Positions 1 to 64,000 of a DNA stretch of 64,000 bases are shown here, piece by piece (position 1 is the stretch's first letter; each line of letters opens with the position of its first letter). This DNA comes from Bacilliculturomica massiliensis. GTDB lineage: Bacteria > Bacillota > Clostridia > Peptostreptococcales > Anaerovoracaceae. Under the pieces are notes generated by a model. The model saw nothing but the letters and a program-made list of their open reading frames with translations, ran no database searches and was not told the origin of the DNA. The DNA lies in NCBI RefSeq assembly GCF_900605495.1, contig NZ_LR027603.1, positions 1,303,997 through 1,367,996 of the forward strand. Direction: 5' to 3'. The translations under genes were made by a program, and so were the position numbers.

Positions 1-21
1 CGCGTCAGACAAATTTCTTCC

Positions 22-768
22 TTATTCGTCTTCCCCGCTCAGAACGCGGGCCAATACTTTTTTTTCTTCTTTATCCAGTGTTTCAGCGCTGTCCAGATAG
101 GTCTGCCACAGGTCCGGTCTCCGTTCCTTTGTCAGACGCATGGACTGCTCCAGCTGCCACAGATGGATCATCCTGTGATGTCCTGACAGCAGGATCTCCG
201 GCACTTCCATGCCCCGAAACTCCCGGGGCTTTGTATACTGAGGGTATTCCAGCAGGCCGGAATACACCGACTCCTCGAGATGTGCCAGACTGTTTCCCAG
301 TACCTCGGGGATCAGCCGGGCCACGGCGTCGATGAGCACCATGGCCGGAAGTTCGCCTCCCGTCAGCACATAGTCTCCGATGGAGACCTCCTCCATATTC
401 CAGTGATCCAGCGCCCGCTGGTCCACTCCCTCGTAATGGCCGCACAGGATCACCAGCGAATCCTCCCGGGACAATTCTTCTATCATCTGCTGATCCAGCA
501 TTTTGCCTCTGGGCGACATATACAGCACACGCTTTCCCTCCGCGCCGACAGCCTCCAGGCTGCGAAAGATCGGTTCCGCGTACATTACCATGCCCGCGCC
601 GCCTCCGAAAGGATAATCGTCTGTCTTATTGTGTTTGTCCAGCGTGTAGTCCCTGATGTTGGTCAGGCGGATATCCAGTATACCGTTTTCCGCAGCCCGG
701 CCCAGAATGCTCTCCTCCGTCACCGGACGGAACATATTGGGAAACAGCGTCAGTACATCGATCCTCAT
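22..768 (-). CDS. trmD: tRNA (guanine-N1-)-methyltransferase TrmD
   Basis: SPOUT-class enzyme that methylates G37 next to the anticodon of tRNAs, preventing +1 frameshifts; acts in the cytoplasm. The 248-residue length is normal for TrmD. The N-terminus MRIDVLTLFP, the HYEGVDQRA segment and the knotted SAM-binding stretch SIGDYVLTGGELPAM are all present, followed by the usual C-terminal tail. It is the last gene of the ylxM-ffh-rpsP-khpA-rimM-trmD cluster; rimM ends 42 bp upstream. The start at 768 is the only one that keeps the conserved N-terminus. The identification is secure. Confidence 0.97.
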   Translation of the reverse strand: MRIDVLTLFPNMFRPVTEESILGRAAENGILDIRLTNIRDYTLDKHNKTDDYPFGGGAGMVMYAEPIFRSLEAVGAEGKRVLYMSPRGKMLDQQMIEELSREDSLVILCGHYEGVDQRALDHWNMEEVSIGDYVLTGGELPAMVLIDAVARLIPEVLGNSLAHLEESVYSGLLEYPQYTKPREFRGMEVPEILLSGHHRMIHLWQLEQSMRLTKERRPDLWQTYLDSAETLDKEEKKVLARVLSGEDE

Positions 769-810
769 CGTCGTTCCTCCCGTTCTCCACGTCTTTGCAG
801 GCGGCGTCCA

Positions 811-1308
811 TCAGATCTCGGTCAGACCTTCGATCAGCTTTACTGTCATGCGCTTTTCCGCCGTATTCACATCCAGAATAAATTCCTTCACCGCCGGAAG
901 CAGAAACCGTTTCCCCGACTCCTGCTGGATCTCGTAGAGATCCTGGCTGCTGTTCTGGACCACGTTCACCAGACGGCCCACGGCCTCTCCGTCCTCCGAA
1001 AATACCGCCGTGCCGATCAGGTCGCCGATCAGATAGCTGTCGTCCTCCATCTCCCACATCTCTTCTCTGTCGAGAAACAGATCCTTGCCTTTCATGGCTT
1101 CCGCGTCATTTCGCGTATCCACGCCTGCAAGGCGCAGCACCACCATATTTTTCATAAAGCGAACGCCGGTCACAGTCCGCCGCTCCATTTCCACGTAAAG
1201 TTCTTCTATCTCTGAAAAGCGCCGCGGATCGCTTACATAGGGGTATACTCTCAGCTCTCCCTTGATGCCCACGGCGTTTGTTATCTGCCCGATTTTGATT
1301 CGTTCCAT
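811..1308 (-). CDS. rimM: 16S rRNA processing protein RimM
   Basis: 30S maturation factor that binds S19 and helps process the head of the small subunit. At 165 residues it has the family's two parts: an N-terminal RimM barrel (MERIKIGQITNAVGIKGE, with the conserved G-x-x-x-x-x-G-I-K-G-E pattern) and a C-terminal PRC-barrel-like half (residues about 95-165). The ATG at 1308 is preferred over one four codons upstream because GGGAG lies about 5 nt before it. Its place between khpA and trmD is the standard Firmicutes arrangement. A 165-bp gap with a hairpin separates it from khpA. Confidence 0.95.
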   Translation of the reverse strand: MERIKIGQITNAVGIKGELRVYPYVSDPRRFSEIEELYVEMERRTVTGVRFMKNMVVLRLAGVDTRNDAEAMKGKDLFLDREEMWEMEDDSYLIGDLIGTAVFSEDGEAVGRLVNVVQNSSQDLYEIQQESGKRFLLPAVKEFILDVNTAEKRMTVKLIEGLTEI

Positions 1309-1410
1309 CTTTTCTCCCATATCCGGCGGCTCTCGCGCCGCCGCAGCTTGACGGTCCTTTCTGCAGCCGGTCCGACGCGTCTCCGGCGGACGATCCCTTC
1401 ATAATAGCAG

Positions 1411-1442
1411 TAAGGCACATATACTTTCATATATGTGCCGCT
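1411..1442 (-). other. Hairpin between khpA and rimM
   Basis: A 10-bp perfect stem (1414-1423 paired with 1430-1439) with a 6-nt loop lies in the khpA-rimM gap. There is no U-tract, so it is not a clear terminator. It could be an RNA processing or stability element that separates expression of the ribosomal/KH genes from rimM-trmD. The function is inference. Confidence 0.4.
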
Positions 1443-1473
1443 TGTGTCGGTTGGCGTCACGGCCGCGCAGCGG

Positions 1474-1704
1474 TTACTGCACGATTTCCACGACTACCTT
1501 CTTATTCGCTTTTGTTGCTGCGGCCTTTACAACAGTACGAAGCGCTTTTGCGATTCTTCCCTGTTTGCCGATCACCTTACCCATATCATCAGGGGCAACC
1601 CTAAGCTCGATGACAATCGCCTGATTCTTTTCCACTTCTGTGACATGGACTTCATCCGGCTTGTCGACAAGTGATTTTGCAATCGCTTCTACCAGTTCTA
1701 CCAT
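1474..1704 (-). CDS. khpA: KH-domain RNA-binding protein KhpA
   Basis: Small (76-residue) single KH-domain protein. In Firmicutes KhpA forms a complex with KhpB/EloR and binds small RNAs and mRNAs, influencing cell elongation. The KH core is visible as VAPDDMGKVIGKQGRIAKAL, which holds the GxxG loop (GKQG). The ATG at 1704 has GGTGA upstream; a GTG at 1713 is the alternative start. The gene sits directly after rpsP (stop at 1721), the conserved location. Length and sequence match the family. Confidence 0.93.
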   Translation of the reverse strand: MVELVEAIAKSLVDKPDEVHVTEVEKNQAIVIELRVAPDDMGKVIGKQGRIAKALRTVVKAAATKANKKVVVEIVQ

Positions 1705-1720
1705 TTCTTTCACCGCTTTC

Positions 1721-1966
1721 TTACTCCAAGATGCCGGATTTCTTCAGAAGATCCTTCACCGTGTCGGTGGGCTGTGCGCCGGTTCCGAGCCATTTCTTTG
1801 CTTTCTCATCGTCGATCTTGATCTCTGCGGGGTCTACCAGCGGGTTATAGTAACCGATCTCTTCGATGAACTTGCCGTCTCTGGGAGCACGGGAATCAGC
1901 AACAACAACTCTGTAAAAAGGTTTTTTGTGTGCACCCATTCTCTTCAATCTGATTTTAACTGCCAT
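1721..1966 (-). CDS. rpsP: 30S ribosomal protein S16
   Basis: Structural protein of the 30S body. The 81-residue sequence opens with [20 protein letters not shown] and contains [15 protein letters not shown], both strongly conserved in S16. An AGGAGGTGTAACGT-type leader precedes the ATG. It lies between ffh and khpA in the usual ribosomal/SRP cluster. No anomaly seen. Confidence 0.98.
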
Positions 1967-2038
1967 ACGTTACACCTCCTTTATCCTGTTTTCTGTATAC
2001 CAATCCGCCTTCCGGCAGGAATTATGGCCGTGTGTTTT

Positions 2039-3373
2039 TTAAAATCCGCGGAACATGCGTTTTCTTTTGTGCTTTGGGCCGCCGGTAAACTGCTTCATCA
2101 TCTTTTTGGCTTCTTCATAGCGTTTGATGAGATTGTTCACTTTATTCACCGTCACCCCGGCTCCGGCGGCAATGCGCCTGCGCCTGCTGGCGTTGAGAAC
2201 GGAAGGATCTTTTCTTTCCTGTCTGGTCATGGACTGGATGATGGCCTCCATGGACTTGAATTCCTTCTCGCCCTGATCCAGTTCCGTGTCGCTGACCTTG
2301 CCCCCCATACCGGGCAGCATATCCAGGATCTTTCCCAATCCTCCCATGTTTCTGATCTGACCGAACTGCTCCAGAAAATCTTCCAGAGTGAATTCGTTCT
2401 TCTTCATCTTCTTTTCCAGCTCGGCGGCTTTCTGTTCGTCGAAATTCTCCTGCGCCTTCTCGATGAGGGTCATCATGTCCCCCATGCCCAGGATCCTCGA
2501 CGCCATCCGCTCCGGGTGGAACGGTTCCAGCGCGTCCAGCTTTTCGCCCATACCGATGAATTTAATGGGCTTGCCTGTGACTGATTTTACGGAAAGCGCC
2601 GCTCCTCCTCTGGAGTCGCCGTCCAGCTTCGTCATAACGATGCCGTCGATCCCCAGCGTGTCGTTGAAACTCTGCGCCGCGTTGACAGCGTCCTGACCGG
2701 TCATGGCGTCCACCACCAGCAGGATCTCGTGGGGCTTGATCCGCTGCTTGATCCGGACCAGCTCTTCCATGAGTTCTTCATCTATGTGCAGACGGCCGGC
2801 CGTGTCTACGATGAGCACGTCGTGGCCTTTGTACTCCGCCTCTTTCATGGCCGCTTCCGCGATGACGTCCGCCTGCCTGCAGTCGCGCATGGTAAAGACG
2901 GGCACGTCCACGGATCTTCCCACGATCTCCAGCTGGTCGATCGCCGCCGGCCGGTAAATATCGCAGGCCGCCATCATGGGCTTTTTCCCGTTCTTTTTCA
3001 GATACGCCGCCAGCTTTCCGCAGGTGGTGGTTTTGCCGGTGCCCTGCAGACCTACCATCAGCAGGACGGTAAAGCCTTTCGGCGAATAAGTCAGACGGCT
3101 GTTGGTGCCGCCCATGAGGGCGACCAGCTCGTCGTTTACGATCTTGATGACCTGCTGCGCCGGTGTCAGGCTCTCCAGCACGTCCTGTCCCAGAGACTTC
3201 TCCTTCACGTCCGCCACAAATTCCTTGACGACCTTGAAGTTGACGTCCGCTTCCAAAAGGGCCAGCTTGACTTCGCGCATGGCCTCGTTGATGTCGGCCT
3301 CCGTGAGTACGCCCTTGCCCTTCAGCTTTTTAAAGACACCCTGTAACTTTTCCGAAAGTCCTTCAAATGCCAT
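2039..3373 (-). CDS. ffh: Signal recognition particle GTPase Ffh (SRP54)
   Basis: GTPase of the signal recognition particle; binds SRP RNA and signal sequences and delivers ribosomes to FtsY at the membrane. The 444-residue protein has the N domain (1-90), the G domain with GLQGTGKTTTCGKLA (G1), DTAGRLH (G3) and TKLDGDSRGG (G4/closing loop), and a Met-rich M domain (about 300-444) with the SRRRRIAAGAG RNA-binding helix. ylxM lies immediately upstream (58-bp gap), its regular partner. The end is short and basic, as usual. Confidence 0.98.
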   Translation of the reverse strand: MAFEGLSEKLQGVFKKLKGKGVLTEADINEAMREVKLALLEADVNFKVVKEFVADVKEKSLGQDVLESLTPAQQVIKIVNDELVALMGGTNSRLTYSPKGFTVLLMVGLQGTGKTTTCGKLAAYLKKNGKKPMMAACDIYRPAAIDQLEIVGRSVDVPVFTMRDCRQADVIAEAAMKEAEYKGHDVLIVDTAGRLHIDEELMEELVRIKQRIKPHEILLVVDAMTGQDAVNAAQSFNDTLGIDGIVMTKLDGDSRGGAALSVKSVTGKPIKFIGMGEKLDALEPFHPERMASRILGMGDMMTLIEKAQENFDEQKAAELEKKMKKNEFTLEDFLEQFGQIRNMGGLGKILDMLPGMGGKVSDTELDQGEKEFKSMEAIIQSMTRQERKDPSVLNASRRRRIAAGAGVTVNKVNNLIKRYEEAKKMMKQFTGGPKHKRKRMFRGF

Positions 3374-3431
3374 ATGATCCTTCTCCCATATCTTCGTATC
3401 TGACCGTCCCTGCGTTCCCGCGGCCGCGCCG

Positions 3432-3788
3432 CTAATCCCCCAGCCGGTCGATGGTCCTTCTGACCTCCGCCAGACGTTCTGTCAGCGCCGGATCTTCTCT
3501 ATATTCTTCGATCAGCCCGTCGATGATGCCGTCGATCTTTTTCAGCGCCGCCGCCGTCTCAGTAAATTTCTTCACCAGTCCCAGCTTTTCCTCCAGATCG
3601 AAAAGCGTTTTTTCCGCTTTCTTCACACCGTCGTGGACGCCCTGCCGGCTGATCTCAAACTCCTCCGCAATTTCGGACAGAGAGTAATTTTCCTCGTGAT
3701 ACAGTTGAAAAAAGGCTTTCTGTTTCTGCGGAAGCAGCTGACCGTAAAAATCGTACAGCATGCTGATCTCCGCGATCTTGTCTACCAT
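3432..3788 (-). CDS. ylxM: YlxM-family SRP-associated helix-turn-helix protein
   Basis: 118-residue protein with a sigma-70-region-4-like HTH (LSEIAEEFEISRQGVHDGVKKAEK, about residues 36-60, quoted in part) and a helical C-terminal tail. YlxM is co-transcribed with ffh in Firmicutes and modulates SRP activity in streptococci. A strong AAGGAGAGGG site precedes the ATG. It is the promoter-proximal gene of the operon; a candidate promoter lies at 3818-3846. Confidence 0.9.
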   Translation of the reverse strand: MVDKIAEISMLYDFYGQLLPQKQKAFFQLYHEENYSLSEIAEEFEISRQGVHDGVKKAEKTLFDLEEKLGLVKKFTETAAALKKIDGIIDGLIEEYREDPALTERLAEVRRTIDRLGD

Positions 3789-3817
3789 TTTCCCTCTCCT
3801 TCTTTCACACAGGTATT

Positions 3818-3846
3818 AGATTAACACACTCAGATAGGGCTGTCAA
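3818..3846 (-). promoter_or_regulatory. Candidate sigma-A promoter of the ylxM-ffh operon
   Basis: On the minus strand a perfect TTGACA (-35, 3841-3846) is followed after exactly 17 bp by TAATCT (-10, 3818-3823). The -10 is a weak match (3 of 6). The position, about 30-60 bp upstream of ylxM, is appropriate. Confidence 0.55.
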
Positions 3847-3925
3847 GTTTTTTTGCTTAACAGCCGTGTTGTTTTCCGGACCGCAGTACATCATAATCTT
3901 TTCAGAAAAAAAACGTATAAAAAGG

Positions 3926-3956
3926 TTGACTCTCACCCATCGTGATAGTTTAGAGT
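3926..3956 (+). promoter_or_regulatory. MerR-type promoter with 19-bp spacer and dyad
   Basis: TTGACT (3926-3931) and TAGAGT (3951-3956) are separated by 19 bp, the over-long spacer typical of MerR-activated promoters. The spacer carries an imperfect dyad (CTCTCAC ... GTGATAG). It lies 118 bp upstream of the MerR/TipAS gene, suggesting autoregulation. Confidence 0.6.
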
Positions 3957-4073
3957 AGAACTCGAAGACAAGGTCCTCCGGCAGTCGCCGGCCGGCACAG
4001 CCTGCTGCAGAAGATGAAAGTTCACAGATGCACAGCGTTGCAGACGATCGGAGGAAATTGGGAAGGATGGTGA

Positions 4074-4949
4074 ATGAATATGATGACTGTAAAACAAGTC
4101 TCTTTACTGACAGGCGTCAGTGTGCGGACTCTTCAGTTTTATGATGAGATCGGCTTATTTAAGCCAACGCAGATCACCGGCGCCGGCTATCGGATGTATG
4201 ATGAGAACGCGCTGGAAGAACTGCAGCAGATCCTGTTCTTCAAGGAACTGGATTTTACGCTGAAAGAGATCCGGGCGATCATGGATGATCCGGAATTTGA
4301 TAAAACAGCTGCCTTTGAAAAACAGCGCGAGCTGATCCGTATGAAACGAGATCGCCTGGACTCGCTGCTGAGGCTGCTGGAAAAACTGATAAAAGGAGAA
4401 AAATGTATGGATTTTAAAGAATTTGATATGAGCGACTATTTCCGCATTCTGGCTGAATTCAAGATGGAGCACACATCCGCGGTAACAGAGCGGTTCGGAA
4501 GCCTGGAACGCTATGATGAAATGATAGCAGAATTGAAGTCCCATGAGGACGAGATCGCTGAAATGGCAGTCAGACACTATGGCGATCCTGCGCATTTCAC
4601 GAAGGCCATGGAAGACAGCTTACTGGATTTCCTGATCAAGGGTCCGGCTATCTCCCCGGAAAAAGCAGGCGAACTCACGGAACAGACAGATGCGATCACC
4701 AAAAAACTGACCGCTGATCTGAGCAGAGACGCCGCGTCTCCCCAGGTCCAGGCCCTCGTGCGGGAGTTGATCTCCGCAGGCGGCCAGTGGGATGAAGGGA
4801 GCCAAAGCGGTAAAGGCTACTGGTCGTCCATGGCCGGTCTTTATGAGACAAACGCCGCCATGATCCAGGCTGTGGACAGGAAGTACGGAGACGGAGCGGC
4901 TCAGTTTCTCAGTCTTGCTCTGAAGACCTTTCTGATGGATCTAAATTAA
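4074..4949 (+). CDS. MerR-family regulator with TipAS-like effector domain
   Basis: 291-residue transcription factor. Residues about 1-70 are a MerR winged HTH (VKQVSLLTGVSVRTLQFYDE), followed by a coiled-coil dimerisation helix (about 75-110). Residues about 150-290 form the all-helical TipAS antibiotic-recognition domain (conserved acidic stretch SHEDEIAEMAVRHYGD and GQWDEGSQSGKGYW). TipA proteins bind thiopeptide-like or other amphipathic drugs; here the ligand is unknown. An internal RBS and Met (about 4407, AAAAGGAGAAAAATG) could give a short effector-only product, as TipAS is made in tipA, so two products are plausible. Likely autoregulated from the promoter at 3926. Confidence 0.85.
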   Translation: MNMMTVKQVSLLTGVSVRTLQFYDEIGLFKPTQITGAGYRMYDENALEELQQILFFKELDFTLKEIRAIMDDPEFDKTAAFEKQRELIRMKRDRLDSLLRLLEKLIKGEKCMDFKEFDMSDYFRILAEFKMEHTSAVTERFGSLERYDEMIAELKSHEDEIAEMAVRHYGDPAHFTKAMEDSLLDFLIKGPAISPEKAGELTEQTDAITKKLTADLSRDAASPQVQALVRELISAGGQWDEGSQSGKGYWSSMAGLYETNAAMIQAVDRKYGDGAAQFLSLALKTFLMDLN

Positions 4950-4953
4950 CGTG

Positions 4954-5008
4954 AAAGAGCAGACCGGGCCCGCAGGGCAACATGCCAGGCCCGGTCTGCT
5001 CTTTTTAA
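4954..5008. terminator. Bidirectional terminator between merR and the MetH-like genes
   Basis: A 17-bp stem (4954-4970 with 4988-5004) is flanked by A-rich and T-rich tracts (CTCTTTTTAATATT on the plus strand). It lies between convergent genes and can serve both. Confidence 0.85.
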
Positions 5009-5055
5009 TATTAAGAGTGGACCGCCGGCAAAATAAGCTGTGATCGCGGCCAGCG

Positions 5056-5787
5056 CTACGCGTCCCCGCCGCAGCGGAAGCCGCCCCCGGCGCCGGAATC
5101 GTACGCCGACGGGCAGGCAGCCCGCAGTTCACAGTAATCGCACGGTATCATCTCCCGCTGCTCCTTCTCCGCAATGCCGAACAGACCGGTGACCGACTTG
5201 GCCGGAATCATCAGCATGCTCTCCGTCAGCGTCAGTCCGATCTCTTCAGGCCGAAGAAGTTCGAAAGCGGTCTGCTGATTGTGGATATCGAATCCATGCT
5301 GGCCCGGCTCCCACGCTGAAGTAAAACAGAGCCCTTCTTTATTCAGAAGCTCCCGCGCGTAGTCTGACGTGAACGCAGCCGCTCTGGAAGCAAAGGCGCT
5401 GCCCCACGCTTCCAGGAAAAACTGCTCCATCAGATCGCCGCTGGCTTCCAGCAGCTCTCTGAATCCGTTCAGCGTGGCGGCGAACCACACCGCCTCGAAA
5501 CAGTCCCGCATGAGCTCGGTAATAAACGTGCTCCTGACCTCTTCTGTCCTGCCGCCGTCACCCTCCAGAAGGATGCTCTCCTCCCTTATCTCTCTGATTT
5601 TTACGGAACGGACCACTCCCGCAGGCTTCACCGCCTTCATACACGCTTCCCTGGTCTTTTCTACCAGCCCTGCATAGGCTTTCGGCAGTTTATCCATGTT
5701 CACCTGAGCGTGCCTGGCAAACGCCCGGTCCACATCCGTTAATTCCTCCATGGATATCTCAATGATCTTTCTCTGTATGATCGCCAT
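5056..5787 (-). CDS. MetH reactivation-domain-like protein with C-terminal Cys motif
   Basis: 243-residue protein (ATG at 5787 with AAGGAGGG 6 nt upstream). It resembles stand-alone vitamin B12-dependent methionine synthase activation domains: a central segment EAVWFAATLNGFRELLEASG, then ESMLMIPAKSVTGLFGI, the position of the SAM-binding loop in MetH. It ends with CDYCELRAACPSAY, a Cys-x2-Cys-x5-Cys motif seen in short clostridial versions. In MetH this domain binds S-adenosylmethionine for reductive remethylation of cob(II)alamin. It follows a second protein of the same fold (5924-6523), downstream of an mttB-bearing region. The inferred role is reductive reactivation of a corrinoid protein; no methionine synthase catalytic module is present in the window. 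Confidence 0.7.
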   Translation of the reverse strand: MAIIQRKIIEISMEELTDVDRAFARHAQVNMDKLPKAYAGLVEKTREACMKAVKPAGVVRSVKIREIREESILLEGDGGRTEEVRSTFITELMRDCFEAVWFAATLNGFRELLEASGDLMEQFFLEAWGSAFASRAAAFTSDYARELLNKEGLCFTSAWEPGQHGFDIHNQQTAFELLRPEEIGLTLTESMLMIPAKSVTGLFGIAEKEQREMIPCDYCELRAACPSAYDSGAGGGFRCGGDA

Positions 5788-5923
5788 CTTTCCCTCCTTT
5801 TCACCCTTGACCCACATCATCGGATCGCCCGGCGGTCCCGCCCAGACTTTCGCGGACGCCGCCGCCGTCTCTTACCGTTTTCCCGCGTGTCAGCACGTAT
5901 CAGCATGTGTCAGTAGCAGCACC

Positions 5924-6523
5924 TCAATTCTGCTTCGCGTCGGTCCCCCCGTCAAAAAAGATGACTGAGACGGTAAATTCAGGGCTCATGAATCCACTGT
6001 CCGACAACTCCACGCCGATGTCGTCAAATACATTGCCGATGGTCCTGAATAAAAAGCGATTTTCTCTGACCGGAATTTTGTCCGGTATGCCGGGTCTGAG
6101 CCACCGGGGATGGAGATAATTCCATTCTCTGCGCAGAAAATCACAGATCGCGTTCTCCGCTCCCCGCAGCGTGGCGGATTTCAGCGTCCAGAATATCTTC
6201 TCCGACGTGATGGCGCCCACATAATCAATTTCATCGCCGGCGGTAATGATGCCGAGAACGATCTCTCCGCAGCGCGTCAGCGGCCGCAGCATTTCAGTCA
6301 GTTCACCGCTCTCCGGAGACTTGCCGGCCACCAGCAGACCGCAGTCCTTTTCTGCAATGGAGCATCTGCGGATCACAGCCCGCGGCCTGACGCATCTTTC
6401 TGCCAGGGCCAGGGCCATCATCAGCTCGCCGTACTCCTTTGTTCCTTCCAGAATGCCGCTCTCCGCCGAAAGTTTTGCCGGATCATAGCCGATCTCTATT
6501 TTGCTGAATATTTTTCGGTCCAT
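5924..6523 (-). CDS. Second MetH reactivation-domain-like protein
   Basis: 199 residues (ATG at 6523, AGAGGGG upstream; GTG at 6532 is the alternative). The pattern PRAVIRRCSI ... GEIVLGIITAGDEID ... ATLRGAENAICDFL matches the first half of the MetH activation fold (P-x-A, then hydrophobic strand, T-x-G-x-x-I-D, then helix with A-x-x-x-x-A). The C-terminal part is short and lacks the Cys motif of its neighbour. The two tandem genes may be a divided or duplicated activation module acting as a heterodimer. The 136-bp gap before the next gene has no clear terminator. The family assignment is by pattern, not by alignment. Confidence 0.6.
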   Translation of the reverse strand: MDRKIFSKIEIGYDPAKLSAESGILEGTKEYGELMMALALAERCVRPRAVIRRCSIAEKDCGLLVAGKSPESGELTEMLRPLTRCGEIVLGIITAGDEIDYVGAITSEKIFWTLKSATLRGAENAICDFLRREWNYLHPRWLRPGIPDKIPVRENRFLFRTIGNVFDDIGVELSDSGFMSPEFTVSVIFFDGGTDAKQN

Positions 6524-6539
6524 CCGCTTCACCCCTCTG

Positions 6540-7439
6540 TCATCCTTCTGCTTCTTCCTGTTCCTCCTTCGTCCGGTCTGCGGCGATGATCAGCAGCACC
6601 GCGATCATCAGCGCGCTTCCCGTCAGCCCAAGCACCGTTATCCCTTCTCTCAGAATAAAAAGACTGCAGAGCATCGCCGTCACCGGCTCAAAGATGCTCA
6701 GCATGGCCGCGTAGGACGGTCCGATCATGCGGATCGCCAGAGTCATGAAACCGATGCCCACGATGGACAGCAGCGCGATGACGAACACATACCCGTATGC
6801 CTGCCACGGCAGAGAATACAGCTTGAATTGACCGGACGCCGTCCCCTGCACGCCGAACACCGCCACGATCACCACCGACAGATATACCATCAGATTACAG
6901 GCGTCCAGCTCACGCATGCTGCTGCGGTCTACGCTGACCATATAGACCGCGAAGGCTGCGCCGGACAGAAACGCGATGACGGCGCCGAAGGGGTCCAGTT
7001 TCGCTGAATCGGGCACATCCATAAGAAACAGGATGCTGGCACAGGTCAGCAGCAGCGCGGCCGCCTTCCTTCCCGTGAGTTTTTCTCTGAAAAATACGAT
7101 CATATAAAATACGACGATCACCGGATACACACAGTGGATCATGGTAGCCTGTCCCGTGGGCAGAAACCGGTAGGACTCCGTCAGAAGAAAGATGGCCACT
7201 CCGTAGCCTCCCGCCCCGAATAAAAGCAAAGCCAAGAGCTGACGCCTTGAGGGAGCGCGGAGTTTTCTGACCGCCGCCAGATATCCTCCCATGATGACCA
7301 GTACGAAAATGAAACGATACACCAGCAGCGTATTGCTGTTCATCTCATGGATCATTGCCAGACGTGTAAAAAGAGACTGAAGCCCATAGGCCGAAGCTCC
7401 GGTCACAGCCAGCGCGATCCCCTTTGTTTTCTCATTCAT
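6540..7439 (-). CDS. EamA/DMT-family transporter
   Basis: 299-residue integral membrane protein with about ten hydrophobic segments arranged as two EamA repeats (residues about 1-145 and 150-290). It begins MNEKTKGIALAVTGASAYG, and the second repeat contains VIAFLSGAAFAVYMV. GGAGGA lies 8 nt upstream of the ATG. The drug/metabolite transporter family exports or imports amino acids, amines and metabolites. It lies 16 bp upstream of the MetH-like pair and downstream of the sigma-54 activator, so it may export a product of the methyltransferase pathway. The substrate is unknown. Confidence 0.85.
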   Translation of the reverse strand: MNEKTKGIALAVTGASAYGLQSLFTRLAMIHEMNSNTLLVYRFIFVLVIMGGYLAAVRKLRAPSRRQLLALLLFGAGGYGVAIFLLTESYRFLPTGQATMIHCVYPVIVVFYMIVFFREKLTGRKAAALLLTCASILFLMDVPDSAKLDPFGAVIAFLSGAAFAVYMVSVDRSSMRELDACNLMVYLSVVIVAVFGVQGTASGQFKLYSLPWQAYGYVFVIALLSIVGIGFMTLAIRMIGPSYAAMLSIFEPVTAMLCSLFILREGITVLGLTGSALMIAVLLIIAADRTKEEQEEAEG

Positions 7440-7512
7440 GTTCTCATTCCTCCGGCCCTGACTGGGCGGTGGGAGGGCGGCCGCTCACAGATGCGCAGAA
7501 GCAGGTACGGCT

Positions 7513-9243
7513 TCACAGACCGTAGATCTTAATGCGGTAGTAGAGCTTCTGCCGGGACATTCCAAGTTCCCGCGCCGTCCTGGCCACGTTCCCGCCGTTT
7601 CGCTTCAGCGCGCCGACAATCTTGTCTTTTTCCTCTTCCCTGATCTGCTCCAGCAGACCCGGTCCTCCGCTCTCCTCCTGGTTTATGATCCGGTCAGACT
7701 CCACGTCCCCGCTCTCCTCACCGGTGTGGAAGAAATATTCCGGAAGGTGGCGCTGTGCGACGCAGTCTTCATCGCGCCCCACCATATTCATCGCCGCCTC
7801 AAGCACATGGCTCAGCTGTCTCACATTACCCGGCCAGTCCGACTCTACGAAAAGCCTGACCACGTCCGCGTCCAGAGCTCTGACGTTCTTCCCCATCTTT
7901 TCGTTGTAGCGGGCGATGTAGTACTCCGCCAGTACCGGTATGTCGTCCCTGCGCATTCTCAGAGACGGGATCACAATGTAATGGACGGCCAGACGATAAA
8001 ACAGATCCTGACGAATGCGGTTTTCTCTCACCGCGTACACCGGATTTTCATTACAGGACGATATGATGCGGATATCGATGCGAATGGTGTGATTCGAACC
8101 GATACGGGTCACCATGCGCTCTTCCAGTACGCGCAGCAGCTTGGACTGGAGGAGAATGGACATGGAATTGATCTCATCGAGAAAAACGGTTCCCCCGTCG
8201 GCCTCCTCGAAGAGCCCGGCCTTATCCATGGCTCCCGTAAAAGACCCCTTAGTCGTTCCGAACAGAAGGCTTTCCAGCAGCGTTTCAGGGATCGCGGCAC
8301 AGTTGATGGCCAGGAACGGCTTCTCTCTGCGGGAACTGAAATTGTGGATGCTCTGAGCAAACATCTCCTTTCCTGTTCCCGTCTCGCCGATGATCAGAAT
8401 ATTAGAATCATTCTGCGCCGCCATTTTCGCCGTCTGAATACACTTTTCCATATCCGGATTCACATAAATGATATCCGCGAATGTATATCTGGCGTTTTTC
8501 TTCTCATAGTTTGGATCCGCCGCCAGCCTGCGCGCTTTGCCTCCGCTTCCATAATCCTCCTTCAGCAGGTGGAGCACCGCGTTGTAGTCGCGTACGATGG
8601 CGAAGGATCCGAATATTTTGCCGTGATAGAAAAGCGGCACCACGGAGGTGACGCAGTCCACCAGCGTCCCCTTTCTCGTATAATATACCTGGCGCACATT
8701 TTCGATGGGTTCTCTGGTCTTCAGCACGCGAAGCAGCAGGCTGGAGTTTTCATCCAGTGAATAGACATCCTTCGTATGCCGTCCGATCACAGCCTTCGGC
8801 TCGTAGTGATCGATCTTGCCCTGAGCGTCGTTATAGATGATGAGATTTCCGTTCTGATCCACCGCGTGAATGCCGTCCTGACAGTACTGCACCACGTTCT
8901 CCAGGATTTTTTTGCGCATGGTCTCCATGCCCAGCACCTCAAAGATCCACGCTTTCAGCACCGGCCCCCCTTCCGCATCGAGCTTCTGATATTTTACGTT
9001 GATCTGATGATTGTGGACGTCGTAAAAAAACTCCGTGTCCTCGGTGACGCCGTACTGCGCAAATACTTCCCGCAGCTGCTCCGCCACATTCCCCTGGGGA
9101 TCCAGGTCAAAGATCTCCAGGACCCGGGAGTTCGCTTCCATGAGCCGGTCCTTTTCATCCAGCAGGATCAGGCCCTTGTGCCGAAGATCAATAAAATCGA
9201 CCAGCTGTCTTATCAGTCTGTATACCATCTCGTTGTCGCTCAT
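7513..9243 (-). CDS. Sigma-54-dependent transcriptional activator (PAS-AAA-Fis)
   Basis: 576-residue enhancer-binding protein (ATG at 9243 with AAGGAG 7 nt upstream; an upstream in-frame extension lacks an RBS). The N-terminal 270 residues contain two PAS-like sensor segments (LLDEKDRLMEANSRVLEIFD and AVDQNGNLIIYNDAQGKID). The AAA+ domain has Walker A GETGTGKE, the sigma-54 contact loop GSFTGA and Walker B GGTVFLDEI. The C-terminus is a Fis-type HTH (NVARTARELGMSRQKLYYRI). It lies between the BCCT transporter and the EamA gene. The sigma-54 sites at 12737 and 13038 make it the obvious activator of mttB and of the OCD-corrinoid operon. The sensed molecule is probably the methylated substrate or a metabolite of it. 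Confidence 0.93.
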   Translation of the reverse strand: MSDNEMVYRLIRQLVDFIDLRHKGLILLDEKDRLMEANSRVLEIFDLDPQGNVAEQLREVFAQYGVTEDTEFFYDVHNHQINVKYQKLDAEGGPVLKAWIFEVLGMETMRKKILENVVQYCQDGIHAVDQNGNLIIYNDAQGKIDHYEPKAVIGRHTKDVYSLDENSSLLLRVLKTREPIENVRQVYYTRKGTLVDCVTSVVPLFYHGKIFGSFAIVRDYNAVLHLLKEDYGSGGKARRLAADPNYEKKNARYTFADIIYVNPDMEKCIQTAKMAAQNDSNILIIGETGTGKEMFAQSIHNFSSRREKPFLAINCAAIPETLLESLLFGTTKGSFTGAMDKAGLFEEADGGTVFLDEINSMSILLQSKLLRVLEERMVTRIGSNHTIRIDIRIISSCNENPVYAVRENRIRQDLFYRLAVHYIVIPSLRMRRDDIPVLAEYYIARYNEKMGKNVRALDADVVRLFVESDWPGNVRQLSHVLEAAMNMVGRDEDCVAQRHLPEYFFHTGEESGDVESDRIINQEESGGPGLLEQIREEEKDKIVGALKRNGGNVARTARELGMSRQKLYYRIKIYGL

Positions 9244-9383
9244 TCGCTGCTCCTTCCCAAATACCATGTTCATTTCTACGTTTGCCCTCCCCCGGCACGC
9301 TGCGCGCTTCCTCAGGGGAGGGTATATTCCTATGATAGGCAACGATCGCTGCGGACACAAGACTTGACAGCCGCAAATTTTTC

Positions 9384-11054
9384 CTACTCGGCGGCTTTGA
9401 GAGGAGCCTGATCCGCCTCAGAGCCTTCCACCGCCTTGATCTGATCGGGCTTCCTGTCGTAGACAGAGAGATCGCCCCCGCTGTACAGGTCGTATATATC
9501 CAGATGCTTCATGGCTTTGAAATGCGCCGCCATCTGGAAACAGCACACGATGCCGATGGGAAGTCCGCAGACGATGCAGGAGGTCTGCAGCGCCGAGGTC
9601 GCGTCCTCTCCTCCTGTGATCAGGAGTATGTAGGCGGCAAGGGCCATCATCACGCCCCAGAATATGCTGACGATCCGCGGAGGCTTTGCCTCGCCCGTCT
9701 CATCTTCAAATTCTTTCAGGGACATGGCCGCGATGGACATCGTCATGGACTCCGCCAGAGTCACGAATGACAGAATGACGATGACCAGCGCGATGATCTT
9801 CATGATCGCACTGAACGGCAGCTGTTCAAAGAAGGAGTACAGCGCCATGGCCGAGCCCACGTCGACGATATCCTGATAGATCGTGGATCTTCCCAGCATT
9901 TCCAGAATGATGCTGCCGTTTCCGAAGATTCCGAACCATGCAAAGATGAAAATGGACGGCGCGATCAGGTTGACCATGACAAACTCTCTGATGGTCCGTC
10001 CGTAAGCCAGCTTTACGAAGAACAGGCCGCACAGCGGGGCGAAGACAAAGAACCACGTATTGAAAAACACATTGTTCAGACCGATCCACCCCGTCTTCTC
10101 GATGGGATCGAGGAACAGAGACAGATTGACGAAATTCTGAGCGTACCTCCCTATGTTGGTGACCGTGAACTCCAGAACGTTAAAGGGATCGATGGCCAGG
10201 AAGGAAAAGATCAGAACGAAGAAATAAAGCGCGGTATTCAGGTTGCTGACGTAGGTTATTCCTTTGTGCAGGCCGGTTATGCTGGAGATCGTATAAAATG
10301 CCGTCATGATCGCCACGATGATCAGCCAGTTGACCGCGTTGCTGGGGAAGCCCACGATGATATCCAGCCCCTGGGCGATCTGCAGCGTTGCAAAGCCCAG
10401 AGACGTGGCGATTCCGCCGATGATGACGAAGATCGAAAGAGAGTCCACCAGATTGCCGATCCAGCCATAGGTCTTTTCTCCCAGCAGCGGATACAGCGAC
10501 GACGCGATGCGATACTTTTTCTTGCTGTTGTAGATCAGAAATACCAGACACACGCCCACGGCGGTATAGATCGCATAAGGATGAAGCGCCCAGTGCAGAA
10601 GCGTATAATCCATGGATGACAGGATCGCTTCCGGCGACATGGCTTCATAATGGAGAAACGGCGCGGGATTGTGCGCCAGCCACACTGGCTCGTACACGCC
10701 GTAATAATTGATCCCCACCGCAATGCCTGAAGTCAGGGTAATGGCGAACCACACGGCCGTTTTCATCTTCGGCTTGGCGTCAGGTCCTCCCAGACGGATC
10801 TTTCCGTACTTGCTGAACGCCGCCCATAGACAGAAGATAACGGTGAAAAAGGCAAGCGGTGTGATAAACCAGCTGAAGTATTTCGTTACGAAATTCAGCG
10901 CGGCGTTGGCACCGGCTGCAAATTTCTGTGGGAGTATCGCGCCGATCGCTACGAAGATCACCAGCACGATCCCCGAGGGGAAAAGCACCCACTTATTGAC
11001 GATATCGAAGAAACCTTTATTTGTATTGGATAATGTCGGCTGCTGTTTGTTCAT
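9384..11054 (-). CDS. BCCT-family betaine/carnitine/choline-type transporter
   Basis: 556-residue carrier with 12 predicted membrane segments. The BCCT family imports quaternary-ammonium compounds. Recognisable parts are SGIAVGINYYGVYEPVWL (TM3/4 region) and FFNTWFFVFAPLCGLF followed by GRTIREFVM (TM8 and loop). The TM8 aromatic cluster normally rich in Trp keeps only one Trp here, so the substrate-binding box differs from classic glycine-betaine carriers. The ATG at 11054 (GAGG 6 nt upstream) is preferred over a GTG at 11066. It is downstream of mttB, separated by a hairpin at 11119-11148, and probably co-transcribed. The context suggests import of the MttB substrate. Confidence 0.92.
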   Translation of the reverse strand: MNKQQPTLSNTNKGFFDIVNKWVLFPSGIVLVIFVAIGAILPQKFAAGANAALNFVTKYFSWFITPLAFFTVIFCLWAAFSKYGKIRLGGPDAKPKMKTAVWFAITLTSGIAVGINYYGVYEPVWLAHNPAPFLHYEAMSPEAILSSMDYTLLHWALHPYAIYTAVGVCLVFLIYNSKKKYRIASSLYPLLGEKTYGWIGNLVDSLSIFVIIGGIATSLGFATLQIAQGLDIIVGFPSNAVNWLIIVAIMTAFYTISSITGLHKGITYVSNLNTALYFFVLIFSFLAIDPFNVLEFTVTNIGRYAQNFVNLSLFLDPIEKTGWIGLNNVFFNTWFFVFAPLCGLFFVKLAYGRTIREFVMVNLIAPSIFIFAWFGIFGNGSIILEMLGRSTIYQDIVDVGSAMALYSFFEQLPFSAIMKIIALVIVILSFVTLAESMTMSIAAMSLKEFEDETGEAKPPRIVSIFWGVMMALAAYILLITGGEDATSALQTSCIVCGLPIGIVCCFQMAAHFKAMKHLDIYDLYSGGDLSVYDRKPDQIKAVEGSEADQAPLKAAE

Positions 11055-11118
11055 TTCTTTCCTCACTTTCCTACAATGATACGGGTTCTGCCTGTTAGAA
11101 ATGAAAACCAGAATGGAT

Positions 11119-11148
11119 CAATCAGGAAGGCTACCGCCTTCCTGATTG
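11119..11148 (-). terminator. Hairpin between mttB homologue and BCCT gene
   Basis: A perfect 13-bp stem (11119-11131 with 11136-11148) and a 4-nt loop TACC lie in the 154-bp gap. Only a weak T-rich tail follows on the minus strand, so it may act as a partial terminator or a stabilising 3' hairpin that lowers transporter expression relative to mttB. Confidence 0.6.
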
Positions 11149-11208
11149 AAAGTGAAGATGTCATTGTATACCGATAGTACCGTGGTCACCTTCGGCGTCT
11201 GCGGCGTC

Positions 11209-12660
11209 TCAGTATTTTGCGATCAGGTCCTTCAAAATATTGTCGCATTCCCGGACCACATCGTCGGCCAGCTTCTTGGGTTCGTGGGTCTCCAGGATCT
11301 TTTTGACCTTGGCGCTGGCCAGATCCTTCAGTTCCGGCTTGCCGCTGGCTTCCCAATTCGTGTAAACGCTGCGGCTGAACAGTTTGGGCAGCCACCACTC
11401 CGTCTTGAACTTTTCAAACGTCTGACGCTCGGCCAGGAAATTGCCTCCCGGTCCCACGCTCTTGATCACGTCCACGGCCAGAGATTCTTCCGTCACCTCG
11501 ATGCCGCGGATGATCCGCTTGGTCTGACCGATCAGCTCGTCGGCCACCACCAGGGCCTCCAGCGACGTCAGCAGGCCGGATTCCATGTATCCCACGTCAT
11601 GGATCAGATTTCCGCCGTAGAGCGCCGACATCAAAACGCTGGTAGCCATGTCGATCCCGTGCTGCTGATCCAGACACTTGGAATCGGAACAGCCTGCGGT
11701 AGTGAATACCGGCAGATTATAGTACTGCGACATTTTGCTCAGACCGCCCTGCAGCAGGTTGAACTCAGGAGAACCGTATGTGATCTGCATGGTCGCCATA
11801 TCCACGCAGGTACAGACGCCGCCCATGATGTAAGGCGCGCCCTCTCTGATCAGCTGGTTTACCACCAGTCCCGACAGGGATTCGGCCAGCTCCACGACCA
11901 TGGTGCCCGCCAGGGTGACCGGGGCCGTCATGCCGGCCTGCGCCGCCGAGGTGTAGACTGCAGGCAGACCGTGCTCCGCCATGGTCATCATGACGTCAAG
12001 GCCTTCGTTCTCGTGGACCAGCGGAGTGATCGGTTCAGAGTACAGGGAGAAGAACGGCAGTTTCTGCAGTTCCTCCAGACTTCCTCTCACCTTTACGCCC
12101 ATGGCTATCATGGCTTCTACGTTTTCGCGGTTGTACGCCCAGTGGAGGATGGGCTTCGGCGAATTCTCCATCATGGCTTTGAAGCAGTAAACGTCAAGTA
12201 CCTGAGTCTCCACGCCGTCGATCGTGCCGAAATCCATCAGATAATCGATATTGGGCAGCGCGTCCATCACTTTTACCGCCCGGCAGGTGTCGTCATAGGA
12301 AGGAATTTTTCTCTCGCCGGTGTAGGGATCCATGGTATTGATGACGGTGGGGCCCGGGCCGTAATAGAAGCGCTTTCCTCCCAGGATCATCTTGCTCTCC
12401 ATATCCTGAGAATACAGCGTCACCTGGGACGGCGCCGACTTCAGCGCTTTTTCCACCATAGCCGCGGGGAAACGGACCCGTCTGCCGTCAACAAAGGCTC
12501 CGCCCTTTTTCAAAATCTCCAGGGCCTTGTCGTTGTAGACATCCACGCCCACTTCTTTCAGGACCTCAAGAATGGCCTGATGAATCATCGCACACTGTGC
12601 GTCATTAAACACTTCGATTCCCAACTGCTGTCTGCTGGTGTAATTACTCAAATTATCCAT
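11209..12660 (-). CDS. Trimethylamine methyltransferase (MttB) family protein, non-pyrrolysine type
   Basis: 483-residue TIM-barrel methyltransferase of the MttB superfamily, which transfers a methyl group from a quaternary or tertiary amine to a corrinoid protein. Family segments include FYYGPGPTVINTMDPYTGERK, GMTAPVTLAGTMVVELAESL and FTTAGCSDSKCLDQQHG. The last is where true MttB carries pyrrolysine; here the frame is open with no amber codon, so this is the MtgB/MtpB/MtcB-like class acting on betaines. It is transcribed from a sigma-54 site at 12737-12751. BCCT and activator genes follow; the cognate corrinoid protein is divergent at 14228. Candidate substrates are glycine betaine, proline betaine, carnitine or related compounds; sequence alone does not decide. 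Confidence 0.92.
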   Translation of the reverse strand: MDNLSNYTSRQQLGIEVFNDAQCAMIHQAILEVLKEVGVDVYNDKALEILKKGGAFVDGRRVRFPAAMVEKALKSAPSQVTLYSQDMESKMILGGKRFYYGPGPTVINTMDPYTGERKIPSYDDTCRAVKVMDALPNIDYLMDFGTIDGVETQVLDVYCFKAMMENSPKPILHWAYNRENVEAMIAMGVKVRGSLEELQKLPFFSLYSEPITPLVHENEGLDVMMTMAEHGLPAVYTSAAQAGMTAPVTLAGTMVVELAESLSGLVVNQLIREGAPYIMGGVCTCVDMATMQITYGSPEFNLLQGGLSKMSQYYNLPVFTTAGCSDSKCLDQQHGIDMATSVLMSALYGGNLIHDVGYMESGLLTSLEALVVADELIGQTKRIIRGIEVTEESLAVDVIKSVGPGGNFLAERQTFEKFKTEWWLPKLFSRSVYTNWEASGKPELKDLASAKVKKILETHEPKKLADDVVRECDNILKDLIAKY

Positions 12661-12736
12661 CGTACTCTCCTTTTCATTCTACTTCACTCTGCGACTGACG
12701 CCAATGAACCGCATAAACCTTTACTCCGAATTTATC

Positions 12737-12753
12737 GCAATTTTCATGCCATT
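12737..12753 (-). promoter_or_regulatory. Sigma-54 (-24/-12) promoter of the mttB homologue
   Basis: On the minus strand TGGCATGAAAATTGCGA matches TGGCAc-N5-TTGCw, with GG (12749-12750) and GC (12737-12738) exactly 10 nt apart. The predicted start is near 12725, about 65 bp upstream of the mttB ATG. Confidence 0.88.
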
Positions 12754-12884
12754 CTGACGAACCTTAGGATTCTGAATATCGATGAAGGCGCGGATTCCTC
12801 AAAACTGGGCGTTCCTGTCTTACACGCCAGGTCTTCACCGGTCTTTCACCAGAAGATCGCTGCAAGCCGCGCCGCAGCAGGACG

Positions 12885-12921
12885 GTGTAAAAAATGTCTG
12901 ATATTTTTATTTTTCCTACAC
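12885..12921. promoter_or_regulatory. Candidate upstream activator site between divergent sigma-54 promoters
   Basis: A dyad GTGTAAAAAA ... TTTTTCCTACAC lies nearly midway between the two sigma-54 promoters, about 120-170 bp from each, a typical enhancer distance. It is AT-rich and imperfect. Assignment to the activator at 7513-9243 is inference. Confidence 0.35.
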
Positions 12922-13036
12922 TTTTTGTCTTTTTGTACAGTGCTCCCATCGAGACGCGCCCGCCGATCATCTGGAAAAACGGCGGCATTTCATCCTATTA
13001 AATGAAGGGAAAATACTTTTGTCTCACAGCTGCGTT

Positions 13037-13053
13037 CTGGCATGGGAATTGCT
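13037..13053 (+). promoter_or_regulatory. Sigma-54 (-24/-12) promoter of the OCD-corrinoid operon
   Basis: CTGGCATGGGAATTGCT: GG at 13039-13040 and GC at 13051-13052 are separated by 10 nt and the flanking bases match the consensus. The predicted start is near 13064, about 60 bp before the ATG at 13126. Confidence 0.9.
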
Positions 13054-13125
13054 TTATCTTAGTGGCAAGCATAAACCTTAGATCCAACGCGGTATTGTCA
13101 GTATGGAAATCGGGAGGAAAAATAT

Positions 13126-14169
13126 ATGAATTATGATCACGCTTATTTTGAAAAAGACAGAGAACATTTCGCTGAAAAGCTGAACGTGGGAAAGGAGATC
13201 CTGTACATCACCCGTGAAGAATGTGAGAACATCGGCATTACCCGGGACGACGCCCTGAATATCACAAAAAATACGCTGATATCCCACGGCAAAAAAGAGT
13301 ACGAGATGCCCGCGAAGATAGGGATCCATCCCTGGACAGAAGTGTTCTTCCACGCGATGCCTGCCTACGTGCCGGAGCAGCGGGCCCTCGGGTGTAAGTG
13401 GATCGAATGTTTTCCCAACAATCCGAAAAAGTACGATCTTCCTCAGACTACAGGACTGCTTATTCTGAACGACGTTCTCAGCGGTGTTCCTGTGGCCGTT
13501 ATGGATTGTACCTGGCTGACAGCTATGCGGACTCCTGCGGTCACCGTTCTCGCCGCCGCCGCTCTCCATCCAGACGCGGAGAACTTCGGCATGTTCGGCT
13601 GCGGCGTCCAGGGTATGGAGCACGTTCGCTTCGTACCGAAGACCTTAAAGCATCTGAAAAAGATCTACGTATATGACGTAGTGGAAGCGGCCGCCGACAA
13701 TCTCATCAAAACCGTTCAGCCGGAGATCGATGTAGAGATCATAAAAGCCGCGTCGCCTCAGGAGATCGCTGAAAAATGCGAGGTCATGAGTTCCGCTACC
13801 ATCATTCTGAAGGAGCCGCTGTGCGCGGTTAAGGATGAGTGGATCTCCGCGGGTCAGACCATCGTCCCCTGTGATATGAACACCTTCTTCGACCTTAAGA
13901 CACAGTATCGGGCGGACAAATACATCGTGGACAGCGTGGATGAGCATGAACTCTTTGCACAGATGGGCTACTTCCCCGCCGACAAAGGACTTCCTGAAGT
14001 ATATTGCCAGACCGGAGAGATCCTGGCGGGTCTCAAGGAAGGCCGCACTTCAAAGGACGAACTGATCGTCTGCAGCAATATCGGCATGTCCGTCTGCGAC
14101 GTCACCATGGCAAAAGCGATCTTTGACGCCGCCATCGAGAAAGGCGTCGGACAGAAACTGAAGTTATAG
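13126..14169 (+). CDS. Ornithine cyclodeaminase/mu-crystallin family protein
   Basis: 347-residue NAD(P)-dependent protein. The N-terminal half carries VMDCTWLTAMRTPAVTVLAA, matching the family D-x-x-x-L-T-x-x-R-T-x-A signature. The Rossmann fold starts at FGMFGCGVQGMEHV (GxGxQG), and CDMNTFFDL sits where ornithine cyclodeaminase has its catalytic Asp. The family includes ornithine cyclodeaminase, ketimine and pyrroline-carboxylate reductases and opine-like dehydrogenases. The gene is first in a sigma-54-controlled operon with a corrinoid protein, which suggests it processes the demethylated imino or amino acid. GGAGG lies upstream of the ATG. The exact reaction is unknown. Confidence 0.88.
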   Translation: MNYDHAYFEKDREHFAEKLNVGKEILYITREECENIGITRDDALNITKNTLISHGKKEYEMPAKIGIHPWTEVFFHAMPAYVPEQRALGCKWIECFPNNPKKYDLPQTTGLLILNDVLSGVPVAVMDCTWLTAMRTPAVTVLAAAALHPDAENFGMFGCGVQGMEHVRFVPKTLKHLKKIYVYDVVEAAADNLIKTVQPEIDVEIIKAASPQEIAEKCEVMSSATIILKEPLCAVKDEWISAGQTIVPCDMNTFFDLKTQYRADKYIVDSVDEHELFAQMGYFPADKGLPEVYCQTGEILAGLKEGRTSKDELIVCSNIGMSVCDVTMAKAIFDAAIEKGVGQKLKL

Positions 14170-14227
14170 CCGTAAACGTTACATAGTATTCCGGGAATTT
14201 GACGTTTAAAAAAGAGAGGGAAAAATT

Positions 14228-14851
14228 ATGAGTAATTACGCAATTCTTAGCGAGCATGTAGTCAACGGTAATGAGGCCGGCGTCGTCAGCGAAGTAAACG
14301 CTGCGCTGGCAAATAACGCGTCTCCTCTGGAAATCATCAATTCCGGCCTTCTGGCCGGTATGGATGTGGTCAGCGAACAATTTGCAAACGGCGATATGTT
14401 CGTACCCGAAGTTTTGATGTCGGCGAAGGCGATGTACGCCGGCATGGACATCGTAAAACCACTGCTGGGCGAAGGCGACATAGCGTCCCAGGGCACCGTG
14501 GTCATCGGCACAGTCAAAGGCGACCTGCACGACATCGGCAAAAACCTGGTGGTCATGATGATGGAGAGCTCCGGCTTTAAAGTCATCAACCTGGGGACCG
14601 ATACAAAGAAGGAGGATTTCGTGAAGGCTGCCAAGGAGCATAACGCCGATATCGTCGCCATGTCCGCCATGCTGACGACTACCATGGCTTACATGGACGA
14701 GATCATCAAGGCCTGTCAGGAAGCCGGAATCAGCGCGAAATACATGATCGGCGGCGCTCCTGTCACCCCGGCCTATGCGGAGAAGATCGGAGCGGTCTAT
14801 ACTGCCGATGCGGCCGCCGCCGCCGACAGAGCGAAGATCCTGGCCGGTTAG
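14228..14851 (+). CDS. Corrinoid protein of MttC/MtgC type
   Basis: 207-residue methyl carrier. An N-terminal helical cap (about 1-85) is followed by a Rossmann-like cobalamin-binding domain with the lower-axial-ligand motif DLHDIGKNL (D-x-H-x-x-G), then SAMLTTTM and GGAPVTPAYAEKIGA. In these systems it accepts a methyl group on Co(I) from the MttB-type enzyme and passes it to tetrahydrofolate through a second methyltransferase, which is not in this window. It lies 58 bp after the OCD-family gene in the same sigma-54 operon, ending at a strong terminator. Confidence 0.95.
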   Translation: MSNYAILSEHVVNGNEAGVVSEVNAALANNASPLEIINSGLLAGMDVVSEQFANGDMFVPEVLMSAKAMYAGMDIVKPLLGEGDIASQGTVVIGTVKGDLHDIGKNLVVMMMESSGFKVINLGTDTKKEDFVKAAKEHNADIVAMSAMLTTTMAYMDEIIKACQEAGISAKYMIGGAPVTPAYAEKIGAVYTADAAAAADRAKILAG

Positions 14852-14901
14852 CGCTCTTCAAAAACTCAACGAGCCATTTTGTCACTCTAATGTAAATTCC
14901 A

Positions 14902-14941
14902 CCAGAGAGACCCCGCGGAATATTCCGCGGGGTCTCTCTGG
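14902..14941. terminator. 40-bp perfect palindrome, bidirectional terminator
   Basis: A perfect inverted repeat with two 20-nt arms meets at the centre (GGAAT/ATTCC). It is GC-rich and is followed by TTTCTGCCC on the plus strand. It lies between the convergent corrinoid gene and the decarboxylase-fold gene, so it probably ends both transcripts. The absence of a loop is unusual. Confidence 0.75.
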
Positions 14942-14988
14942 TTTCTGCCCTTTCAGCTTTTTCTATTTTAATGCTGCGCTTTCATTCT

Positions 14989-16470
14989 TCAGATGACCAG
15001 CACCGTCTCAAGGGAGAGGTCGGAGGGTCCGTGGAAATGCCGGCCTCCCCTCCTGTAGGTCTCGATGAACGCCCATACCTCCGGGCTGATCCGTTCCCCG
15101 GGATAGATCACGGGTATGCCCGGCGGATAGGGCGCGATCATTTCACCGGCCACCAGTCCTTCCGCCGCGCTCCAGCTCACGCGTTTCTTTTCCGAGAAAT
15201 ACGCCTCCCTGGGAGAAAGCACATACTCCGGCTGAGACGGCAGCGGCGGGATCTGTTCCTTCTCTCCGGCGCGTCCGGCCGTCTCCCTTCTGCCTGCGCA
15301 GTCCGCTGCGATCCGCCGCAGAGCCCCCACCAGTCTGTCCGCATCTTCCCTGTCGTTTGCAAAGGTAAAGATAGCCAGCACGTTTTTATAGTCCGCCAGC
15401 TCCGTATCGCATCCGCCCTGCTCCCACAGCAGCTGCTTCAGATCAAACCCCGTAAGACCCAGCTCCCACGCGCCGAAGGTCAGCCGCGAGGAGTCGAAGC
15501 CGCTCACTCCCGCCTGTCCCACTACCTCTCTGCCCATGCAGCTCATTCCGGGTATTTTCCGGATCTCCTCCCTGGCATACTCCGCCAGCGAGACCGCCTT
15601 TTCCGCCATGGCCGCTCCGGAGAGAGCCAGATCCTGTCTGGCCGCGTCCAGAGAGGTCATAAGAAGATAGGATGGACTGGTGCTCTGTACGAGATGGAGA
15701 TTGGCTCTCATCCGGTCCCGATCCACCCGGTCTCCCCTCACGTGGAGCATGGAGCTCTGAGTCAGAGATCCCGCCACCTTGTGGATGCTCTGCGAGCACA
15801 TATCCGCTCCCTGAGCCAGCGCCCCCGCCGGAAGCAGATCGGAGAAATAGCAGTGAGCGCCGTGGGCCTCGTCCACCAGCAGAAGAGCCCCTCTGTCGTG
15901 ACAGATCCGCCCGATCTCACGGAGGTCGCTGCACAGTCCATAATAAGTAGGACTCACCGCGATCACCGCCCGACAATCCGGATTTTCCCGAAACATGGCC
16001 TCCACCGCTGCCGGCGTAATGCCGCCGTGCAGCCCGCTGCCCGGCAGCAGCTCCGGCATGAAATACACCGGTCTGGCCCCTCCCATGATCAGCCCCATCA
16101 GCATGGATTTATGGGCGTTTCGCGGCACGGCGATCTTCTGCCCTTCAAAAGCTGCGGTCAGTACCATGATCTGATTTCCGCAGGTAGTTCCGTTGACCAG
16201 AAAATGTGTTTCGTCGGCTCCGAATAACCGGGCCGCCAGGCTCTCCGCCTCCCGGATCGCACCTTCCGCGCTGTGCAGATCGTCTGTCAGCGGCGTCTCC
16301 GTCAGATCGAAACGAAAGATAGCGTCGCCCACCAGCTCCCGCCATCTCCCGTTGATCCCTTTCTCATACCTGTGTCCCGGTATGCAGAAATAAGCCGGCC
16401 TGATCCGGTTGTATTCTTCGATGGCCTCCAGCAGAGGCATCTTTTCCTGTAAATATTTCCCGTCTTTCAT
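14989..16470 (-). CDS. Orn/Lys/Arg decarboxylase-family PLP enzyme
   Basis: 493-residue fold-type I PLP enzyme of the clostridial SpeA/Cad-like group. Visible features are FLVNGTTCGNQIM near the phosphate site, LLLVDEAHGAHCYF (Asp and His that hold the pyridine ring) and the Schiff-base lysine in SIHKVAGSLTQSSMLH. The C-terminal third (about 380-493) is the small decarboxylase domain. It lacks the N-terminal wing domain of the long inducible enzymes, as usual for this class. Substrate (arginine, lysine or ornithine) cannot be set by eye. It is monocistronic or followed by the terminator at 14902. Confidence 0.88.
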   Translation of the reverse strand: MKDGKYLQEKMPLLEAIEEYNRIRPAYFCIPGHRYEKGINGRWRELVGDAIFRFDLTETPLTDDLHSAEGAIREAESLAARLFGADETHFLVNGTTCGNQIMVLTAAFEGQKIAVPRNAHKSMLMGLIMGGARPVYFMPELLPGSGLHGGITPAAVEAMFRENPDCRAVIAVSPTYYGLCSDLREIGRICHDRGALLLVDEAHGAHCYFSDLLPAGALAQGADMCSQSIHKVAGSLTQSSMLHVRGDRVDRDRMRANLHLVQSTSPSYLLMTSLDAARQDLALSGAAMAEKAVSLAEYAREEIRKIPGMSCMGREVVGQAGVSGFDSSRLTFGAWELGLTGFDLKQLLWEQGGCDTELADYKNVLAIFTFANDREDADRLVGALRRIAADCAGRRETAGRAGEKEQIPPLPSQPEYVLSPREAYFSEKKRVSWSAAEGLVAGEMIAPYPPGIPVIYPGERISPEVWAFIETYRRGGRHFHGPSDLSLETVLVI

Positions 16471-16533
16471 CCCCGGCCATACCTCCCGCTTCTGCCTTTA
16501 CTGCCGCAACGATACATAGAGACCGGCGGCAGT

Positions 16534-17670
16534 TCAGTTGTTCAGCCACTGGCACATGTAGCTGACCGGCATCTGATTTTCCGGTTTGATGAGAGACAGG
16601 ACCGCCGCGGCCTCCGAACTGCCCTGCATCTGTCCCGCATGGGCGATGCCGCTGAGGATGCTGCTCCAGAAAGAGTTATTCTGGTATACGATGTCCACCA
16701 CTTCGCAGTCTCTCAGCTTATACCGCATTTTCATATCCTTCGCCGCCTGATCGAACGTGCCCACAGCGTCCACCAATCCCAGTTCCAGCGCCTGATTCGC
16801 ACTGTAGATCCGTCCGTCCGCGATCTCCCTGACCCGCTCGATGGGCATATTTCGTCCCTCAGCCACAATACCGGCAAACTGTTCGTAGGCTTCGTCCACC
16901 AGCGACTGCCAGATCGCCCGCTGCTGATCGGTCATGGGATCTACAGAACTGCCCATTGCCTTGTTGACGCCGGACGTGATCGTCTCCGTCCTGATGCCGA
17001 AGCGCTCCAGAAAACCGGAAAAATCGTAGACTGTGCCGATGGTAACGCCGATGGAACCCGTCCAGGCGTTGCGGTTGGCATAGATCCTGTCCGCCGGCGC
17101 GGAAATATAATACCCTCCCGAAGCCGCCATGGAACCCATGTAAGCGTAAACGGGATTGCCCGTTACCTTCTGATATTCTTTGATCTTCATATACAGTTCG
17201 TCGCTGTCATATACCGTCCCGCCCGGGGAATCCACAAAGATGATCAATCCCCTGTTGTCAGTATCGTACATCATGTAGTCGATCTGGCTCAGCGTCCACT
17301 GATGCTGATAACCGTAGGCCAGCCCGAAAGAATCCACATTGCCGGACTGGATCGTCCCCTCCACATAAAGGGTCCCGATGTAGGGGCCGTCGGCGCTGTA
17401 GCCGTAATCGTCGCCGCCGTCGCAGCTGACCAGAGAAATGACCGCCAGAAGCAGGCAGAGCCCCAATATGATCAAAAATATCTTCAGGCCCGACTTCTTT
17501 TTAGGCGGTATTCCCTGCTGCATTCCGGTCATTCCCTGCGCGGCCGGCCGTTTCCGCGTCTCCTCCATGAAAACGGTCCTCCGGTTGTCCTGACGGCTAT
17601 CCGCCACGTCCTGTCCGGCGTTCGGTTCAGGCCGTTCCCCCATACCCTGACCGTCCTTAAATTCATCCAT
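16534..17670 (-). CDS. sppA: Signal peptide peptidase SppA (S49 protease)
   Basis: 378-residue membrane-anchored serine protease that degrades cleaved signal peptides. A polar N-terminus (1-75) leads into a transmembrane anchor FLIILGLCLLLAVISLVS (about 78-95). The catalytic serine lies in GSMAASGGYYISAPAD and the lysine in SGVNKAMGSS. AAAGGGG about 8 nt upstream of the ATG at 17670 decides the start. The N-terminal cytoplasmic extension is longer than in B. subtilis SppA. No operon partner is evident. Confidence 0.93.
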   Translation of the reverse strand: MDEFKDGQGMGERPEPNAGQDVADSRQDNRRTVFMEETRKRPAAQGMTGMQQGIPPKKKSGLKIFLIILGLCLLLAVISLVSCDGGDDYGYSADGPYIGTLYVEGTIQSGNVDSFGLAYGYQHQWTLSQIDYMMYDTDNRGLIIFVDSPGGTVYDSDELYMKIKEYQKVTGNPVYAYMGSMAASGGYYISAPADRIYANRNAWTGSIGVTIGTVYDFSGFLERFGIRTETITSGVNKAMGSSVDPMTDQQRAIWQSLVDEAYEQFAGIVAEGRNMPIERVREIADGRIYSANQALELGLVDAVGTFDQAAKDMKMRYKLRDCEVVDIVYQNNSFWSSILSGIAHAGQMQGSSEAAAVLSLIKPENQMPVSYMCQWLNN

Positions 17671-17793
17671 AAACGCTGCCCCTTTCCCTTTTCTTCGATA
17701 CACCCCAACGGGCAATTTACCTCTATTCTCTCATTTTCTACTTTTTCCTGCAGGCTGTCAACACAATTCTGGGCCCGGCCGGACCCCGCCCAG

Positions 17794-17845
17794 CAAAAAC
17801 GAGCCTCCGCCCCAGCGTTACAGATCCACTGGCGCGAAGGCTCGC
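17794..17845 (-). terminator. Terminator downstream of the hydrogenase operon
   Basis: On the minus strand GCGAGCCTTCGCGCC pairs with GGGGCGGAGGCTCG across a loop and is followed by TTTTTGC. It lies about 50 bp past the hydA stop. Confidence 0.75.
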
Positions 17846-17891
17846 CGCTCCTGGCCCGGGAGACCCCCGATGTTAAACGTACCAGGCCCGC

Positions 17892-19625
17892 CTATCTCTC
17901 ATTTTCCAGCGTCCACTGAGTGAAGTCGGTGTGAAGCAGAGAATGGGCCCGCTTTGAGAGAGGCTCGCTCAGAAATTCCTCATAAGTCCTGCGCACGGCT
18001 GGATTCTCGTGGGAAAACCTGCACTCCGACGACCGGTCCAGACCGTAGAGTACAGTTCCGCGGTCCTCCGCCCGCTCCTCTCCGTCGTGGATAGGCTGGC
18101 CGCCGCCCCCGGCGCAGCCGCCGGGACACGCCATGATCTCCACAAAATCATACGCAACAGAGCCGGACAGGATGGCATCCATCAGCTTCCTGGCGTTGCC
18201 CAGACCGCTGGCCACGGCCACGCGCACGGGAACGCCTTCTATCTCAAAGGAGGCTTCTTTCCATCCGTCCATTCCTCTGACTCGTCGGAAGCTGTCGGGA
18301 TCGGGATTCTTTTTCGTCAACAGGTAATACGCGCTGCGCAGAGCGGCTTCCATGACCCCTCCGGTGGCGCCGAAGATGACTCCCGCGCCCGTTCCTGTTC
18401 CGAAGGTATCGTCAAAGGGTTCATCCTTCAGATCCTCCGCCCGGATGTGATCGGCCCGGATCATGCGGTCGATCTCTCTTGTCGTCAGTACCAGATCCAC
18501 GTCCTGTCCGTACTGCGTGCTGGCCATGACCGGCACGCCGGCCTCAAACTTCTTGGACAGACAGGGCATGATGGACACGGAGAAGATCTTCTCCGGCGCG
18601 ATGCCCAGAGTCTGCGCGATATAAGTCTTCGTCATGGCGCCGAACATCTGCTGCGGCGACTTGGCCGTGGACAGATTGGGCAGCATATCCGGATACTGAG
18701 TCTTCGCAAACCTCACCCACCCAGGACAGCAGGATGTGAACATGGGCCACTTGTATTGTTTCTTATTTTTGAAACGCTCCAGAAACTCGCTTCCCTCTTC
18801 CATGATGGTAAGGTCGGCGGAGTACGTGGTGTCGAATATGTAGTCGAAGCCCATGCGCCGCAGGGCGCTGACCAGCCGCCCCATAGTGGCCTCTTCCTTA
18901 AACAGGCCGATCCCCTCCCCCCAGGCAGCCCGCACCGCCGGAGCCACCTGGACCACGGTGATCTTGTCCGGGTCCGCCAGAGCGGCGAACATTTTATCCG
19001 TATCGTCCCGTTCCCGCAGCGCTCCCACGGGGCAGTGCGTGATGCACTGGCCGCAGAGAGAGCAGCTTGCATCCTCGATCTTCCGGTTTTCCGAAACGCC
19101 CACAGTGGTCCGGTAGCCGCTTCCGGATACGTTCCAGACGTTGAGGTTCTGTACCTTGTCGCAGATCTGGATGCAGCGCATGCACTTGATGCATTTGGAA
19201 GCGTCCCTGATCAGCGGAAAACTCTTGTCCCAGCGATTTTTTTCCGCTATGGGCCGATAAGGCACGCTGAGTATTCCCAGATCGTTGGCGATGGTCTGCA
19301 GACTGCAGTTGCCGCTTCGCATACAGGTCGCACACTTGCAGTCATGGTCGGAAAGGATCAGTTCCACGTTGGTTTTTCGGGTAGAGCGCACTTTCGCGCT
19401 GTTTGTGAAGACCTCCATGCCGGACTCCACCATATTGTTGCAGGCGGTCACCAGCTTGTTCATCCCCTTCAGTTCCACGATGCAGACCCGGCAGGCGCCG
19501 ATCTCGTTGATACCCTTCAGAAAACAGAGATGAGGAATGTCGATCCCCGCTTCCTTGGCCGCCTCCAGTATGGTCGTGCCTTCTTTTACAGCCACCTTCT
19601 GGCCGTCGATCGTCAGTTTTACCAT
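17892..19625 (-). CDS. hydA: [FeFe] hydrogenase catalytic subunit (HydA/HndD type)
   Basis: 577-residue iron-only hydrogenase with the full clostridial domain order: N-terminal [2Fe-2S] domain (1-75), His-Cys3 [4Fe-4S] motif (HDCKCATCMRSGNC, about 94-107), two-cluster ferredoxin domain (CIKCMRCIQIC and CSLCGQCITHCP), and the H-cluster domain with TSCCPGWVRF, MPCLSKKFEA and MACPGGCAGGGGQP. It reversibly couples proton reduction to ferredoxin/NAD(P)H oxidation. The start overlaps the end of the upstream oxidoreductase gene by 7 bp, so the two are translationally linked. No HydC/NuoE-like subunit is next to it. Confidence 0.96.
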   Translation of the reverse strand: MVKLTIDGQKVAVKEGTTILEAAKEAGIDIPHLCFLKGINEIGACRVCIVELKGMNKLVTACNNMVESGMEVFTNSAKVRSTRKTNVELILSDHDCKCATCMRSGNCSLQTIANDLGILSVPYRPIAEKNRWDKSFPLIRDASKCIKCMRCIQICDKVQNLNVWNVSGSGYRTTVGVSENRKIEDASCSLCGQCITHCPVGALRERDDTDKMFAALADPDKITVVQVAPAVRAAWGEGIGLFKEEATMGRLVSALRRMGFDYIFDTTYSADLTIMEEGSEFLERFKNKKQYKWPMFTSCCPGWVRFAKTQYPDMLPNLSTAKSPQQMFGAMTKTYIAQTLGIAPEKIFSVSIMPCLSKKFEAGVPVMASTQYGQDVDLVLTTREIDRMIRADHIRAEDLKDEPFDDTFGTGTGAGVIFGATGGVMEAALRSAYYLLTKKNPDPDSFRRVRGMDGWKEASFEIEGVPVRVAVASGLGNARKLMDAILSGSVAYDFVEIMACPGGCAGGGGQPIHDGEERAEDRGTVLYGLDRSSECRFSHENPAVRRTYEEFLSEPLSKRAHSLLHTDFTQWTLENER

Positions 19626-21475
19626 TGCTCCACTCTGCCTCCCTTAAATACTCCCAGTCCGAAGTGATCGCACCGCAGACAGCGGAGAGCCTCCTGACTG
19701 GCTTCCTCCTCCGTCATACCCTTCTCGATCTCTCCGAAATCGCCGCCGCGCTCTCCGGCCTGCCGCTCCTTCAGCTCGACCCGGCCGCAGGGCAGATGGT
19801 CGCTGTAGCGCGGCGCGGGGATCTCCACGTCTTTCTCGATGGCGTGATGGAAGCCCAGATAAGTGTCGATGTTGGCGGCCGCCACCTTGCCCGCCGCCAC
19901 AGCGTTGATCACTGTGGAAGGACCGCTGACGCAGTCTCCCCCTGCGAAGACGCCGGGGATGTTGGCCACGTCGCTGGAGCTGCTGGCCACAATGCTTCCC
20001 CGATTGATGGGAATGCCGTACTTTTCAAAATCCTGCGTGTCGGTAGCCTGACCGATGGCTGAAATGATGATCTCGCAGGGGAAATTCTCCTCCGGCTCCG
20101 TGGAATCCACCGGCTTGGGTCTCCCCGACCTGTCCGTGGTGCCCGCGATCTGAGGTCTGACCCACAGGCTTTTTACATCTCCTTCCGGCGTACATTCGAT
20201 GCGCGCCGGCGCTTTCAGCGTCTGCAGCTCGCATCCCTCGGCCACGGCGCCCTCCACCTCTTCGGGCAGAGCCGTCATATCGTCCCGTCTCCTTCGGTAA
20301 ACGATGCTCACCTTGGCCGCTCCCAGCCGCTTGGCTGTTCGGGCCACGTCCATGGCCACGTTTCCGCCTCCGATGACCACCACGTTCTTGCCGCGAAAGT
20401 CCGGCATGGTGTCGTCGCCGATACTGCGCAGCATTTCAACGGCGGAGATCACCCCTCTGGCGTATTCGTTGGGAATGCCGATCTCTTTGTGCGTATGTGC
20501 TCCGATGGAAATATAGACGGCGTCGTACTCATCCCTCAGATCCTGTATGGAATTCTCGCCTCCGATATTGAAATCGTTTTTCACCTCTACGCCCACGGAC
20601 AGGATCGCGTCGATATCCTCCTGAAGTCTCTTTCTGGGAAGACGATAGCTGGGAATTCCGTAACGCAGCATTCCTCCCAGGTGAGACCGTTTTTCAAAGA
20701 CCACGGCTCTGTGTCCCATCAGCGACAGATAGTAAGCCGCCGTCAGGCCGCTGGGCCCTCCGCCGATGATAGCCACTTTCTTCCCGGTCTCATCCATGGG
20801 CCGGGGCACGGGCACTTTCCCGCAGTGATCCACAGCGTAGCGTTTCAGCCCGCGGATGTTTACCGGCGCGTCGATGAGGTTTCTTCGGCATCTGGCCTCG
20901 CAGGGATGCTCGCAGATCAGCGCGCACACCGTGGGGAAAGGATTGTCCATGCGGATCAGCCGCACCGCGTCGGCACAGCGTCCCTCCAGCACCAGCGCCG
21001 TATAGCCGGGCACGTCCACCCCCGCCGGACAGAGGGCCACACAGGGCACCGGCTGCTTGAGCCTCTGGATGCTCTCCGTGCAGCGGTGGTTCGTCACGTG
21101 TTCTATGTAGTCCTCACGGAAGCCGGCCAGTCCGCGCAGGACCATGTTGGCCGCTTCCGTTCCGATAGCGCAGTCAGCCGAATCGCGGATAGCCATCGCC
21201 GTCCGCTCGATCAGAGGGATGATATCCAGCGATACGTCCTCGCTGAGATCCAGCACATCCTCGATCAGATGATGAAGCTGCCCCAGTCCCACGCGGCAGG
21301 GCACGCATTTTCCGCAGGTCTGGGCGTGGCACATCTTCAGAAAGGAAGAAGCCATATCCACCGGACAGAGCCCCGGCGGGCTGGCGATGATCCGCCGCTC
21401 CAGATCTTTATACAGTCCCTCCACCACCATCTGCGCGGTGTCTCGGGTTTTTACGTCAAGTCTGCTCATAAACAT
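19619..21475 (-). CDS. NuoF C-terminus/GltD-type flavoprotein fusion, hydrogenase partner
   Basis: 618-residue cytoplasmic flavoprotein. Residues about 1-110 resemble the C-terminal iron-sulfur part of NuoF/HydB (MCHAQTCGKCVPCRVGLGQL) without its FMN/NADH-binding part. Residues about 140-560 are a GltD/NfnB-type module: a Cys-rich helical domain (CVALCPAGVDVPGY, CEHPCEARCRRN), an FAD site VAIIGGGPSGLTAAYYL and an NAD(P) site VVVIGGGNVAMDVARTAKRL. A C-terminal Cys pair (LRCLRCDHFG) closes the protein. It probably feeds NAD(P)H electrons to HydA, perhaps by flavin-based bifurcation. The ATG at 21475 has a weak AGGTATGTTT-type leader; internal Met residues are possible. Confidence 0.88.
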   Translation of the reverse strand: MFMSRLDVKTRDTAQMVVEGLYKDLERRIIASPPGLCPVDMASSFLKMCHAQTCGKCVPCRVGLGQLHHLIEDVLDLSEDVSLDIIPLIERTAMAIRDSADCAIGTEAANMVLRGLAGFREDYIEHVTNHRCTESIQRLKQPVPCVALCPAGVDVPGYTALVLEGRCADAVRLIRMDNPFPTVCALICEHPCEARCRRNLIDAPVNIRGLKRYAVDHCGKVPVPRPMDETGKKVAIIGGGPSGLTAAYYLSLMGHRAVVFEKRSHLGGMLRYGIPSYRLPRKRLQEDIDAILSVGVEVKNDFNIGGENSIQDLRDEYDAVYISIGAHTHKEIGIPNEYARGVISAVEMLRSIGDDTMPDFRGKNVVVIGGGNVAMDVARTAKRLGAAKVSIVYRRRRDDMTALPEEVEGAVAEGCELQTLKAPARIECTPEGDVKSLWVRPQIAGTTDRSGRPKPVDSTEPEENFPCEIIISAIGQATDTQDFEKYGIPINRGSIVASSSSDVANIPGVFAGGDCVSGPSTVINAVAAGKVAAANIDTYLGFHHAIEKDVEIPAPRYSDHLPCGRVELKERQAGERGGDFGEIEKGMTEEEASQEALRCLRCDHFGLGVFKGGRVEQW

Positions 21476-21627
21476 ACCTCCCGGCTTTTCAGAAATTTTC
21501 CCATGGTTGTTATTTTACTCTGATCACCGTATATATTCAAGTTAATTTTTAAAACAATCTAATTATTTTGGAATACTATTCGTTTATTCAATCAATTTCG
21601 GAATTATTTCTTTTTTCTCTTTCTGAG

Positions 21628-21657
21628 TTGACGGTGTACTATTTCCTATAGTACAGT
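21628..21657 (+). promoter_or_regulatory. Promoter and palindromic operator of the first GntR/ABC operon
   Basis: TTGACG (21628-21633) and TACAGT (21652-21657) are 18 bp apart. A perfect 7-bp dyad GTACTAT-N5-ATAGTAC (21636-21654) overlaps the spacer and -10, as expected for a YtrA-type repressor site. Confidence 0.75.
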
Positions 21658-21689
21658 ATGAAGTACCATATGAGAAAGAGGGATTTTAC

Positions 21690-22073
21690 ATGTTCCAACT
21701 GGATCTGAAAAGCCGGAAATCGATCTATGAACAGATCATAGACAATATAAAGGAACTGATCATTACCGGGATACTGCAGACGGAGGAAAAACTCCCCTCT
21801 GTCCGCGAGCTTTCCCGCATGCTGACGGTGAACCCCAACACGATCCAGAAGGCCTACCGGGAGCTGGAACGTCAGGGCTTTGTGTACACGGTCTCCGGGC
21901 TGGGCTGCTTCGTCAGCCCTCCGGACAACCGGCTCGTCGACCAGCGTCAGATAAATGAAGTCAGAGAACGGCTCCGCGGGGATATCATGGAGCTTTTTTA
22001 TCTGGGCTTCAATGAAGAAGATATACGCTCTCTTCTTCAGGAAATGTTTGAAGAAAGAGGTGAATGCAAATGA
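21690..22073 (+). CDS. GntR-family (YtrA subfamily) regulator
   Basis: 127-residue repressor with an N-terminal winged HTH (SIYEQIIDNIKELIITGILQ, then LPSVRELSRMLTVNPNTIQK) and only a short C-terminal dimerisation tail, diagnostic of the YtrA subfamily. AGAGGG lies upstream. It is the first gene of an operon with an ABC ATPase and permease. The palindrome at 21636-21654 is its probable binding site. YtrA-type systems respond to cell-envelope stress or peptide antibiotics. Confidence 0.93.
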   Translation: MFQLDLKSRKSIYEQIIDNIKELIITGILQTEEKLPSVRELSRMLTVNPNTIQKAYRELERQGFVYTVSGLGCFVSPPDNRLVDQRQINEVRERLRGDIMELFYLGFNEEDIRSLLQEMFEERGECK

Positions 22074-22966
22074 TAACTGTGACCGGACTCACAAAGAACT
22101 TTGACGGCTTCCGCGCTCTGAACGATCTGGATCTGCATGTGGACAAGGGTTCCATCTACGGCCTCATCGGCGTAAACGGCTCAGGCAAAACTACCTTGAT
22201 CAAGCATCTGACCGGAATTCTCCGCCCTGACTTCGGCCAGGTCCTGATGGACGGATGTCCCGTATATGAAAACCGGCAGCTGAAGCAGAGGACCGGGTAT
22301 ATACCCGACGATCTCTACTTTTTTTCGTCCACCAATCTGAACGAAGCCGCGCGGTTTTACCGCTCTCTTTACCCAAACTGGAATGAAAAACGATACGTGG
22401 AGATGACGGAAAACTTTCATCTCAACAAAAAGATCCGCATGAGCAGGTTCTCCAAGGGGATGCAGAAGCAGGCTGCTTTTCTGCTGACCATCTGCGCCAT
22501 GCCGGATTATCTTATTTTGGACGAACCCATCGACGGACTGGATCCCATCGTACGCCGTCAAGTCTGGAATTATATCGTGGAAGACGTGGCGGAACGGGAA
22601 ATGACTGTGCTGGTCTCCTCCCACAACCTCCGCGAAATGGAAGGGATCTGCGATTCCGTGGGCATCCTCAGCCACGGCAGCATGCTGATCGAGCGGGATC
22701 TGGACGAACTGAAGACCGATATCCACAAGATCCAGGTCGCCTACCGCAGCGCTCCGGAAAATCCCTATGAGGGACTCAACGTCCTGCGGCGGGAGCTCCG
22801 GGGCAGCGTGGAACTTCTCGTGGTGCGCAGCAGCCGGGAAGCGGCGGAAGAGATCATCCGCCGGCATCAGCCCATTCTGTTCGACATTCTGCCCCTTTCC
22901 CTGGAGGAAATTTTTATCTGTGAATTAGGAGGTGAAACCAGTGAGCTTCAAAACATCCTGTTTTAA
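22070..22966 (+). CDS. ABC transporter ATP-binding protein (YtrB-like)
   Basis: 298-residue ATPase with Walker A GVNGSGKTT, signature region RMSRFSKGMQKQ and Walker B YLILDEPIDGLDP, plus a C-terminal extension of about 80 residues. The ATG at 22070 overlaps the GntR stop (ATGA) and has AGAGG 9 nt upstream; ATG at 22064 is an alternative. It partners the permease that begins within its 3' end. Confidence 0.92.
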   Translation: MITVTGLTKNFDGFRALNDLDLHVDKGSIYGLIGVNGSGKTTLIKHLTGILRPDFGQVLMDGCPVYENRQLKQRTGYIPDDLYFFSSTNLNEAARFYRSLYPNWNEKRYVEMTENFHLNKKIRMSRFSKGMQKQAAFLLTICAMPDYLILDEPIDGLDPIVRRQVWNYIVEDVAEREMTVLVSSHNLREMEGICDSVGILSHGSMLIERDLDELKTDIHKIQVAYRSAPENPYEGLNVLRRELRGSVELLVVRSSREAAEEIIRRHQPILFDILPLSLEEIFICELGGETSELQNILF

Positions 22967-25154
22967 TGTCTGCGGCCCCATGATCAGGGAAAATCTGCGT
23001 CGCTTCTGGCCCATCCCCGTCATCGGATTTCTCGTTTACTTTCTGTCCGGCATCTTCCCGGTGCTCATGAACTACAAGGACCTGCGCCCCATCGCCGACT
23101 ATATCGAGCTTACCTTTCAGGGCCGCCAGCCTTTTTTTGCGGCGGCTCACCTGTGGCTGCCCATCATTTCCGCAGTTCTGGTGTTTCGTTATCTTCACAG
23201 TTCCAGTTCTGTGTCCGTCATGCACGCCATGCCCTTTACACGGCGCTGTCTGTACGGGAGCAACGTGCTCTCCGGCCTGATCCTGTCCGCTTCTCCAGCC
23301 ATCCTGACCGGACTGTTGTTCCTGTGCCTGGCCAGGCCTGTTTATCAAAAGCACTGGATCTACGATGAGGTGACGGGAAAAAGTACAGCTGAGCTGGTCA
23401 ATGTGTTCAGCCGTCAGGCCGTCTGCGGCTGGATCTGGCAGTCCCTGGTGGTGATCCTGTTCATCTTTGCCGCTGCCACCCTGGCCGGGATCCTCACAGG
23501 CAACGGTCTCATGCATTTTCTGGCGGCCGTCGCCCTGCCGTTTCTCGCTCCTCTTCTGTACTCGGTCTTCATTGAATATTTCAGCGAATTTCTGCTGGGT
23601 TTCACCACCCAGGGTTCCTCCACGGATTATTTCCTCTCCCTCAGTCCCTGGCTGGAGATGCTGGGCACGGAAGACGGCGGCTTCTCCCCCGTCCTCACCG
23701 CGGTCTACCTCTGCGCGGCGGCGGTCTGTCTGGCGCTGGGGCTGATCCTCTATCACAAAAGTGAACTGGAACGCGCGGGGGATTCTCTGGTTTTCCGCTT
23801 CACCGAGCCCATCGTCTGCGGCCTGATCACGTTCTTTTCCATGACGATCTTCGGCCTTTACTTCTCCATGCTTAAGGAGAGCGATCTCTATCGGTACGCC
23901 GGCTACGTTGCGGGGACTCTGGTGGGTTTTCTCGTCGCTCAGATGATCGTCAGCAAAACGGTGCGCGTCTTCAACCTGAAAAGCGCCAGGCGTTTTGCCG
24001 CCTACTGCTTTCTGGCCTTCCTGTTTCTCATCTGCCTGAAAACAGACGTCGTCGGCTTCGAACAGCGCGTTCCGGAAGCGTCCCGGGTGGCCTCTGTCGC
24101 CGTGGATCAGGACTATCTCAATCTGCCCTATTACCATTATAAGGACGAGAAACCCTCCGATGAACAGAATACGTTCAGAGAGCAGGAGAATATCCGACTC
24201 GTAACGGAATTTCACCGCAGACTGATCGACGACAGAGCGCTGTATGAAAAACCGGAAGACGGCCCCCGCTGTACCTACCTGACGTTCCGTTATACGCTGA
24301 ACGACGGATCACGCCTCACCCGGCGGTACAGCGTTCCCCTTACCCTGCTGCGAAGCTACACGCAGCTCTCCGCGCTGTATGAGTCGTCGGAGTTCCTGCG
24401 TCCTCCCGCCATCGCGTCCCTGCCGGCGGGCGACTTCAATTATCTGAATATCACTTCGGATACGTCCAACACATTCAAATATGGAAATACCTATGAGAAC
24501 GTGGGCGATCAGCAAAAAATACACGAGCTGGCGCAGGCGCTGTCCGCCGATCTGACCGGTCTCAGCTATGAGGACATGACGTTCAGCCCGATCCCTCTGT
24601 GCTATCTGGAGTTCGGATATGCGGACCGCACCAAGAATAAAGAAAAAGTGGACCGTCTCCGGGACAGCGCAACGATCCGCCGCTCATTCCTGGCCAAAGG
24701 CAAGAGTGAATCCTTCACCGTATATCCCAATTACACCCATACCATCGGCTGGCTTGAGAAAAACGGCTACGGCGATTTCGCAAAACCGGCCGGCGAATTC
24801 GCTCTGTATATGGCTGTGGAACACGCGGATGACGGGGCGGCGGAAGCGGACGCGGCCGCCTCCACCGAGACCACCGAGAGCCGGACGCCCTACTGGGACA
24901 GATCCGCAGCTCTGCAGGCCGACCCGCCTGTTTCGGATGCCGTCACGCTGATCATCTCGGACAGAGAAGCCATGCTCCAGCTGCTGGACCGCTGTGAGAC
25001 GACCATACTGGATTATAATGATTATTACCCCGTCACGGTGGTCTGCCCTCCTCCTAACGGCGCGCAGCCCTACGGAGACGGCAGTTTCCGCCAGTTCAAC
25101 TTTTTCCTCAATTCCGCCTATGCGCCGGATGAGATCAAGGAGTATTTCAAATGA
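22941..25154 (+). CDS. Large ABC-2-type membrane protein with extracytoplasmic domain
   Basis: About 737 residues. The GTG at 22941 is chosen because a perfect AGGAGG ends 8 nt before it, giving a 26-bp overlap with the ATPase gene. The first 370 residues hold about eight membrane segments (for example FWPIPVIGFLVYFLSG and FFSMTIFGLYFSML). Residues about 375-737 are a soluble, charged domain after SARRFAAYCFLAFLFLICL, probably exposed outside. This arrangement matches DUF6449-like permeases of YtrB-type transporters. The role is probably export or sensing of an envelope-active compound; the substrate is unknown. Confidence 0.8.
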   Translation: MSFKTSCFNVCGPMIRENLRRFWPIPVIGFLVYFLSGIFPVLMNYKDLRPIADYIELTFQGRQPFFAAAHLWLPIISAVLVFRYLHSSSSVSVMHAMPFTRRCLYGSNVLSGLILSASPAILTGLLFLCLARPVYQKHWIYDEVTGKSTAELVNVFSRQAVCGWIWQSLVVILFIFAAATLAGILTGNGLMHFLAAVALPFLAPLLYSVFIEYFSEFLLGFTTQGSSTDYFLSLSPWLEMLGTEDGGFSPVLTAVYLCAAAVCLALGLILYHKSELERAGDSLVFRFTEPIVCGLITFFSMTIFGLYFSMLKESDLYRYAGYVAGTLVGFLVAQMIVSKTVRVFNLKSARRFAAYCFLAFLFLICLKTDVVGFEQRVPEASRVASVAVDQDYLNLPYYHYKDEKPSDEQNTFREQENIRLVTEFHRRLIDDRALYEKPEDGPRCTYLTFRYTLNDGSRLTRRYSVPLTLLRSYTQLSALYESSEFLRPPAIASLPAGDFNYLNITSDTSNTFKYGNTYENVGDQQKIHELAQALSADLTGLSYEDMTFSPIPLCYLEFGYADRTKNKEKVDRLRDSATIRRSFLAKGKSESFTVYPNYTHTIGWLEKNGYGDFAKPAGEFALYMAVEHADDGAAEADAAASTETTESRTPYWDRSAALQADPPVSDAVTLIISDREAMLQLLDRCETTILDYNDYYPVTVVCPPPNGAQPYGDGSFRQFNFFLNSAYAPDEIKEYFK

Positions 25155-26443
25155 TATTTGATACCGCAGTTATCGGAGCCGGAGCCGCCGGTCTCTTCGC
25201 CGGGGCCTGCCTGGCGGAGTCCTCCGCCGCTTCCGGCAAAACGATCATTCTGGAAAAGGGAACCCGGCCGGGCAGGAAACTTCTCATGGCCGGCTCCGGC
25301 CAGTGCAACCTCACCCACAGCGGCGACATGAAAGACTTTGTGTCACACTACGGTCCCAACGGCAAAAAAATACGGTCCGTCCTCTATCAGTTCAGCAACG
25401 AGCGCGTGATCTCCTTCTTTGAAGAGCGGGGATGTCCGCTGACAGTCCGCTCCGACGGCAAAGTGTTTCCCCGGTCTTTTCAAGGTTCACAGGTGCTTAA
25501 TCTACTTGTTCAGTCTTGTTTGAACGGCGGTGTGGAACTGCGCTGTCAGTGCCCTGTCCTTTCTCTGGAAAAGCTGGGGAGAGAGCAGGCGGGAAGCCCG
25601 GAAAGCTGTTTTCGGATTACCTGCGGAGATGGATCGGCGGTATTTGCCCGCCGCGTTCTGGCGGCTTCAGGAGGCTGCTCCTATCCCTCCACCGGTTCCG
25701 ACGGTTCCCTTTTTCCGCTTCTGAGAGATCTGGGGCTGGAGATCGTTTTGCCCCGTCCCGCTCTGGTCCCTCTCTATGTGGAGCGCTACCCCTACGGGGA
25801 GCTTTCCGGCATCTCCTTTTCCCCCGCCGCCGTCATTCTCTCTGACGGAAAGACAGGTAAGAAAATGGCGGAAAATCAGGACGACCTTCTGTTTACTCAC
25901 CGATGCCTGTCCGGGCCGGCGATCCTGAACCTGTCCCGGCACGCCCGGCCGGGACAGCGGATCACCGTGTGTTACCTGCCCGGACTGTCCCGCGGAGACG
26001 TGGAACGAATGCTGCGGGAAGCCGCCCTGGGAAGCGAACGCCAGCGTCAGCTCCTGTCCATGCTGTGCGGTCTGTTTCCCGTTCTGCCCCGCCGGTTTCT
26101 GGAACTGCTCTGCACCCGTGCGGAAGCCGCTGCCGACCGCAGAGCCGCGGAAACGCCCGGCGCCGCTTTCAGGAGGCTTGCGGCCCTGCTGACGGAAGAT
26201 TCCTTCACCGTCAGCGGCCCGGGAAGGTTTTCCGAAGCCATGGTCACCTCGGGAGGCGTGGCTCTCTCTGCGGTGGATCTGAAGACCATGGAATCCAAGG
26301 CCTGTCCCGGGCTGTATCTGGCCGGCGAAGTCCTGGACGTGGACGGCGATACCGGCGGATACAACCTGCAGTTCGCTTTCTCCTCCGCCTGGCTGGCAGT
26401 TCGATCTCTGGCCGCCGCCCTGCCCGACGAGGCCGTCAGATGA
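25151..26443 (+). CDS. HI0933/YhiN-family NAD(P)/FAD-dependent oxidoreductase
   Basis: 430-residue flavoprotein. The FAD Rossmann motif is FDTAVIGAGAAGLFAGACLA at the N-terminus. The family segments GRKLLMAGSGQCNLTHSG and the C-terminal EVLDVDGDTGGYNLQFAFSSAW identify the HI0933 (BaiN/YhiN) group, whose members include ene-reductase-like enzymes. The start overlaps the permease stop by 4 bp (ATGA), so the gene is translationally coupled to the ABC operon although its function seems unrelated. A terminator follows at 26507. Confidence 0.92.
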   Translation: MIFDTAVIGAGAAGLFAGACLAESSAASGKTIILEKGTRPGRKLLMAGSGQCNLTHSGDMKDFVSHYGPNGKKIRSVLYQFSNERVISFFEERGCPLTVRSDGKVFPRSFQGSQVLNLLVQSCLNGGVELRCQCPVLSLEKLGREQAGSPESCFRITCGDGSAVFARRVLAASGGCSYPSTGSDGSLFPLLRDLGLEIVLPRPALVPLYVERYPYGELSGISFSPAAVILSDGKTGKKMAENQDDLLFTHRCLSGPAILNLSRHARPGQRITVCYLPGLSRGDVERMLREAALGSERQRQLLSMLCGLFPVLPRRFLELLCTRAEAAADRRAAETPGAAFRRLAALLTEDSFTVSGPGRFSEAMVTSGGVALSAVDLKTMESKACPGLYLAGEVLDVDGDTGGYNLQFAFSSAWLAVRSLAAALPDEAVR

Positions 26444-26506
26444 TCCCATCTGCATCAGGAGACGGCAGGGACCGGCTCTCCGGCTCATAATATGTAAGCA
26501 TTTTTT

Positions 26507-26555
26507 ATCCTGGATCTGCAGAAGAAAAAACTGACGGAGATCCGGGATTTTTTTT
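26507..26555 (+). terminator. Rho-independent terminator after the flavoprotein gene
   Basis: ATCCTGGATCT (26507-26517) pairs with AGATCCGGGAT (26538-26548) and is followed by a run of eight T. Confidence 0.85.
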
Positions 26556-26565
26556 ATCCTGTCTA

Positions 26566-26615
26566 TTGACAAAGTGTGTATGTCAGTTTATATTGTGTAT
26601 ATCGTATATATACAC
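26566..26615 (+). promoter_or_regulatory. Promoter and operator of the second GntR/ABC operon
   Basis: TTGACA (26566-26571), a 17-bp spacer and TATATT (26589-26594) form a near-consensus promoter. A perfect 8-bp dyad GTGTATAT-N5-ATATACAC (26595-26615) starts right after the -10, covering the transcription start, as for a YtrA-type repressor operator. Confidence 0.85.
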
Positions 26616-26636
26616 TTTTTCGAATTGAGGTAACCA

Positions 26637-27008
26637 ATGGATATTATAATCAGCAACGCCAGCGGCAAGCCGATTTACGAACAGATCACATCGCAGATCA
26701 AGGCGATGATCCTGAACGGAACGCTGGCGGAGGGTGAAGCGCTCCCCTCCATGAGGATCCTGGCAAAGGAACTGCGCATCAGCGTGATCACCACCAAACG
26801 GGCCTACGAGGAACTGGAACGCGACGGCTTCATCGAGACCGTCACGGGCAAAGGCAGCTTTGTCGCGGGAAAAAATCTGGAATTCATCCGGGAGGAACAT
26901 CTGCGCATGACAGAAGACTTGCTGGCCAAGGCTGTGGAGACAGCAAAAGCCGGAGATATCTCGCTGGATGAAATGACGGAAATGCTCAATACTCTGTACG
27001 AGGACTGA
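26637..27008 (+). CDS. GntR-family (YtrA subfamily) regulator, second copy
   Basis: 123 residues, with the same architecture as the regulator at 21690: winged HTH (PIYEQITSQIKAMILNGTLA, SMRILAKELRISVITTKRAY) and a short tail. Its operator sequence differs from that of the first copy, so the two repressors probably do not cross-regulate. First gene of an operon with an ATPase and a small permease. Confidence 0.93.
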   Translation: MDIIISNASGKPIYEQITSQIKAMILNGTLAEGEALPSMRILAKELRISVITTKRAYEELERDGFIETVTGKGSFVAGKNLEFIREEHLRMTEDLLAKAVETAKAGDISLDEMTEMLNTLYED

Positions 27009-27031
27009 TGAGACAAAAGGAGGAAAAGCAG

Positions 27032-27889
27032 ATGAGCTATGAAAATGCACTGGAAATAAGGGGTTTAAATAAAGAATTTAAAAATTTTAGACTGAACGGC
27101 GTGGATCTTATCCTGCCCGCGGGAAGTATCATGGGCTTCATAGGGGAAAACGGCGCAGGAAAGACCACCACCATCAAGCTGATCCTGAATCAGATCAAAA
27201 AAGACGGCGGCGAGATACGGATCATGGGAAAGGATCACCTCGAACACGAAATGGAGCTGAAAAAAGAGATCGGCGTAGTTCTCGATCAGGGCTTTTTCTA
27301 CGAGGGACTCTCCCCTCTTCAGATCGGAAACATACTCTCCTCCCTCTATGAGAGATGGGACGACCGGCTCTACCGGGATTATCTGAAGCGCTTTCAGATC
27401 CCTGAAAAGCAGGCGATGAAAGAATTCTCCAAAGGAATGCGCATGAAACTGTGCATCATAGCGGCGCTGTCCCATCATCCCAAGCTGCTGCTGCTGGACG
27501 AACCCACGGGCGGACTGGACCCGGTGGTGAGAAACGAGATCCTGGATCTCTTCCTCGACTTTATTCAGGATGAGGAACATTCCATCCTCTTTTCCACTCA
27601 CATCACCACGGATCTGGAGAAAATCGCGGACTATATCACATTCATCCACGAGGGATCCATCCTCTTCACAGACGCAAAGGATTCGGTCATGGAGGACTAC
27701 GGCCTTCTGAAATGTTCCGCCGGCGATTTTGAAAAGGTGTGGGCGGAAGACCACCTGGGCAGCCGCAGGACCTCCTTCGGCTGTCAGGCGCTGGTCCGCG
27801 GCAGAGAGGCCATGGCGAAAAAATATCCCTTCGCCGTGGTAGATCCAGTATCGCTGGAAGATATCATGCTGTTTTACATTCAGAGATAA
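27032..27889 (+). CDS. ABC transporter ATP-binding protein
   Basis: 285 residues with Walker A GENGAGKTT, signature EFSKGMRMKL and Walker B LLLLDEPTGGLDP; the C-terminal third is variable. AGGAGG-type RBS (AAAAGGAGGAAAA) lies upstream of the ATG at 27032; an in-frame ATG at 27008 lacks one. Pairs with the permease at 27960. Confidence 0.93.
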   Translation: MSYENALEIRGLNKEFKNFRLNGVDLILPAGSIMGFIGENGAGKTTTIKLILNQIKKDGGEIRIMGKDHLEHEMELKKEIGVVLDQGFFYEGLSPLQIGNILSSLYERWDDRLYRDYLKRFQIPEKQAMKEFSKGMRMKLCIIAALSHHPKLLLLDEPTGGLDPVVRNEILDLFLDFIQDEEHSILFSTHITTDLEKIADYITFIHEGSILFTDAKDSVMEDYGLLKCSAGDFEKVWAEDHLGSRRTSFGCQALVRGREAMAKKYPFAVVDPVSLEDIMLFYIQR

Positions 27890-27959
27890 CGGCACCTCAT
27901 CGCTTGTTTGAAAACACAGGACGGCCGGCAGAAGACCGGCCGCCGGAACGGAGGATACA

Positions 27960-28604
27960 ATGAAAGGTTTGATGTTAAAAGACTATTACAATCTCCGCAA
28001 GTCGGGGAAAACGATCATTGCGATCATGCTGATCTATGCGGTGTTCGGCGCAGTCAGCGGCCAGATCAGTTTCATGTCCGCCATCGTGGCCATTCTCTGC
28101 GCCACGCTGCCCATTTCCACCTTTTCCTACGATGATTTCAGCAAATGGGACAGCTACGCCTTATCCATGCCGGTCACCCGCCGCCAGATCATACTGGCCA
28201 AATATCTGCTGAGCCTGATCATGATCCTTCTGGGATGTCTGGTCTCTCTGCTGAGCAGCTTCGCCGCCCTGGCCTTCGCAGAAGACGCCGACGCCGGGCC
28301 GCTGGAGGTCTTTTCCGCCACGGGCGCCGTGGCCCTGGTCTGCTTGCTGATGCTTTCCATCATCTTCCCGGTCATCGTAAAATACGGCGTGGAGAAGGGA
28401 CGGATCGCCATGATCGCCGTTTTCCTTGTCCCCACTCTGCTGGGCCTTCTGGCCGCGCGCATGGGCCTGCTGGATAATCTGCCTTCCGCCGACCTGAAGG
28501 CAATGCTGATCCCCGCCCTCATCGCCGCTCCCATCGCCGTCGTTCTCCTATTTGTGCTGTCCTTCGCGCTGTCCCTGCACCTCTACTCAAAGAAGGAATT
28601 CTAA
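27960..28604 (+). CDS. ABC-2 transporter permease
   Basis: 214-residue membrane protein with six hydrophobic segments (for example TIIAIMLIYAVFGAVSG and AIVAILCATLPIST) and the family phrase FSYDDFSKWDSYALSMPVTR near residue 60. Such small ABC-2 permeases occur with YtrA-type regulators. Preceded by GGAGG; followed by a stable hairpin at 28664-28705. Confidence 0.9.
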   Translation: MKGLMLKDYYNLRKSGKTIIAIMLIYAVFGAVSGQISFMSAIVAILCATLPISTFSYDDFSKWDSYALSMPVTRRQIILAKYLLSLIMILLGCLVSLLSSFAALAFAEDADAGPLEVFSATGAVALVCLLMLSIIFPVIVKYGVEKGRIAMIAVFLVPTLLGLLAARMGLLDNLPSADLKAMLIPALIAAPIAVVLLFVLSFALSLHLYSKKEF

Positions 28605-28663
28605 TCCTTCATTTCTTCAGATCCTGATCGCTTTCGACGGCTTTTCATCTTTCTGTACATGAA

Positions 28664-28705
28664 GATACCCCCAAACAGGTTTTTCTATTTCTGTTTGGGG
28701 GTATC
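28664..28705. terminator. Hairpin downstream of the second ABC operon
   Basis: A perfect 15-bp stem GATACCCCCAAACAG/CTGTTTGGGGGTATC with a short T-rich loop. The usual U-run is missing on both sides, so efficiency is uncertain. Confidence 0.6.
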
Positions 28706-28776
28706 GTATCATCTCATATCCTCCGCTCTTCCGCGGCGCTTTCGTTTATTCGTCTGTCAACACTTTAATCTACTGC

Positions 28777-29130
28777 TCAGCCCTCTTCCTGACCTGGGCC
28801 GGCCCCTGCTCCGTCATCCTCTTCAACTGACCGGGAGCCGTCCTCCTGTGCCTGGTCAAATTCCTCTTCTGTCAGCGGCACCGGCACGATGATGTTTTTC
28901 GCATCCTCCAGACAGTCCTCCGGTACGTACAGCTCGATGGGGAACGCTACATTTTTTCCCATGAAGATCTCCATGTAGTTTCCAGATCCCTCATATCTGC
29001 GCTCCGCCGGTATCCCCTCGCTCCTCAGCTTTGATTCCAGGATGTCCGCCTGAAGCGTATTTTCCACTGTGGTCAGGTAAACGCCGTCCCGCCACAGTTC
29101 CTTCTCTTTTCCGTCTTTCCTGCCGAACAT
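28777..29130 (-). CDS. DUF2007-like putative signal-transducing protein
   Basis: 117-residue soluble protein. The core VYLTTVENTLQADILESKLR followed by IELYVPEDCLEDAKNII resembles the DUF2007 fold (a small ferredoxin-like alpha/beta domain), with an acidic C-terminal tail of low complexity. GGAGG 6 nt upstream fixes the ATG at 29130. It lies downstream of thrS. No biochemical function is established for the family. Confidence 0.75.
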   Translation of the reverse strand: MFGRKDGKEKELWRDGVYLTTVENTLQADILESKLRSEGIPAERRYEGSGNYMEIFMGKNVAFPIELYVPEDCLEDAKNIIVPVPLTEEEFDQAQEDGSRSVEEDDGAGAGPGQEEG

Positions 29131-29196
29131 GACACACCTCCGTCCCGGCCCTTCCGGCCGTAACACAGCACCAGGCCGCGCTGTCTGCAGCGATCC

Positions 29197-31104
29197 CTAA
29201 CAAGCTTTGGAATCGATCTCGTCTCTGAGCTTTTTGATGAACTCATCCACCGACATCTGGCCCAGTTCGCCTGCTTTGCTGGAGCGGACGGGCAGCATAC
29301 CGGTCTCCTCTTCCTTCTCTCCGATCACGACGATATAGGAATCTCTGGCGTTTCTAGCCTCACGGATCTTATAGCCGATCTTTTCATTTCTCAGATCGCT
29401 CTCCGCCCGCAGTCCCGCAGCCTTGAACTTCTTTTCCAGTTCCAGCGCGTAATCGTTATTTTTGTCGGTGACCGTCAGGATCTTCACCTGTACGGGAGCC
29501 AGCCACAGCGGGAATTTCCCGGCAAAATGTTCCGTCAGTATGCCGATGAACCGCTCGATGGATCCGAAGATAACGCGGTGGATCATGACGGGTCTGTGCC
29601 GCTCTCCGTCACTGCCCACATAAGTCAGATCAAACCGCTGGGGCATCTGCATATCCAGCTGAATCGTGCCGCACTGCCATGTCCTTCCGATGGAATCCTC
29701 CAGATGGAAGTCCAGTTTCGGGCCGTAGAACGCGCCGTCGCCCTCGTTGATCACATAGGGCACTGCCACTCTCTCCATGGCGGCCCGCAGGGCGTTTTCC
29801 GCCATTTCCCACTCCTCGTCGCTTCCCATAGAATTCTCCGGTCTGGTGGAAAGCTCGATGTGATATTTGAACCCGAACAGATTGTAAACGTAGTCGATAA
29901 ACTCCGCCACGCCCACGATCTCGTCCTCGATCTGCTCCGGCAGCATGAAGATGTGCGCGTCGTCCTGCGTAAAGGTGCGCACGCGCATCAGTCCGTGCAG
30001 CGCGCCCGACAGTTCGTGGCGGTGGACCTGACCCAGCTCGCCCATCCGGATGGGGAAATCGCGGTAGCTCCACATTTTTCTCTTGTAGACCAGCATGGAT
30101 CCCGGACAGTTCATGGGCTTGATGGCAAAATCGTCTTCGTCGATCTTTGTGAAATACATATTGTCCTTATAGTGGTCCCAGTGACCGGAGGTGCGCCACA
30201 GCTGCTCGTTGAGGATCAGCGGCGTCTTGATCTCCTGATATCCTCTCTCCGCATGAGCCTTCCGCCAGAAGGTCTCCAGCTCATTTCTGATCACCATGCC
30301 GTTGGGCATGAAAAACGGGAAGCCCGGCCCCTCCTCATAGAGGGCGAACAGGTCCATCTCCCTGCCGATCTTTCTGTGATCTCTCTTTTTCGCTTCCTCC
30401 AGCCGCACCAGATATTCGTCCAGCATTTTCTGCTTGGGGAACGTAATGCCGTAAATACGCTGCAGCATCTTGTTCTTCTCGCTGCCTCTCCAGTAAGCGC
30501 CAGCCACGCTCATAAGCTTGACCGCTTTTACCGGCCCCGTGGAGGACAGGTGCGGTCCCGCGCACAGGTCCGTAAAATCTCCCTGCTCGTAGAAGGAGAT
30601 CACAGCGTCTTCCGGCAGATCGTTGATCAGCTCCACCTTGTAGATCTCGTTCTTGTCCCCCATGTATTTGAGCGCTTCCTCCCGGGGCATCTCAAAGCGG
30701 CGCAGGGGCTGGTCGGCCTCGACGATCTTTTTCATTTCCTTTTCCAGGGCGGCCAGATCCTCATCGGTGAGCTTGTGCTCCATGTCGATATCATAGTAGA
30801 ATCCATTGTCGATGGACGGACCGATCCCGAACTTGGCCTCCGGGAACAGCCTGGTGATGGCGTTGGCCATGATGTGAGAGCTGGTGTGCCAGAAGGTCTT
30901 TTTCCCTTCCTCGTCTTCAAATTTCAGGATCTCCAGCTGACAGTCCTTCTCCAGCGGAAAATCCATTCCCTGGATCTGGCCGTCCACTTTGCCGGCTACG
31001 GCCTCCTTGGCCAATCCCTGTGACAGGGATCTGGCCACATCTTTAATGGAAGCGCCCTGTTCCACTTCTTTTACGCTTCCATCCTTCAACGTTACTTTGA
31101 TCAT
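29197..31104 (-). CDS. thrS: Threonyl-tRNA synthetase
   Basis: 635-residue class II synthetase. It has an N-terminal TGS domain (MIKVTLKDGSVKEVEQG), the second editing-like domain with HTSSHIMANAITRLFPEAKFG, the catalytic core with MNCPGSMLVYK (zinc Cys) and RTFTQDDAHIF, and a C-terminal anticodon-binding domain (VKILTVTDKNNDYALELEKK). The ATG at 31104 gives the normal length. It is preceded by a T-box leader, so expression should rise when uncharged tRNA-Thr accumulates. Confidence 0.97.
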   Translation of the reverse strand: MIKVTLKDGSVKEVEQGASIKDVARSLSQGLAKEAVAGKVDGQIQGMDFPLEKDCQLEILKFEDEEGKKTFWHTSSHIMANAITRLFPEAKFGIGPSIDNGFYYDIDMEHKLTDEDLAALEKEMKKIVEADQPLRRFEMPREEALKYMGDKNEIYKVELINDLPEDAVISFYEQGDFTDLCAGPHLSSTGPVKAVKLMSVAGAYWRGSEKNKMLQRIYGITFPKQKMLDEYLVRLEEAKKRDHRKIGREMDLFALYEEGPGFPFFMPNGMVIRNELETFWRKAHAERGYQEIKTPLILNEQLWRTSGHWDHYKDNMYFTKIDEDDFAIKPMNCPGSMLVYKRKMWSYRDFPIRMGELGQVHRHELSGALHGLMRVRTFTQDDAHIFMLPEQIEDEIVGVAEFIDYVYNLFGFKYHIELSTRPENSMGSDEEWEMAENALRAAMERVAVPYVINEGDGAFYGPKLDFHLEDSIGRTWQCGTIQLDMQMPQRFDLTYVGSDGERHRPVMIHRVIFGSIERFIGILTEHFAGKFPLWLAPVQVKILTVTDKNNDYALELEKKFKAAGLRAESDLRNEKIGYKIREARNARDSYIVVIGEKEEETGMLPVRSSKAGELGQMSVDEFIKKLRDEIDSKAC

Positions 31105-31204
31105 TCTTTCCCCCTCCCCCTGCACGGCGCCGGAGCGCCAAATTCTTTCCCAATATCTGAAGCTATGTCCGACCCCTTCCCCGCCCCGCCCCTTTCGCGG
31201 CGGC

Positions 31205-31470
31205 CGGACGAAAAAACCCCAAATACTGCAGCTGCAGTATTTGGGGCATTGCATGCGGTTCCACCCAAATAGAATACTTCATTCCGGGACGAACGGATAA
31301 CGGCGGTCGTACGCCGGCGGCCCCCGTCGGGGGCAGCTCCGAGGCGGTAACTGATCCCTGCGGCGCCGGAACGCTCTCAGCCCGTCTGTTTAAACGGCGT
31401 TCCTCTCTGTGGCACGCATCCGGCGGTCAGCCTTCTCTTCCACGCTTTTCAAATAGTTTACACTAATGAA
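31205..31470 (-). promoter_or_regulatory. T-box riboswitch upstream of thrS
   Basis: The minus strand carries the T-box core GGGTGGAACCGC (within 31253-31270) next to a perfect terminator stem (31217-31246, 15-bp arms) followed by six T. The stem-I region (about 31300-31465) is GC-rich, with a hairpin GGAACGC ... GCGTTCC. The Thr specifier codon could not be placed with certainty; an ACC at the expected distance is a candidate. Confidence 0.88.
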
Positions 31471-31474
31471 TACT

Positions 31475-31502
31475 ATTATATACGCTGCGGGCCGTTTGTC
31501 AA
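31475..31502 (-). promoter_or_regulatory. Promoter of the thrS T-box transcript
   Basis: Perfect TTGACA (31497-31502) and perfect TATAAT (31475-31480) on the minus strand, spaced 16 bp. The start would be near 31468, giving a leader of about 365 nt. Confidence 0.85.
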
Positions 31503-31557
31503 GGGTTTCCCATACGGCGGCGCTGCATACGCCTCTCTGCGCCGCCCGCCGTGCCCT

Positions 31558-32040
31558 TCATTTTCCGCCGGAGTTCCCCAGCCAGCCCAGCCGGTTTTCC
31601 CACTGATAGACCGCGCTGCGCTTTACGGACGTCACCCTGAGAAAAGGCAGACGGAAAAGATCCCGGCACTTTATGTTCACAGACACCAAAACAGCGGGCA
31701 GCCCCTGGGTAAGACCGTACTTTTCACATCCGCCGTATCCCTTCTCATCGTCGAAGATCTCCACCTTCCATTCCGCCGATCCACCGATACTCTCCTGCAG
31801 TTCCTTTTCCGCCCCCTCGATGATAAACGCCGCATAACGCCGGGCGTCATCCTCTCTGACAGCCAGCAGGCCGCTGCCAAAGGCTTCCTCATCCCGGCAC
31901 AGCGCGCCGCCGGCGGCCGCTTCCTCCGCCGCCGCTTTCAGATACACCTGCAGCTTCTGATAGCGGTCCATGTCTGTGTGGAAAGACAGAAAACTCACAT
32001 TTAGCAGCATCAAAGCCAGAAACACCACAAACGTCTTCAT
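31558..32040 (-). CDS. Tad-locus pseudopilin-like membrane protein
   Basis: 160 residues with an N-terminal membrane segment (FVVFLALMLLNVSFLSF) and a soluble extracytoplasmic part containing two isolated Cys residues that could form a disulfide. It occupies the TadE/TadF position at the end of the Tad operon. No sequence match to TadE is claimed; the call rests on topology and position. Confidence 0.6.
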   Translation of the reverse strand: MKTFVVFLALMLLNVSFLSFHTDMDRYQKLQVYLKAAAEEAAAGGALCRDEEAFGSGLLAVREDDARRYAAFIIEGAEKELQESIGGSAEWKVEIFDDEKGYGGCEKYGLTQGLPAVLVSVNIKCRDLFRLPFLRVTSVKRSAVYQWENRLGWLGNSGGK

Positions 32041-32057
32041 GCGCTCCTCCTTTCCCG

Positions 32058-32480
32058 TCAGGGCAGCCGCTCGCTGGCAGTCCAGCTCTCGATGGTGTAA
32101 AGCCCCCTGTTTTCCTCCTCACGGATCCCGAAAAGCCTGGGACCGGCCATGATCTTATCCAGAGGCACCGACACTCTGTAGCGGATCAGCCCTCTGGCAT
32201 CCTCCTTGCCGGAGAAGGTGTTCACCCGGTATTGCGGCGTTTGGGTGGCCTCGATCTGCACCTCCGCCTCGGAAATACCGAAAGCCCGGGCCACGTTTTT
32301 TCTCAGCTCCTCTGTGATACTGTCAGTGAAGCAGCCCTCCTGTTTTGCCTGTTCTTTCGCCGTGTAGACATATTCCTGAAAGCGCCCCACATTGGCGCTG
32401 TTTTTCTGGTCCAGAGTAAACTGCAGGAGAAAGACAAGCAGCAGCGGCAGCACCGCTGCCAGTACGATAAAATTTTTCAT
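32058..32480 (-). CDS. Tad-locus pseudopilin-like membrane protein
   Basis: 140 residues: N-terminal membrane segment (FIVLAAVLPLLLVFLLQF) then a soluble region rich in charged residues. It lies between the short pilin-like gene at 32505 and the 160-residue protein. The topology is typical of minor (TadE/F-like) pseudopilins. The exact family is not recognised. Confidence 0.6.
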   Translation of the reverse strand: MKNFIVLAAVLPLLLVFLLQFTLDQKNSANVGRFQEYVYTAKEQAKQEGCFTDSITEELRKNVARAFGISEAEVQIEATQTPQYRVNTFSGKEDARGLIRYRVSVPLDKIMAGPRLFGIREEENRGLYTIESWTASERLP

Positions 32481-32504
32481 GTTCGCCGTTCACCATCCAT
32501 TTCA

Positions 32505-32651
32505 TCAGGGTTCCCGGGTACGGGCCTGGATCTCGCAGTCCCATACCGTCTTCACTGTGCTCATGACGCTTCCCGGCTGATCCCCGCAGACCAGATCGAA
32601 CAGGAACAGCCCCAGTATCACAGTGGCCAGCATGACCAGTATCTGCTTCAT
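32505..32651 (-). CDS. Short membrane peptide of the Tad operon (48 aa)
   Basis: A 48-codon frame from ATG at 32651 to TGA at 32505. It starts MKQILVMLATVILGLFLFDL, a single hydrophobic helix, followed by a polar tail with Cys. It is too short for common gene-calling cut-offs but sits exactly in the operon gap, and shares the MKQI start with the next small gene. It is a possible minor pilin or pilin-like subunit. Confidence 0.6.
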   Translation of the reverse strand: MKQILVMLATVILGLFLFDLVCGDQPGSVMSTVKTVWDCEIQARTREP

Positions 32652-32653
32652 AA

Positions 32654-32815
32654 CTATTTCCCCGCTTTGTTCATCGCGTCGTCGGAGACGGCGCTCTCGA
32701 TGCCGTTCACCGCCGCGTCTGTGATCTGCTGCGCGGGCGCTTTAAAGGAGAACACCATGCCGGCTATGGCGATCCCCAGGATAACCATCGATACAAGTAC
32801 GATAATCTGTTTCAT
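32654..32815 (-). CDS. Flp-like pilin candidate (53 aa)
   Basis: 53 codons from ATG at 32815 to TAG at 32654, with AAAGGGGG about 9 nt upstream. The sequence starts MKQIIVLVSMVILGIAIAGM and continues with a small-residue-rich amphipathic tail ending in DAMNKAGK, similar in size and layout to processed Flp pilins. It follows the platform genes and precedes the other small membrane genes. Prepilin peptidase TadV is not in the window. Confidence 0.65.
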   Translation of the reverse strand: MKQIIVLVSMVILGIAIAGMVFSFKAPAQQITDAAVNGIESAVSDDAMNKAGK

Positions 32816-32828
32816 TATATTTGACCCC

Positions 32829-32850
32829 CTTTGTCTTTACCTTTGTCTTT
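32829..32850 (-). repeat. Tandem 10-bp repeat before the pilin gene
   Basis: CTTTGTCTTT occurs twice with 2 bp between copies (32829-32838, 32841-32850). On the coding strand this is AAAGACAAAG, so the proximal copy forms part of the pilin ribosome-binding region. It could create an alternative RBS or a slippage-prone site. Confidence 0.6.
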
Positions 32851-32948
32851 GCACTACGCGGTTGTTATGTCAGCTATGTCGCCGCCGCGTGGCTGCTGCG
32901 CCGCTCCGGACGGCAGTATTCTTCCTTCCGGCCGTCCGCGCCTCTGGC

Positions 32949-33617
32949 TCATCCAAACATGTTCAGCAGCGCTTCTCTCTGGTCGATAAAATAAGCCACG
33001 TAAATAAAATTGATCAGAACCAGCATCACATTCATGATCACCGGCAGGTAGATCAGGTCGCTGACTGTCTCATCCCGCTTTTTCTGTCTGGTCAGTCTCA
33101 CTTCCCTGATATTTTTCTGGTAGGATTCCAGCGATTCCACCAGCAAAACAGGCTGGATCTCCTCCCATTGAAGCAGCAGCCGGGCAAAGTCAGCGGCCAG
33201 CCGGCTTCCTGCCGCTTCCTCAAACACGCTGATCACCTTCTCCTTTTCATTGAGCCGCAGATAATGCAGCATTTTCAGATAGACCGGCGACAGCCCTCCC
33301 TGCAGCTCCGCCAATTCCTCCAGTATGAGGCCGGTGCTCATTGATTCTCCCCGGCCCATTGCGGCGGCGTTCCGCAGGTAAGAGACAGCCTGTCCGATCT
33401 CCCCCTCCGCCTTTCTCCTCTGATCTTCCATCAGCAGTTCCGCCAGATACTTTCCCGGCCCCCGCTTCTTCCATTCTCCGCCTCGAAAAAACGCGCTCCA
33501 TTCCCGGCGGGTCAGCGCAGCTTTTTTGCGGAATGTGTACAGACCCGGAGCCGGAAAACTCAGAAACGCTCCGGCGGAGGCCGCTGTCAGGCAGCAGCCG
33601 TAAATGATCCAGTCCAT
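32949..33617 (-). CDS. Type II secretion F-domain platform protein (TadC-like)
   Basis: 222 residues, with N-terminal membrane segment IYGCCLTAASAGAFLSFP, a cytoplasmic helical domain (about 50-180) and a C-terminal membrane segment (IYLPVIMNVMLVLINFIYVAYF). It matches the T2SSF topology and position of TadC, next to a TadB-like partner. It is shorter than canonical TadC, apparently with one fewer membrane helix. Confidence 0.7.
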   Translation of the reverse strand: MDWIIYGCCLTAASAGAFLSFPAPGLYTFRKKAALTRREWSAFFRGGEWKKRGPGKYLAELLMEDQRRKAEGEIGQAVSYLRNAAAMGRGESMSTGLILEELAELQGGLSPVYLKMLHYLRLNEKEKVISVFEEAAGSRLAADFARLLLQWEEIQPVLLVESLESYQKNIREVRLTRQKKRDETVSDLIYLPVIMNVMLVLINFIYVAYFIDQREALLNMFG

Positions 33618-33629
33618 TTTATCCTCCCA

Positions 33630-34565
33630 TCAATAATCCAATTTCTGATTGTTGACCGCCTCGATGAGCGCCAGATTCAGCACGAATAGAAAACATATGA
33701 ACAAGAGCAGAAGCATGCCCTCCGGCGTGCCGATCTGGTTTTGGATAAATTTTGGAAAGGGCACTTCGAGATAGTAAACGGAAAGTCCCGCCGTAGACAC
33801 ATACAGCAGCGGCACCATGAAAAGCGTCAGCCGCATGGCTTCGCTGTTCAGCCTTTTCCGTTCCTCCATCCGTCCTCTCGCCTGCCCCATCTGGATCAGA
33901 ATATCCTCCAGCCCCAGCGAAACGTCCCGGCCCTTCTCCGCCGCTAGGCGAATGCATCCTGCCATCATATAGCTCCAGTTGGTGCCTACCGCGTAGGAAA
34001 ACACGCCGGCGGCCTCCCGGATCTCCAGAGCGCTTCCGGTGCTCCGCAGCCGCAGCAGCATGCGGTGCAGCAGACGGCAGCATATGCTGCAATCCCTGAT
34101 CTGCGGGATCGTCCGCTCCAGCGCCTCATAAACATTTCTGCCGCAGATCCGATACTGGCGCAGAAACTCTGAAATGACCTTCTCGCCCTCCGCGCTGCCC
34201 CGCCGGCGCCGCGTCTCAAGACGAAGGCGCAGAAAAAGATAGGGCGCCGCCCCGCCGCTTCCTCCGATGAGAAGCGCCGTCAGCGGGTGAAAACTGCGTG
34301 CAGCCGTCAGCGTCAGAAAGCACATAAGCGCTGAACAGCCCGCAAGAAACGTCCCCGGACTGCAGGGCCTTTCCATCGTGGCTCCCAGCAGAAAATGGAG
34401 ATGCCGCTTCATCGGGTCCATGGACTGGGCGTGCTCCGCGCCCGCCGCCAGCCTGTGCCGCGCCGCGAAACCGCGCTGCAGTCTGAACATATCCTCCCGG
34501 AACAGCAGGAGCATTCCCACGTAAAACATCGCGTACAACGAGCCTGTTACCATTCTGTCAGTCAC
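33630..34565 (-). CDS. Type II secretion F-domain platform protein (TadB-like)
   Basis: 311 residues with four hydrophobic segments (TM1 about 10-22, a pair about 70-105, C-terminal GMLLLLFICFLFVLNLALIE) and the intervening helical T2SSF cytoplasmic domain containing EAAGVFSYAVGTNWSYMM. It forms the inner-membrane platform of the pilus. Its ATG overlaps the TadA stop by 4 bp, indicating translational coupling. Confidence 0.78.
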   Translation of the reverse strand: MTDRMVTGSLYAMFYVGMLLLFREDMFRLQRGFAARHRLAAGAEHAQSMDPMKRHLHFLLGATMERPCSPGTFLAGCSALMCFLTLTAARSFHPLTALLIGGSGGAAPYLFLRLRLETRRRRGSAEGEKVISEFLRQYRICGRNVYEALERTIPQIRDCSICCRLLHRMLLRLRSTGSALEIREAAGVFSYAVGTNWSYMMAGCIRLAAEKGRDVSLGLEDILIQMGQARGRMEERKRLNSEAMRLTLFMVPLLYVSTAGLSVYYLEVPFPKFIQNQIGTPEGMLLLLFICFLFVLNLALIEAVNNQKLDY

Positions 34566-36028
34566 TGTATCCCTCCCCTATCCGCGCCTTCTCCGCGCTC
34601 CCGGCGACCCGCGTCCTCTCCCAGTTCTCCACCCTCAGGGCGGCTCCCGTTCGCCAGTTCCCACAGGACCCGCTGCATCTGCCTGAACTGTTCAGGCGCT
34701 TCTTCCCTCCCGTAGCGCTCCTTGTCCTCGCCGATGTGATCCCGCCAGCTCCATCTGTCCTTCTCATAATCGTAGGTACAGATCGGAACGGTTCGGGGCC
34801 TTCCCGCCGTTCGGTCATAGCTCAGCTCAAAGATCCCCCGCAGGCGTTTCTGGCTCTTATCCGCTAACTGGACAAAGTGAAACAGATAATCAAAACTCTC
34901 CGCGGCTTTACGTTCAGTCATGGCAAAATCTCCCCCTGAGGACTTGACGATCTCCGCAGCCATCTCAGCCGGAAAGTCCCTGGGATTTCGCGTGTGAAAG
35001 GTGATCTTCATCCGTTTCGTACCCTTGCAGGCAATGCGCAGCGCCGTGTCCAGCGCGTTCCCGTCCCGGGCTTCTGCCAGCACGAAATAATCCGCGTCGC
35101 TTCGAAGCAAATGTTTGGATATATTCCGGAGCTTCTCATTGTCGGCCAATAACTGCACCACCGGAGCCTCCGGCATGAGCTCATGAAGTGGGATCTCCGG
35201 GTCCGTCTCCACCATCACGCCTTCCAGCGATGGGTCTTCACAGCTCTGCCAGGTACAGAGAAAGGTACTTTTCGCCGTGCGCACCGCCCCCAGAAAAGCT
35301 ACGGAAAATCCGATCCTCACCATAGCCTTGAACAACGGGATGGCCTCCCTGGGAATCGTCCCTCTGTCCGCCTGCTCCTCAAAGGTATAATTGGGCACCA
35401 CGTAGCGGCGGAAAATGATCGTGTCCTGACCTGTTTTCGCCATACCGCCGCAGAAGATGGTCACCCGCGTCCCGTCCAGCAGATAGATCTCATGTACCTC
35501 CCTGTCCAGCCGCTCCTCCGGCGTCAGCAACAGAAACGCCCGGATCAGCTGCTCCCTGCGGTTCTTTTCTATGGACTGCGGCTTCCGCATCATCTTTCCA
35601 TTCTCCAGGAAATAGATCCTGTCTCCGATGATCTTTGCTGAACTGCTCTGTGCATATTCTGGACCAAACCACTGTGCAACGCCCGCAAGTCCCCAGTTTT
35701 CATGATACACAGCCTCTGTCAGCCCTTCATACCAGGGCGGAAATGCCGTATCGGCAGCGCCGTATTCCCGGATGAGCGATCGCACCCGGTCCTTGAAATA
35801 GTCTGTCTCGTTCTTGTAGCCGATGATCGCTTTCTTCTGTATTTCCATGGAGGATTTCAGGTTTTCCTCTCTCTCCCACTGCTGAAAAAACGCTTCCTTG
35901 ATCCGGGTGCAGATCTTCCGAAACTCCCCGTACGTCTCTCCCTGGCGGGCGCGGGCATCTGCAGTTCCCTCCGCCGGACCCTGGTCCTCCTGATTTCTCA
36001 GATATTCGCTCAGATAAAACTTTTCCAT
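34562..36028 (-). CDS. CpaF/TadA-type secretion ATPase with altered P-loop
   Basis: 488-residue T2SS/T4P-superfamily ATPase. An N-terminal helical region (1-170) precedes the RecA-like core. The P-loop position reads GAVRTAKSTF: the Lys-Ser pair is kept but the second conserved Gly is Ala. Downstream YFVLAEARDGNALDTALRIA corresponds to the Walker B/His-box region, with the usual E-x-R-x-x-E pattern partly changed (AEARDGNAL). It powers pilus assembly in Tad systems. The altered motif may reduce activity or define a subgroup. Confidence 0.82.
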   Translation of the reverse strand: MEKFYLSEYLRNQEDQGPAEGTADARARQGETYGEFRKICTRIKEAFFQQWEREENLKSSMEIQKKAIIGYKNETDYFKDRVRSLIREYGAADTAFPPWYEGLTEAVYHENWGLAGVAQWFGPEYAQSSSAKIIGDRIYFLENGKMMRKPQSIEKNRREQLIRAFLLLTPEERLDREVHEIYLLDGTRVTIFCGGMAKTGQDTIIFRRYVVPNYTFEEQADRGTIPREAIPLFKAMVRIGFSVAFLGAVRTAKSTFLCTWQSCEDPSLEGVMVETDPEIPLHELMPEAPVVQLLADNEKLRNISKHLLRSDADYFVLAEARDGNALDTALRIACKGTKRMKITFHTRNPRDFPAEMAAEIVKSSGGDFAMTERKAAESFDYLFHFVQLADKSQKRLRGIFELSYDRTAGRPRTVPICTYDYEKDRWSWRDHIGEDKERYGREEAPEQFRQMQRVLWELANGSRPEGGELGEDAGRRERGEGADRGGIQ

Positions 36029-36786
36029 CTCTTTTTCCTCTGCTTTTCTATGGGTCCCTCACCCGCACGGCGCAGGATCTCATTGGACAGATTCAGCAGA
36101 TCCGCCTCGTAAGCCCGGCTGCGGTACGCCAGCAGCGTTCTGGCCTCCGCTTCGGCCCGCCTTCCCTCCTGTGTCTCCGCCGCGGTGAACAGCGATTCCT
36201 GCGGTATATTCAGCCTCCGGCAAAGGTATTCTCTCGAGTAGGGATCCCCTTCTTCAAATCGGTTGCACACCCAGAGCGTAAAGGCCAGATCCAGTTTTCG
36301 GTAAAGGGGCGTCAGCTTTTCCAGCCGCTTCAGCACGCCTTCCTGCTGGGTCAGCGTCAGTATGAGCTCGTCTCCCATGATCAGAGAACCCAGCGCCAGT
36401 CCATTGTCGATCTCGCTGCCGCTGTCCGCCAGGATCAGATCGAATTCGTCCCTCAGTTCGGAAAGCAGATAAGAGGACATCTCCGGCTGATAATACCGCT
36501 CCTCGCCGATGGTCGCCACGCCCCCGATCACATAGAGATTTTCCGTACAGCGGCAGCCCGCCAGCACTTCCTCCCTGTTCAGCAGGCGATTATCCAGATA
36601 GTGCCTGAGCCCCTCCACATTTTCTCCCACAAAACCGGTGTAGGCCGCTCCGTAGCGCCCCTGCAGATTGACAAGAAGCACTCTTTTTTCTCTCTTTTCC
36701 CCTGCGATCAGTTCTGCCGCAGACTGAGCCAGCATGGAAACGCCCGTCTTACTGTCCGCGCCGTGAAAAACAAACAATTTACTCAC
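36010..36786 (-). CDS. TadZ/CpaE-like MinD-family protein with atypical P-loop
   Basis: 258 residues; the N-terminus MSKLFVFHGADSKTGVSMLA occupies the place of a MinD P-loop but lacks the standard GGxGKT sequence. The switch-like FDLILADSGSEID is recognisable. TadZ proteins localise the Tad machine to the pole and often have non-canonical Walker motifs. It overlaps the SAF gene upstream by 8 bp and tadA downstream by 19 bp. Confidence 0.78.
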   Translation of the reverse strand: MSKLFVFHGADSKTGVSMLAQSAAELIAGEKREKRVLLVNLQGRYGAAYTGFVGENVEGLRHYLDNRLLNREEVLAGCRCTENLYVIGGVATIGEERYYQPEMSSYLLSELRDEFDLILADSGSEIDNGLALGSLIMGDELILTLTQQEGVLKRLEKLTPLYRKLDLAFTLWVCNRFEEGDPYSREYLCRRLNIPQESLFTAAETQEGRRAEAEARTLLAYRSRAYEADLLNLSNEILRRAGEGPIEKQRKKRWKSFI

Positions 36787-37576
36787 CTTCCGCCTCCTCC
36801 GATCCGACGGACTCGTCTCCGGCAGTGTTTTCCGGCGGTTCGACCTCTCCCGTTCCCCCGTCTTCCGCCTCGTTTTTTTTATGCGCCCCGGCTCTCACTG
36901 CCCCTTTGCCTCCTTTGGACAGCGCGGCGCTGGACGCAGTCAGTTGCGGCTCCTGAACCACGAGGATCCCTCCCTCGGAGACCACAGCCTGTCGGATGCG
37001 CCCGTACTCGGAAAGAGTGGTCACCAGCTCCAGATGACTGATCTCCGAGGTGCTCATGGTCCGATCCAACGCTTCCGGCTTCTTTCCGCCGCCGGGATCG
37101 GTGACCTCCTGTTCACTCTGGTCTTTCACGAAGGCCACCCGGTACTCGCCGACCTTCTGCAGCGAGACTCCGCCGTAAAGGGATACCAGATCTCCTTTCC
37201 GCAAAGAACTGCTTCGCATAGCGATCCAGTCCTGCGGAAGAACGTAAAAGGACTGGCCGCTTTCCGGCAGATCCCCGTCCTCTGCGAAATAAGCGGAAGC
37301 GATCTGCTGATTTTTCAGGAGCACCGCTCTTGTGCGGCGTCCTGTCAGGGAGCTCCCATTCTCCGGCTTCAGCGCTCCGCTCACGACGCTGTCCTTCTGC
37401 ACCCGCGATGTGATAAAGGCTCCCGACGTGATCACCGTCCCCGCCGGTATTTCCGCGGCGGCCACCAGTACCGCCTCTGTCATAAACTGCTCCCGCCCCT
37501 GCACCTCCCAGAAGATCAGCCCTGCGGCAGACAGTGCGATCAGGACAACCCCGATCCACGTTTTCCATTTCCCCAA
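36779..37576 (-). CDS. CpaB/RcpC-like SAF-domain protein
   Basis: 265 residues beginning at a TTG codon (37576). The N-terminal membrane anchor (WIGVVLIALSAAGLIFW) is followed by an SAF domain (VAAAEIPAGTVITSGAFI ... VLLKNQQIASAYF), and a C-terminal Glu/Gly/Ala-rich low-complexity tail. CpaB/RcpC normally associates with the outer-membrane secretin; here no secretin is present, fitting a monoderm version that may work in the wall. First gene of the Tad operon, behind the promoter at 37635. Confidence 0.82.
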   Translation of the reverse strand: MGKWKTWIGVVLIALSAAGLIFWEVQGREQFMTEAVLVAAAEIPAGTVITSGAFITSRVQKDSVVSGALKPENGSSLTGRRTRAVLLKNQQIASAYFAEDGDLPESGQSFYVLPQDWIAMRSSSLRKGDLVSLYGGVSLQKVGEYRVAFVKDQSEQEVTDPGGGKKPEALDRTMSTSEISHLELVTTLSEYGRIRQAVVSEGGILVVQEPQLTASSAALSKGGKGAVRAGAHKKNEAEDGGTGEVEPPENTAGDESVGSEEAEGE

Positions 37577-37634
37577 ACTTATTCCCGCCTTTCAAATTAC
37601 ATACGTTTTATCAAATTACATATTTTGTATTTTT

Positions 37635-37663
37635 ATCTTAATTCAGCTTTTGAGTTTTGTCAA
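37635..37663 (-). promoter_or_regulatory. Promoter of the Tad operon
   Basis: Minus strand TTGACA (37658-37663), 17-bp spacer, TAAGAT (37635-37640). Surroundings are very AT-rich. It lies about 60 bp upstream of the SAF gene. Confidence 0.75.
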
Positions 37664-37848
37664 CCATTATTTGTAATTAATATCAAATATTATTCTCGAT
37701 CTCTCTTTTTATCCTTTTGCCGTGTACTGCGGGCGTCCGGCTTCACCATACCCTGATGGCGCACGCCAGCTGCAGGGCTCCGCATGTGCGGCAGATGACC
37801 CTGAAATGAGGTCACGCCGTAAGCTGCATGTCCTTTTTACCAACATAA

Positions 37849-37883
37849 AAATACCAGCTGAAATAATAGATCTCAGCTGGTAT
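37849..37883 (-). other. Isolated hairpin ATACCAGCTGA
   Basis: ATACCAGCTGA pairs with TCAGCTGGTAT and, on the minus strand, is followed by TTTTATG. It looks like a terminator, but no recognisable gene ends there; it may be a remnant or end a small RNA. Confidence 0.45.
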
Positions 37884-37949
37884 TCCTGTCCGTATATGTT
37901 CCGACGCCTGCGCTGGAGAGCATACGGTTCTGTTCTCTTGTTGAACTAA

Positions 37950-38130
37950 GAAATAGGGGAAAACGGCCAAAAAAAATGAATATCACCGAAAAACACGGGT
38001 CGATCAGTAAAAATATCTCAATATCAGGTGTGAAATAGGCGAAAGAATAAAAAAATGTTTATTCTAACCTATCTGGCAGCTCTTTTTCGGTGAATCTGAA
38101 ATAAAAATCTAAAGTTCACCTATTTACCCC
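37950..38130. repeat. 180-bp AT-rich element with imperfect inverted arms
   Basis: The left arm (37950-38000; AAATAGGGGAAAA ... ATCACCGAAAAACA) and the right arm (38079-38130, whose complement reads AAATAGGTGAAC ... TTCACCGAAAAAGA) share the same two motifs in the same order. A third copy of the AAATAGG motif (GTGAAATAGGCGAAAG, 38029-38044) lies between them. It is non-coding and AT-rich against a GC-rich background. It could be a miniature inverted-repeat element or a structured RNA. Confidence 0.55.
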
Positions 38131-38138
38131 GTCGCACA

Positions 38139-38271
38139 CCGCTGATCGGGACCTGCCGCCTGCCGGAGGTCTGTATTTCCCAGCAGGACCGCAGGACTGC
38201 ACCTTCATCACCAAGTTACCGGACCCCGCCCAACCGGCGATCCGCCGCTGATCGGGACCTGCCGCCTGCCG
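38139..38271. repeat. 27-bp direct repeat in GC-rich non-coding DNA
   Basis: CCGCTGATCGGGACCTGCCG plus 7 further identical bases occurs at 38139-38165 and again at 38245-38271. A second duplicated unit (CAGCCCCAAAACC) lies at about 38316-38370. The region has no convincing gene. Confidence 0.8.
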
Positions 38272-38416
38272 TGAGTCTGCGTCTGGCCTGCCGGAGCTGA
38301 CAGACCGGCTCAGCACAGCCCCAAAACCGCGCAGCGCAGAATTGTAAAAGCGCAGCCCCAAAACCCGCTGAAGCGCAGGCGCGCTGCAGAATCGCCCGCA
38401 GAAAAGCAGATCACAA

Positions 38417-38459
38417 AAAACAACGTCCGTTCCGGCGCTCTCAGGCCGGAACGGACGCT
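38417..38459 (-). terminator. Terminator of the acyl-CoA synthetase gene
   Basis: On the minus strand GCGTCCGTTCCGGC pairs with GCCGGAACGGACG and is followed by TTGTTTTTTG. Confidence 0.85.
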
Positions 38460-38539
38460 TTATACTGTTTGCCGACGCAGACCCAGCCTGCGGCTCCTGC
38501 ACCTTTTCTTATCTGAATTACAAAGTCGCAGGATCTGTT

Positions 38540-40309
38540 TTATTTCTCTTTTTTCTGCTCGCCGTCGTCCACGTTTTTGAAGCGTTTGATCTTCTGCGTG
38601 GTGGTCTTTACGAATTCATCGGTCCGGATCGAGAAGTCGCGCACGCGCTTATATACGGGGAGCTTTTCGTTGATATCCTTTATGGTCTCCCTGATGAGCG
38701 TGTAAATGTCGTCTTCCTTGTAGTCCTTGCCGAATTCTTCGTAGATCACATCGTAGGCCGGGCGGATCTGCGCGCTGACCAGCGTGTCGTCGTCCTTTTC
38801 CACGCCGTGGACCAGCGATTCCTGTATATATTTGTTTCGGTTGATGTACATCTCCACTTCTTCCGGATAGATGTTTTTCCCCGTCTTCGTGACGATGACG
38901 TTCTTCCTTCTTCCCGTGATGTAGAGCCAGCCGTCCTTATCCAGGAAACCCAGATCTCCCGTGTGGAACCAGCCGTCTTTCTCCAGCACAGCCGCCGTTT
39001 TTTCCGGCATCTTGTAATATCCCAGCATGACGTTGGGCCCCCGGTATACGATCTCGCCGATCCCATCCTCGTCGGGCTGATCGATGCGGAACTCGCCGCA
39101 TTTTACCGCCGGCCCCACTGAACCTGCTTTTCCGTACCGCGGACAGAAATCCGGCGTTCCGGAAACCAGAGGCGAACACTCTGTCAGCCCGTAGCCCTGC
39201 AAAACAGTAAAACCCAGATCCTCAAAACCGCGGAACACATTGGGATCGATCCCTGCAGCCCCTGTGATGATCATTCTGAGCCTGCCGCCAAATTTCTCAT
39301 ACACGCTCTTGAAAATCTTGCGGTGAACGTGGATCCCCATAGCCGACAGCGTCCGGTTCAGCTTAATGCCTTTTTTCAGCATGCCTGCCTGTCCGGATTT
39401 TTCCGCCTGTTTCCAGATCTTCTCGTACATGGACTCAAAGATCAGCGGAACGCCCACCAAAACAGTGGCCTGCGCTTCTCCCAGATTTTTTACCACGTAG
39501 CGCAGCCCTTCGTAAAAGGCCGTGGAAGCTCCCCTATAAAGGACCAGCGACATTCCCATCGTTGACTCAAAGGTATGGTGGATCGGCAGGATGGACAGCG
39601 TCCGGTCCTCCGGCGTCACGTAAGCGATCCGGCAGGTGTCCATGATATTAGTCGCCAGATTCCTGTGTGACAGCATGACGCCCTTTGCCGCCTCCGTTGT
39701 ACCAGATGTAAACAGAAGAACGTGCATCTCGTCGGGATCGATCTCAGCGTCCAGAAAATCTCTGCGGCCTTCAGCCAGCAGCTTCTCGCCCTCGCCCACC
39801 AGATGCTCCCAGGTGGTGTCCTCTCCAGGCTGGCGCTGCGGAAGCGTCTCCGACATATCCGTGCGGTCGCCGTAGACCTTCATCTCGATCTTAAATGGAA
39901 TATCGTAATTTTCAAAATACTTTGCGTAAGTCTTTGTGTAGAAGATGGCCTTGCAGTCTGCAATGCCCAGCAAGGTGTAGATCTCCTCCTGAGAAAGTTC
40001 CTTGTCCAGAGGGACCACAACGCCGGTTCCATTGACCGCCGCATAATAAGAAACCACCCACTCGTAACAGTTTTCTCCGATGACGGCGATCTTCTGTCCT
40101 TTGAGGCCCATATCCAGAAGCCTGGTGCCCAGAGCGTCGATATCGTGTTTCAGCTGCCGGTACGTGATCTCGCTGTAAGGCGCGCCTTTTTCTTTTTTGA
40201 TCAGAAAAGCAGGTCTCTCCGCAAACATCTCCGCGCTTTCGGAAAGCATCTGTTTCAGTGTGGTAATCTCCCTCACCTCATGGTATGGATAATGTTGTTG
40301 GTGGCTCAT
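38540..40309 (-). CDS. Long-chain acyl-CoA synthetase (AMP-forming)
   Basis: 589-residue ANL-superfamily enzyme that activates a carboxylic acid to its CoA ester with ATP. Motifs: LLFTSGTTEAAKGVMLSHRN (P-loop), GYGLTECSP, GWFHTGDLG and the C-terminal catalytic Lys region TTTQKIKRF. The ATG at 40309 has AAGGAG 8 nt upstream. The chain-length preference is not readable; the similarity is to FadD-like synthetases. Monocistronic. Confidence 0.92.
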   Translation of the reverse strand: MSHQQHYPYHEVREITTLKQMLSESAEMFAERPAFLIKKEKGAPYSEITYRQLKHDIDALGTRLLDMGLKGQKIAVIGENCYEWVVSYYAAVNGTGVVVPLDKELSQEEIYTLLGIADCKAIFYTKTYAKYFENYDIPFKIEMKVYGDRTDMSETLPQRQPGEDTTWEHLVGEGEKLLAEGRRDFLDAEIDPDEMHVLLFTSGTTEAAKGVMLSHRNLATNIMDTCRIAYVTPEDRTLSILPIHHTFESTMGMSLVLYRGASTAFYEGLRYVVKNLGEAQATVLVGVPLIFESMYEKIWKQAEKSGQAGMLKKGIKLNRTLSAMGIHVHRKIFKSVYEKFGGRLRMIITGAAGIDPNVFRGFEDLGFTVLQGYGLTECSPLVSGTPDFCPRYGKAGSVGPAVKCGEFRIDQPDEDGIGEIVYRGPNVMLGYYKMPEKTAAVLEKDGWFHTGDLGFLDKDGWLYITGRRKNVIVTKTGKNIYPEEVEMYINRNKYIQESLVHGVEKDDDTLVSAQIRPAYDVIYEEFGKDYKEDDIYTLIRETIKDINEKLPVYKRVRDFSIRTDEFVKTTTQKIKRFKNVDDGEQKKEK

Positions 40310-40483
40310 AGTCACGTCTCCTTTTTTCTCCTGTAATTAATATATTACCCTACTTTTCTCAGTATGTAAAGAAATCCGGCATTATTATTCCCCGTTCAGC
40401 GCAACAAAAAACTGCCTTCCGGGCATATTCGTGATACAATTTAAGACAAAGAGATCCGAAAAAAATGTCATGGAGGTCAGCGT

Positions 40484-41188
40484 ATGAAAACAGATCAGAT
40501 CAAAGTGGTCACCTGCGCGGAGATGAAGGCCATCGAGCGTGCGGCCAACGAGGGCAGTCTGTCCTATTATCAGATGATGGAAAACGCCGGCACAGCCGCC
40601 GCAGGGGTCATCGCAGCCGGCTGCCCGGAATGTCCGGGATCTGCGGAGCCGGAGGAACGGGACGGGATGCCCCACGTCTCCGGAACGCAGATCGTCATTT
40701 TCTGCGGCAAGGGCAACAACGGCGGAGACGGCTACGTGGCCGCGCGCAGACTGTATCAAGCCGGCGCGGAGGTCACGGTCCTGACGGCGGAGGGACCCGC
40801 CGGGACAGAAGACGCCATGAAAAACGCAGAGCTGGTCCGGGCCCTGAATATTTCCGTATTCGATCCCGCCGCCTGCCCTGAGCCGCTTTCCCATCTTCTC
40901 TCCCAGGCCGACATTATCGTGGATGCCATCTACGGCACCGGCTTCCATGGGGAGCTTGCCGGATCGGTCCGCCGGTTCACCGAGGAGATAAACAGACAAA
41001 AATCCAGAGCACTCATCTATGCTCTGGATATTCCCTCCGGATTGTCCGGCGATTCCGGGCAGGCCGCCGAGGGCGCTGTGCGGGCACACCGCACCATCGT
41101 CTTCCACCGGCTGAAGCCGGTCCACGTAAAGCCGGAAGCCGGGGAATACTGCGGCGAGATCACCACTGTGGGGATCGGGATCGACTGA
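40484..41188 (+). CDS. nnrE: NAD(P)H-hydrate epimerase (YjeF N-terminal domain)
   Basis: 234-residue stand-alone epimerase that repairs R-NAD(P)HX. The core has GKGNNGGDGYVAARRL and VDAIYGTGFHGELAG, with ALDIPSGLSGDSG near the C-terminus, all diagnostic of the YjeF_N fold. GGAGG lies 7 nt before the ATG. The dehydratase domain (NnrD) is not fused, unlike many bacterial versions, and is not in this window. Confidence 0.93.
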   Translation: MKTDQIKVVTCAEMKAIERAANEGSLSYYQMMENAGTAAAGVIAAGCPECPGSAEPEERDGMPHVSGTQIVIFCGKGNNGGDGYVAARRLYQAGAEVTVLTAEGPAGTEDAMKNAELVRALNISVFDPAACPEPLSHLLSQADIIVDAIYGTGFHGELAGSVRRFTEEINRQKSRALIYALDIPSGLSGDSGQAAEGAVRAHRTIVFHRLKPVHVKPEAGEYCGEITTVGIGID

Positions 41189-41226
41189 TCCCTCCCCCTC
41201 CGGTCGTGCACGGTCTGTGCACTGCG

Positions 41227-41243
41227 CGATCGTTGCACGATCG
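41227..41243. repeat. Short palindrome between convergent genes
   Basis: CGATCGT-TGC-ACGATCG, a perfect 7-bp dyad, lies in a 150-bp gap between nnrE and the C_GC-type gene. GC-rich, no T-run. The role is unknown. Confidence 0.5.
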
Positions 41244-41338
41244 TCGGCCCGTCTCCGCCCGGCTGCGACCGTCCCGCGGCGGTCGGAACGTCCCAAGGCG
41301 GCAGGCGATCCAATGGACGGGCCTTCCCCTCTTGCGGC

Positions 41339-41740
41339 CTAAAAGTAATCCGCTATAATGCGGCAGGCGTCTTCGATGCAGCCGTCGCAGGTCCGCAGCA
41401 CCGGGTCTCCGGTCAGTCCCTTGATCACCTTGCAGATCGATGAGGTATTCATCTCTTCAAACTTCGCAGTCAGCTCTTTTGCCACCTTGTAAGTCGCCGC
41501 TTTCGTGGGCTTTTCCAAAAGCTCTCCGCCGCTGTTTTTCGCCCCGTTCAATATGAGCATGCCGGATACGGCTCCGCAGGTGCTCTGCATGCCTCCCATA
41601 CCCGCTCCAAAACTCTCTGATACGATAAAGGCCGTCTTCTCGTCCAGCCCAAACAGGTCCGCGTACGCGCAGACCACCGCCTGCGAACAGTTGTACCCCT
41701 TGTGATGCAGTTCTACCGCCTTCTCGCTTCTGTTTTCCAT
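41339..41740 (-). CDS. C_GCAxxG_C_C family Cys-rich redox protein
   Basis: 133 residues (ATG at 41740, AAGGAG 9 nt upstream). The conserved cysteines appear in HHKGYNCSQAVVCAYAD, GGMQSTCGAVSGML and LRTCDGCIEDACRI, the pattern of this widespread anaerobe family (also called the C-GCAxxG-C-C protein). Members are thought to bind a metal or act in redox chemistry; no activity is proven for this one. Confidence 0.88.
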   Translation of the reverse strand: MENRSEKAVELHHKGYNCSQAVVCAYADLFGLDEKTAFIVSESFGAGMGGMQSTCGAVSGMLILNGAKNSGGELLEKPTKAATYKVAKELTAKFEEMNTSSICKVIKGLTGDPVLRTCDGCIEDACRIIADYF

Positions 41741-41837
41741 CTGTATCTTCTCCTTGCGTTTCAATTGGTTTTTCATATATTATACTTCCTTTCACAAGGT
41801 TGTGCAAGGCCGCCGGGAGTCCATACTTCAGGACTGA

Positions 41838-41888
41838 AAAATCGGGGGAGGATGAGGCGCGGGACAGGCCCCATTCTTCCCCCGATCA
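41838..41888 (-). terminator. Terminator after the APC permease gene
   Basis: Minus strand ATCGGGGGAAGAATGGGGCC pairs imperfectly with GGCGCGGGACAGG-flanked CCTCCCCCGAT and ends in TTTTTC, about 30 bp past the permease stop. Confidence 0.7.
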
Positions 41889-41914
41889 ATTATTAGAGCG
41901 GCTAGTCCTTCCGT

Positions 41915-43246
41915 CTATTTCGCTCCGTTGTCCCCGTATTTCTTGTTGAAATAGAAATACAGCGGAATACCTGTGATCGGCACGATCAGCCCCATGACGG
42001 AACCGGATGGATCTTCGATCAGCGAATTGATCAGCAGCCAGGTCGCCCAGAGGAGAGTCAGACCGGGAAGCACCGGGTAGCCCAGGACCTTATACGGTCT
42101 CTTCATATCCGGGCATCTCTTTCTCAGAATGAACAGCGCTAAGATCGCCATGGTATAAAATATGGTCTGAGTAAATACGACCAGAACGGTGATCTGTTCA
42201 AAGGAACCGATAAAAATAACCGCTATGCTGACGATCATCATGGCAAACTGCGCTACCACAGGCGTGTGAAATTTAGGATGGATCGTAGCGAAAACGGCGA
42301 AAAACCTCTTATCCCTTGCCATGGCATAGGTCTCTCTGGGGAAGGCGAGAATGGACCCGTTGGTGGCGCCCAGGATCGAGATCAATATGGCCACGGTGAT
42401 AAAAGCGGCTCCCACCTTTCCAAACAGCAAAACGGACACGCTCGAACCCGGATTTGGATCTGCGGCCATCTCGGACAACGGCAGCAGCTTCATCAGCACA
42501 AAGTTGAACAGAGTGTATATGATGGTTACGCCGCCGATAGCCAGGAACATTGCCTTTGGCAGGTTCCTCTCCGGATCTTTGATCTCTTCCGTGACGAGGG
42601 TCACAGAGCTCCACCCGTCGTACGCCCAAAGCGCGGCCATGACAGCCAGTGCAAAGGTGCTGAAAAAGCTTCTGTCCCCTGCCGCTTCAAAGGTAACCGG
42701 ATTAGCGGCTCCTCCTCCCAGGTGAGAGAGACCAAACACAATGATGACGAAAATCGGCACTAATTTCATCACCATCAGCAGCGACTGAAGCCTGCCGCTG
42801 TTTTTAACGCCCAGCATATTCACCACCGATAACAAAACGATCAGCGCCACGGCCGCCAGCTTGACCCCCATAGCGCTGAGGGGGACAAACACGCTCAAAT
42901 ACGTGGCAAAGCCCAACGCCAAAGCCGAAATGCTGGCAGAACAGCTGATCCAAAAGTCCGTCCAGCCCATCATAAACGCGACCAGGGGGCCGTACGTTCT
43001 TTTCAGATAGACGTAGGCGCCGCCTGCTTCCGGCATGGCCGCTCCCAGTTCCGCGTAGCACAACCCGGCCATCAGGGCGTAGCAGCCGGCAAAGATCCAG
43101 GCGGCCGTGGCGATTCCGATGGAAAATCCCGCCCTTTCAATTACAAAAGAACCTACATAAAATACTCCCGATCCGATCACAATGCCTCCAATGATCGACA
43201 TTGCTCCGAACACTCCGATTTCTTTTTTCAAACCGCTGCCATCCAT
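41915..43246 (-). CDS. APC-family amino acid permease
   Basis: 443 residues with 12 hydrophobic segments, starting GVFGAMSIIGGIVIGSGVFY (TM1 with the unwound GSG motif of APC carriers) and continuing with IATAAWIFAGCYALMAGLCY. Imports amino acids or related compounds by cation coupling. It is 61 bp downstream of the amidohydrolase, and both are probably expressed from the sigma-54 promoter at 44987, suggesting that it takes up the amidohydrolase substrate. Confidence 0.9.
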   Translation of the reverse strand: MDGSGLKKEIGVFGAMSIIGGIVIGSGVFYVGSFVIERAGFSIGIATAAWIFAGCYALMAGLCYAELGAAMPEAGGAYVYLKRTYGPLVAFMMGWTDFWISCSASISALALGFATYLSVFVPLSAMGVKLAAVALIVLLSVVNMLGVKNSGRLQSLLMVMKLVPIFVIIVFGLSHLGGGAANPVTFEAAGDRSFFSTFALAVMAALWAYDGWSSVTLVTEEIKDPERNLPKAMFLAIGGVTIIYTLFNFVLMKLLPLSEMAADPNPGSSVSVLLFGKVGAAFITVAILISILGATNGSILAFPRETYAMARDKRFFAVFATIHPKFHTPVVAQFAMMIVSIAVIFIGSFEQITVLVVFTQTIFYTMAILALFILRKRCPDMKRPYKVLGYPVLPGLTLLWATWLLINSLIEDPSGSVMGLIVPITGIPLYFYFNKKYGDNGAK

Positions 43247-43307
43247 CTTTTTTCCTCCATTTCTTCCTCAGTGATAACCCTGTGACAATTCGATCCACAC
43301 AAGCGGG

Positions 43308-44933
43308 CTAACAGCCGCCGTACACGATCTTCCCATCCACGATGGTCTTCAGCACCCTTGTGTCTGGAAGCGTCTCCGGATCTGCGTTGAAAATATCCTG
43401 GGAGAGCACGACCATATCCGCATACTTCCCGATCTCCAGCGTTCCCTTCACCGTCTCCTCAAAAGTAGCGTAGGCGGAGCCCGAGGTGAACATCCTCACA
43501 GCCTCCTTCACAGTGAGCTTCTGCTCCGGCAGCCACCCCTCTTCCGGCAGACCGTCCCAGTTTTTTCTGGTCACGGCCGCGTAGATCCCGTGAATTGGCT
43601 CAAAGGGTTCTACCGGATTGTCAGAGCCCGCCGCGCAGTGGATCCCTCTTTCGAGAAAAGACTTCCAGTTATACGCGTACTGTCCTCTGTCCCGACCTAC
43701 TCTTTCCTCTACGATATCGATATCGGACATAACGAAGCCCAGTTCCAGTCCCGCCACCAGATCGTATGCCTGAAAACGCTCCAGAATCTCTGGATTCGTG
43801 ATCTGGCAATGATCGATCCCAAACCTGTATTGATTCCCCCTGTCTTCCTTCAATACCTCCTCGTAGGCGTCGATCACCATGTTCAGTGCTCTGTCCCCAA
43901 TGGCGTCGCACACAAACTGACACTTGTTTTCATAAGCCAGACGGACCATCTTTTTCAGCTCCTCTGCGGAAAAATAGATCTCCCCCCGATTCCCAGCCTC
44001 ATCGCTGTAATCTTCGTCCATGGCCGCCGTCCTTCCACCGAGAGAACCGTCGGTATCCGTCTTGCACGGACCGATGCGGAAGAAAGGACTCCCATATCCG
44101 GTTCTGTAGCCCTGATCCAGGATCTTCTGGATATCCCCGGCAGTAGGCAGATACATCATCAGACTGACCCGAACAGGCAGCTCTTTTTCGCTGTCCAGCT
44201 GAAAATACGCCTCCAGCACATCCTCCGGCGTTCCGGCTCTCTTGAGTTCAAAATCGTCGGTCTGAACGGAAGTGATCCCCGCCGCCACGTATGCGCTGCA
44301 GGCGCTTAGGATCGATTCCCTGATTTTTTTCACCCCCAGCTTTGGCAGCTTCCCATAGATCAGGTTGATCGCCTCCCCGGTAAAAATTCCTGTGGGGATT
44401 CCGTGTTCATCCGCGATCGCCGTGCCATGTTCCATTTCAGGCTGCGGCTGAAGCAGATCCAGGAGCTCCAACGCCTTTGTATTGGCAATGCACATCTGCC
44501 CGCAGGTTCTCCCCAGCACGATGGGAATTTCTGAAGATATCTGATCCAGCTGCGACCGCTGCGGTATCTCTTTCACATCGAACAGATTCTGATCCCATCC
44601 CCGGCCTTCTACCCACTGACCGTTATCAATGTGTTCCTTTTTTATGTACAGCTTCACCCTGTCCACCAGCTCCTTCAGACTTTTGCATCCGTCCAGATTC
44701 ACCATCCGCTGACTGTAGCCGTAAGACAAAAGATGCATATGGCTGTCGTTGAAGCCGGGTATCACCGTTGCGCCTTTCAGATCTATGATCCTCGTGTCGT
44801 CCGTCCGCATATCGAGAATGTTGTCGGTGGTGTCCAGGGCTCGTATGATACCGCCGTCAACAGCCACCGCTTCATAGACGTCCTCCGCCTGGTTCATGGC
44901 GTATACTCTGCCGTTTATCAACATCATGTCCAT
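43308..44933 (-). CDS. Amidohydrolase family 3 (YtcJ-like)
   Basis: 541-residue metal-dependent hydrolase. The N-terminal beta-sandwich (MDMMLINGRVYAMNQ) leads into the barrel with the HxH metal motif FNDSHMHLLSYG. Further conserved regions are IGPCKTDTDGSLGGRTAAMD and GIHCAAGSDNPVEP. The family includes N-acyl and exo-amide hydrolases with unknown physiological substrates. The ATG at 44933 has GAAAGGAG upstream; an in-frame extension to 45050 lacks an RBS and crosses the promoter. Controlled by the divergent sigma-54 activator. Confidence 0.9.
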   Translation of the reverse strand: MDMMLINGRVYAMNQAEDVYEAVAVDGGIIRALDTTDNILDMRTDDTRIIDLKGATVIPGFNDSHMHLLSYGYSQRMVNLDGCKSLKELVDRVKLYIKKEHIDNGQWVEGRGWDQNLFDVKEIPQRSQLDQISSEIPIVLGRTCGQMCIANTKALELLDLLQPQPEMEHGTAIADEHGIPTGIFTGEAINLIYGKLPKLGVKKIRESILSACSAYVAAGITSVQTDDFELKRAGTPEDVLEAYFQLDSEKELPVRVSLMMYLPTAGDIQKILDQGYRTGYGSPFFRIGPCKTDTDGSLGGRTAAMDEDYSDEAGNRGEIYFSAEELKKMVRLAYENKCQFVCDAIGDRALNMVIDAYEEVLKEDRGNQYRFGIDHCQITNPEILERFQAYDLVAGLELGFVMSDIDIVEERVGRDRGQYAYNWKSFLERGIHCAAGSDNPVEPFEPIHGIYAAVTRKNWDGLPEEGWLPEQKLTVKEAVRMFTSGSAYATFEETVKGTLEIGKYADMVVLSQDIFNADPETLPDTRVLKTIVDGKIVYGGC

Positions 44934-44986
44934 AATCGTTTCTCCTTTCACTTTCTGGTCCCTGTCTTTTCTGCCTTTAGTCATTC

Positions 44987-45001
44987 GCAACTTCCATGCC
45001 A
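44987..45001 (-). promoter_or_regulatory. Sigma-54 promoter of the amidohydrolase-permease operon
   Basis: Minus strand TGGCATGGAAGTTGC with GG (44999-45000) and GC (44987-44988) 10 nt apart. Predicted start near 44975, about 40 bp before the ATG. Confidence 0.88.
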
Positions 45002-45064
45002 ACTTCAAATATGTTGGAAAATGAGCATTTCCGGCACCTCCCGGCTGCATCCGTCGTCATCATT

Positions 45065-45147
45065 GCCAATTTTTATTCTTTTTTATATGACTTTTCGTCC
45101 TTTTTGCAAAAAATATAGGCATTTTTGATAAAACGCCAACTTTTATT
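45065..45147. promoter_or_regulatory. Direct repeats, candidate activator-binding sites
   Basis: GCCAATTTTTATT (45065-45077) and GCCAACTTTTATT (45135-45147) differ at one base and are 70 bp apart, 65-150 bp upstream of the sigma-54 promoter. The position fits upstream activator sites for the adjacent regulator. Confidence 0.45.
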
Positions 45148-45225
45148 GACTTTTTTTCTTTCATGGACTACCCTGATATCATCGAGAAAGTTAGGATGAT
45201 TCACAGACAGAGGAGGCATCACAAC

Positions 45226-46716
45226 ATGCAGTTTCAGATTGCGGATTTTCTGGGCGAGATAGACAGCGTGATGATTATCGACGAAAACTTTATCATACTG
45301 CACGCCATGCGGATCAATAACCGCATAAAAAACGGCGCCGCGTACACCAGCAACAGCCACGACCGTTACATCAATCAAAGCATATTTGACATTTTCCCGT
45401 CGATCCCCATCGGCGAAAGCTCCTACTCGGAAGCCAGGATCACAAAAAAACCCGTGCTGCGTTACAATCAGCAATACACGGACTGCTACGGCATGGTGTG
45501 CAGAACCAATAATATTACCATACCCTTGCTCCGACAGGGCAAGGTCTGCGGATACGTGGGGCTCTCCAAGGATATCACTAAAGTGGAGACCATTCTGCAG
45601 AAGGAAGACGGCAAAAACTTTTCAGCGGGAAGAAACTTTCACAGACATGAAACGTCGACGACTTTTGAAGATATCATTACCAATAACAAGGATATGCGGA
45701 AAGCCATCTCACTGGCTCAAAAACTGGCGGCCAAGGATACGCCAATCCTTATCTATGGGGAAACGGGAACGGGAAAAGAGCTGTTCGTACAGGCGATCAT
45801 CAATTACAGCAACGTCCCACGCTCAAAAGTGATCACGCAGAACTGCGCGGCCATCCCCGACAGCCTGATCGAATCTGTACTTTTCGGAACGACAAAGGGC
45901 TCCTTCACCGGAGCGGAAACAAAAGAAGGCCTGCTGGAACTGGCGTCGGATGGGATTTTATTTCTCGATGAATTGAATTCCCTTCCCTATCACGTGCAGG
46001 GCAACCTCCTGCGCGTTCTTCAGGAGGGAACCTTTCGGCCCGTAGGCGCGCAGAATGAAAAAAAATCCACGGCCAGGATCATAGCCGCCATGAACATCAA
46101 CCCCAGAGAGGCCATTGAAAAAAGATATTTGAGAGAAGATCTGTTCTACAGGTTCAGCAACAGTCTGGTGAGCCTGACGCCGCTGAAAAACCGTACAGAA
46201 GATATCGATCTGTACCTGGAATACTTTCTGGAAGAGTACAGACAAAAGAACCAGAGGTTCATTTCGGGCTTTTCCGATCAGCTGCGAATGGTGCTCAATG
46301 AATATTCCTGGCCTGGAAACGTCAGAGAACTCAGTCACCTGGTTGAATTTATGGTAACAAACACAGAGGGACAGATCCTGAACGTCTCTGATCTTCCCGC
46401 CTATATGACGGACGCGGTGGAGCATTCTGCGGAACACTCTGCGGGACGCTCCTATGAGAGCCGCAAAATGTCCCGGGACGGCCTTCGTGAGACCTGGAGC
46501 AGGCGGGAAGCGGACAATCGGGACAGGATCGAAGAAATAGGGCTGGACAGGTATATGGAGGAAATGGAAAAAGAGATCATTTCAAACGCTCTTTACGAAT
46601 ACCACGGGAGTATCGTAAATGCCGGAGAATACCTGCGTGTCCCCCGGCAGACGCTTACCTACAAAATGAAAAAATACGATCTTGACCGGGCCTCATTCAA
46701 GCATCCGAAACGATAG
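45226..46716 (+). CDS. Sigma-54-dependent transcriptional activator
   Basis: 496 residues (ATG at 45226 with GAGGAGG about 9 nt upstream; an earlier ATG at 45163 has no RBS). An N-terminal PAS-like sensor (MIIDENFIILHAMRINNRI, about 15-115) is followed by the AAA+ domain: Walker A GETGTGKE, GSFTGA, Walker B GILFLDEL. A C-terminal Fis HTH (SIVNAGEYLRVPRQTLTYKM) completes it. Divergent from the amidohydrolase/permease operon, which has a sigma-54 promoter; almost certainly its activator. It is a different type from the activator at 7513. Confidence 0.93.
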   Translation: MQFQIADFLGEIDSVMIIDENFIILHAMRINNRIKNGAAYTSNSHDRYINQSIFDIFPSIPIGESSYSEARITKKPVLRYNQQYTDCYGMVCRTNNITIPLLRQGKVCGYVGLSKDITKVETILQKEDGKNFSAGRNFHRHETSTTFEDIITNNKDMRKAISLAQKLAAKDTPILIYGETGTGKELFVQAIINYSNVPRSKVITQNCAAIPDSLIESVLFGTTKGSFTGAETKEGLLELASDGILFLDELNSLPYHVQGNLLRVLQEGTFRPVGAQNEKKSTARIIAAMNINPREAIEKRYLREDLFYRFSNSLVSLTPLKNRTEDIDLYLEYFLEEYRQKNQRFISGFSDQLRMVLNEYSWPGNVRELSHLVEFMVTNTEGQILNVSDLPAYMTDAVEHSAEHSAGRSYESRKMSRDGLRETWSRREADNRDRIEEIGLDRYMEEMEKEIISNALYEYHGSIVNAGEYLRVPRQTLTYKMKKYDLDRASFKHPKR

Positions 46717-46724
46717 GCTGAAGC

Positions 46725-47660
46725 TCAGCAGCCTGCCCGGTCATACTCCGACTCGATCTCCCGGATCCTCTGATACAGAAAATCGTTGACCGGCGTGGGC
46801 ACGCCGTACTGCCTGCCGAGCCTGCGAATGGTACCGGAAAACAACTCTACCTCCGTCATCCGATGCGCCTTCGTATCCTGCCGCAGAGAGGGCATGCTCT
46901 CCGGCGCCAGAGCGTCCAGCACGTTCAGCCATTGGGTTATCTCCTCTTCGGTGAGCGTCACGCCCTCGAAGGCGGCTACATCCCGCACTTCGCGCATGGC
47001 TTCTTTCATCAGTTCCCGCTCTTTTCCGGGATGCTGGATCCCTCCGTAATTGGTCTCAAAGACGGCCACTACCTGGTTGACGCCTACGTTCAGCATCAGC
47101 TTGTTCCACAGCTGGTGCATGATATCCTCCGGGACCAGATATGGAATTCTCGTCCTGTCAAACAGATCCGTCACCGCTTTCAGCCGCTCGTCGCGCTCCC
47201 CCGTCCCGGTCCCCACCTGCAAGACCCCTTCGTTTTGATAATAAAAACGATTGCCCTCTTTCATGGCGTCTGTAGCCTGTGCGATGCAGTAAAGAACCTT
47301 TTCGCTGCCGTAGACCGCTGCGATATCCCGCTCGCTTACAATGCCGTTCAGCACGGATATGATCAGCGTATGATCCCCTACTACGTGCTTTACGCTGTCG
47401 ATCGCTTCCTCTAAGGCTGTGTATTTTACAGCAAAGACGACCAGATCCGCCTTCTCCGCCCCGCAGTCGTCCTTATCCACATAACGGAAATCGCATTTCA
47501 CGTCGTTGCAAAAGACCTCATCCTTTTCATAGCGGCGGATCCGATCCCGGTCCGCCACGAAAAACACATTCTCTCTGCCTAACCTTTCCGTAAACTTTTG
47601 TCCGTACACCACGCCCAGCGCCCCCAGACCGATAATGGCCACCTTCTCTATTCTTCTCAT
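46725..47660 (-). CDS. Ketopantoate reductase (PanE/ApbA) family protein
   Basis: 311-residue NAD(P)H-dependent 2-ketoacid reductase. It begins with the Rossmann motif VAIIGLGALGVVYGQ. The catalytic Lys region LWNKLMLNVGVNQV and the C-terminal LRQDTKAHRMTEVELFSGTI are typical. It may be ketopantoate reductase or a paralogue used with the neighbouring amidohydrolase system; it is convergent with the activator gene and only 8 bp away, with no other pantothenate genes nearby. Confidence 0.85.
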   Translation of the reverse strand: MRRIEKVAIIGLGALGVVYGQKFTERLGRENVFFVADRDRIRRYEKDEVFCNDVKCDFRYVDKDDCGAEKADLVVFAVKYTALEEAIDSVKHVVGDHTLIISVLNGIVSERDIAAVYGSEKVLYCIAQATDAMKEGNRFYYQNEGVLQVGTGTGERDERLKAVTDLFDRTRIPYLVPEDIMHQLWNKLMLNVGVNQVVAVFETNYGGIQHPGKERELMKEAMREVRDVAAFEGVTLTEEEITQWLNVLDALAPESMPSLRQDTKAHRMTEVELFSGTIRRLGRQYGVPTPVNDFLYQRIREIESEYDRAGC

Positions 47661-47871
47661 TGTTCCTCTCCCTATCTGTGAAATTGCCGTACTTCCGTTC
47701 CTCTGAGAATTATATTTTACTATCTGCGGGAGCGATTGTCAAAAATGCCCTGCAGCCCGCAAGCGGGCTTTCGATATTTATCTTGTGTTTTTGAACTCGT
47801 GTGGTAAGATGAAAAGGACAAGAAATAAATGTAAGATCAACTTGTTTACACGTTTAAAAGGAGGGATTGAG

Positions 47872-48552
47872 ATGAAATATTCAATTGAAGGGACGCCGCT
47901 TCCCGTGGTGATCTGCGATATGGATCCGGGCGAAGTGATGATCACAGAGCGGGGCTCCATGAGCTGGATGACCCCCAACATGAAGATGGAGACCACCAGC
48001 AACGGGGGCGTGGGAAAAGCCCTGGGCCGCATGTTCGCCGGCGAAGCGCTGTTCCAGAACCGTTATACCGCCCAGGGCGGCCCCGGAAAGATCGCATTCG
48101 CGTCCAGCTTTCCCGGTTCGATCCTGGATTTCGAGATCTCGCCGGGAAACAGCGTCATCGTTCAGAAATCAGGATTCCTCGCGGCGGAATCCACGGTGGA
48201 GCTCTCCGTCTTCTTCCAGAAGAAGCTGGGAGCCGGTCTCTTCGGCGGGGAAGGCTTTATCATGCAGAAACTTTCCGGCAGCGGCATCGCCTTCGTTGAG
48301 ATCGACGGCTATGCCATCGACTACGATCTGGAAGCCGGCGAGTCCATGGTCATCGACACCGGCTATCTGGCCGCCATGACCGAAAGCTGTTCCATGGAGA
48401 TCGTCACCGTTCCCGGGGTAAAGAATATGCTCTTCGGCGGCGAAGGCGTTTTCAATACCGTGGTCAAGGGACCCGGAAAAATCATACTGCAGACACTTCC
48501 CATCAACGCGGTGGCCGGCTCTCTCCGCCCCTTCTTCCCATCTGCAAAATAA
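47872..48552 (+). CDS. AIM24/TIGR00266 family protein
   Basis: 226 residues (ATG at 47872, AGGAGGG upstream). The N-terminus SIEGTPLPVVICDMDPGEVM, then GGEGFIMQKLSGSGIAFVEI and the repeated FGGEG turn, identify the TIGR00266 beta-rich fold. The function of bacterial members is not established. A strong terminator follows. Confidence 0.9.
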   Translation: MKYSIEGTPLPVVICDMDPGEVMITERGSMSWMTPNMKMETTSNGGVGKALGRMFAGEALFQNRYTAQGGPGKIAFASSFPGSILDFEISPGNSVIVQKSGFLAAESTVELSVFFQKKLGAGLFGGEGFIMQKLSGSGIAFVEIDGYAIDYDLEAGESMVIDTGYLAAMTESCSMEIVTVPGVKNMLFGGEGVFNTVVKGPGKIILQTLPINAVAGSLRPFFPSAK

Positions 48553-48593
48553 CCGGAGGAATCAATTCTCATATTTCCTGACCACGATATAAA

Positions 48594-48640
48594 ACGGGAT
48601 GCCCTGGACAGTTTCACTGTCCGGCGGCATCCCGTCTTTT
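48594..48640 (+). terminator. Terminator after the AIM24 gene
   Basis: ACGGGATGCC-CTGGACAG pairs with CTGTCC-GGCGGCATCCCGT around TTTCA and is followed by CTTTTCC. Confidence 0.8.
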
Positions 48641-48727
48641 CCTGTCATCCAGCGACGGCCCGTTCTTTTATCCCCATCGCCTTTCCCGGCCGTCATGAGA
48701 AAGCTCACGGCCGGTCTCCGACTCTGG

Positions 48728-49054
48728 TCACAGCCGCTTCGCTTTTTTTGCCTTTGGGATCGGGAGCTCCTCCCAGGTCAGTTCCGTGAGTCGGGCCAAA
48801 TACTCCGCATCATCCAGTTCCGTGATCAAAAAATACGGTTTAGCTCCCTCATAAGGCGGCGCGTATACCGGATCTCCCAGAAATGCCGCCCCCTTTTCCG
48901 TCGGTTTCACATAGAATTGATTGTCGCATACCAGCGCGAATATTTTTCCCCTGCAGTAAACGCCGTACTCCCCGAACATCTTCCGATAACTGACGCCTTC
49001 CACTTCTCTCAGCTGTTCGCAGAGATATTCCATAAAATCCGGATTTGTTGACAT
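48728..49054 (-). CDS. TfoX N-terminal domain protein
   Basis: 108 residues; EVEGVSYRKMFGEYGVYCRG and YVKPTEKGAAFLG match the TfoX/Sxy N-terminal fold. In enterics TfoX regulates competence, but stand-alone N-terminal domains in Firmicutes have no proven role. GGGAGGACAC precedes the ATG. Confidence 0.88.
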   Translation of the reverse strand: MSTNPDFMEYLCEQLREVEGVSYRKMFGEYGVYCRGKIFALVCDNQFYVKPTEKGAAFLGDPVYAPPYEGAKPYFLITELDDAEYLARLTELTWEELPIPKAKKAKRL

Positions 49055-49139
49055 ATGTGTCCTCCCGTCTCTTCCTCATCCATTACTGCCGTGCTATGCC
49101 GTTATTTTAACAGTAAAAACAGGACAACAGTATGTCATG

Positions 49140-50048
49140 TTACTTTTTATATTTTTGAAGGATCCCCTGCGCCTCGATCCTGATCCGCGCTGCCAGCTCC
49201 GCAGGCTGCAAAACCTCCGCACTGCTCCCGAAGGACAGGATCCACCGCACCATTTCGTCTTCGTTTCCATATGAAAAATCAAATTTCAGTTTCCCGTCGC
49301 TGCGCTCAGCAAAGGAATCCGGACCGTATTCTTCAACCAGGCGGTATTTTACTTCCGGTTCAAAGAGCACGGTCATCGGCTTTTCTTCCTCGGTATACGC
49401 CTGTGATGCCGGTTTCAGCTCCGGCGCTTCCCGGCCGGAAAATCTCTCATCCTCCAGCCTGAGCTCTGTGAGCCGGTTCAGCTTAAACATCCGAAAATCG
49501 CTGCGCCGCAGGCAATATCCCAGGACGTACCAGGAAGCCCACTGAAACAGCAGACGATAAGGTTCTATAGTCCGATCCGATTCTCCTTTTGCATAATAAT
49601 ATCGGAAGGAGACCAGCCGTTTTTCCTCGATGGCAGCCTGAAGCATTTCGATCTTGGGAACCAGAGACGCTTTGTAATAAGTGGAGAGATCGATCCTCAT
49701 GCGGTCGGCCGCGTGCGAAGCCGCCGCTGCGTCCGCCGCCAGCTTTTCGGATATCCGGTCCGTACAGGAAACGCCGGAAACACTCTCCACGCTTTTCAGC
49801 CCGATGAGGATCGCGCGCAGCTCCGGCTCGGTCAGGACCCGATGGTCGATCTTGTATCCTTTTGCTATGGAAATACCGCCCTCAAAGCCCGGTCGTGTTA
49901 CCACGGGAATTCCCGCACGGCAGATATCCTCGATGTCGCGGTTGATCGTGCGGCGGGAAACCTCAAACCGTTCCGCCAGATACGGAGCCGTAACTTTTTC
50001 ATTTCGCAGCAGCTCCATGATGATCCCGATCAATCTGTCGATCTTCAC
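49140..50048 (-). CDS. HTH-WYL transcriptional regulator (YafY-like)
   Basis: 302 residues from a GTG at 50048 with AAGGAAG upstream (no better ATG is in frame; a longer frame to 50177 lacks an RBS). The N-terminal HTH_11 (YLAERFEVSRRTINRDIEDI) is followed by a WYL domain (WASWYVLGYCLRRSDFRMFK) and a C-terminal extension. WYL regulators sense ligands such as nucleotides or DNA-damage products; the target is unknown. Terminator of the lipoprotein gene lies just upstream. Confidence 0.9.
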   Translation of the reverse strand: MKIDRLIGIIMELLRNEKVTAPYLAERFEVSRRTINRDIEDICRAGIPVVTRPGFEGGISIAKGYKIDHRVLTEPELRAILIGLKSVESVSGVSCTDRISEKLAADAAAASHAADRMRIDLSTYYKASLVPKIEMLQAAIEEKRLVSFRYYYAKGESDRTIEPYRLLFQWASWYVLGYCLRRSDFRMFKLNRLTELRLEDERFSGREAPELKPASQAYTEEEKPMTVLFEPEVKYRLVEEYGPDSFAERSDGKLKFDFSYGNEDEMVRWILSFGSSAEVLQPAELAARIRIEAQGILQKYKK

Positions 50049-50158
50049 GACTTCCTTCCCCCTTTCGCTTCCTCCCCATTCGCCGGCTCTCCGCTTTCCT
50101 TTCATCCCCCATTCCAGCAGTGGACAGGCGCAGCCGGCGCGGCATTTTAGTACTGAGA

Positions 50159-50199
50159 AAAAAGCGCCGGCCTGCAATGGGATGCAGACCGGCGCCTTC
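50159..50199 (-). terminator. Terminator of the lipoprotein gene
   Basis: Minus strand GGCGCCGGTCTGCA pairs with TGCAGGCCGGCGC and runs into TTTTTTCTC. Confidence 0.85.
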
Positions 50200-50285
50200 C
50201 AGTCATCTCCGCTGTTCTCAAAGCGGACAAACCATATGTAATTCAGTTTGATCTGCGGCCCTATCCGGGCCGTAGGGACCGGGTC

Positions 50286-50876
50286 CTACAGCTGGCATTC
50301 TACAACGTATGAATCGCCCTTGAACTCGTCGTCCCAGACTTCCGCGTAGGAAATACCGAAATCGTTAACGTCGGCGGGAACTTCAAAGACCAGTTTGCCG
50401 CTGAGCGTCTTGTCCGGCTCCAGCTCCACGTCGTCCGGATACATGCCGTCGGTGAACTCGGTGTAAGCCCACGTATCTTCATCGGCCAGTTCCTCTTCAG
50501 AATCCCACAGGATCGTGAAGTCATAGTTGCCCACAGGAATATTTTCTTTATCGCCGTTGTTGTTCACGAAAATGTTCTTTACGGTGATATCGGCGATGAT
50601 GAACTTATTTCCCTCTGTCTGAGGGGTATATCCGTCCAGCTCCTCAGCCGCTTCAACGCTGTTCACAGTGAATTCAAAGAATGAATTGGTGAGCGTGTCC
50701 CCCACGCTGCCGGTGACCAGCTCGTCGTAGCTTCTTCCCTGCGCGTTCAGCATTTTGTCCACGCGGCTCACGATACCGCCGTCTCCACCGCTTCCTCCGT
50801 CACCGCCGCTGCCGCCGCAGGCCGCCATGCCGAATACAAGACATAAAACCAACAGAACCGTTAAAATTTTTTTCAT
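50286..50876 (-). CDS. DUF4352-like secreted lipoprotein
   Basis: 196 residues. The signal peptide (MKKILTVLLVLCLVFG) ends in a lipobox GMAAC, followed by a Gly/Asp-rich linker (GGSGGDGGSGGDGG). The body (about 60-196) is a beta-sandwich with DTLTNSFFEFTVNSVEAAEE and FIIADITVKN, as in DUF4352/telokin-like proteins attached to the outer membrane leaflet. Function unknown. Confidence 0.85.
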   Translation of the reverse strand: MKKILTVLLVLCLVFGMAACGGSGGDGGSGGDGGIVSRVDKMLNAQGRSYDELVTGSVGDTLTNSFFEFTVNSVEAAEELDGYTPQTEGNKFIIADITVKNIFVNNNGDKENIPVGNYDFTILWDSEEELADEDTWAYTEFTDGMYPDDVELEPDKTLSGKLVFEVPADVNDFGISYAEVWDDEFKGDSYVVECQL

Positions 50877-51094
50877 CTTTCTCTCCTTCCCTATCCTTTT
50901 GATAGTTTGAGTACATAAATCGACATTATATTACCATAACTCACTGCAAAAATCTACACAATTTCTTCACTAATTTCACACATATCTTTGACATAAATAT
51001 CTTTTTTTGGCCTGGATCATGCATGATCCCACATATGCATCTCCATTTCCCATTGACTTTTTGGGGGCAGATATGGTAATGTATATTACGTTGT

Positions 51095-51182
51095 GGAGAG
51101 TTGTCAGAGTGGTCGATCGTGCGGCACTCGAAATGCCGTGTCCTTAACGGGACCCAGGGTTCGAATCCCTGACTCTCCGCCA
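51095..51182 (+). tRNA. tRNA-Ser (CGA)
   Basis: An 88-nt class II tRNA. The acceptor stem GGAGAGT pairs with ACTCTCC, then G and an encoded CCA. The anticodon loop CTCGAAA in the stem CGGCA/TGCCG gives anticodon CGA (serine, codon UCG). The variable arm is long and the T loop is GGTTCGAATCC. It stands alone and is followed by a terminator. Confidence 0.97.
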
Positions 51183-51203
51183 TAGACTGTCCGAAAAGAC
51201 AGG

Positions 51204-51241
51204 AAAAAACACTGTAAATCCAAGATTTACAGTGTTTTTTT
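51204..51241 (+). terminator. Terminator of tRNA-Ser
   Basis: A 17-bp stem (51204-51220 with 51224-51240, loop CAA) ends in a T run; perfect and A/T-edged, so it works on both strands. Confidence 0.92.
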
Positions 51242-51289
51242 ACGTTGAAACGAGGGAAATGGGCAAAAAAACAGAAAAATGAGAGGTTA

Positions 51290-51680
51290 AATCCCCCTCG
51301 TTGCCTCCACAAGGGCCGGAACCCCCTTCATATTGATGGCTCTCTTCATATTGCAGGCAGCGGCTTCGCCTCCGACTCGCTTCGCTCCCTGCTGTCCTTT
51401 TTTCCATTGCGGCTGAAGCCGCGGAAAAAAGCAAGAAAACTAAGCCCCGCTTCCGCCGAGGTTTTTTGGATCCCCTTTGATCCTGCTTGACCTTCTGGGA
51501 GAAGGCAGAAAGCACCTGCTGGTCGTTGGCATGGTTGGTCACCTCGAAGGCGGCGATCAGATGCGTCTTCGCGTCCACTGCCGTCTGCACATTGCAACAG
51601 CAGTGAAAGCCGTTTTTGCTGTTCATCATGCGGGCCTGGGGATCTGAGAAGTATGGAGATCAACGCTGGGGACCGTTTTG
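51290..51680 (-). pseudogene. Decayed IS1182-like transposase
   Basis: On the minus strand two separated fragments are seen. One includes SDPQARMMNSKNGFHCCCNV and continues QTAVDAKTHLIAAFEVTNHA (about 51480-51660), typical of IS1182-type transposase. The other reads EAAACNMKRAINMKG (about 51320-51370), the usual transposase C-terminal helix. They lie in different frames with an internal deletion, and no terminal repeats were found. A broken remnant beside tRNA-Ser. Confidence 0.75.
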
Positions 51681-51865
51681 ATACGCGGAAAGACGGGACG
51701 TCTCCTGGATTTTTTCTTTTTGCCACGCCAAATGACGCAAAAACGAAAAAAGAATGATTGAAATATACTTATTGTGAAATATATGGAAGTTATTTTTTCT
51801 TGTTTAGTGCAAAAGTGCTTTCAAAAAGAAAAATGCGACATAAATCGACAAGGGAGATAATAGAA

Positions 51866-52170
51866 ATGTCTGCTGCGTCCTCTGTTTTTTTCTTTTTTGA
51901 TGTTGAATACAAGGCAAAAAGAAAAAATGGATCCTCTCGTGTTTTCGATCAACTGCTGATCTGCATTTTTTTATATAGTATAGATTGGATTGGACATGAA
52001 CAAGGATCGGAAGTTGTGAATGGAGCGTTTATGAATAATGAGGATCAATTCGTTACGATATGGATGTTTGCAGGGATGCTGCTTGGACTGGCCATCGGCT
52101 GTGTTATTGGGATTTTCGCCCCTGGCCTTTTACTGTTGCATGCGGTTGGTTTTCAGACAGCCTGGCCAAA
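51866..52170 (+). other. AT-rich block with weak membrane-protein-like frame
   Basis: The stretch is clearly more AT-rich than its surroundings. A frame from ATG 51866 (GGGAG upstream) encodes one hydrophobic segment (IWMFAGMLLGLAIGCVIGIF) but runs through the terminator hairpin at 52168-52204 into antisense of the next gene, so it is probably a remnant. Either horizontally acquired or decayed. Confidence 0.3.
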
Positions 52171-52204
52171 AAACCTGTTTACGGACTGCCGTAAGCAGGT
52201 TTTT
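52168..52204. terminator. Bidirectional hairpin terminator
   Basis: AAAAACCTG and CAGGTTTTT flank an inner TACGG/CCGTA stem. The T run follows on both strands; it can end transcripts from both sides. Confidence 0.8.
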
Positions 52205-52297
52205 CTTTACTTTTTGCATGCCCTGTGCAGCATTTTCTTATCCCTCAGGCCCTTCATACGCTTATTCTTCCGGCTTCAATGGGCCGATCAACTCCCT

Positions 52298-52987
52298 TCA
52301 AAACAGGTCCTTAACGAGAAACCAGATCACCGGGATCAAAAGCGAGGGCAGCATGTTCAGCGTCCTGGCGTCCTTTATTTTCAGTATGGACAGGCCCGAA
52401 GCGGCGATCAGAATACCGCCCACGATGGAGACTTCCGTCAGCAGTTCCGGCGTCAGAAACGAGCTGAGAAAACCGGCGCACAGATAGATGCCGCCCTGCC
52501 AGCAGAAAAGCACCGCCGCCGCAAAGGCCATACCGATCCCGTAAGTGGACGCCAGCACCATAGATGTGACAAAGTCCAGCGTCGCATTGGTGAACAAAAA
52601 AGTGTTGTCGCCGTGGACGGCGCTCTCGATAGGCCCCAGTATGGATAGCGTGCCCACGCAGAACAGCAGTATGCCGGTGGAAAGCCCCTGCCCCAGATCC
52701 GGACCGGATCCGGGCTTCGAAAAGCGGTCGGTCAGACGGCTGAACCGCCCGTCCAGGTCCGCCATGGTCCCCGCCAGACTGCCCACGGCCAGGCTCAAAA
52801 TGAACAGCACGGGAAACTGGCTGTTCGGCATGTTCTTCACCACTGCGTTGATGCCCAGCGCCACCGCCGCAAATCCCATGGCATTGAACATGGTCTCCTG
52901 GTACTGTTCCCTGATCCCTTTTTTCAGCACGCTTCCAATGATGGAGCCCGCCAGGATCGTCCCTGTGTTTACGATCGTTCCCAGCAT
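52298..52987 (-). CDS. DUF554 family membrane protein
   Basis: 229 residues with about six membrane segments; starts MLGTIVNTGTILAGSIIGSV and has MNAMGFAAVALGINAV-like and SILGPIESAVHGDN segments conserved in the DUF554 (YqgA/YdfK) family. The function is unknown; transport has been suggested for some members. Confidence 0.92.
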   Translation of the reverse strand: MLGTIVNTGTILAGSIIGSVLKKGIREQYQETMFNAMGFAAVALGINAVVKNMPNSQFPVLFILSLAVGSLAGTMADLDGRFSRLTDRFSKPGSGPDLGQGLSTGILLFCVGTLSILGPIESAVHGDNTFLFTNATLDFVTSMVLASTYGIGMAFAAAVLFCWQGGIYLCAGFLSSFLTPELLTEVSIVGGILIAASGLSILKIKDARTLNMLPSLLIPVIWFLVKDLF

Positions 52988-53046
52988 TCTTTCTCTTCCT
53001 CCTGCTATATTTTCTTTTGTTTCTGGTCAAAAAAAATTATAGACTC

Positions 53047-53874
53047 TCAAGTAACTTGAGAGTCAACAGGAATCTGTATTTCTGTAATAAACTTTTGCGG
53101 GTCGTTTGTCAGTCCGTAGTCGATGAGAGTGATCTCCACAGAATGTCCTCTGACCCGGTATCCTTGCGCCAGGATCTCTTTCATCAGCCGCGCATACTGG
53201 CCCGCTGCGTCCCCATGGGTGCCGTGAAAGCGCAGAACGGCGTAGGTCCCGCCTTCCAGGCTGCGCATCATTCTGGGATTGCAGGTCTCATTTTCCACCA
53301 GCAGAAACATGGATCGATAGCGGCCGTATCTTCCTGCCAGAAGATCTTCCTCCGCCACGGAAAGTCCCACCTTGCCCAGAAACACCGCGGATTCCATGTC
53401 GGAGCTGTTTTCCAGTATGCGGATCTGCATTTCAAGATCCGAACCGGCCTCGATGGAGCGATCCAGGCTCACCGCTGTCCGCGGAGGCAGATGGACGATG
53501 CGGATCTGATCCAACAGTTCTTCTCTGGAAGCATCCCCGATCTGTTCGATCCGAGCCGCCAATTTTTCCTGGATCTCCGTCAGTTCCCGTATTTTGTCCG
53601 CCGTCTTCTCTTTCTGCTTCTCCAAAAGGGCTACGAAATTTTCTACTCTGCGGTTTTCCAGCAGCACGCGGATATCCGCCAGCGGCATGCCCAGCGCCTG
53701 CAGGTATTTTATGGTGTTGAGCAGCTCGAACTGTTCGGTGGAAAAATAGCGGTAGCCTGTTTTCGCGTCCACCCGCGCCGGCGTCACCAGGCCGATATCA
53801 CAGTAATAACGGATCGTGCTCACAGGCAGATGAAACAATCTGGATATTTCTCCGATCGCAAACAGTTCCCTCAT
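53047..53874 (-). CDS. MerR-family regulator with GyrI-like effector domain
   Basis: 275 residues (ATG at 53874 with AAGGTG 7 nt upstream). MerR HTH (FAIGEISRLFHLPVSTIRYY), coiled coil (about 80-120), and a GyrI/BmrR-like C-terminal domain (about 125-275; FITEIQIPV at the end) that binds hydrophobic drugs. It is 5 bp downstream of the lipid-kinase gene, so the two are co-transcribed. A multidrug-type sensor; the target is not clear. Confidence 0.9.
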   Translation of the reverse strand: MRELFAIGEISRLFHLPVSTIRYYCDIGLVTPARVDAKTGYRYFSTEQFELLNTIKYLQALGMPLADIRVLLENRRVENFVALLEKQKEKTADKIRELTEIQEKLAARIEQIGDASREELLDQIRIVHLPPRTAVSLDRSIEAGSDLEMQIRILENSSDMESAVFLGKVGLSVAEEDLLAGRYGRYRSMFLLVENETCNPRMMRSLEGGTYAVLRFHGTHGDAAGQYARLMKEILAQGYRVRGHSVEITLIDYGLTNDPQKFITEIQIPVDSQVT

Positions 53875-53879
53875 TTCTC

Positions 53880-54809
53880 TCACCTTATCGGCTCCGCCCC
53901 TTCCGGTATGGAAAAACGGACCGCCTCCGGGATCAGTTCCACTGTGATGGAATCATAGGCGCCCACATCGCCATCCACAGACACGGAGAGCCGTTCCCCC
54001 TCTCTCTCAGGGAGTATGGTCATGCGCTTGCACTGTTTATAGATCACGTGTCTGCGGCATTCCTCGTCCTCCAGATGCAGCCCCGACCGGTATTTCCGCA
54101 GCAGCGGCAGGATGCGTCTGCGGTCCAGCTGTTTCACGATGCACACGTCAAAAAAACCGTCCTGCAGCTTCGCTCTGGGCGCAGCCTGAAAACCGCCGCC
54201 GCAGAATCCTCCGTTTCCCATGGCAAGGAGCAGAAAATCGTCCTGGAGCACCTCCCCGCCTTCAAATTCCATGTGCAGCGGGAAATGCGCCCCCTCCATC
54301 AGCGCCTTTGCAGCGCCGCCCATATAGGCCCCTCCCCGTCCAAAGATCAAGGTCCTTTTCAAGTCCGCCGCCTTGCTGACCACCGTACAGTCCAGTCCGA
54401 TATTCAGCATGTTCAGCGCGTATCTGTCATTGTATCTCAGAACATCCACAGGCACAGCTTTTCCATTGAGCTGCCGCTCGATATTCAGGAAATGTTTTTT
54501 ATTCTTAAAGTTGCGGACAAAATCGTTTCCGCTGCCCACGGGCACGCAGGCCAGCTCCGCGTTGGAAAAGCCGTAGACGCCGGACAGCAGCCCGTTCAGC
54601 GTGCCGTCGCCGCCGCAGGCGTAAAAGCGCACCGGCTGCCCCGACTCGCAGCGTGACCTCACAAATCCCCGTCCCGATTCCAGCGTCATCGCCCGGTGGA
54701 TCTCATAGTCCAGTCCCTTCCCCTTGACCGCCCTCAAAATCTTCGGCAGAAGTTCTTTTTCCGCCTTGCCCCGGCCCGCGTCCGGATTGATCAAAAATAT
54801 ATGTTTCAT
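53880..54809 (-). CDS. Diacylglycerol/lipid kinase (DagK/YegS family)
   Basis: 309 residues. Motifs: KHIFLINPDAGRGKAEKEL, the nucleotide-binding YACGGDGTLNGLLSG and VPVGSGNDFVRN. It phosphorylates diacylglycerol or a related lipid at the membrane face. The start at 54809 gives the normal family length; the frame upstream to 54878 lacks an RBS. Confidence 0.9.
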   Translation of the reverse strand: MKHIFLINPDAGRGKAEKELLPKILRAVKGKGLDYEIHRAMTLESGRGFVRSRCESGQPVRFYACGGDGTLNGLLSGVYGFSNAELACVPVGSGNDFVRNFKNKKHFLNIERQLNGKAVPVDVLRYNDRYALNMLNIGLDCTVVSKAADLKRTLIFGRGGAYMGGAAKALMEGAHFPLHMEFEGGEVLQDDFLLLAMGNGGFCGGGFQAAPRAKLQDGFFDVCIVKQLDRRRILPLLRKYRSGLHLEDEECRRHVIYKQCKRMTILPEREGERLSVSVDGDVGAYDSITVELIPEAVRFSIPEGAEPIR

Positions 54810-55094
54810 CTCTCTCTTCCCCCATGACAAACGTTCATTCATCTGTTTCAGCATACCACAATTCTGCCCCGTCCACAATACGCCGTATATTACTGGTATC
54901 TTTTATCATATCTTGCGGAAGTGAAGATATGCCGCCGGATCTGTGTTTTTTACGCGGAACCTTTGATTTTTTCAGGATTTGGGTATAATATATTCAGTGA
55001 TAAACTGGAAGATCATTCCGCCGGACTGCAGAATGGCCGCCGGGCTTTTCCGGTCCGGGACAGCACAAAAAATAAGAAAAGAGGTACAATACCC

Positions 55095-56204
55095 ATGGAT
55101 CAGAGAATTGTAAAACTGGCGCAGGGACTGGTCAATTACTCCTGTTCAGTCAAAAAAGGTGAAAAAGTCCTGGTTTCCTACGAGGGCGACAGCGTAAAGC
55201 CCCTGGCCAAGCAGATCATCAAAGAGGTTTATAAAGCAGGCGGCTTTCCCTATCTGGAGATCCGCGATTCTTCCGTTCAGCGGGAGATCCTGCTGGGATG
55301 CAGCCAGGATCAGATCGAATTTATGAACGAATACCAGCTTCTGCAGATGAAAGGCATGGACGCCTATATCGCCGTTCGCGGAGCGGACAATACGGCGGAG
55401 TACTCCGATGTTCCCTCCGATAAAATGAATATGTACAATAAAATTCTCCGGCCGGTGCTGGACTATCGCGTAAACCACACGAAATGGGTCGTTCTCCGCT
55501 ATCCCAACAATTCTATGGCCCAGCTGGCCCACACCAGTCTGGAAGCCTTCGAGGATTTCTATTTCGACGTGTGCAATCTGGATTATGCGAAAATGTCCAA
55601 GGCTATGGACCCGCTGGTGGAGCTGATGAATAAGACCGATAAAGTCCATTTGGTCGGTCCCGGCACCGACCTGACCTTCTCCATCAAGGGCATCGGCGCC
55701 ATCAAGTGCGCCGGCCAGTGCAACATCCCCGACGGAGAAGTATACACAGCGCCGGTCAAGGAGTCTATGAACGGAACGATCTCCTACAACACGCCCTCTG
55801 AGGAACAGGGTTTCACGTATACGGACATCAAGTTTGAGATCAAAGACGGAAAGATCGTCGGCGCCTCCGCCAACAACGATAAGCGCATCAATGAGCTTTT
55901 GGACACCGACGAGGGCGCCCGCTATTTCGGCGAATTTGCCATCGGCGTAAATCCCTATGTGCTCCAGCCCATGATGGACACCCTTTTCGACGAGAAAATC
56001 GCAGGCAGCTTCCATCTGACTCCGGGCTGTGCCTATGAGGACGCCTTCAACGGCAACAAATCCGCTGTTCACTGGGATCTTGTCATGATCCAGCGCCCGG
56101 AATACGGCGGCGGAGAGATCTGGTTCGACGACAAACTCATCCGCAAGGACGGACTCTTCGTCATCCCGGAACTGGAATGCCTGAATCCGGAAAACCTGAA
56201 ATAA
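55095..56204 (+). CDS. M29-family aminopeptidase (AmpS/PepS)
   Basis: 369 residues (ATG at 55095; AGAGG upstream). Metal-binding and family stretches include DKVHLVGPGTDLTFSIKGIG, SYNTPSEEQGFTYTDIKFEI and HLTPGCAYEDAFNGNKSAVH (Zn ligands), with Glu-Phe-rich segments. A cobalt/zinc aminopeptidase that clears N-terminal residues from peptides. Followed by a strong terminator. Confidence 0.92.
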   Translation: MDQRIVKLAQGLVNYSCSVKKGEKVLVSYEGDSVKPLAKQIIKEVYKAGGFPYLEIRDSSVQREILLGCSQDQIEFMNEYQLLQMKGMDAYIAVRGADNTAEYSDVPSDKMNMYNKILRPVLDYRVNHTKWVVLRYPNNSMAQLAHTSLEAFEDFYFDVCNLDYAKMSKAMDPLVELMNKTDKVHLVGPGTDLTFSIKGIGAIKCAGQCNIPDGEVYTAPVKESMNGTISYNTPSEEQGFTYTDIKFEIKDGKIVGASANNDKRINELLDTDEGARYFGEFAIGVNPYVLQPMMDTLFDEKIAGSFHLTPGCAYEDAFNGNKSAVHWDLVMIQRPEYGGGEIWFDDKLIRKDGLFVIPELECLNPENLK

Positions 56205-56213
56205 GACACGCAA

Positions 56214-56262
56214 AAACACCCGGCGGCCGCCGCTTTGCAGCGATTTCCGGGTGTTTTTTTAT
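56214..56262 (+). terminator. Terminator after the aminopeptidase gene
   Basis: AAACACCCGG pairs with CCGGGTGTTT and ends in seven T. Confidence 0.88.
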
Positions 56263-56333
56263 AACGTAGGAAAGATGGCCGGGCGATGTTTCCGAAACGG
56301 CACTTGGCGAGCGTGCCCCAGGGCCGTTCCTTC

Positions 56334-57488
56334 CTACTGCATCATTTCCAGAAACGCGCTCAGCCTGGTGTCGATCTGCCCGGAATCCGCCTGGGAATAA
56401 TCTGTTTCCAGATAGAGATACGGGAGTTTCTTCTCCTTGGTGATGAAGCGCTTTACTTCCGCGGCCTCGATGGCGAACGTGTGGCATGCCTGCAGGACCA
56501 CCTCGATCACGCCGTCGATGCGGTAGTCTGCGATCATCTCATCCAGAGCGTCCAGCCTTCCGGGATTGGGACTCATGACCGCGCAGTTGATGTTGAGATA
56601 TTTTTTCGCCAGAGCCAGATAAGGATCGCCGCTCTCGGAAACCGCCTCCTTCTGCGCCCTGGGTCCGGAACAGCTGTCGAAGGCCACTACGCTGGCGCCC
56701 AGCAGCTCCGCCTGTTTGATGATCTTGTCGCGGACGCCGATGGTAGGACATCCGGTGATCATGATGCGCGGCTTTCTCCTGCCCTTTCCGTCTTCCGCCG
56801 CCCGGGCCAGGAATTCATTCCGCTTCTCTTCAAGGAGTTTTATTTTTTCCTCCGAAGTAAACATAAACTGAAGGGAGTCCATGATGGTGGAGATCTCGTA
56901 GCCGGATACGGGACATGGCTCCATCCGCCCTACTTCGTAGAGTTCTACCATAGCGCGGCGTTCCCTGTTTTTCTGTACGATAGCCCGGTGCAGCGCTTCT
57001 TCCGTGATCTCTTTGCCCAGCTGTTCCCCGATAGCCAGAGCCGCCCGCCGGATCTCCTGTTCCCAGAAATCCAGGGCGCCGGTCCCCTCCCGTCCCGGCG
57101 GCAGCTGCATCACGTGGACGGGCTTCAGCTTTTTCATCAGCTCAAACATCTTTTTCTTGCCGTCGCAGGTAGTCTCGGCAAGGATCATATCGGAAAAGTA
57201 AAAATACGGGCAGGCGTCGCTGGCCGCCAGACCGTAACTGCATTTGATCAGCGGACACATATTCTTTGGCAGCGTTTTCTCCGCAAAAGCAATGCCGTCC
57301 TCGCTGGATCCGCAGAGCCCCACGCAGACGCCGTCCGCCGCCATCACCAGTTCCGAGGGGGTATAGGAACAGAACGTCCCCACCACTTTCTTGCCTTCCT
57401 CTTTCAGTTTCATCACGCGGAGAAAACCGTTTTTCTTCGCGTCGGTATAATCCTCAAAATTTGCGGGCAGTTTTAATTCACTCGTCAT
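56334..57488 (-). CDS. Double-cubane-cluster-containing anaerobic reductase (2-hydroxyacyl-CoA dehydratase family)
   Basis: 384 residues, single-subunit type. Conserved Cys-bearing segments are KVVGTFCSYTPSELVMAADG, CPLIKCSYGLAASDACPYFY and MITGCPTIGVRDKI, with VVLQACHTFAIEA near the end. The closest characterised relatives (DCCP) hold an [8Fe-9S] double-cubane cluster and receive low-potential electrons from an ATP-driven reductase; the natural substrate is unknown. It begins 5 bp after the activator gene, which is the DCCP/DCCPR arrangement. GAGGTAAGAAT before the ATG. Confidence 0.85.
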   Translation of the reverse strand: MTSELKLPANFEDYTDAKKNGFLRVMKLKEEGKKVVGTFCSYTPSELVMAADGVCVGLCGSSEDGIAFAEKTLPKNMCPLIKCSYGLAASDACPYFYFSDMILAETTCDGKKKMFELMKKLKPVHVMQLPPGREGTGALDFWEQEIRRAALAIGEQLGKEITEEALHRAIVQKNRERRAMVELYEVGRMEPCPVSGYEISTIMDSLQFMFTSEEKIKLLEEKRNEFLARAAEDGKGRRKPRIMITGCPTIGVRDKIIKQAELLGASVVAFDSCSGPRAQKEAVSESGDPYLALAKKYLNINCAVMSPNPGRLDALDEMIADYRIDGVIEVVLQACHTFAIEAAEVKRFITKEKKLPYLYLETDYSQADSGQIDTRLSAFLEMMQ

Positions 57489-57492
57489 ATTC

Positions 57493-58260
57493 TTACCTCA
57501 TATCCATACATAAAAGCGCGGCGCCTATGGCTCCCGCGTATTTACCGTCTTTCAGACCTCTCACAGGCCGGCCCAGTTTTCCGGACAGGATCTCCGCAAA
57601 ATACGCCTGCTCCGACAATCCCCCTGTGAGCACGCAGGGTCCGTCCCCTCCGTGACGCATGCACAGCTGTGCCACCTTGGCCGCCACGGAATCTACCACA
57701 CCGGCGGCGATATCCTCCCGGGGCGCGCCGCTTCCGATGTGACTGATCACCTCCGACTCCGCAAATACAGTGCACATGGCGCTGATAGCCAGAGGCTTTC
57801 CCCCCTCCGCCAGCTCAAACAGTCCGCTGATGTGGCTTCCCAGCCGATTCGCCATGATCTCAAGAAATTTTCCTGTGCCGGCGGAGCATTTGTCGTTCAT
57901 GAGAAAATCCGTGACCACGCCGTCTTCCAGCGTGATGACTTTGGTGTCCTGTCCGCCCACGTCTATGATCGTGCAGTCTCCGCTTCCGGAGAGATATGCG
58001 CCTCCCCTGCCGTGACAGGTGATCTCTGTGATGCAGCGGTCCGCGTAGGGTACGGAGATCCGGCCGTAACCGGTGGCCAATACTTTCGTCTCCTCCGTCT
58101 CCACGGGTATCTCTTCCTCTGCCAGCCGCCTGCGGATCGTCTCAGCTGTCTCCCTGCTGCTCCAACCTGTGGGCAGAACGAAACAGCGCGGCTCCTGCCC
58201 CTCTTTGATCACCGCGGTTTTCGCCGCCGTTGAACCAATATCTATACCGATAAAATACAT
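57493..58260 (-). CDS. Acyl-CoA dehydratase activase-type ATPase (BadF/HgdC family)
   Basis: 255 residues from ATG at 58260 (GAGGTGCAT just upstream). ASKHA-fold ATPase: GIDIGSTAAKTAVI, GGQDTKVI (IDVGGQDTKV) and the two [4Fe-4S]-ligand Cys sites NDKCSAGTGKFLEI and ISAMCTVFAESEV. It uses ATP hydrolysis to push electrons uphill onto its partner reductase at 56334. It probably acts as a homodimer sharing one cluster. Confidence 0.94.
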   Translation of the reverse strand: MYFIGIDIGSTAAKTAVIKEGQEPRCFVLPTGWSSRETAETIRRRLAEEEIPVETEETKVLATGYGRISVPYADRCITEITCHGRGGAYLSGSGDCTIIDVGGQDTKVITLEDGVVTDFLMNDKCSAGTGKFLEIMANRLGSHISGLFELAEGGKPLAISAMCTVFAESEVISHIGSGAPREDIAAGVVDSVAAKVAQLCMRHGGDGPCVLTGGLSEQAYFAEILSGKLGRPVRGLKDGKYAGAIGAALLCMDMR

Positions 58261-58418
58261 ATGCACCTCTGCTTTTACATTTTGATCTGTCCTTATCAGA
58301 CTATTGCGGCCGGACATAAAAGTCAAGTTTGTTGACGCATCGGGGCCGCCGTATCAAAAAAATCTATTGTTCTCTTATTTTATATATACAGATCAAATAG
58401 CTGGGAGGTGACAAAAAC

Positions 58419-58460
58419 GGAGACCGGCCGCCATATTTCAGGCGGCCGGCCTCCGTTTCT
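58419..58460 (-). terminator. Terminator after the DUF3343-like gene
   Basis: Minus strand CGGAGGCCGGCCGCC pairs with GGCGGCCGGTCTCCG and is followed by TTTTTGTC. Confidence 0.82.
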
Positions 58461-58492
58461 TTGACATCTACTGTGATCCTGTCGTCCTGTGA

Positions 58493-58750
58493 TCAGGAGA
58501 TCATTCGATAATACGCTTTCCCGTCTTCCTGTTCGACCCGGTATACGCCCCGGTTGTCGATAAAGCTGTCTTCCAGATAGGCCACCAGACTGTCAATGTC
58601 GTTCGTCCTCAGAAACAGTGCGTAGCCGCAGCTTTTCATCAGCCCGGGCGGCGTCTTTTTCAGCGTTGCCCGTATCTTCTTTTCCTGAACCTTTTCCTGC
58701 GCGTAGACCGCTTTATAAAAAGAAGAAAAGGCGATCATATATTCGTTCAA
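58493..58750 (-). CDS. DUF3343-like small protein
   Basis: 85 residues. MIAFSSFYKAVYAQEKVQEK and the motif SCGYALFL resemble DUF3343 (putative Se/S carrier-like) proteins, which have a conserved Cys-Gly near the centre. They are often encoded beside double-cubane reductases and activases, as here. The role as a sulfur or electron carrier is only a suggestion. Confidence 0.65.
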   Translation of the reverse strand: MNEYMIAFSSFYKAVYAQEKVQEKKIRATLKKTPPGLMKSCGYALFLRTNDIDSLVAYLEDSFIDNRGVYRVEQEDGKAYYRMIS

Positions 58751-58793
58751 ATTTATCCCTCTTTTCTAATGGGGCGGATCCTTCACCCTGCCG

Positions 58794-60071
58794 TCATTCG
58801 ATCAGGGTTTTCAGCATTCGTATATACATTTCTGCAATTCCCGCTTTTTTCACATCGCTCTCCGCCACCAGCGGATGGCGTTCCAGTTCCTTTCCGTCCT
58901 TCATTACGATAAGCTCTCCGATCTCATCCCCCTGTTTGACGGGAGCGGTCAGGAGCTTCTTCGTCTCTACCTTCGTCGTCACGCTGTCCTTCTCGCCTTT
59001 TTTAACAAGAATGCTGACGTCTGACGAAGTGACGGCGTTGACGGTCTGCGGGCTTCCCTTATCCACGCCAACCGCGCCCATGACCTGTCCTTTCTGCGCT
59101 GCGTTCACGCTGTCATAGGTGGCAAAGCCGTAATCGAGAAGCCTTCCTGCTTCCGCAAAGCGGATCTTGGAAGTTTTGGCTCCCATGATCACGGCGATCA
59201 GCGTCAGATCGCCCTTTGTGGCAGACCCGGAGAGACAGTACCCCGCTTCCTGAGTAAATCCGGTCTTGATGCCGTTGGCGCCGGGATACTGTTTGATGAG
59301 TTTATTGGTGTTGGTGAGCCCCAGCTCCGTCTGTTTCTTGCCCGGCAGCCCAACTGTAATATTGGTCTGCCACGTGTTGAACCACTCTTTTGTCTGCGGA
59401 TGCTTGATGAGCTCACGGGACATCAATGCTATATCATATGCGCTGGTACGGTGGTCTGCTACCGGCAGCCCGTTGGTGTTCACAAAATTCGTGTCCTTCA
59501 TTCCCAGCTCCTGGGCCCTCTTGTTCATATTTTCCACGAAAATTTCTTCTGTGCCGCCCACGTACTCGGCGATGGCCACGCAGGCGTCATTGGCGCTGCA
59601 GATCGCCATGCCTTTCAGCAGTGTCTCCACAGTCTGCGTTTCGCCCGCCTCCATGAACATCTGACTTCCGCCCATGCTGGCCGCCCGCTGGCTGATGGTC
59701 ACCGCATCGTTCATGCTGATCTGTCCCCTGTCCACCGCCTCCAGCGCCAGAAGCATGGTCATGACCTTTGTCACGCTGGCCGGCGGCAGCGATTCATGAC
59801 TGTTCTGCTCGTAGAGCACCTGACCGCTCCCCACGTCGATGAGCGCGGCTGATTTGGCGTCGATCTTCAGACTGCCCTCGGCCGCCGCGATGGTACCGGG
59901 CTGCTGTTCAGCTTCAGCCGCGGTCTTTTCCTTATCCTTTGAGCCTGCCGCCGTCTCTTCTGCTCTCTGATCCTGCTGCGCGTCTTCCGCCAGGCAAAAC
60001 GCCGGAATGCAGCTCAGACACAAAAGCAGCGCAAGCAGCGCCGCCGCACATCTGCCTATCCCTTTCTTCAT
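58794..60071 (-). CDS. dacF: D-alanyl-D-alanine carboxypeptidase (DacF type)
   Basis: 425-residue penicillin-binding protein 5-like enzyme that trims the pentapeptide in peptidoglycan. A signal peptide (LALLLCLSCIPAFCLA) is followed by a low-complexity linker. Catalytic motifs: SVTK (PPASVTKVMTML), SAN (ICSANDACVAIAEY) and KTG (GIKTGFTQEAG). The C-terminal domain (about 330-425) is the usual PBP5_C. The hairpin of the upstream gene overlaps its leader. Confidence 0.94.
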   Translation of the reverse strand: MKKGIGRCAAALLALLLCLSCIPAFCLAEDAQQDQRAEETAAGSKDKEKTAAEAEQQPGTIAAAEGSLKIDAKSAALIDVGSGQVLYEQNSHESLPPASVTKVMTMLLALEAVDRGQISMNDAVTISQRAASMGGSQMFMEAGETQTVETLLKGMAICSANDACVAIAEYVGGTEEIFVENMNKRAQELGMKDTNFVNTNGLPVADHRTSAYDIALMSRELIKHPQTKEWFNTWQTNITVGLPGKKQTELGLTNTNKLIKQYPGANGIKTGFTQEAGYCLSGSATKGDLTLIAVIMGAKTSKIRFAEAGRLLDYGFATYDSVNAAQKGQVMGAVGVDKGSPQTVNAVTSSDVSILVKKGEKDSVTTKVETKKLLTAPVKQGDEIGELIVMKDGKELERHPLVAESDVKKAGIAEMYIRMLKTLIE

Positions 60072-60073
60072 AT

Positions 60074-60134
60074 AAAAAACCCCCTTGCACGCAATTCATT
60101 CTTTTACAGAGTATTTTGCCGCAGGGGGGTTTAG
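60074..60134 (-). terminator. Terminator of the deoB-pdp operon overlapping the dacF leader
   Basis: CTAAACCCCCC ... GGGGGTTTTTTAT on the minus strand forms a long-looped stem whose T tract ends directly before the dacF ATG, so GGGGG serves as both stem and RBS. Confidence 0.5.
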
Positions 60135-60168
60135 AACTATTTACTGATCTCTATTTGCTTATCTCCCG

Positions 60169-61485
60169 TTACAGGACTTCGGCTCCGATCACCTGCCGGA
60201 TCAGCGGCTCCGTCTCCGGCCTGGTCCGGGAGATGGAAAAGGCAGCCGCGCCTTCCGCCGCGCCTTTTTTTACTTTCTCCGGATCATTCCCGAAAAATGT
60301 GGCCAGAAGTTCGCCCTTTTTCACGGGGTCTCCCTTTTTTTTGTTCAGCAGGATCCCGGCCGCCAGATCCACGCCGTCCTCTTTCTTTTCTCTTCCGGCG
60401 CCCGTATGCTGGGAGGCCAGGCCGATCCGCCTGGCTTCCACGCCTCCGATAAATCCATCCTTCTCCGCGTAGATCTCCCGGGCGTATTCCGCCTGAGGCA
60501 GCAGGCTGTAATCCGACGCCGCTCTGCTGTCGCCGCCCTGCGCTCCGATAAATTCGCAGAACTTTCCAAAGCCTGCGCCGCTTTCCAGCGCCCTGACCGC
60601 CATCCTCTCGCCTTCCTCCGCAGTTCCCGCCAGGCCGCCGGCAAAGATCATCAACCCGGCCAGCTTCAGCGACAGCTCTGTGATATCCGCAGGTCCGCAT
60701 CCCTTCAGCGTGTCCGCGGCTTCCATTACCTCCAGACTGTTTCCCACCGCCCGTCCCAGCGGCTGATCCATGTCTGTGACGGCGGCAATCGTCTTTCTCC
60801 CGGCCTTGGTGCCCAGCTCCACCATCCACTGCGCCAGCTCCGCCGCGCTCTCTGGTTCTTCCATAAAGGCGCCTTTGCCGCATTTCACATCCAGCACGAT
60901 GGCGTCGCTGCCCGAGGCCAGTTTTTTGCTCATGATACTGGATGTGATCAGCGACAGATTTTCCACCGTGGCCGTCACGTCCCGCAGAGCATATATCTTT
61001 TTGTCCGCGGCCGCGATATGCGCCGTCTGCCCGATGACCGCCATGCCCACGCGGCGCACCTGCTCCAGAAAGTCCTCCGGTTCCATGGCGGTGCGGAAGC
61101 CCGGAATCGATTCCAGCTTATCCACCGTGCCGCCTGTGAATCCCAGGCCGCGTCCCGACATCTTCGCCACCGGCACGCCGCAGGACGCCGCCAGCGGCGC
61201 TGCGATCAGCGTGGTCTTGTCTCCCACGCCACCCGTGCTGTGTTTATCCACCTTGACTCCCGGTACGGAAGACAGATCCACCAGGTCGCCGGAGCGCATC
61301 ATGGCGTCTGTGAGCCAGAAGGTCTCCTCTTTGCTCATTTTCTGTAAAAAGATCGCCATCAGCAGCGCGGAAGCCTGATAATCCGGGATCGAGCCCTCCG
61401 TGTAGCCTTTTACGAAATATTCGATTTCCTCGCGGGAGAGCGCGCCGCCCTCCCGCTTTGTATAAATGATGTCGTACATATTCAT
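60169..61485 (-). CDS. pdp: Pyrimidine-nucleoside phosphorylase
   Basis: 438 residues. The N-terminus MYDIIYTKREGG and the signature SGRGLGFTGGTVDKLESIPG, with KHSTGGVGDKT, define the thymidine/pyrimidine phosphorylase family. It cleaves uridine, thymidine and deoxyuridine with phosphate. It is 34 bp downstream of deoB, forming a nucleoside-catabolism operon. The normal family length is about 430. Confidence 0.96.
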   Translation of the reverse strand: MNMYDIIYTKREGGALSREEIEYFVKGYTEGSIPDYQASALLMAIFLQKMSKEETFWLTDAMMRSGDLVDLSSVPGVKVDKHSTGGVGDKTTLIAAPLAASCGVPVAKMSGRGLGFTGGTVDKLESIPGFRTAMEPEDFLEQVRRVGMAVIGQTAHIAAADKKIYALRDVTATVENLSLITSSIMSKKLASGSDAIVLDVKCGKGAFMEEPESAAELAQWMVELGTKAGRKTIAAVTDMDQPLGRAVGNSLEVMEAADTLKGCGPADITELSLKLAGLMIFAGGLAGTAEEGERMAVRALESGAGFGKFCEFIGAQGGDSRAASDYSLLPQAEYAREIYAEKDGFIGGVEARRIGLASQHTGAGREKKEDGVDLAAGILLNKKKGDPVKKGELLATFFGNDPEKVKKGAAEGAAAFSISRTRPETEPLIRQVIGAEVL

Positions 61486-61519
61486 ATGGCTTCTACGCGT
61501 CCTTTCTGCTTCAACGCCT

Positions 61520-62695
61520 CTATTTCAGGATCATCTCCAGGAAACTGCTTCCGATCTGCGTGGATCCGGCGCCCAGATATTCGGAAACGGTGGCTCCAAT
61601 ATCCGCGAAACTGCCGCGCGTGCCCAGATCGACGCCTGCTTTTACATTCTCGCCGGACAGGAGAGCCGGAATGTACTCCCGCGTGTGGTCCCACCCGGAA
61701 TGAACGGGATCGTTTCCGTGGTCGGCGCAGAGGATGAGGATATCCTCCGGACCCATTGCTGCTCTGATCTCAGGCAGCCTGGCGTCAAATTCCTCGATGG
61801 CCCGCCCGTAACCCTCCGGATCTCTGCGATGTCCAAATTTAGAGTCAAAGTCCACCAGATTGGTAAAGATCAGACCGTCAAAGGACTGCTTCAGCGCATC
61901 GATGGTCTTATCCACGCCGTCCATATTGCTTTCCGTGTGCACCGAATGTGTGACGCCCCTGCCGTTAAAAATATCGCTGATCTTTCCCACGGTATAGACG
62001 GTCTTCCCAGCTTCCCCCACCAGATCCAGAAGGGTCTTTTCCGGGGGCGATACGGCGTAATCTCTGCGGTCCGCCGTCCTGATATACTCGCCGTCTTTCA
62101 CCACATACGGTCTGGCGATCACCCGGCCCACCTGCAGATCTCCCTTCAGCATTTCCCGGGCAACTTCACAGCAGTGGTAAAGTTCTTCCAAGGGCACCAC
62201 ATCCATGTCCGCTGCGATCTGAAAAACGCTGTCCGCCGACGTATAGACGATCAGCTTCCCCGTCTTTCTGTGCTCCTCGCCCAGCTCTCTGATGATCTCT
62301 GTGCCGGAAGCCGCGCAGTTTCCCAGGGTTCCCCTGCCCACGGCCTTCTCGTAGGCCTTCATGAAATCCTCCGGGAAATGTGGAAACGTCTTGAAGGGCA
62401 CCTCTGTCAGAAGTCCCGCGATCTCCCAGTGACCGGTGATGGTATCCTTTCCCTTCGAAGCCTCCGCAAAACGGCCGAAGGCGCCTGCCGGCTCCGCCGT
62501 CTTTTCGATGCGGCCCTTATCCCTCACGCCTTCCAGGCATCCCAGCCCCAGTTTCACCAGATTGGGGATCTTAAATCCCGGCATGTGCTCCGCGATATGA
62601 CCCAGAGTGTCTGCGCCCCTGTCTCCGTACTTCTCCGCGTCGGGAAGCTCGCCCACGCCCAGACTGTCCATCACGATGATCGTTGCTCTCTTCAT
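61520..62695 (-). CDS. deoB: Phosphopentomutase DeoB
   Basis: 391 residues. Metal and nucleophile motifs: IVMDSLGVGELPDAEKYGD, GKDTITGHWEIAG (Thr nucleophile), and LVDFDSKFGHRRDPEGYG with ILCADHGNDP. It converts (deoxy)ribose-1-phosphate to the 5-phosphate, feeding the product of pdp into central metabolism. First gene of the operon. Confidence 0.97.
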   Translation of the reverse strand: MKRATIIVMDSLGVGELPDAEKYGDRGADTLGHIAEHMPGFKIPNLVKLGLGCLEGVRDKGRIEKTAEPAGAFGRFAEASKGKDTITGHWEIAGLLTEVPFKTFPHFPEDFMKAYEKAVGRGTLGNCAASGTEIIRELGEEHRKTGKLIVYTSADSVFQIAADMDVVPLEELYHCCEVAREMLKGDLQVGRVIARPYVVKDGEYIRTADRRDYAVSPPEKTLLDLVGEAGKTVYTVGKISDIFNGRGVTHSVHTESNMDGVDKTIDALKQSFDGLIFTNLVDFDSKFGHRRDPEGYGRAIEEFDARLPEIRAAMGPEDILILCADHGNDPVHSGWDHTREYIPALLSGENVKAGVDLGTRGSFADIGATVSEYLGAGSTQIGSSFLEMILK

Positions 62696-62885
62696 CCAAA
62701 TCGCCTCTTTTCTCTATTTCTCTCTATTTATATCATTTTAGAAGCAAAGGGTATTGCGTTCTCTGTTCCCGGACATTTTCTTTCACGGCCGGCGGCCGGC
62801 CTTTCTGCGTCCATTGCACAGGTCCCATTCTCCGCTGCCCGTTCCTGCTTCTTCCATACCTTTTTTATACCCTCGATCCGCGCTT

Positions 62886-63608
62886 CTAATCCAACAGCAG
62901 GACTGGACGGCAGGCCAGCTTATCGCAGGACGTCAGCAGATATTCAATATTTCCTTTTCTCCCCTGCAAGCCGTTTTTAAACGCATCTGTACCGTGGAGA
63001 TGACCGTAGATCACCTTCGATGCGCCGTACTCCTCAAAGAGCTCCGTGAAGCCTGAACTCTCAAACTTTTCATTAGTCGGCGGAAAATGCAGCGCGCCGA
63101 TCAGCGGCAGTTCCCGGCCCTCCTCCGCAGCCCGCCGCCTGAGTTTTTTCCCATCCTCCAGAGACAGCCTCAGACGCAGGAGCTCCCGATCGTACAGTTT
63201 TCGGTCCCGCTGCGTAAAATCAGAATTCCCCGGACAGATCCAGCCCCGGCTTCCGCACACCACCACACTGTCGTCCGCATAACAATTATTTTGGACAAAA
63301 TACAGTTTTTCGTCAAGTTTAGACAGCTTCGAAATAGAACTCCACCACAGATCGTGGTTCCCTTTCAGCAAAACTTTCTTTCCCGGCAGCGCGCTGATCC
63401 ACCGAAGATCCGGCAGCGCCTCTTCAAACCGCAGTCCCCAGGAGATGTCTCCCGGTATGATGACGGTATCTTCTTCTTTCACCAGCTGTTCCCAGTTCTC
63501 TTTCACACGTTCCGCATGGCCGATCCACTGCCCGCCGTATATATCCATGGGCTTTTCCACCAGCTCCCCAAAGGACAGATGCAGGTCTCCTATGGCGTAT
63601 ACGCTCAT
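62886..63608 (-). CDS. Calcineurin-like metallophosphoesterase
   Basis: 240 residues (ATG at 63608, GGAGG 9 nt upstream). Motifs: YAIGDLHLSFG (D-x-H), IIPGDISWG (GD), LLKGNHDLWW (GNHD) and VIYGHLHG. A dinuclear-metal phosphoesterase of unknown substrate, possibly a phosphodiesterase or dinucleotide hydrolase. Confidence 0.92.
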   Translation of the reverse strand: MSVYAIGDLHLSFGELVEKPMDIYGGQWIGHAERVKENWEQLVKEEDTVIIPGDISWGLRFEEALPDLRWISALPGKKVLLKGNHDLWWSSISKLSKLDEKLYFVQNNCYADDSVVVCGSRGWICPGNSDFTQRDRKLYDRELLRLRLSLEDGKKLRRRAAEEGRELPLIGALHFPPTNEKFESSGFTELFEEYGASKVIYGHLHGTDAFKNGLQGRKGNIEYLLTSCDKLACRPVLLLD

Positions 63609-63628
63609 TCGTTTCATCCTCCGTGTTT

Positions 63629-64000
63629 CTATGGTATCTGCTCCGGCTCACAGGAGCCGGCGGCGCCCTCTTCTCCGGACCCTTCCCCGGGCAGGCCCAG
63701 AACTTCTCTGCTGTCGGCCTCCGGCAGCCCCGTCACATTTTTCAGCCTGCTCCGGATCATTCTGGTCCTGGTTCCCACCAGTCTGTCCAGATCATCGTTG
63801 GCCTGAGACAGCTTTTTCTGAGTAGAGGCCAGCACAGAACCGAATTTTTCAAACTCTGTTTTCACCGCCCCCAGCACATTCCAGACCTCTCCCGAATACT
63901 TCTGGATGGCCAGCGTGCGAAAGCCCATCTGAAGGCTGTTGAGCAGCGCCGCCATGGTGGTAGGGCCGGCTATATTGATCTTATAATCCCGCTGCAGCGA
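63629..64000 (-). CDS. rmuC: RmuC-family DNA recombination protein, 3' part only
   Basis: The gene runs off the right edge; about 124 codons are visible. The frame reads LQRDYKINIAGPTTMAALLN, then SLQMGFRTLAIQKYSGEVW, the conserved end of the RmuC nuclease-like core, followed by a coiled-coil (KTEFEKFGSVLASTQKKLSQ). RmuC limits DNA inversions at short repeats. The 5' end is beyond the window. Confidence 0.93.
   Translation of the reverse strand, partial: SLQRDYKINIAGPTTMAALLNSLQMGFRTLAIQKYSGEVWNVLGAVKTEFEKFGSVLASTQKKLSQANDDLDRLVGTRTRMIRSRLKNVTGLPEADSREVLGLPGEGSGEEGAAGSCEPEQIP

Follow-up and report, generated by a model that had tools for sequence, protein, structure and literature searches.

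The 465-bp region between the mttB and OCD genes described here most probably works as a two-way, activator-dependent switch, in which a single substrate-sensing activator bound at a single enhancer would fire both arms of the island; we put the probability of this reading at about 80%. The window, that is, the whole stretch of 64 kb that was analysed, contains the following genes and hairpins in and around the island:

5056 to 5820, minus strand: protein carrying part of the B12 activation domain of methionine synthase (PF02965, 26.9 bits)
5924 to 6532, minus strand: gene without family match, closely 3' of the EamA gene; possible end of the minus transcript
6540 to 7439, minus strand: EamA-family transporter (PF00892); next minus-arm gene, kept in orthologous islands
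7513 to 9243, minus strand: PAS-AAA-Fis sigma-54 activator (PF00158, PF00989/PF13426, PF02954), 576 aa
9384 to 11066, minus strand: BCCT betaine/carnitine/choline transporter (PF02028, 441.8 bits)
11118 to 11149, minus strand: hairpin lacking a U-run, in the gap from mttB to the BCCT gene (z -3.2)
11209 to 12660, minus strand: MttB-superfamily methyltransferase, 483 aa (PF06253, 315.8 bits; TIGR02369, 425 with a cut-off of 525)
13126 to 14169, plus strand: OCD/mu-crystallin family enzyme (PF02423, 154.6 bits); first plus-arm gene
14228 to 14851, plus strand: corrinoid protein (TIGR02370, 187.8 bits with a cut-off of 215; PF02310 and PF02607); second plus-arm gene
14901 to 14942, no strand assigned: very strong hairpin ending the plus arm, between convergent genes (MFE -48.9 kcal/mol for 14852-14988, z -7.2)

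The methyltransferase is of the non-pyrrolysine kind, as its PF06253 match is free of any in-frame stop or amber codon. Solved structures were rejected as a route to its substrate, giving distant matches only (glycine betaine and trimethylamine methyltransferases). The mttB-BCCT hairpin is seen in three lineages, its stem sequences being unrelated (also in L105 at 9080-9171, minus strand, z -5.0, and in L106 at 10929-11060, plus strand, z -4.8), and it may be an mRNA end or a processing hairpin. Since it lacks a U-run it may protect the mttB message, thereby setting the methyltransferase above the transporter. Homologues of the OCD enzyme with 63-72% identity occur in varied contexts that give no hint of a substrate (L033-L037, L042-L044 and L109), and MttB is absent from the stretches examined around them; the OCD enzyme may have a wider role.

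Two sites of the sigma-54 type lie in the intergenic region:

12736 to 12751, minus strand: predicted sigma-54 promoter (-24/-12) TGGCATGAAAATTGCG, for mttB and the minus arm; predicted start about 12725
13038 to 13053, plus strand: predicted sigma-54 promoter (-24/-12) TGGCATGGGAATTGCT, for the OCD and corrinoid genes; predicted start about 13064

An earlier note on this DNA had claimed two sigma-54 promoters with exact GG-N10-GC geometry here, and this geometry was confirmed in both TGGCATGAAAATTGCG (minus) and TGGCATGGGAATTGCT (plus), while sequence and comparison support their being sites of the sigma-54 type. The orientation given in that note, "face-to-back", has to be corrected, as the sites are divergent (back-to-back) and point away from each other. 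The consensus TGGCAY...TTGCW fits both with one departure, the final base of the minus site being G where W is expected, and this G in place of A or T counts against our preferred reading. Each site lies upstream of its gene, the distance to the ATG being 75 bases for the minus site (mttB, ATG at 12660) and 72 bases for the plus site (OCD, ATG at 13126), with good ribosome sites at both gene starts (AAAGGAGA and GGGAGGAAA); the predicted starts were placed 12 bases past the -12 GC.

With a score matrix built from consensus frequencies, which is an approximation and has a maximum of 19.3 bits, the plus site scored 17.6 bits and the minus site 15.2 bits. Over the 64-kb window the plus site ranked first and the minus site joint second, tied with a sigma-54 site at 44986-45001. 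It could be argued that the two sites are chance matches or relics and that the arms are transcribed from sigma-70 promoters, an explanation that we consider highly improbable. Single sites of such quality do arise in 64 kb: the pattern search with one mismatch allowed returned 3 in the window where 1.95 are expected, which alone is not significant, so that the weight rests on position and pairing. However, among 2000 dinucleotide shuffles of the 465-bp region one site of at least 15.2 bits was obtained in 5 and two sites in none, and both sites are kept in six islands; a chance origin of the pair was rejected on these two grounds. Sigma-70 promoters for both arms were rejected as well, sigma-70-like matches in 4900-15100 showing no excess over shuffles (6 vs 6.5).

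The MttB of the island was found in five other genomes with 79-89% identity, all belonging to another family, which includes Eubacterium, and no such MttB was found in the searched genomes from the family or order to which the window belongs; this distribution suggests that the island moved by horizontal transfer. Six islands were thus available, from the present genome, four Eubacterium and one further genome of the Eubacterium family (G706 and L032, Eubacterium callanderi FD, have the same intergenic sites and were counted as one). Since four of the six are closely related, they represent about three independent lineages. The gene order EamA-activator-BCCT-MttB / OCD-corrinoid is the same in all six. 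The comparison of the intergenic region in related genomes, proposed in the earlier note as a check, showed that in every island the DNA between MttB and OCD contains a single strong sigma-54 site for each direction, so both promoter directions are kept in 6/6. The scores of the other five, MttB side first and OCD side second, are 15.4 and 15.4 bits (G663), 19.3 and 16.4 (G707), 19.3 and 19.3 (G708), 18.3 and 19.3 (G706), and 16.6 and 15.4 (G493). Apart from the promoter sites and gene starts, little of the intergenic DNA can be aligned between the window and E. callanderi, and both promoters were kept while their N4 spacers and flanks changed. Both promoters are very probably real and common to related bacteria.

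In L108, a more distantly related island (43-50% identity), there is a single site of 17.6 bits, with the activator gene divergent from it, and after the promoter the order is BCCT, OCD, MttB, corrinoid, EamA. This island is another layout with the same logic.

Sigma-54 polymerase requires the ATPase of an activator. The PAS-AAA-Fis activator that had been claimed for the island is indeed present, with AAA+ and Fis-type domains found by profile. Its longest ORF opens at TTG 9360, and the likely start is the ATG at 9243, which has AAGGAG ahead of it. Its motifs are intact (Walker A GETGTGKE, GSFTGA and a Fis-type helix-turn-helix, HTH_8), and the recognition-helix region GMSRQKLYY is common to the activators of the window and of Eubacterium. 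The DNA upstream of the activator gene showed no convincing sigma-70 promoter, leaving the first expression of the activator without explanation, a point that counts against the proposed switch. In the G493 island the activator (L106 12794-14569) carries the Walker A sequence GETGTEKE in place of the GETGTGKE found elsewhere, and it is possibly impaired, or the difference may be a sequence error.

Between the promoters two further elements can be proposed:

12884 to 12898, plus strand: candidate shared enhancer (activator site) GGTGTAAAAAATGTC, a conserved 15-base word
12899 to 12944, no strand assigned: stretch rich in A+T that includes a second, weaker half-site CTACACTTTTTGTC, a possible second activator site suggested by sequence inspection

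The first of these falls within 12880-12925, the interval previously named for the activator. Its centre is about 166 bases from the minus predicted start and about 173 from the plus one, and it is the longest word between the promoters that is common to the window and Eubacterium. The exact 15-mer (as reverse complement) is central in the G663 and G706 regions, and 14 bases of it are found in G707 and G708; in these four comparisons a shared word of such length was reached in 1 to 6 of 1000 shuffles. The match in G493 is of 10 bases, which 237 of 1000 shuffles also reach, and is not significant. The 14-base core of GGTGTAAAAAATGTC has a single occurrence in the present genome of 4.5 Mb, and a related word, TGTCAAAAAATGTA, has exactly two exact copies in the 4.4-Mb genome of G663, both within this intergenic region. 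On these grounds GGTGTAAAAAATGTC is likely to be the shared enhancer bound by the activator. The weak word of G493, together with A+T-rich DNA that favours chance words, counts against this.

The 15-mer could instead be a bending or IHF/HU-like element, or the site of another regulator, with the true enhancer elsewhere in the region. This would alter one part of the switch and is compatible with the rest of it. Bends are common between an enhancer and a sigma-54 promoter, and a word as rich in A-tracts as this one would fit such a bend; the degenerate version in G493 agrees with it too. The restriction of exact copies to this locus in the two genomes checked suits a dedicated regulator better, and we regard this alternative as the less likely one.

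Another possibility is that both sigma-54 promoters are real and the arms are uncoordinated, either answering to separate activators or with the resident activator serving one arm. The genome does encode 57 other activators and the window has one clear 15-mer, whereas the Eubacterium regions have several copies of the enhancer word over about 130 bp, which could give each promoter separate sites. Nevertheless six islands keep the activator gene together with those for MttB, BCCT, OCD and the corrinoid protein, L108 has a single promoter for all the enzymes, and the two predicted starts lie at almost the same distance from the enhancer word, so that we consider independent control of the arms improbable.

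The machinery that the switch would require is present. RpoN is encoded by one copy in the genome (PF04552, 208 bits), and a strong sigma-54 activator domain was found in 58 proteins. Genome-wide, the pattern TGGCAYN6TGCW has 63 matches, compared with 26 for the reversed control pattern, and 33 of the 63 lie at most 2 kb from a sigma-54 activator gene, where about 3 would be found for random positions.

The earlier note's reading of coordinated, inducer-dependent control is supported in part. From the sequence we infer the following model of the switch, including its transcription starts, RpoN dependence, 15-mer binding, inducer, looping and read-through. Sigma-54 RNA polymerase would wait at both back-to-back promoters, and a hexamer of the PAS-AAA-Fis activator of the island would bind GGTGTAAAAAATGTC, almost midway between them. 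The PAS domains would sense the inducer, presumably a quaternary amine or a derivative, and the use of ATP would open both promoters; placed between back-to-back promoters, one activator may reach both by looping. The minus arm would then yield the methyltransferase together with the BCCT importer, and also further activator, the read-through into the activator gene giving positive feedback, and the plus arm would yield the OCD enzyme and the corrinoid carrier under the same signal.

Sigma-54 control also appears at other MttB genes. The Eubacterium genome G663 contains 42 MttB genes, and 6 of the 30 that were scanned have a coding-strand site of at least 14 bits within 200 bases upstream, always 55-81 bases ahead of the matched gene start. 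The reversed matrix gave 0 sites as a control, and the coding-region background predicts about 0.14. Three further MttB genes outside those 30 also have a site, which brings the total to at least 9 of 42, and activator genes adjoin most of the G663 MttB genes that have one. In the present genome the other two MttB genes have no sigma-54 site upstream, and general sigma-54 control of all its MttB genes was therefore rejected.

The earlier note had described sigma-54 control of MttB-type betaine systems as a theme not widely described. This was fair and has now been overtaken by two reports of 2025, and such control is also common in Eubacterium. In the betaine cluster of Sporomusa sphaeroides KIAC, reported in August 2025, SigL promoters of the -24/-12 type with mapped starts have the form TGGCA-N6-TTGC, betaine/trimethylamine methyltransferases are among the products, and the cluster is activated specifically under betaine conditions (PMC12456013, mSystems 2025). 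That cluster and the present island both bring together sigma-54 sites, an activator, a betaine transporter and an MttB-type methyltransferase, and its mapped starts may be taken as a parallel that supports our reading. It differs in its size of 58 kb, its grd reductase genes and its organism, and the available part of the report makes no mention of an OCD-type enzyme or of a shared divergent promoter pair (PMC12456013). In the second report MttB (COG5598) is one of the functions enriched in the predicted sigma-54 regulons of the class Clostridia (PMC12316311, PLoS One 2025); it is like our case in placing MttB behind sigma-54 promoters, and differs in being statistical and at the COG level, and the part available describes neither a locus nor an activator or enhancer.

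The PrdR/SigL system of the Clostridioides difficile proline reductase is also similar, in that PrdR is the nearest NCBIfam model for the activator (NF041552, 354 bits) and SigL promoters adjoin their activator genes. However, the score falls far short of the 795 bits required for PrdR, and identity of the activator with PrdR was rejected on this ground; the pathway is also another one. In Eubacterium limosum, the enzymes MtpB, MtcB and MtyB share with the present system the demethylation of quaternary amines by the MttB superfamily, and each is induced only by its own substrate; the available part of that report describes no regulator (PMC8604678), and the present MttB is not known as one of the three. 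The main text of Nie 2019 makes no mention of methyltransferase or glycine betaine, and in the available part of the E. limosum primary transcriptome rpoN is named and housekeeping motifs alone are reported.

Because sigma-54 control of betaine genes was reported in 2025, the locus is a well-supported new example of a kind of system already known. The present analysis adds a divergent pair that is conserved at an MttB island with a linked OCD gene, the candidate shared enhancer and the Eubacterium count, in which the genes lying directly behind sigma-54 promoters point to where substrate specificity may be read. The locus may help to show on which substrates orphan MttB enzymes act; these enzymes matter for gut trimethylamine formation. 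We are tempted to propose, as a tentative idea that is possible rather than probable, that one activator, one enhancer word and one MttB system form the general switch behind strictly substrate-specific MttB induction in Eubacterium-type acetogens, and that the OCD-linked form moves horizontally as a self-regulated package serving an amine whose demethylation is not yet known. If this were true, enhancer words and PAS domains would sort many orphan MttB genes by inducer.

With 58 activator domains in 4.5 Mb, the present genome (G000) is unusually rich in sigma-54 systems, its relatives being mostly of about 1.5-2.5 Mb. The window itself contains a second sigma-54 unit, whose site TGGCATGGAAGTTGCG (44986-45001, minus strand, 15.2 bits) lies upstream of the gene for an amidohydrolase (PF07969), with an amino-acid permease gene next in line. 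Beside it a sigma-54 activator gene runs in the divergent direction, and the genes of this unit are at 43308-44933 (minus), 41915-43246 (minus) and 45163-46716 (plus). A second divergent sigma-54 pair was also observed in a Eubacterium genome (L132 10657-10860); it separates a BCCT gene from another MttB gene and has an activator gene close by.
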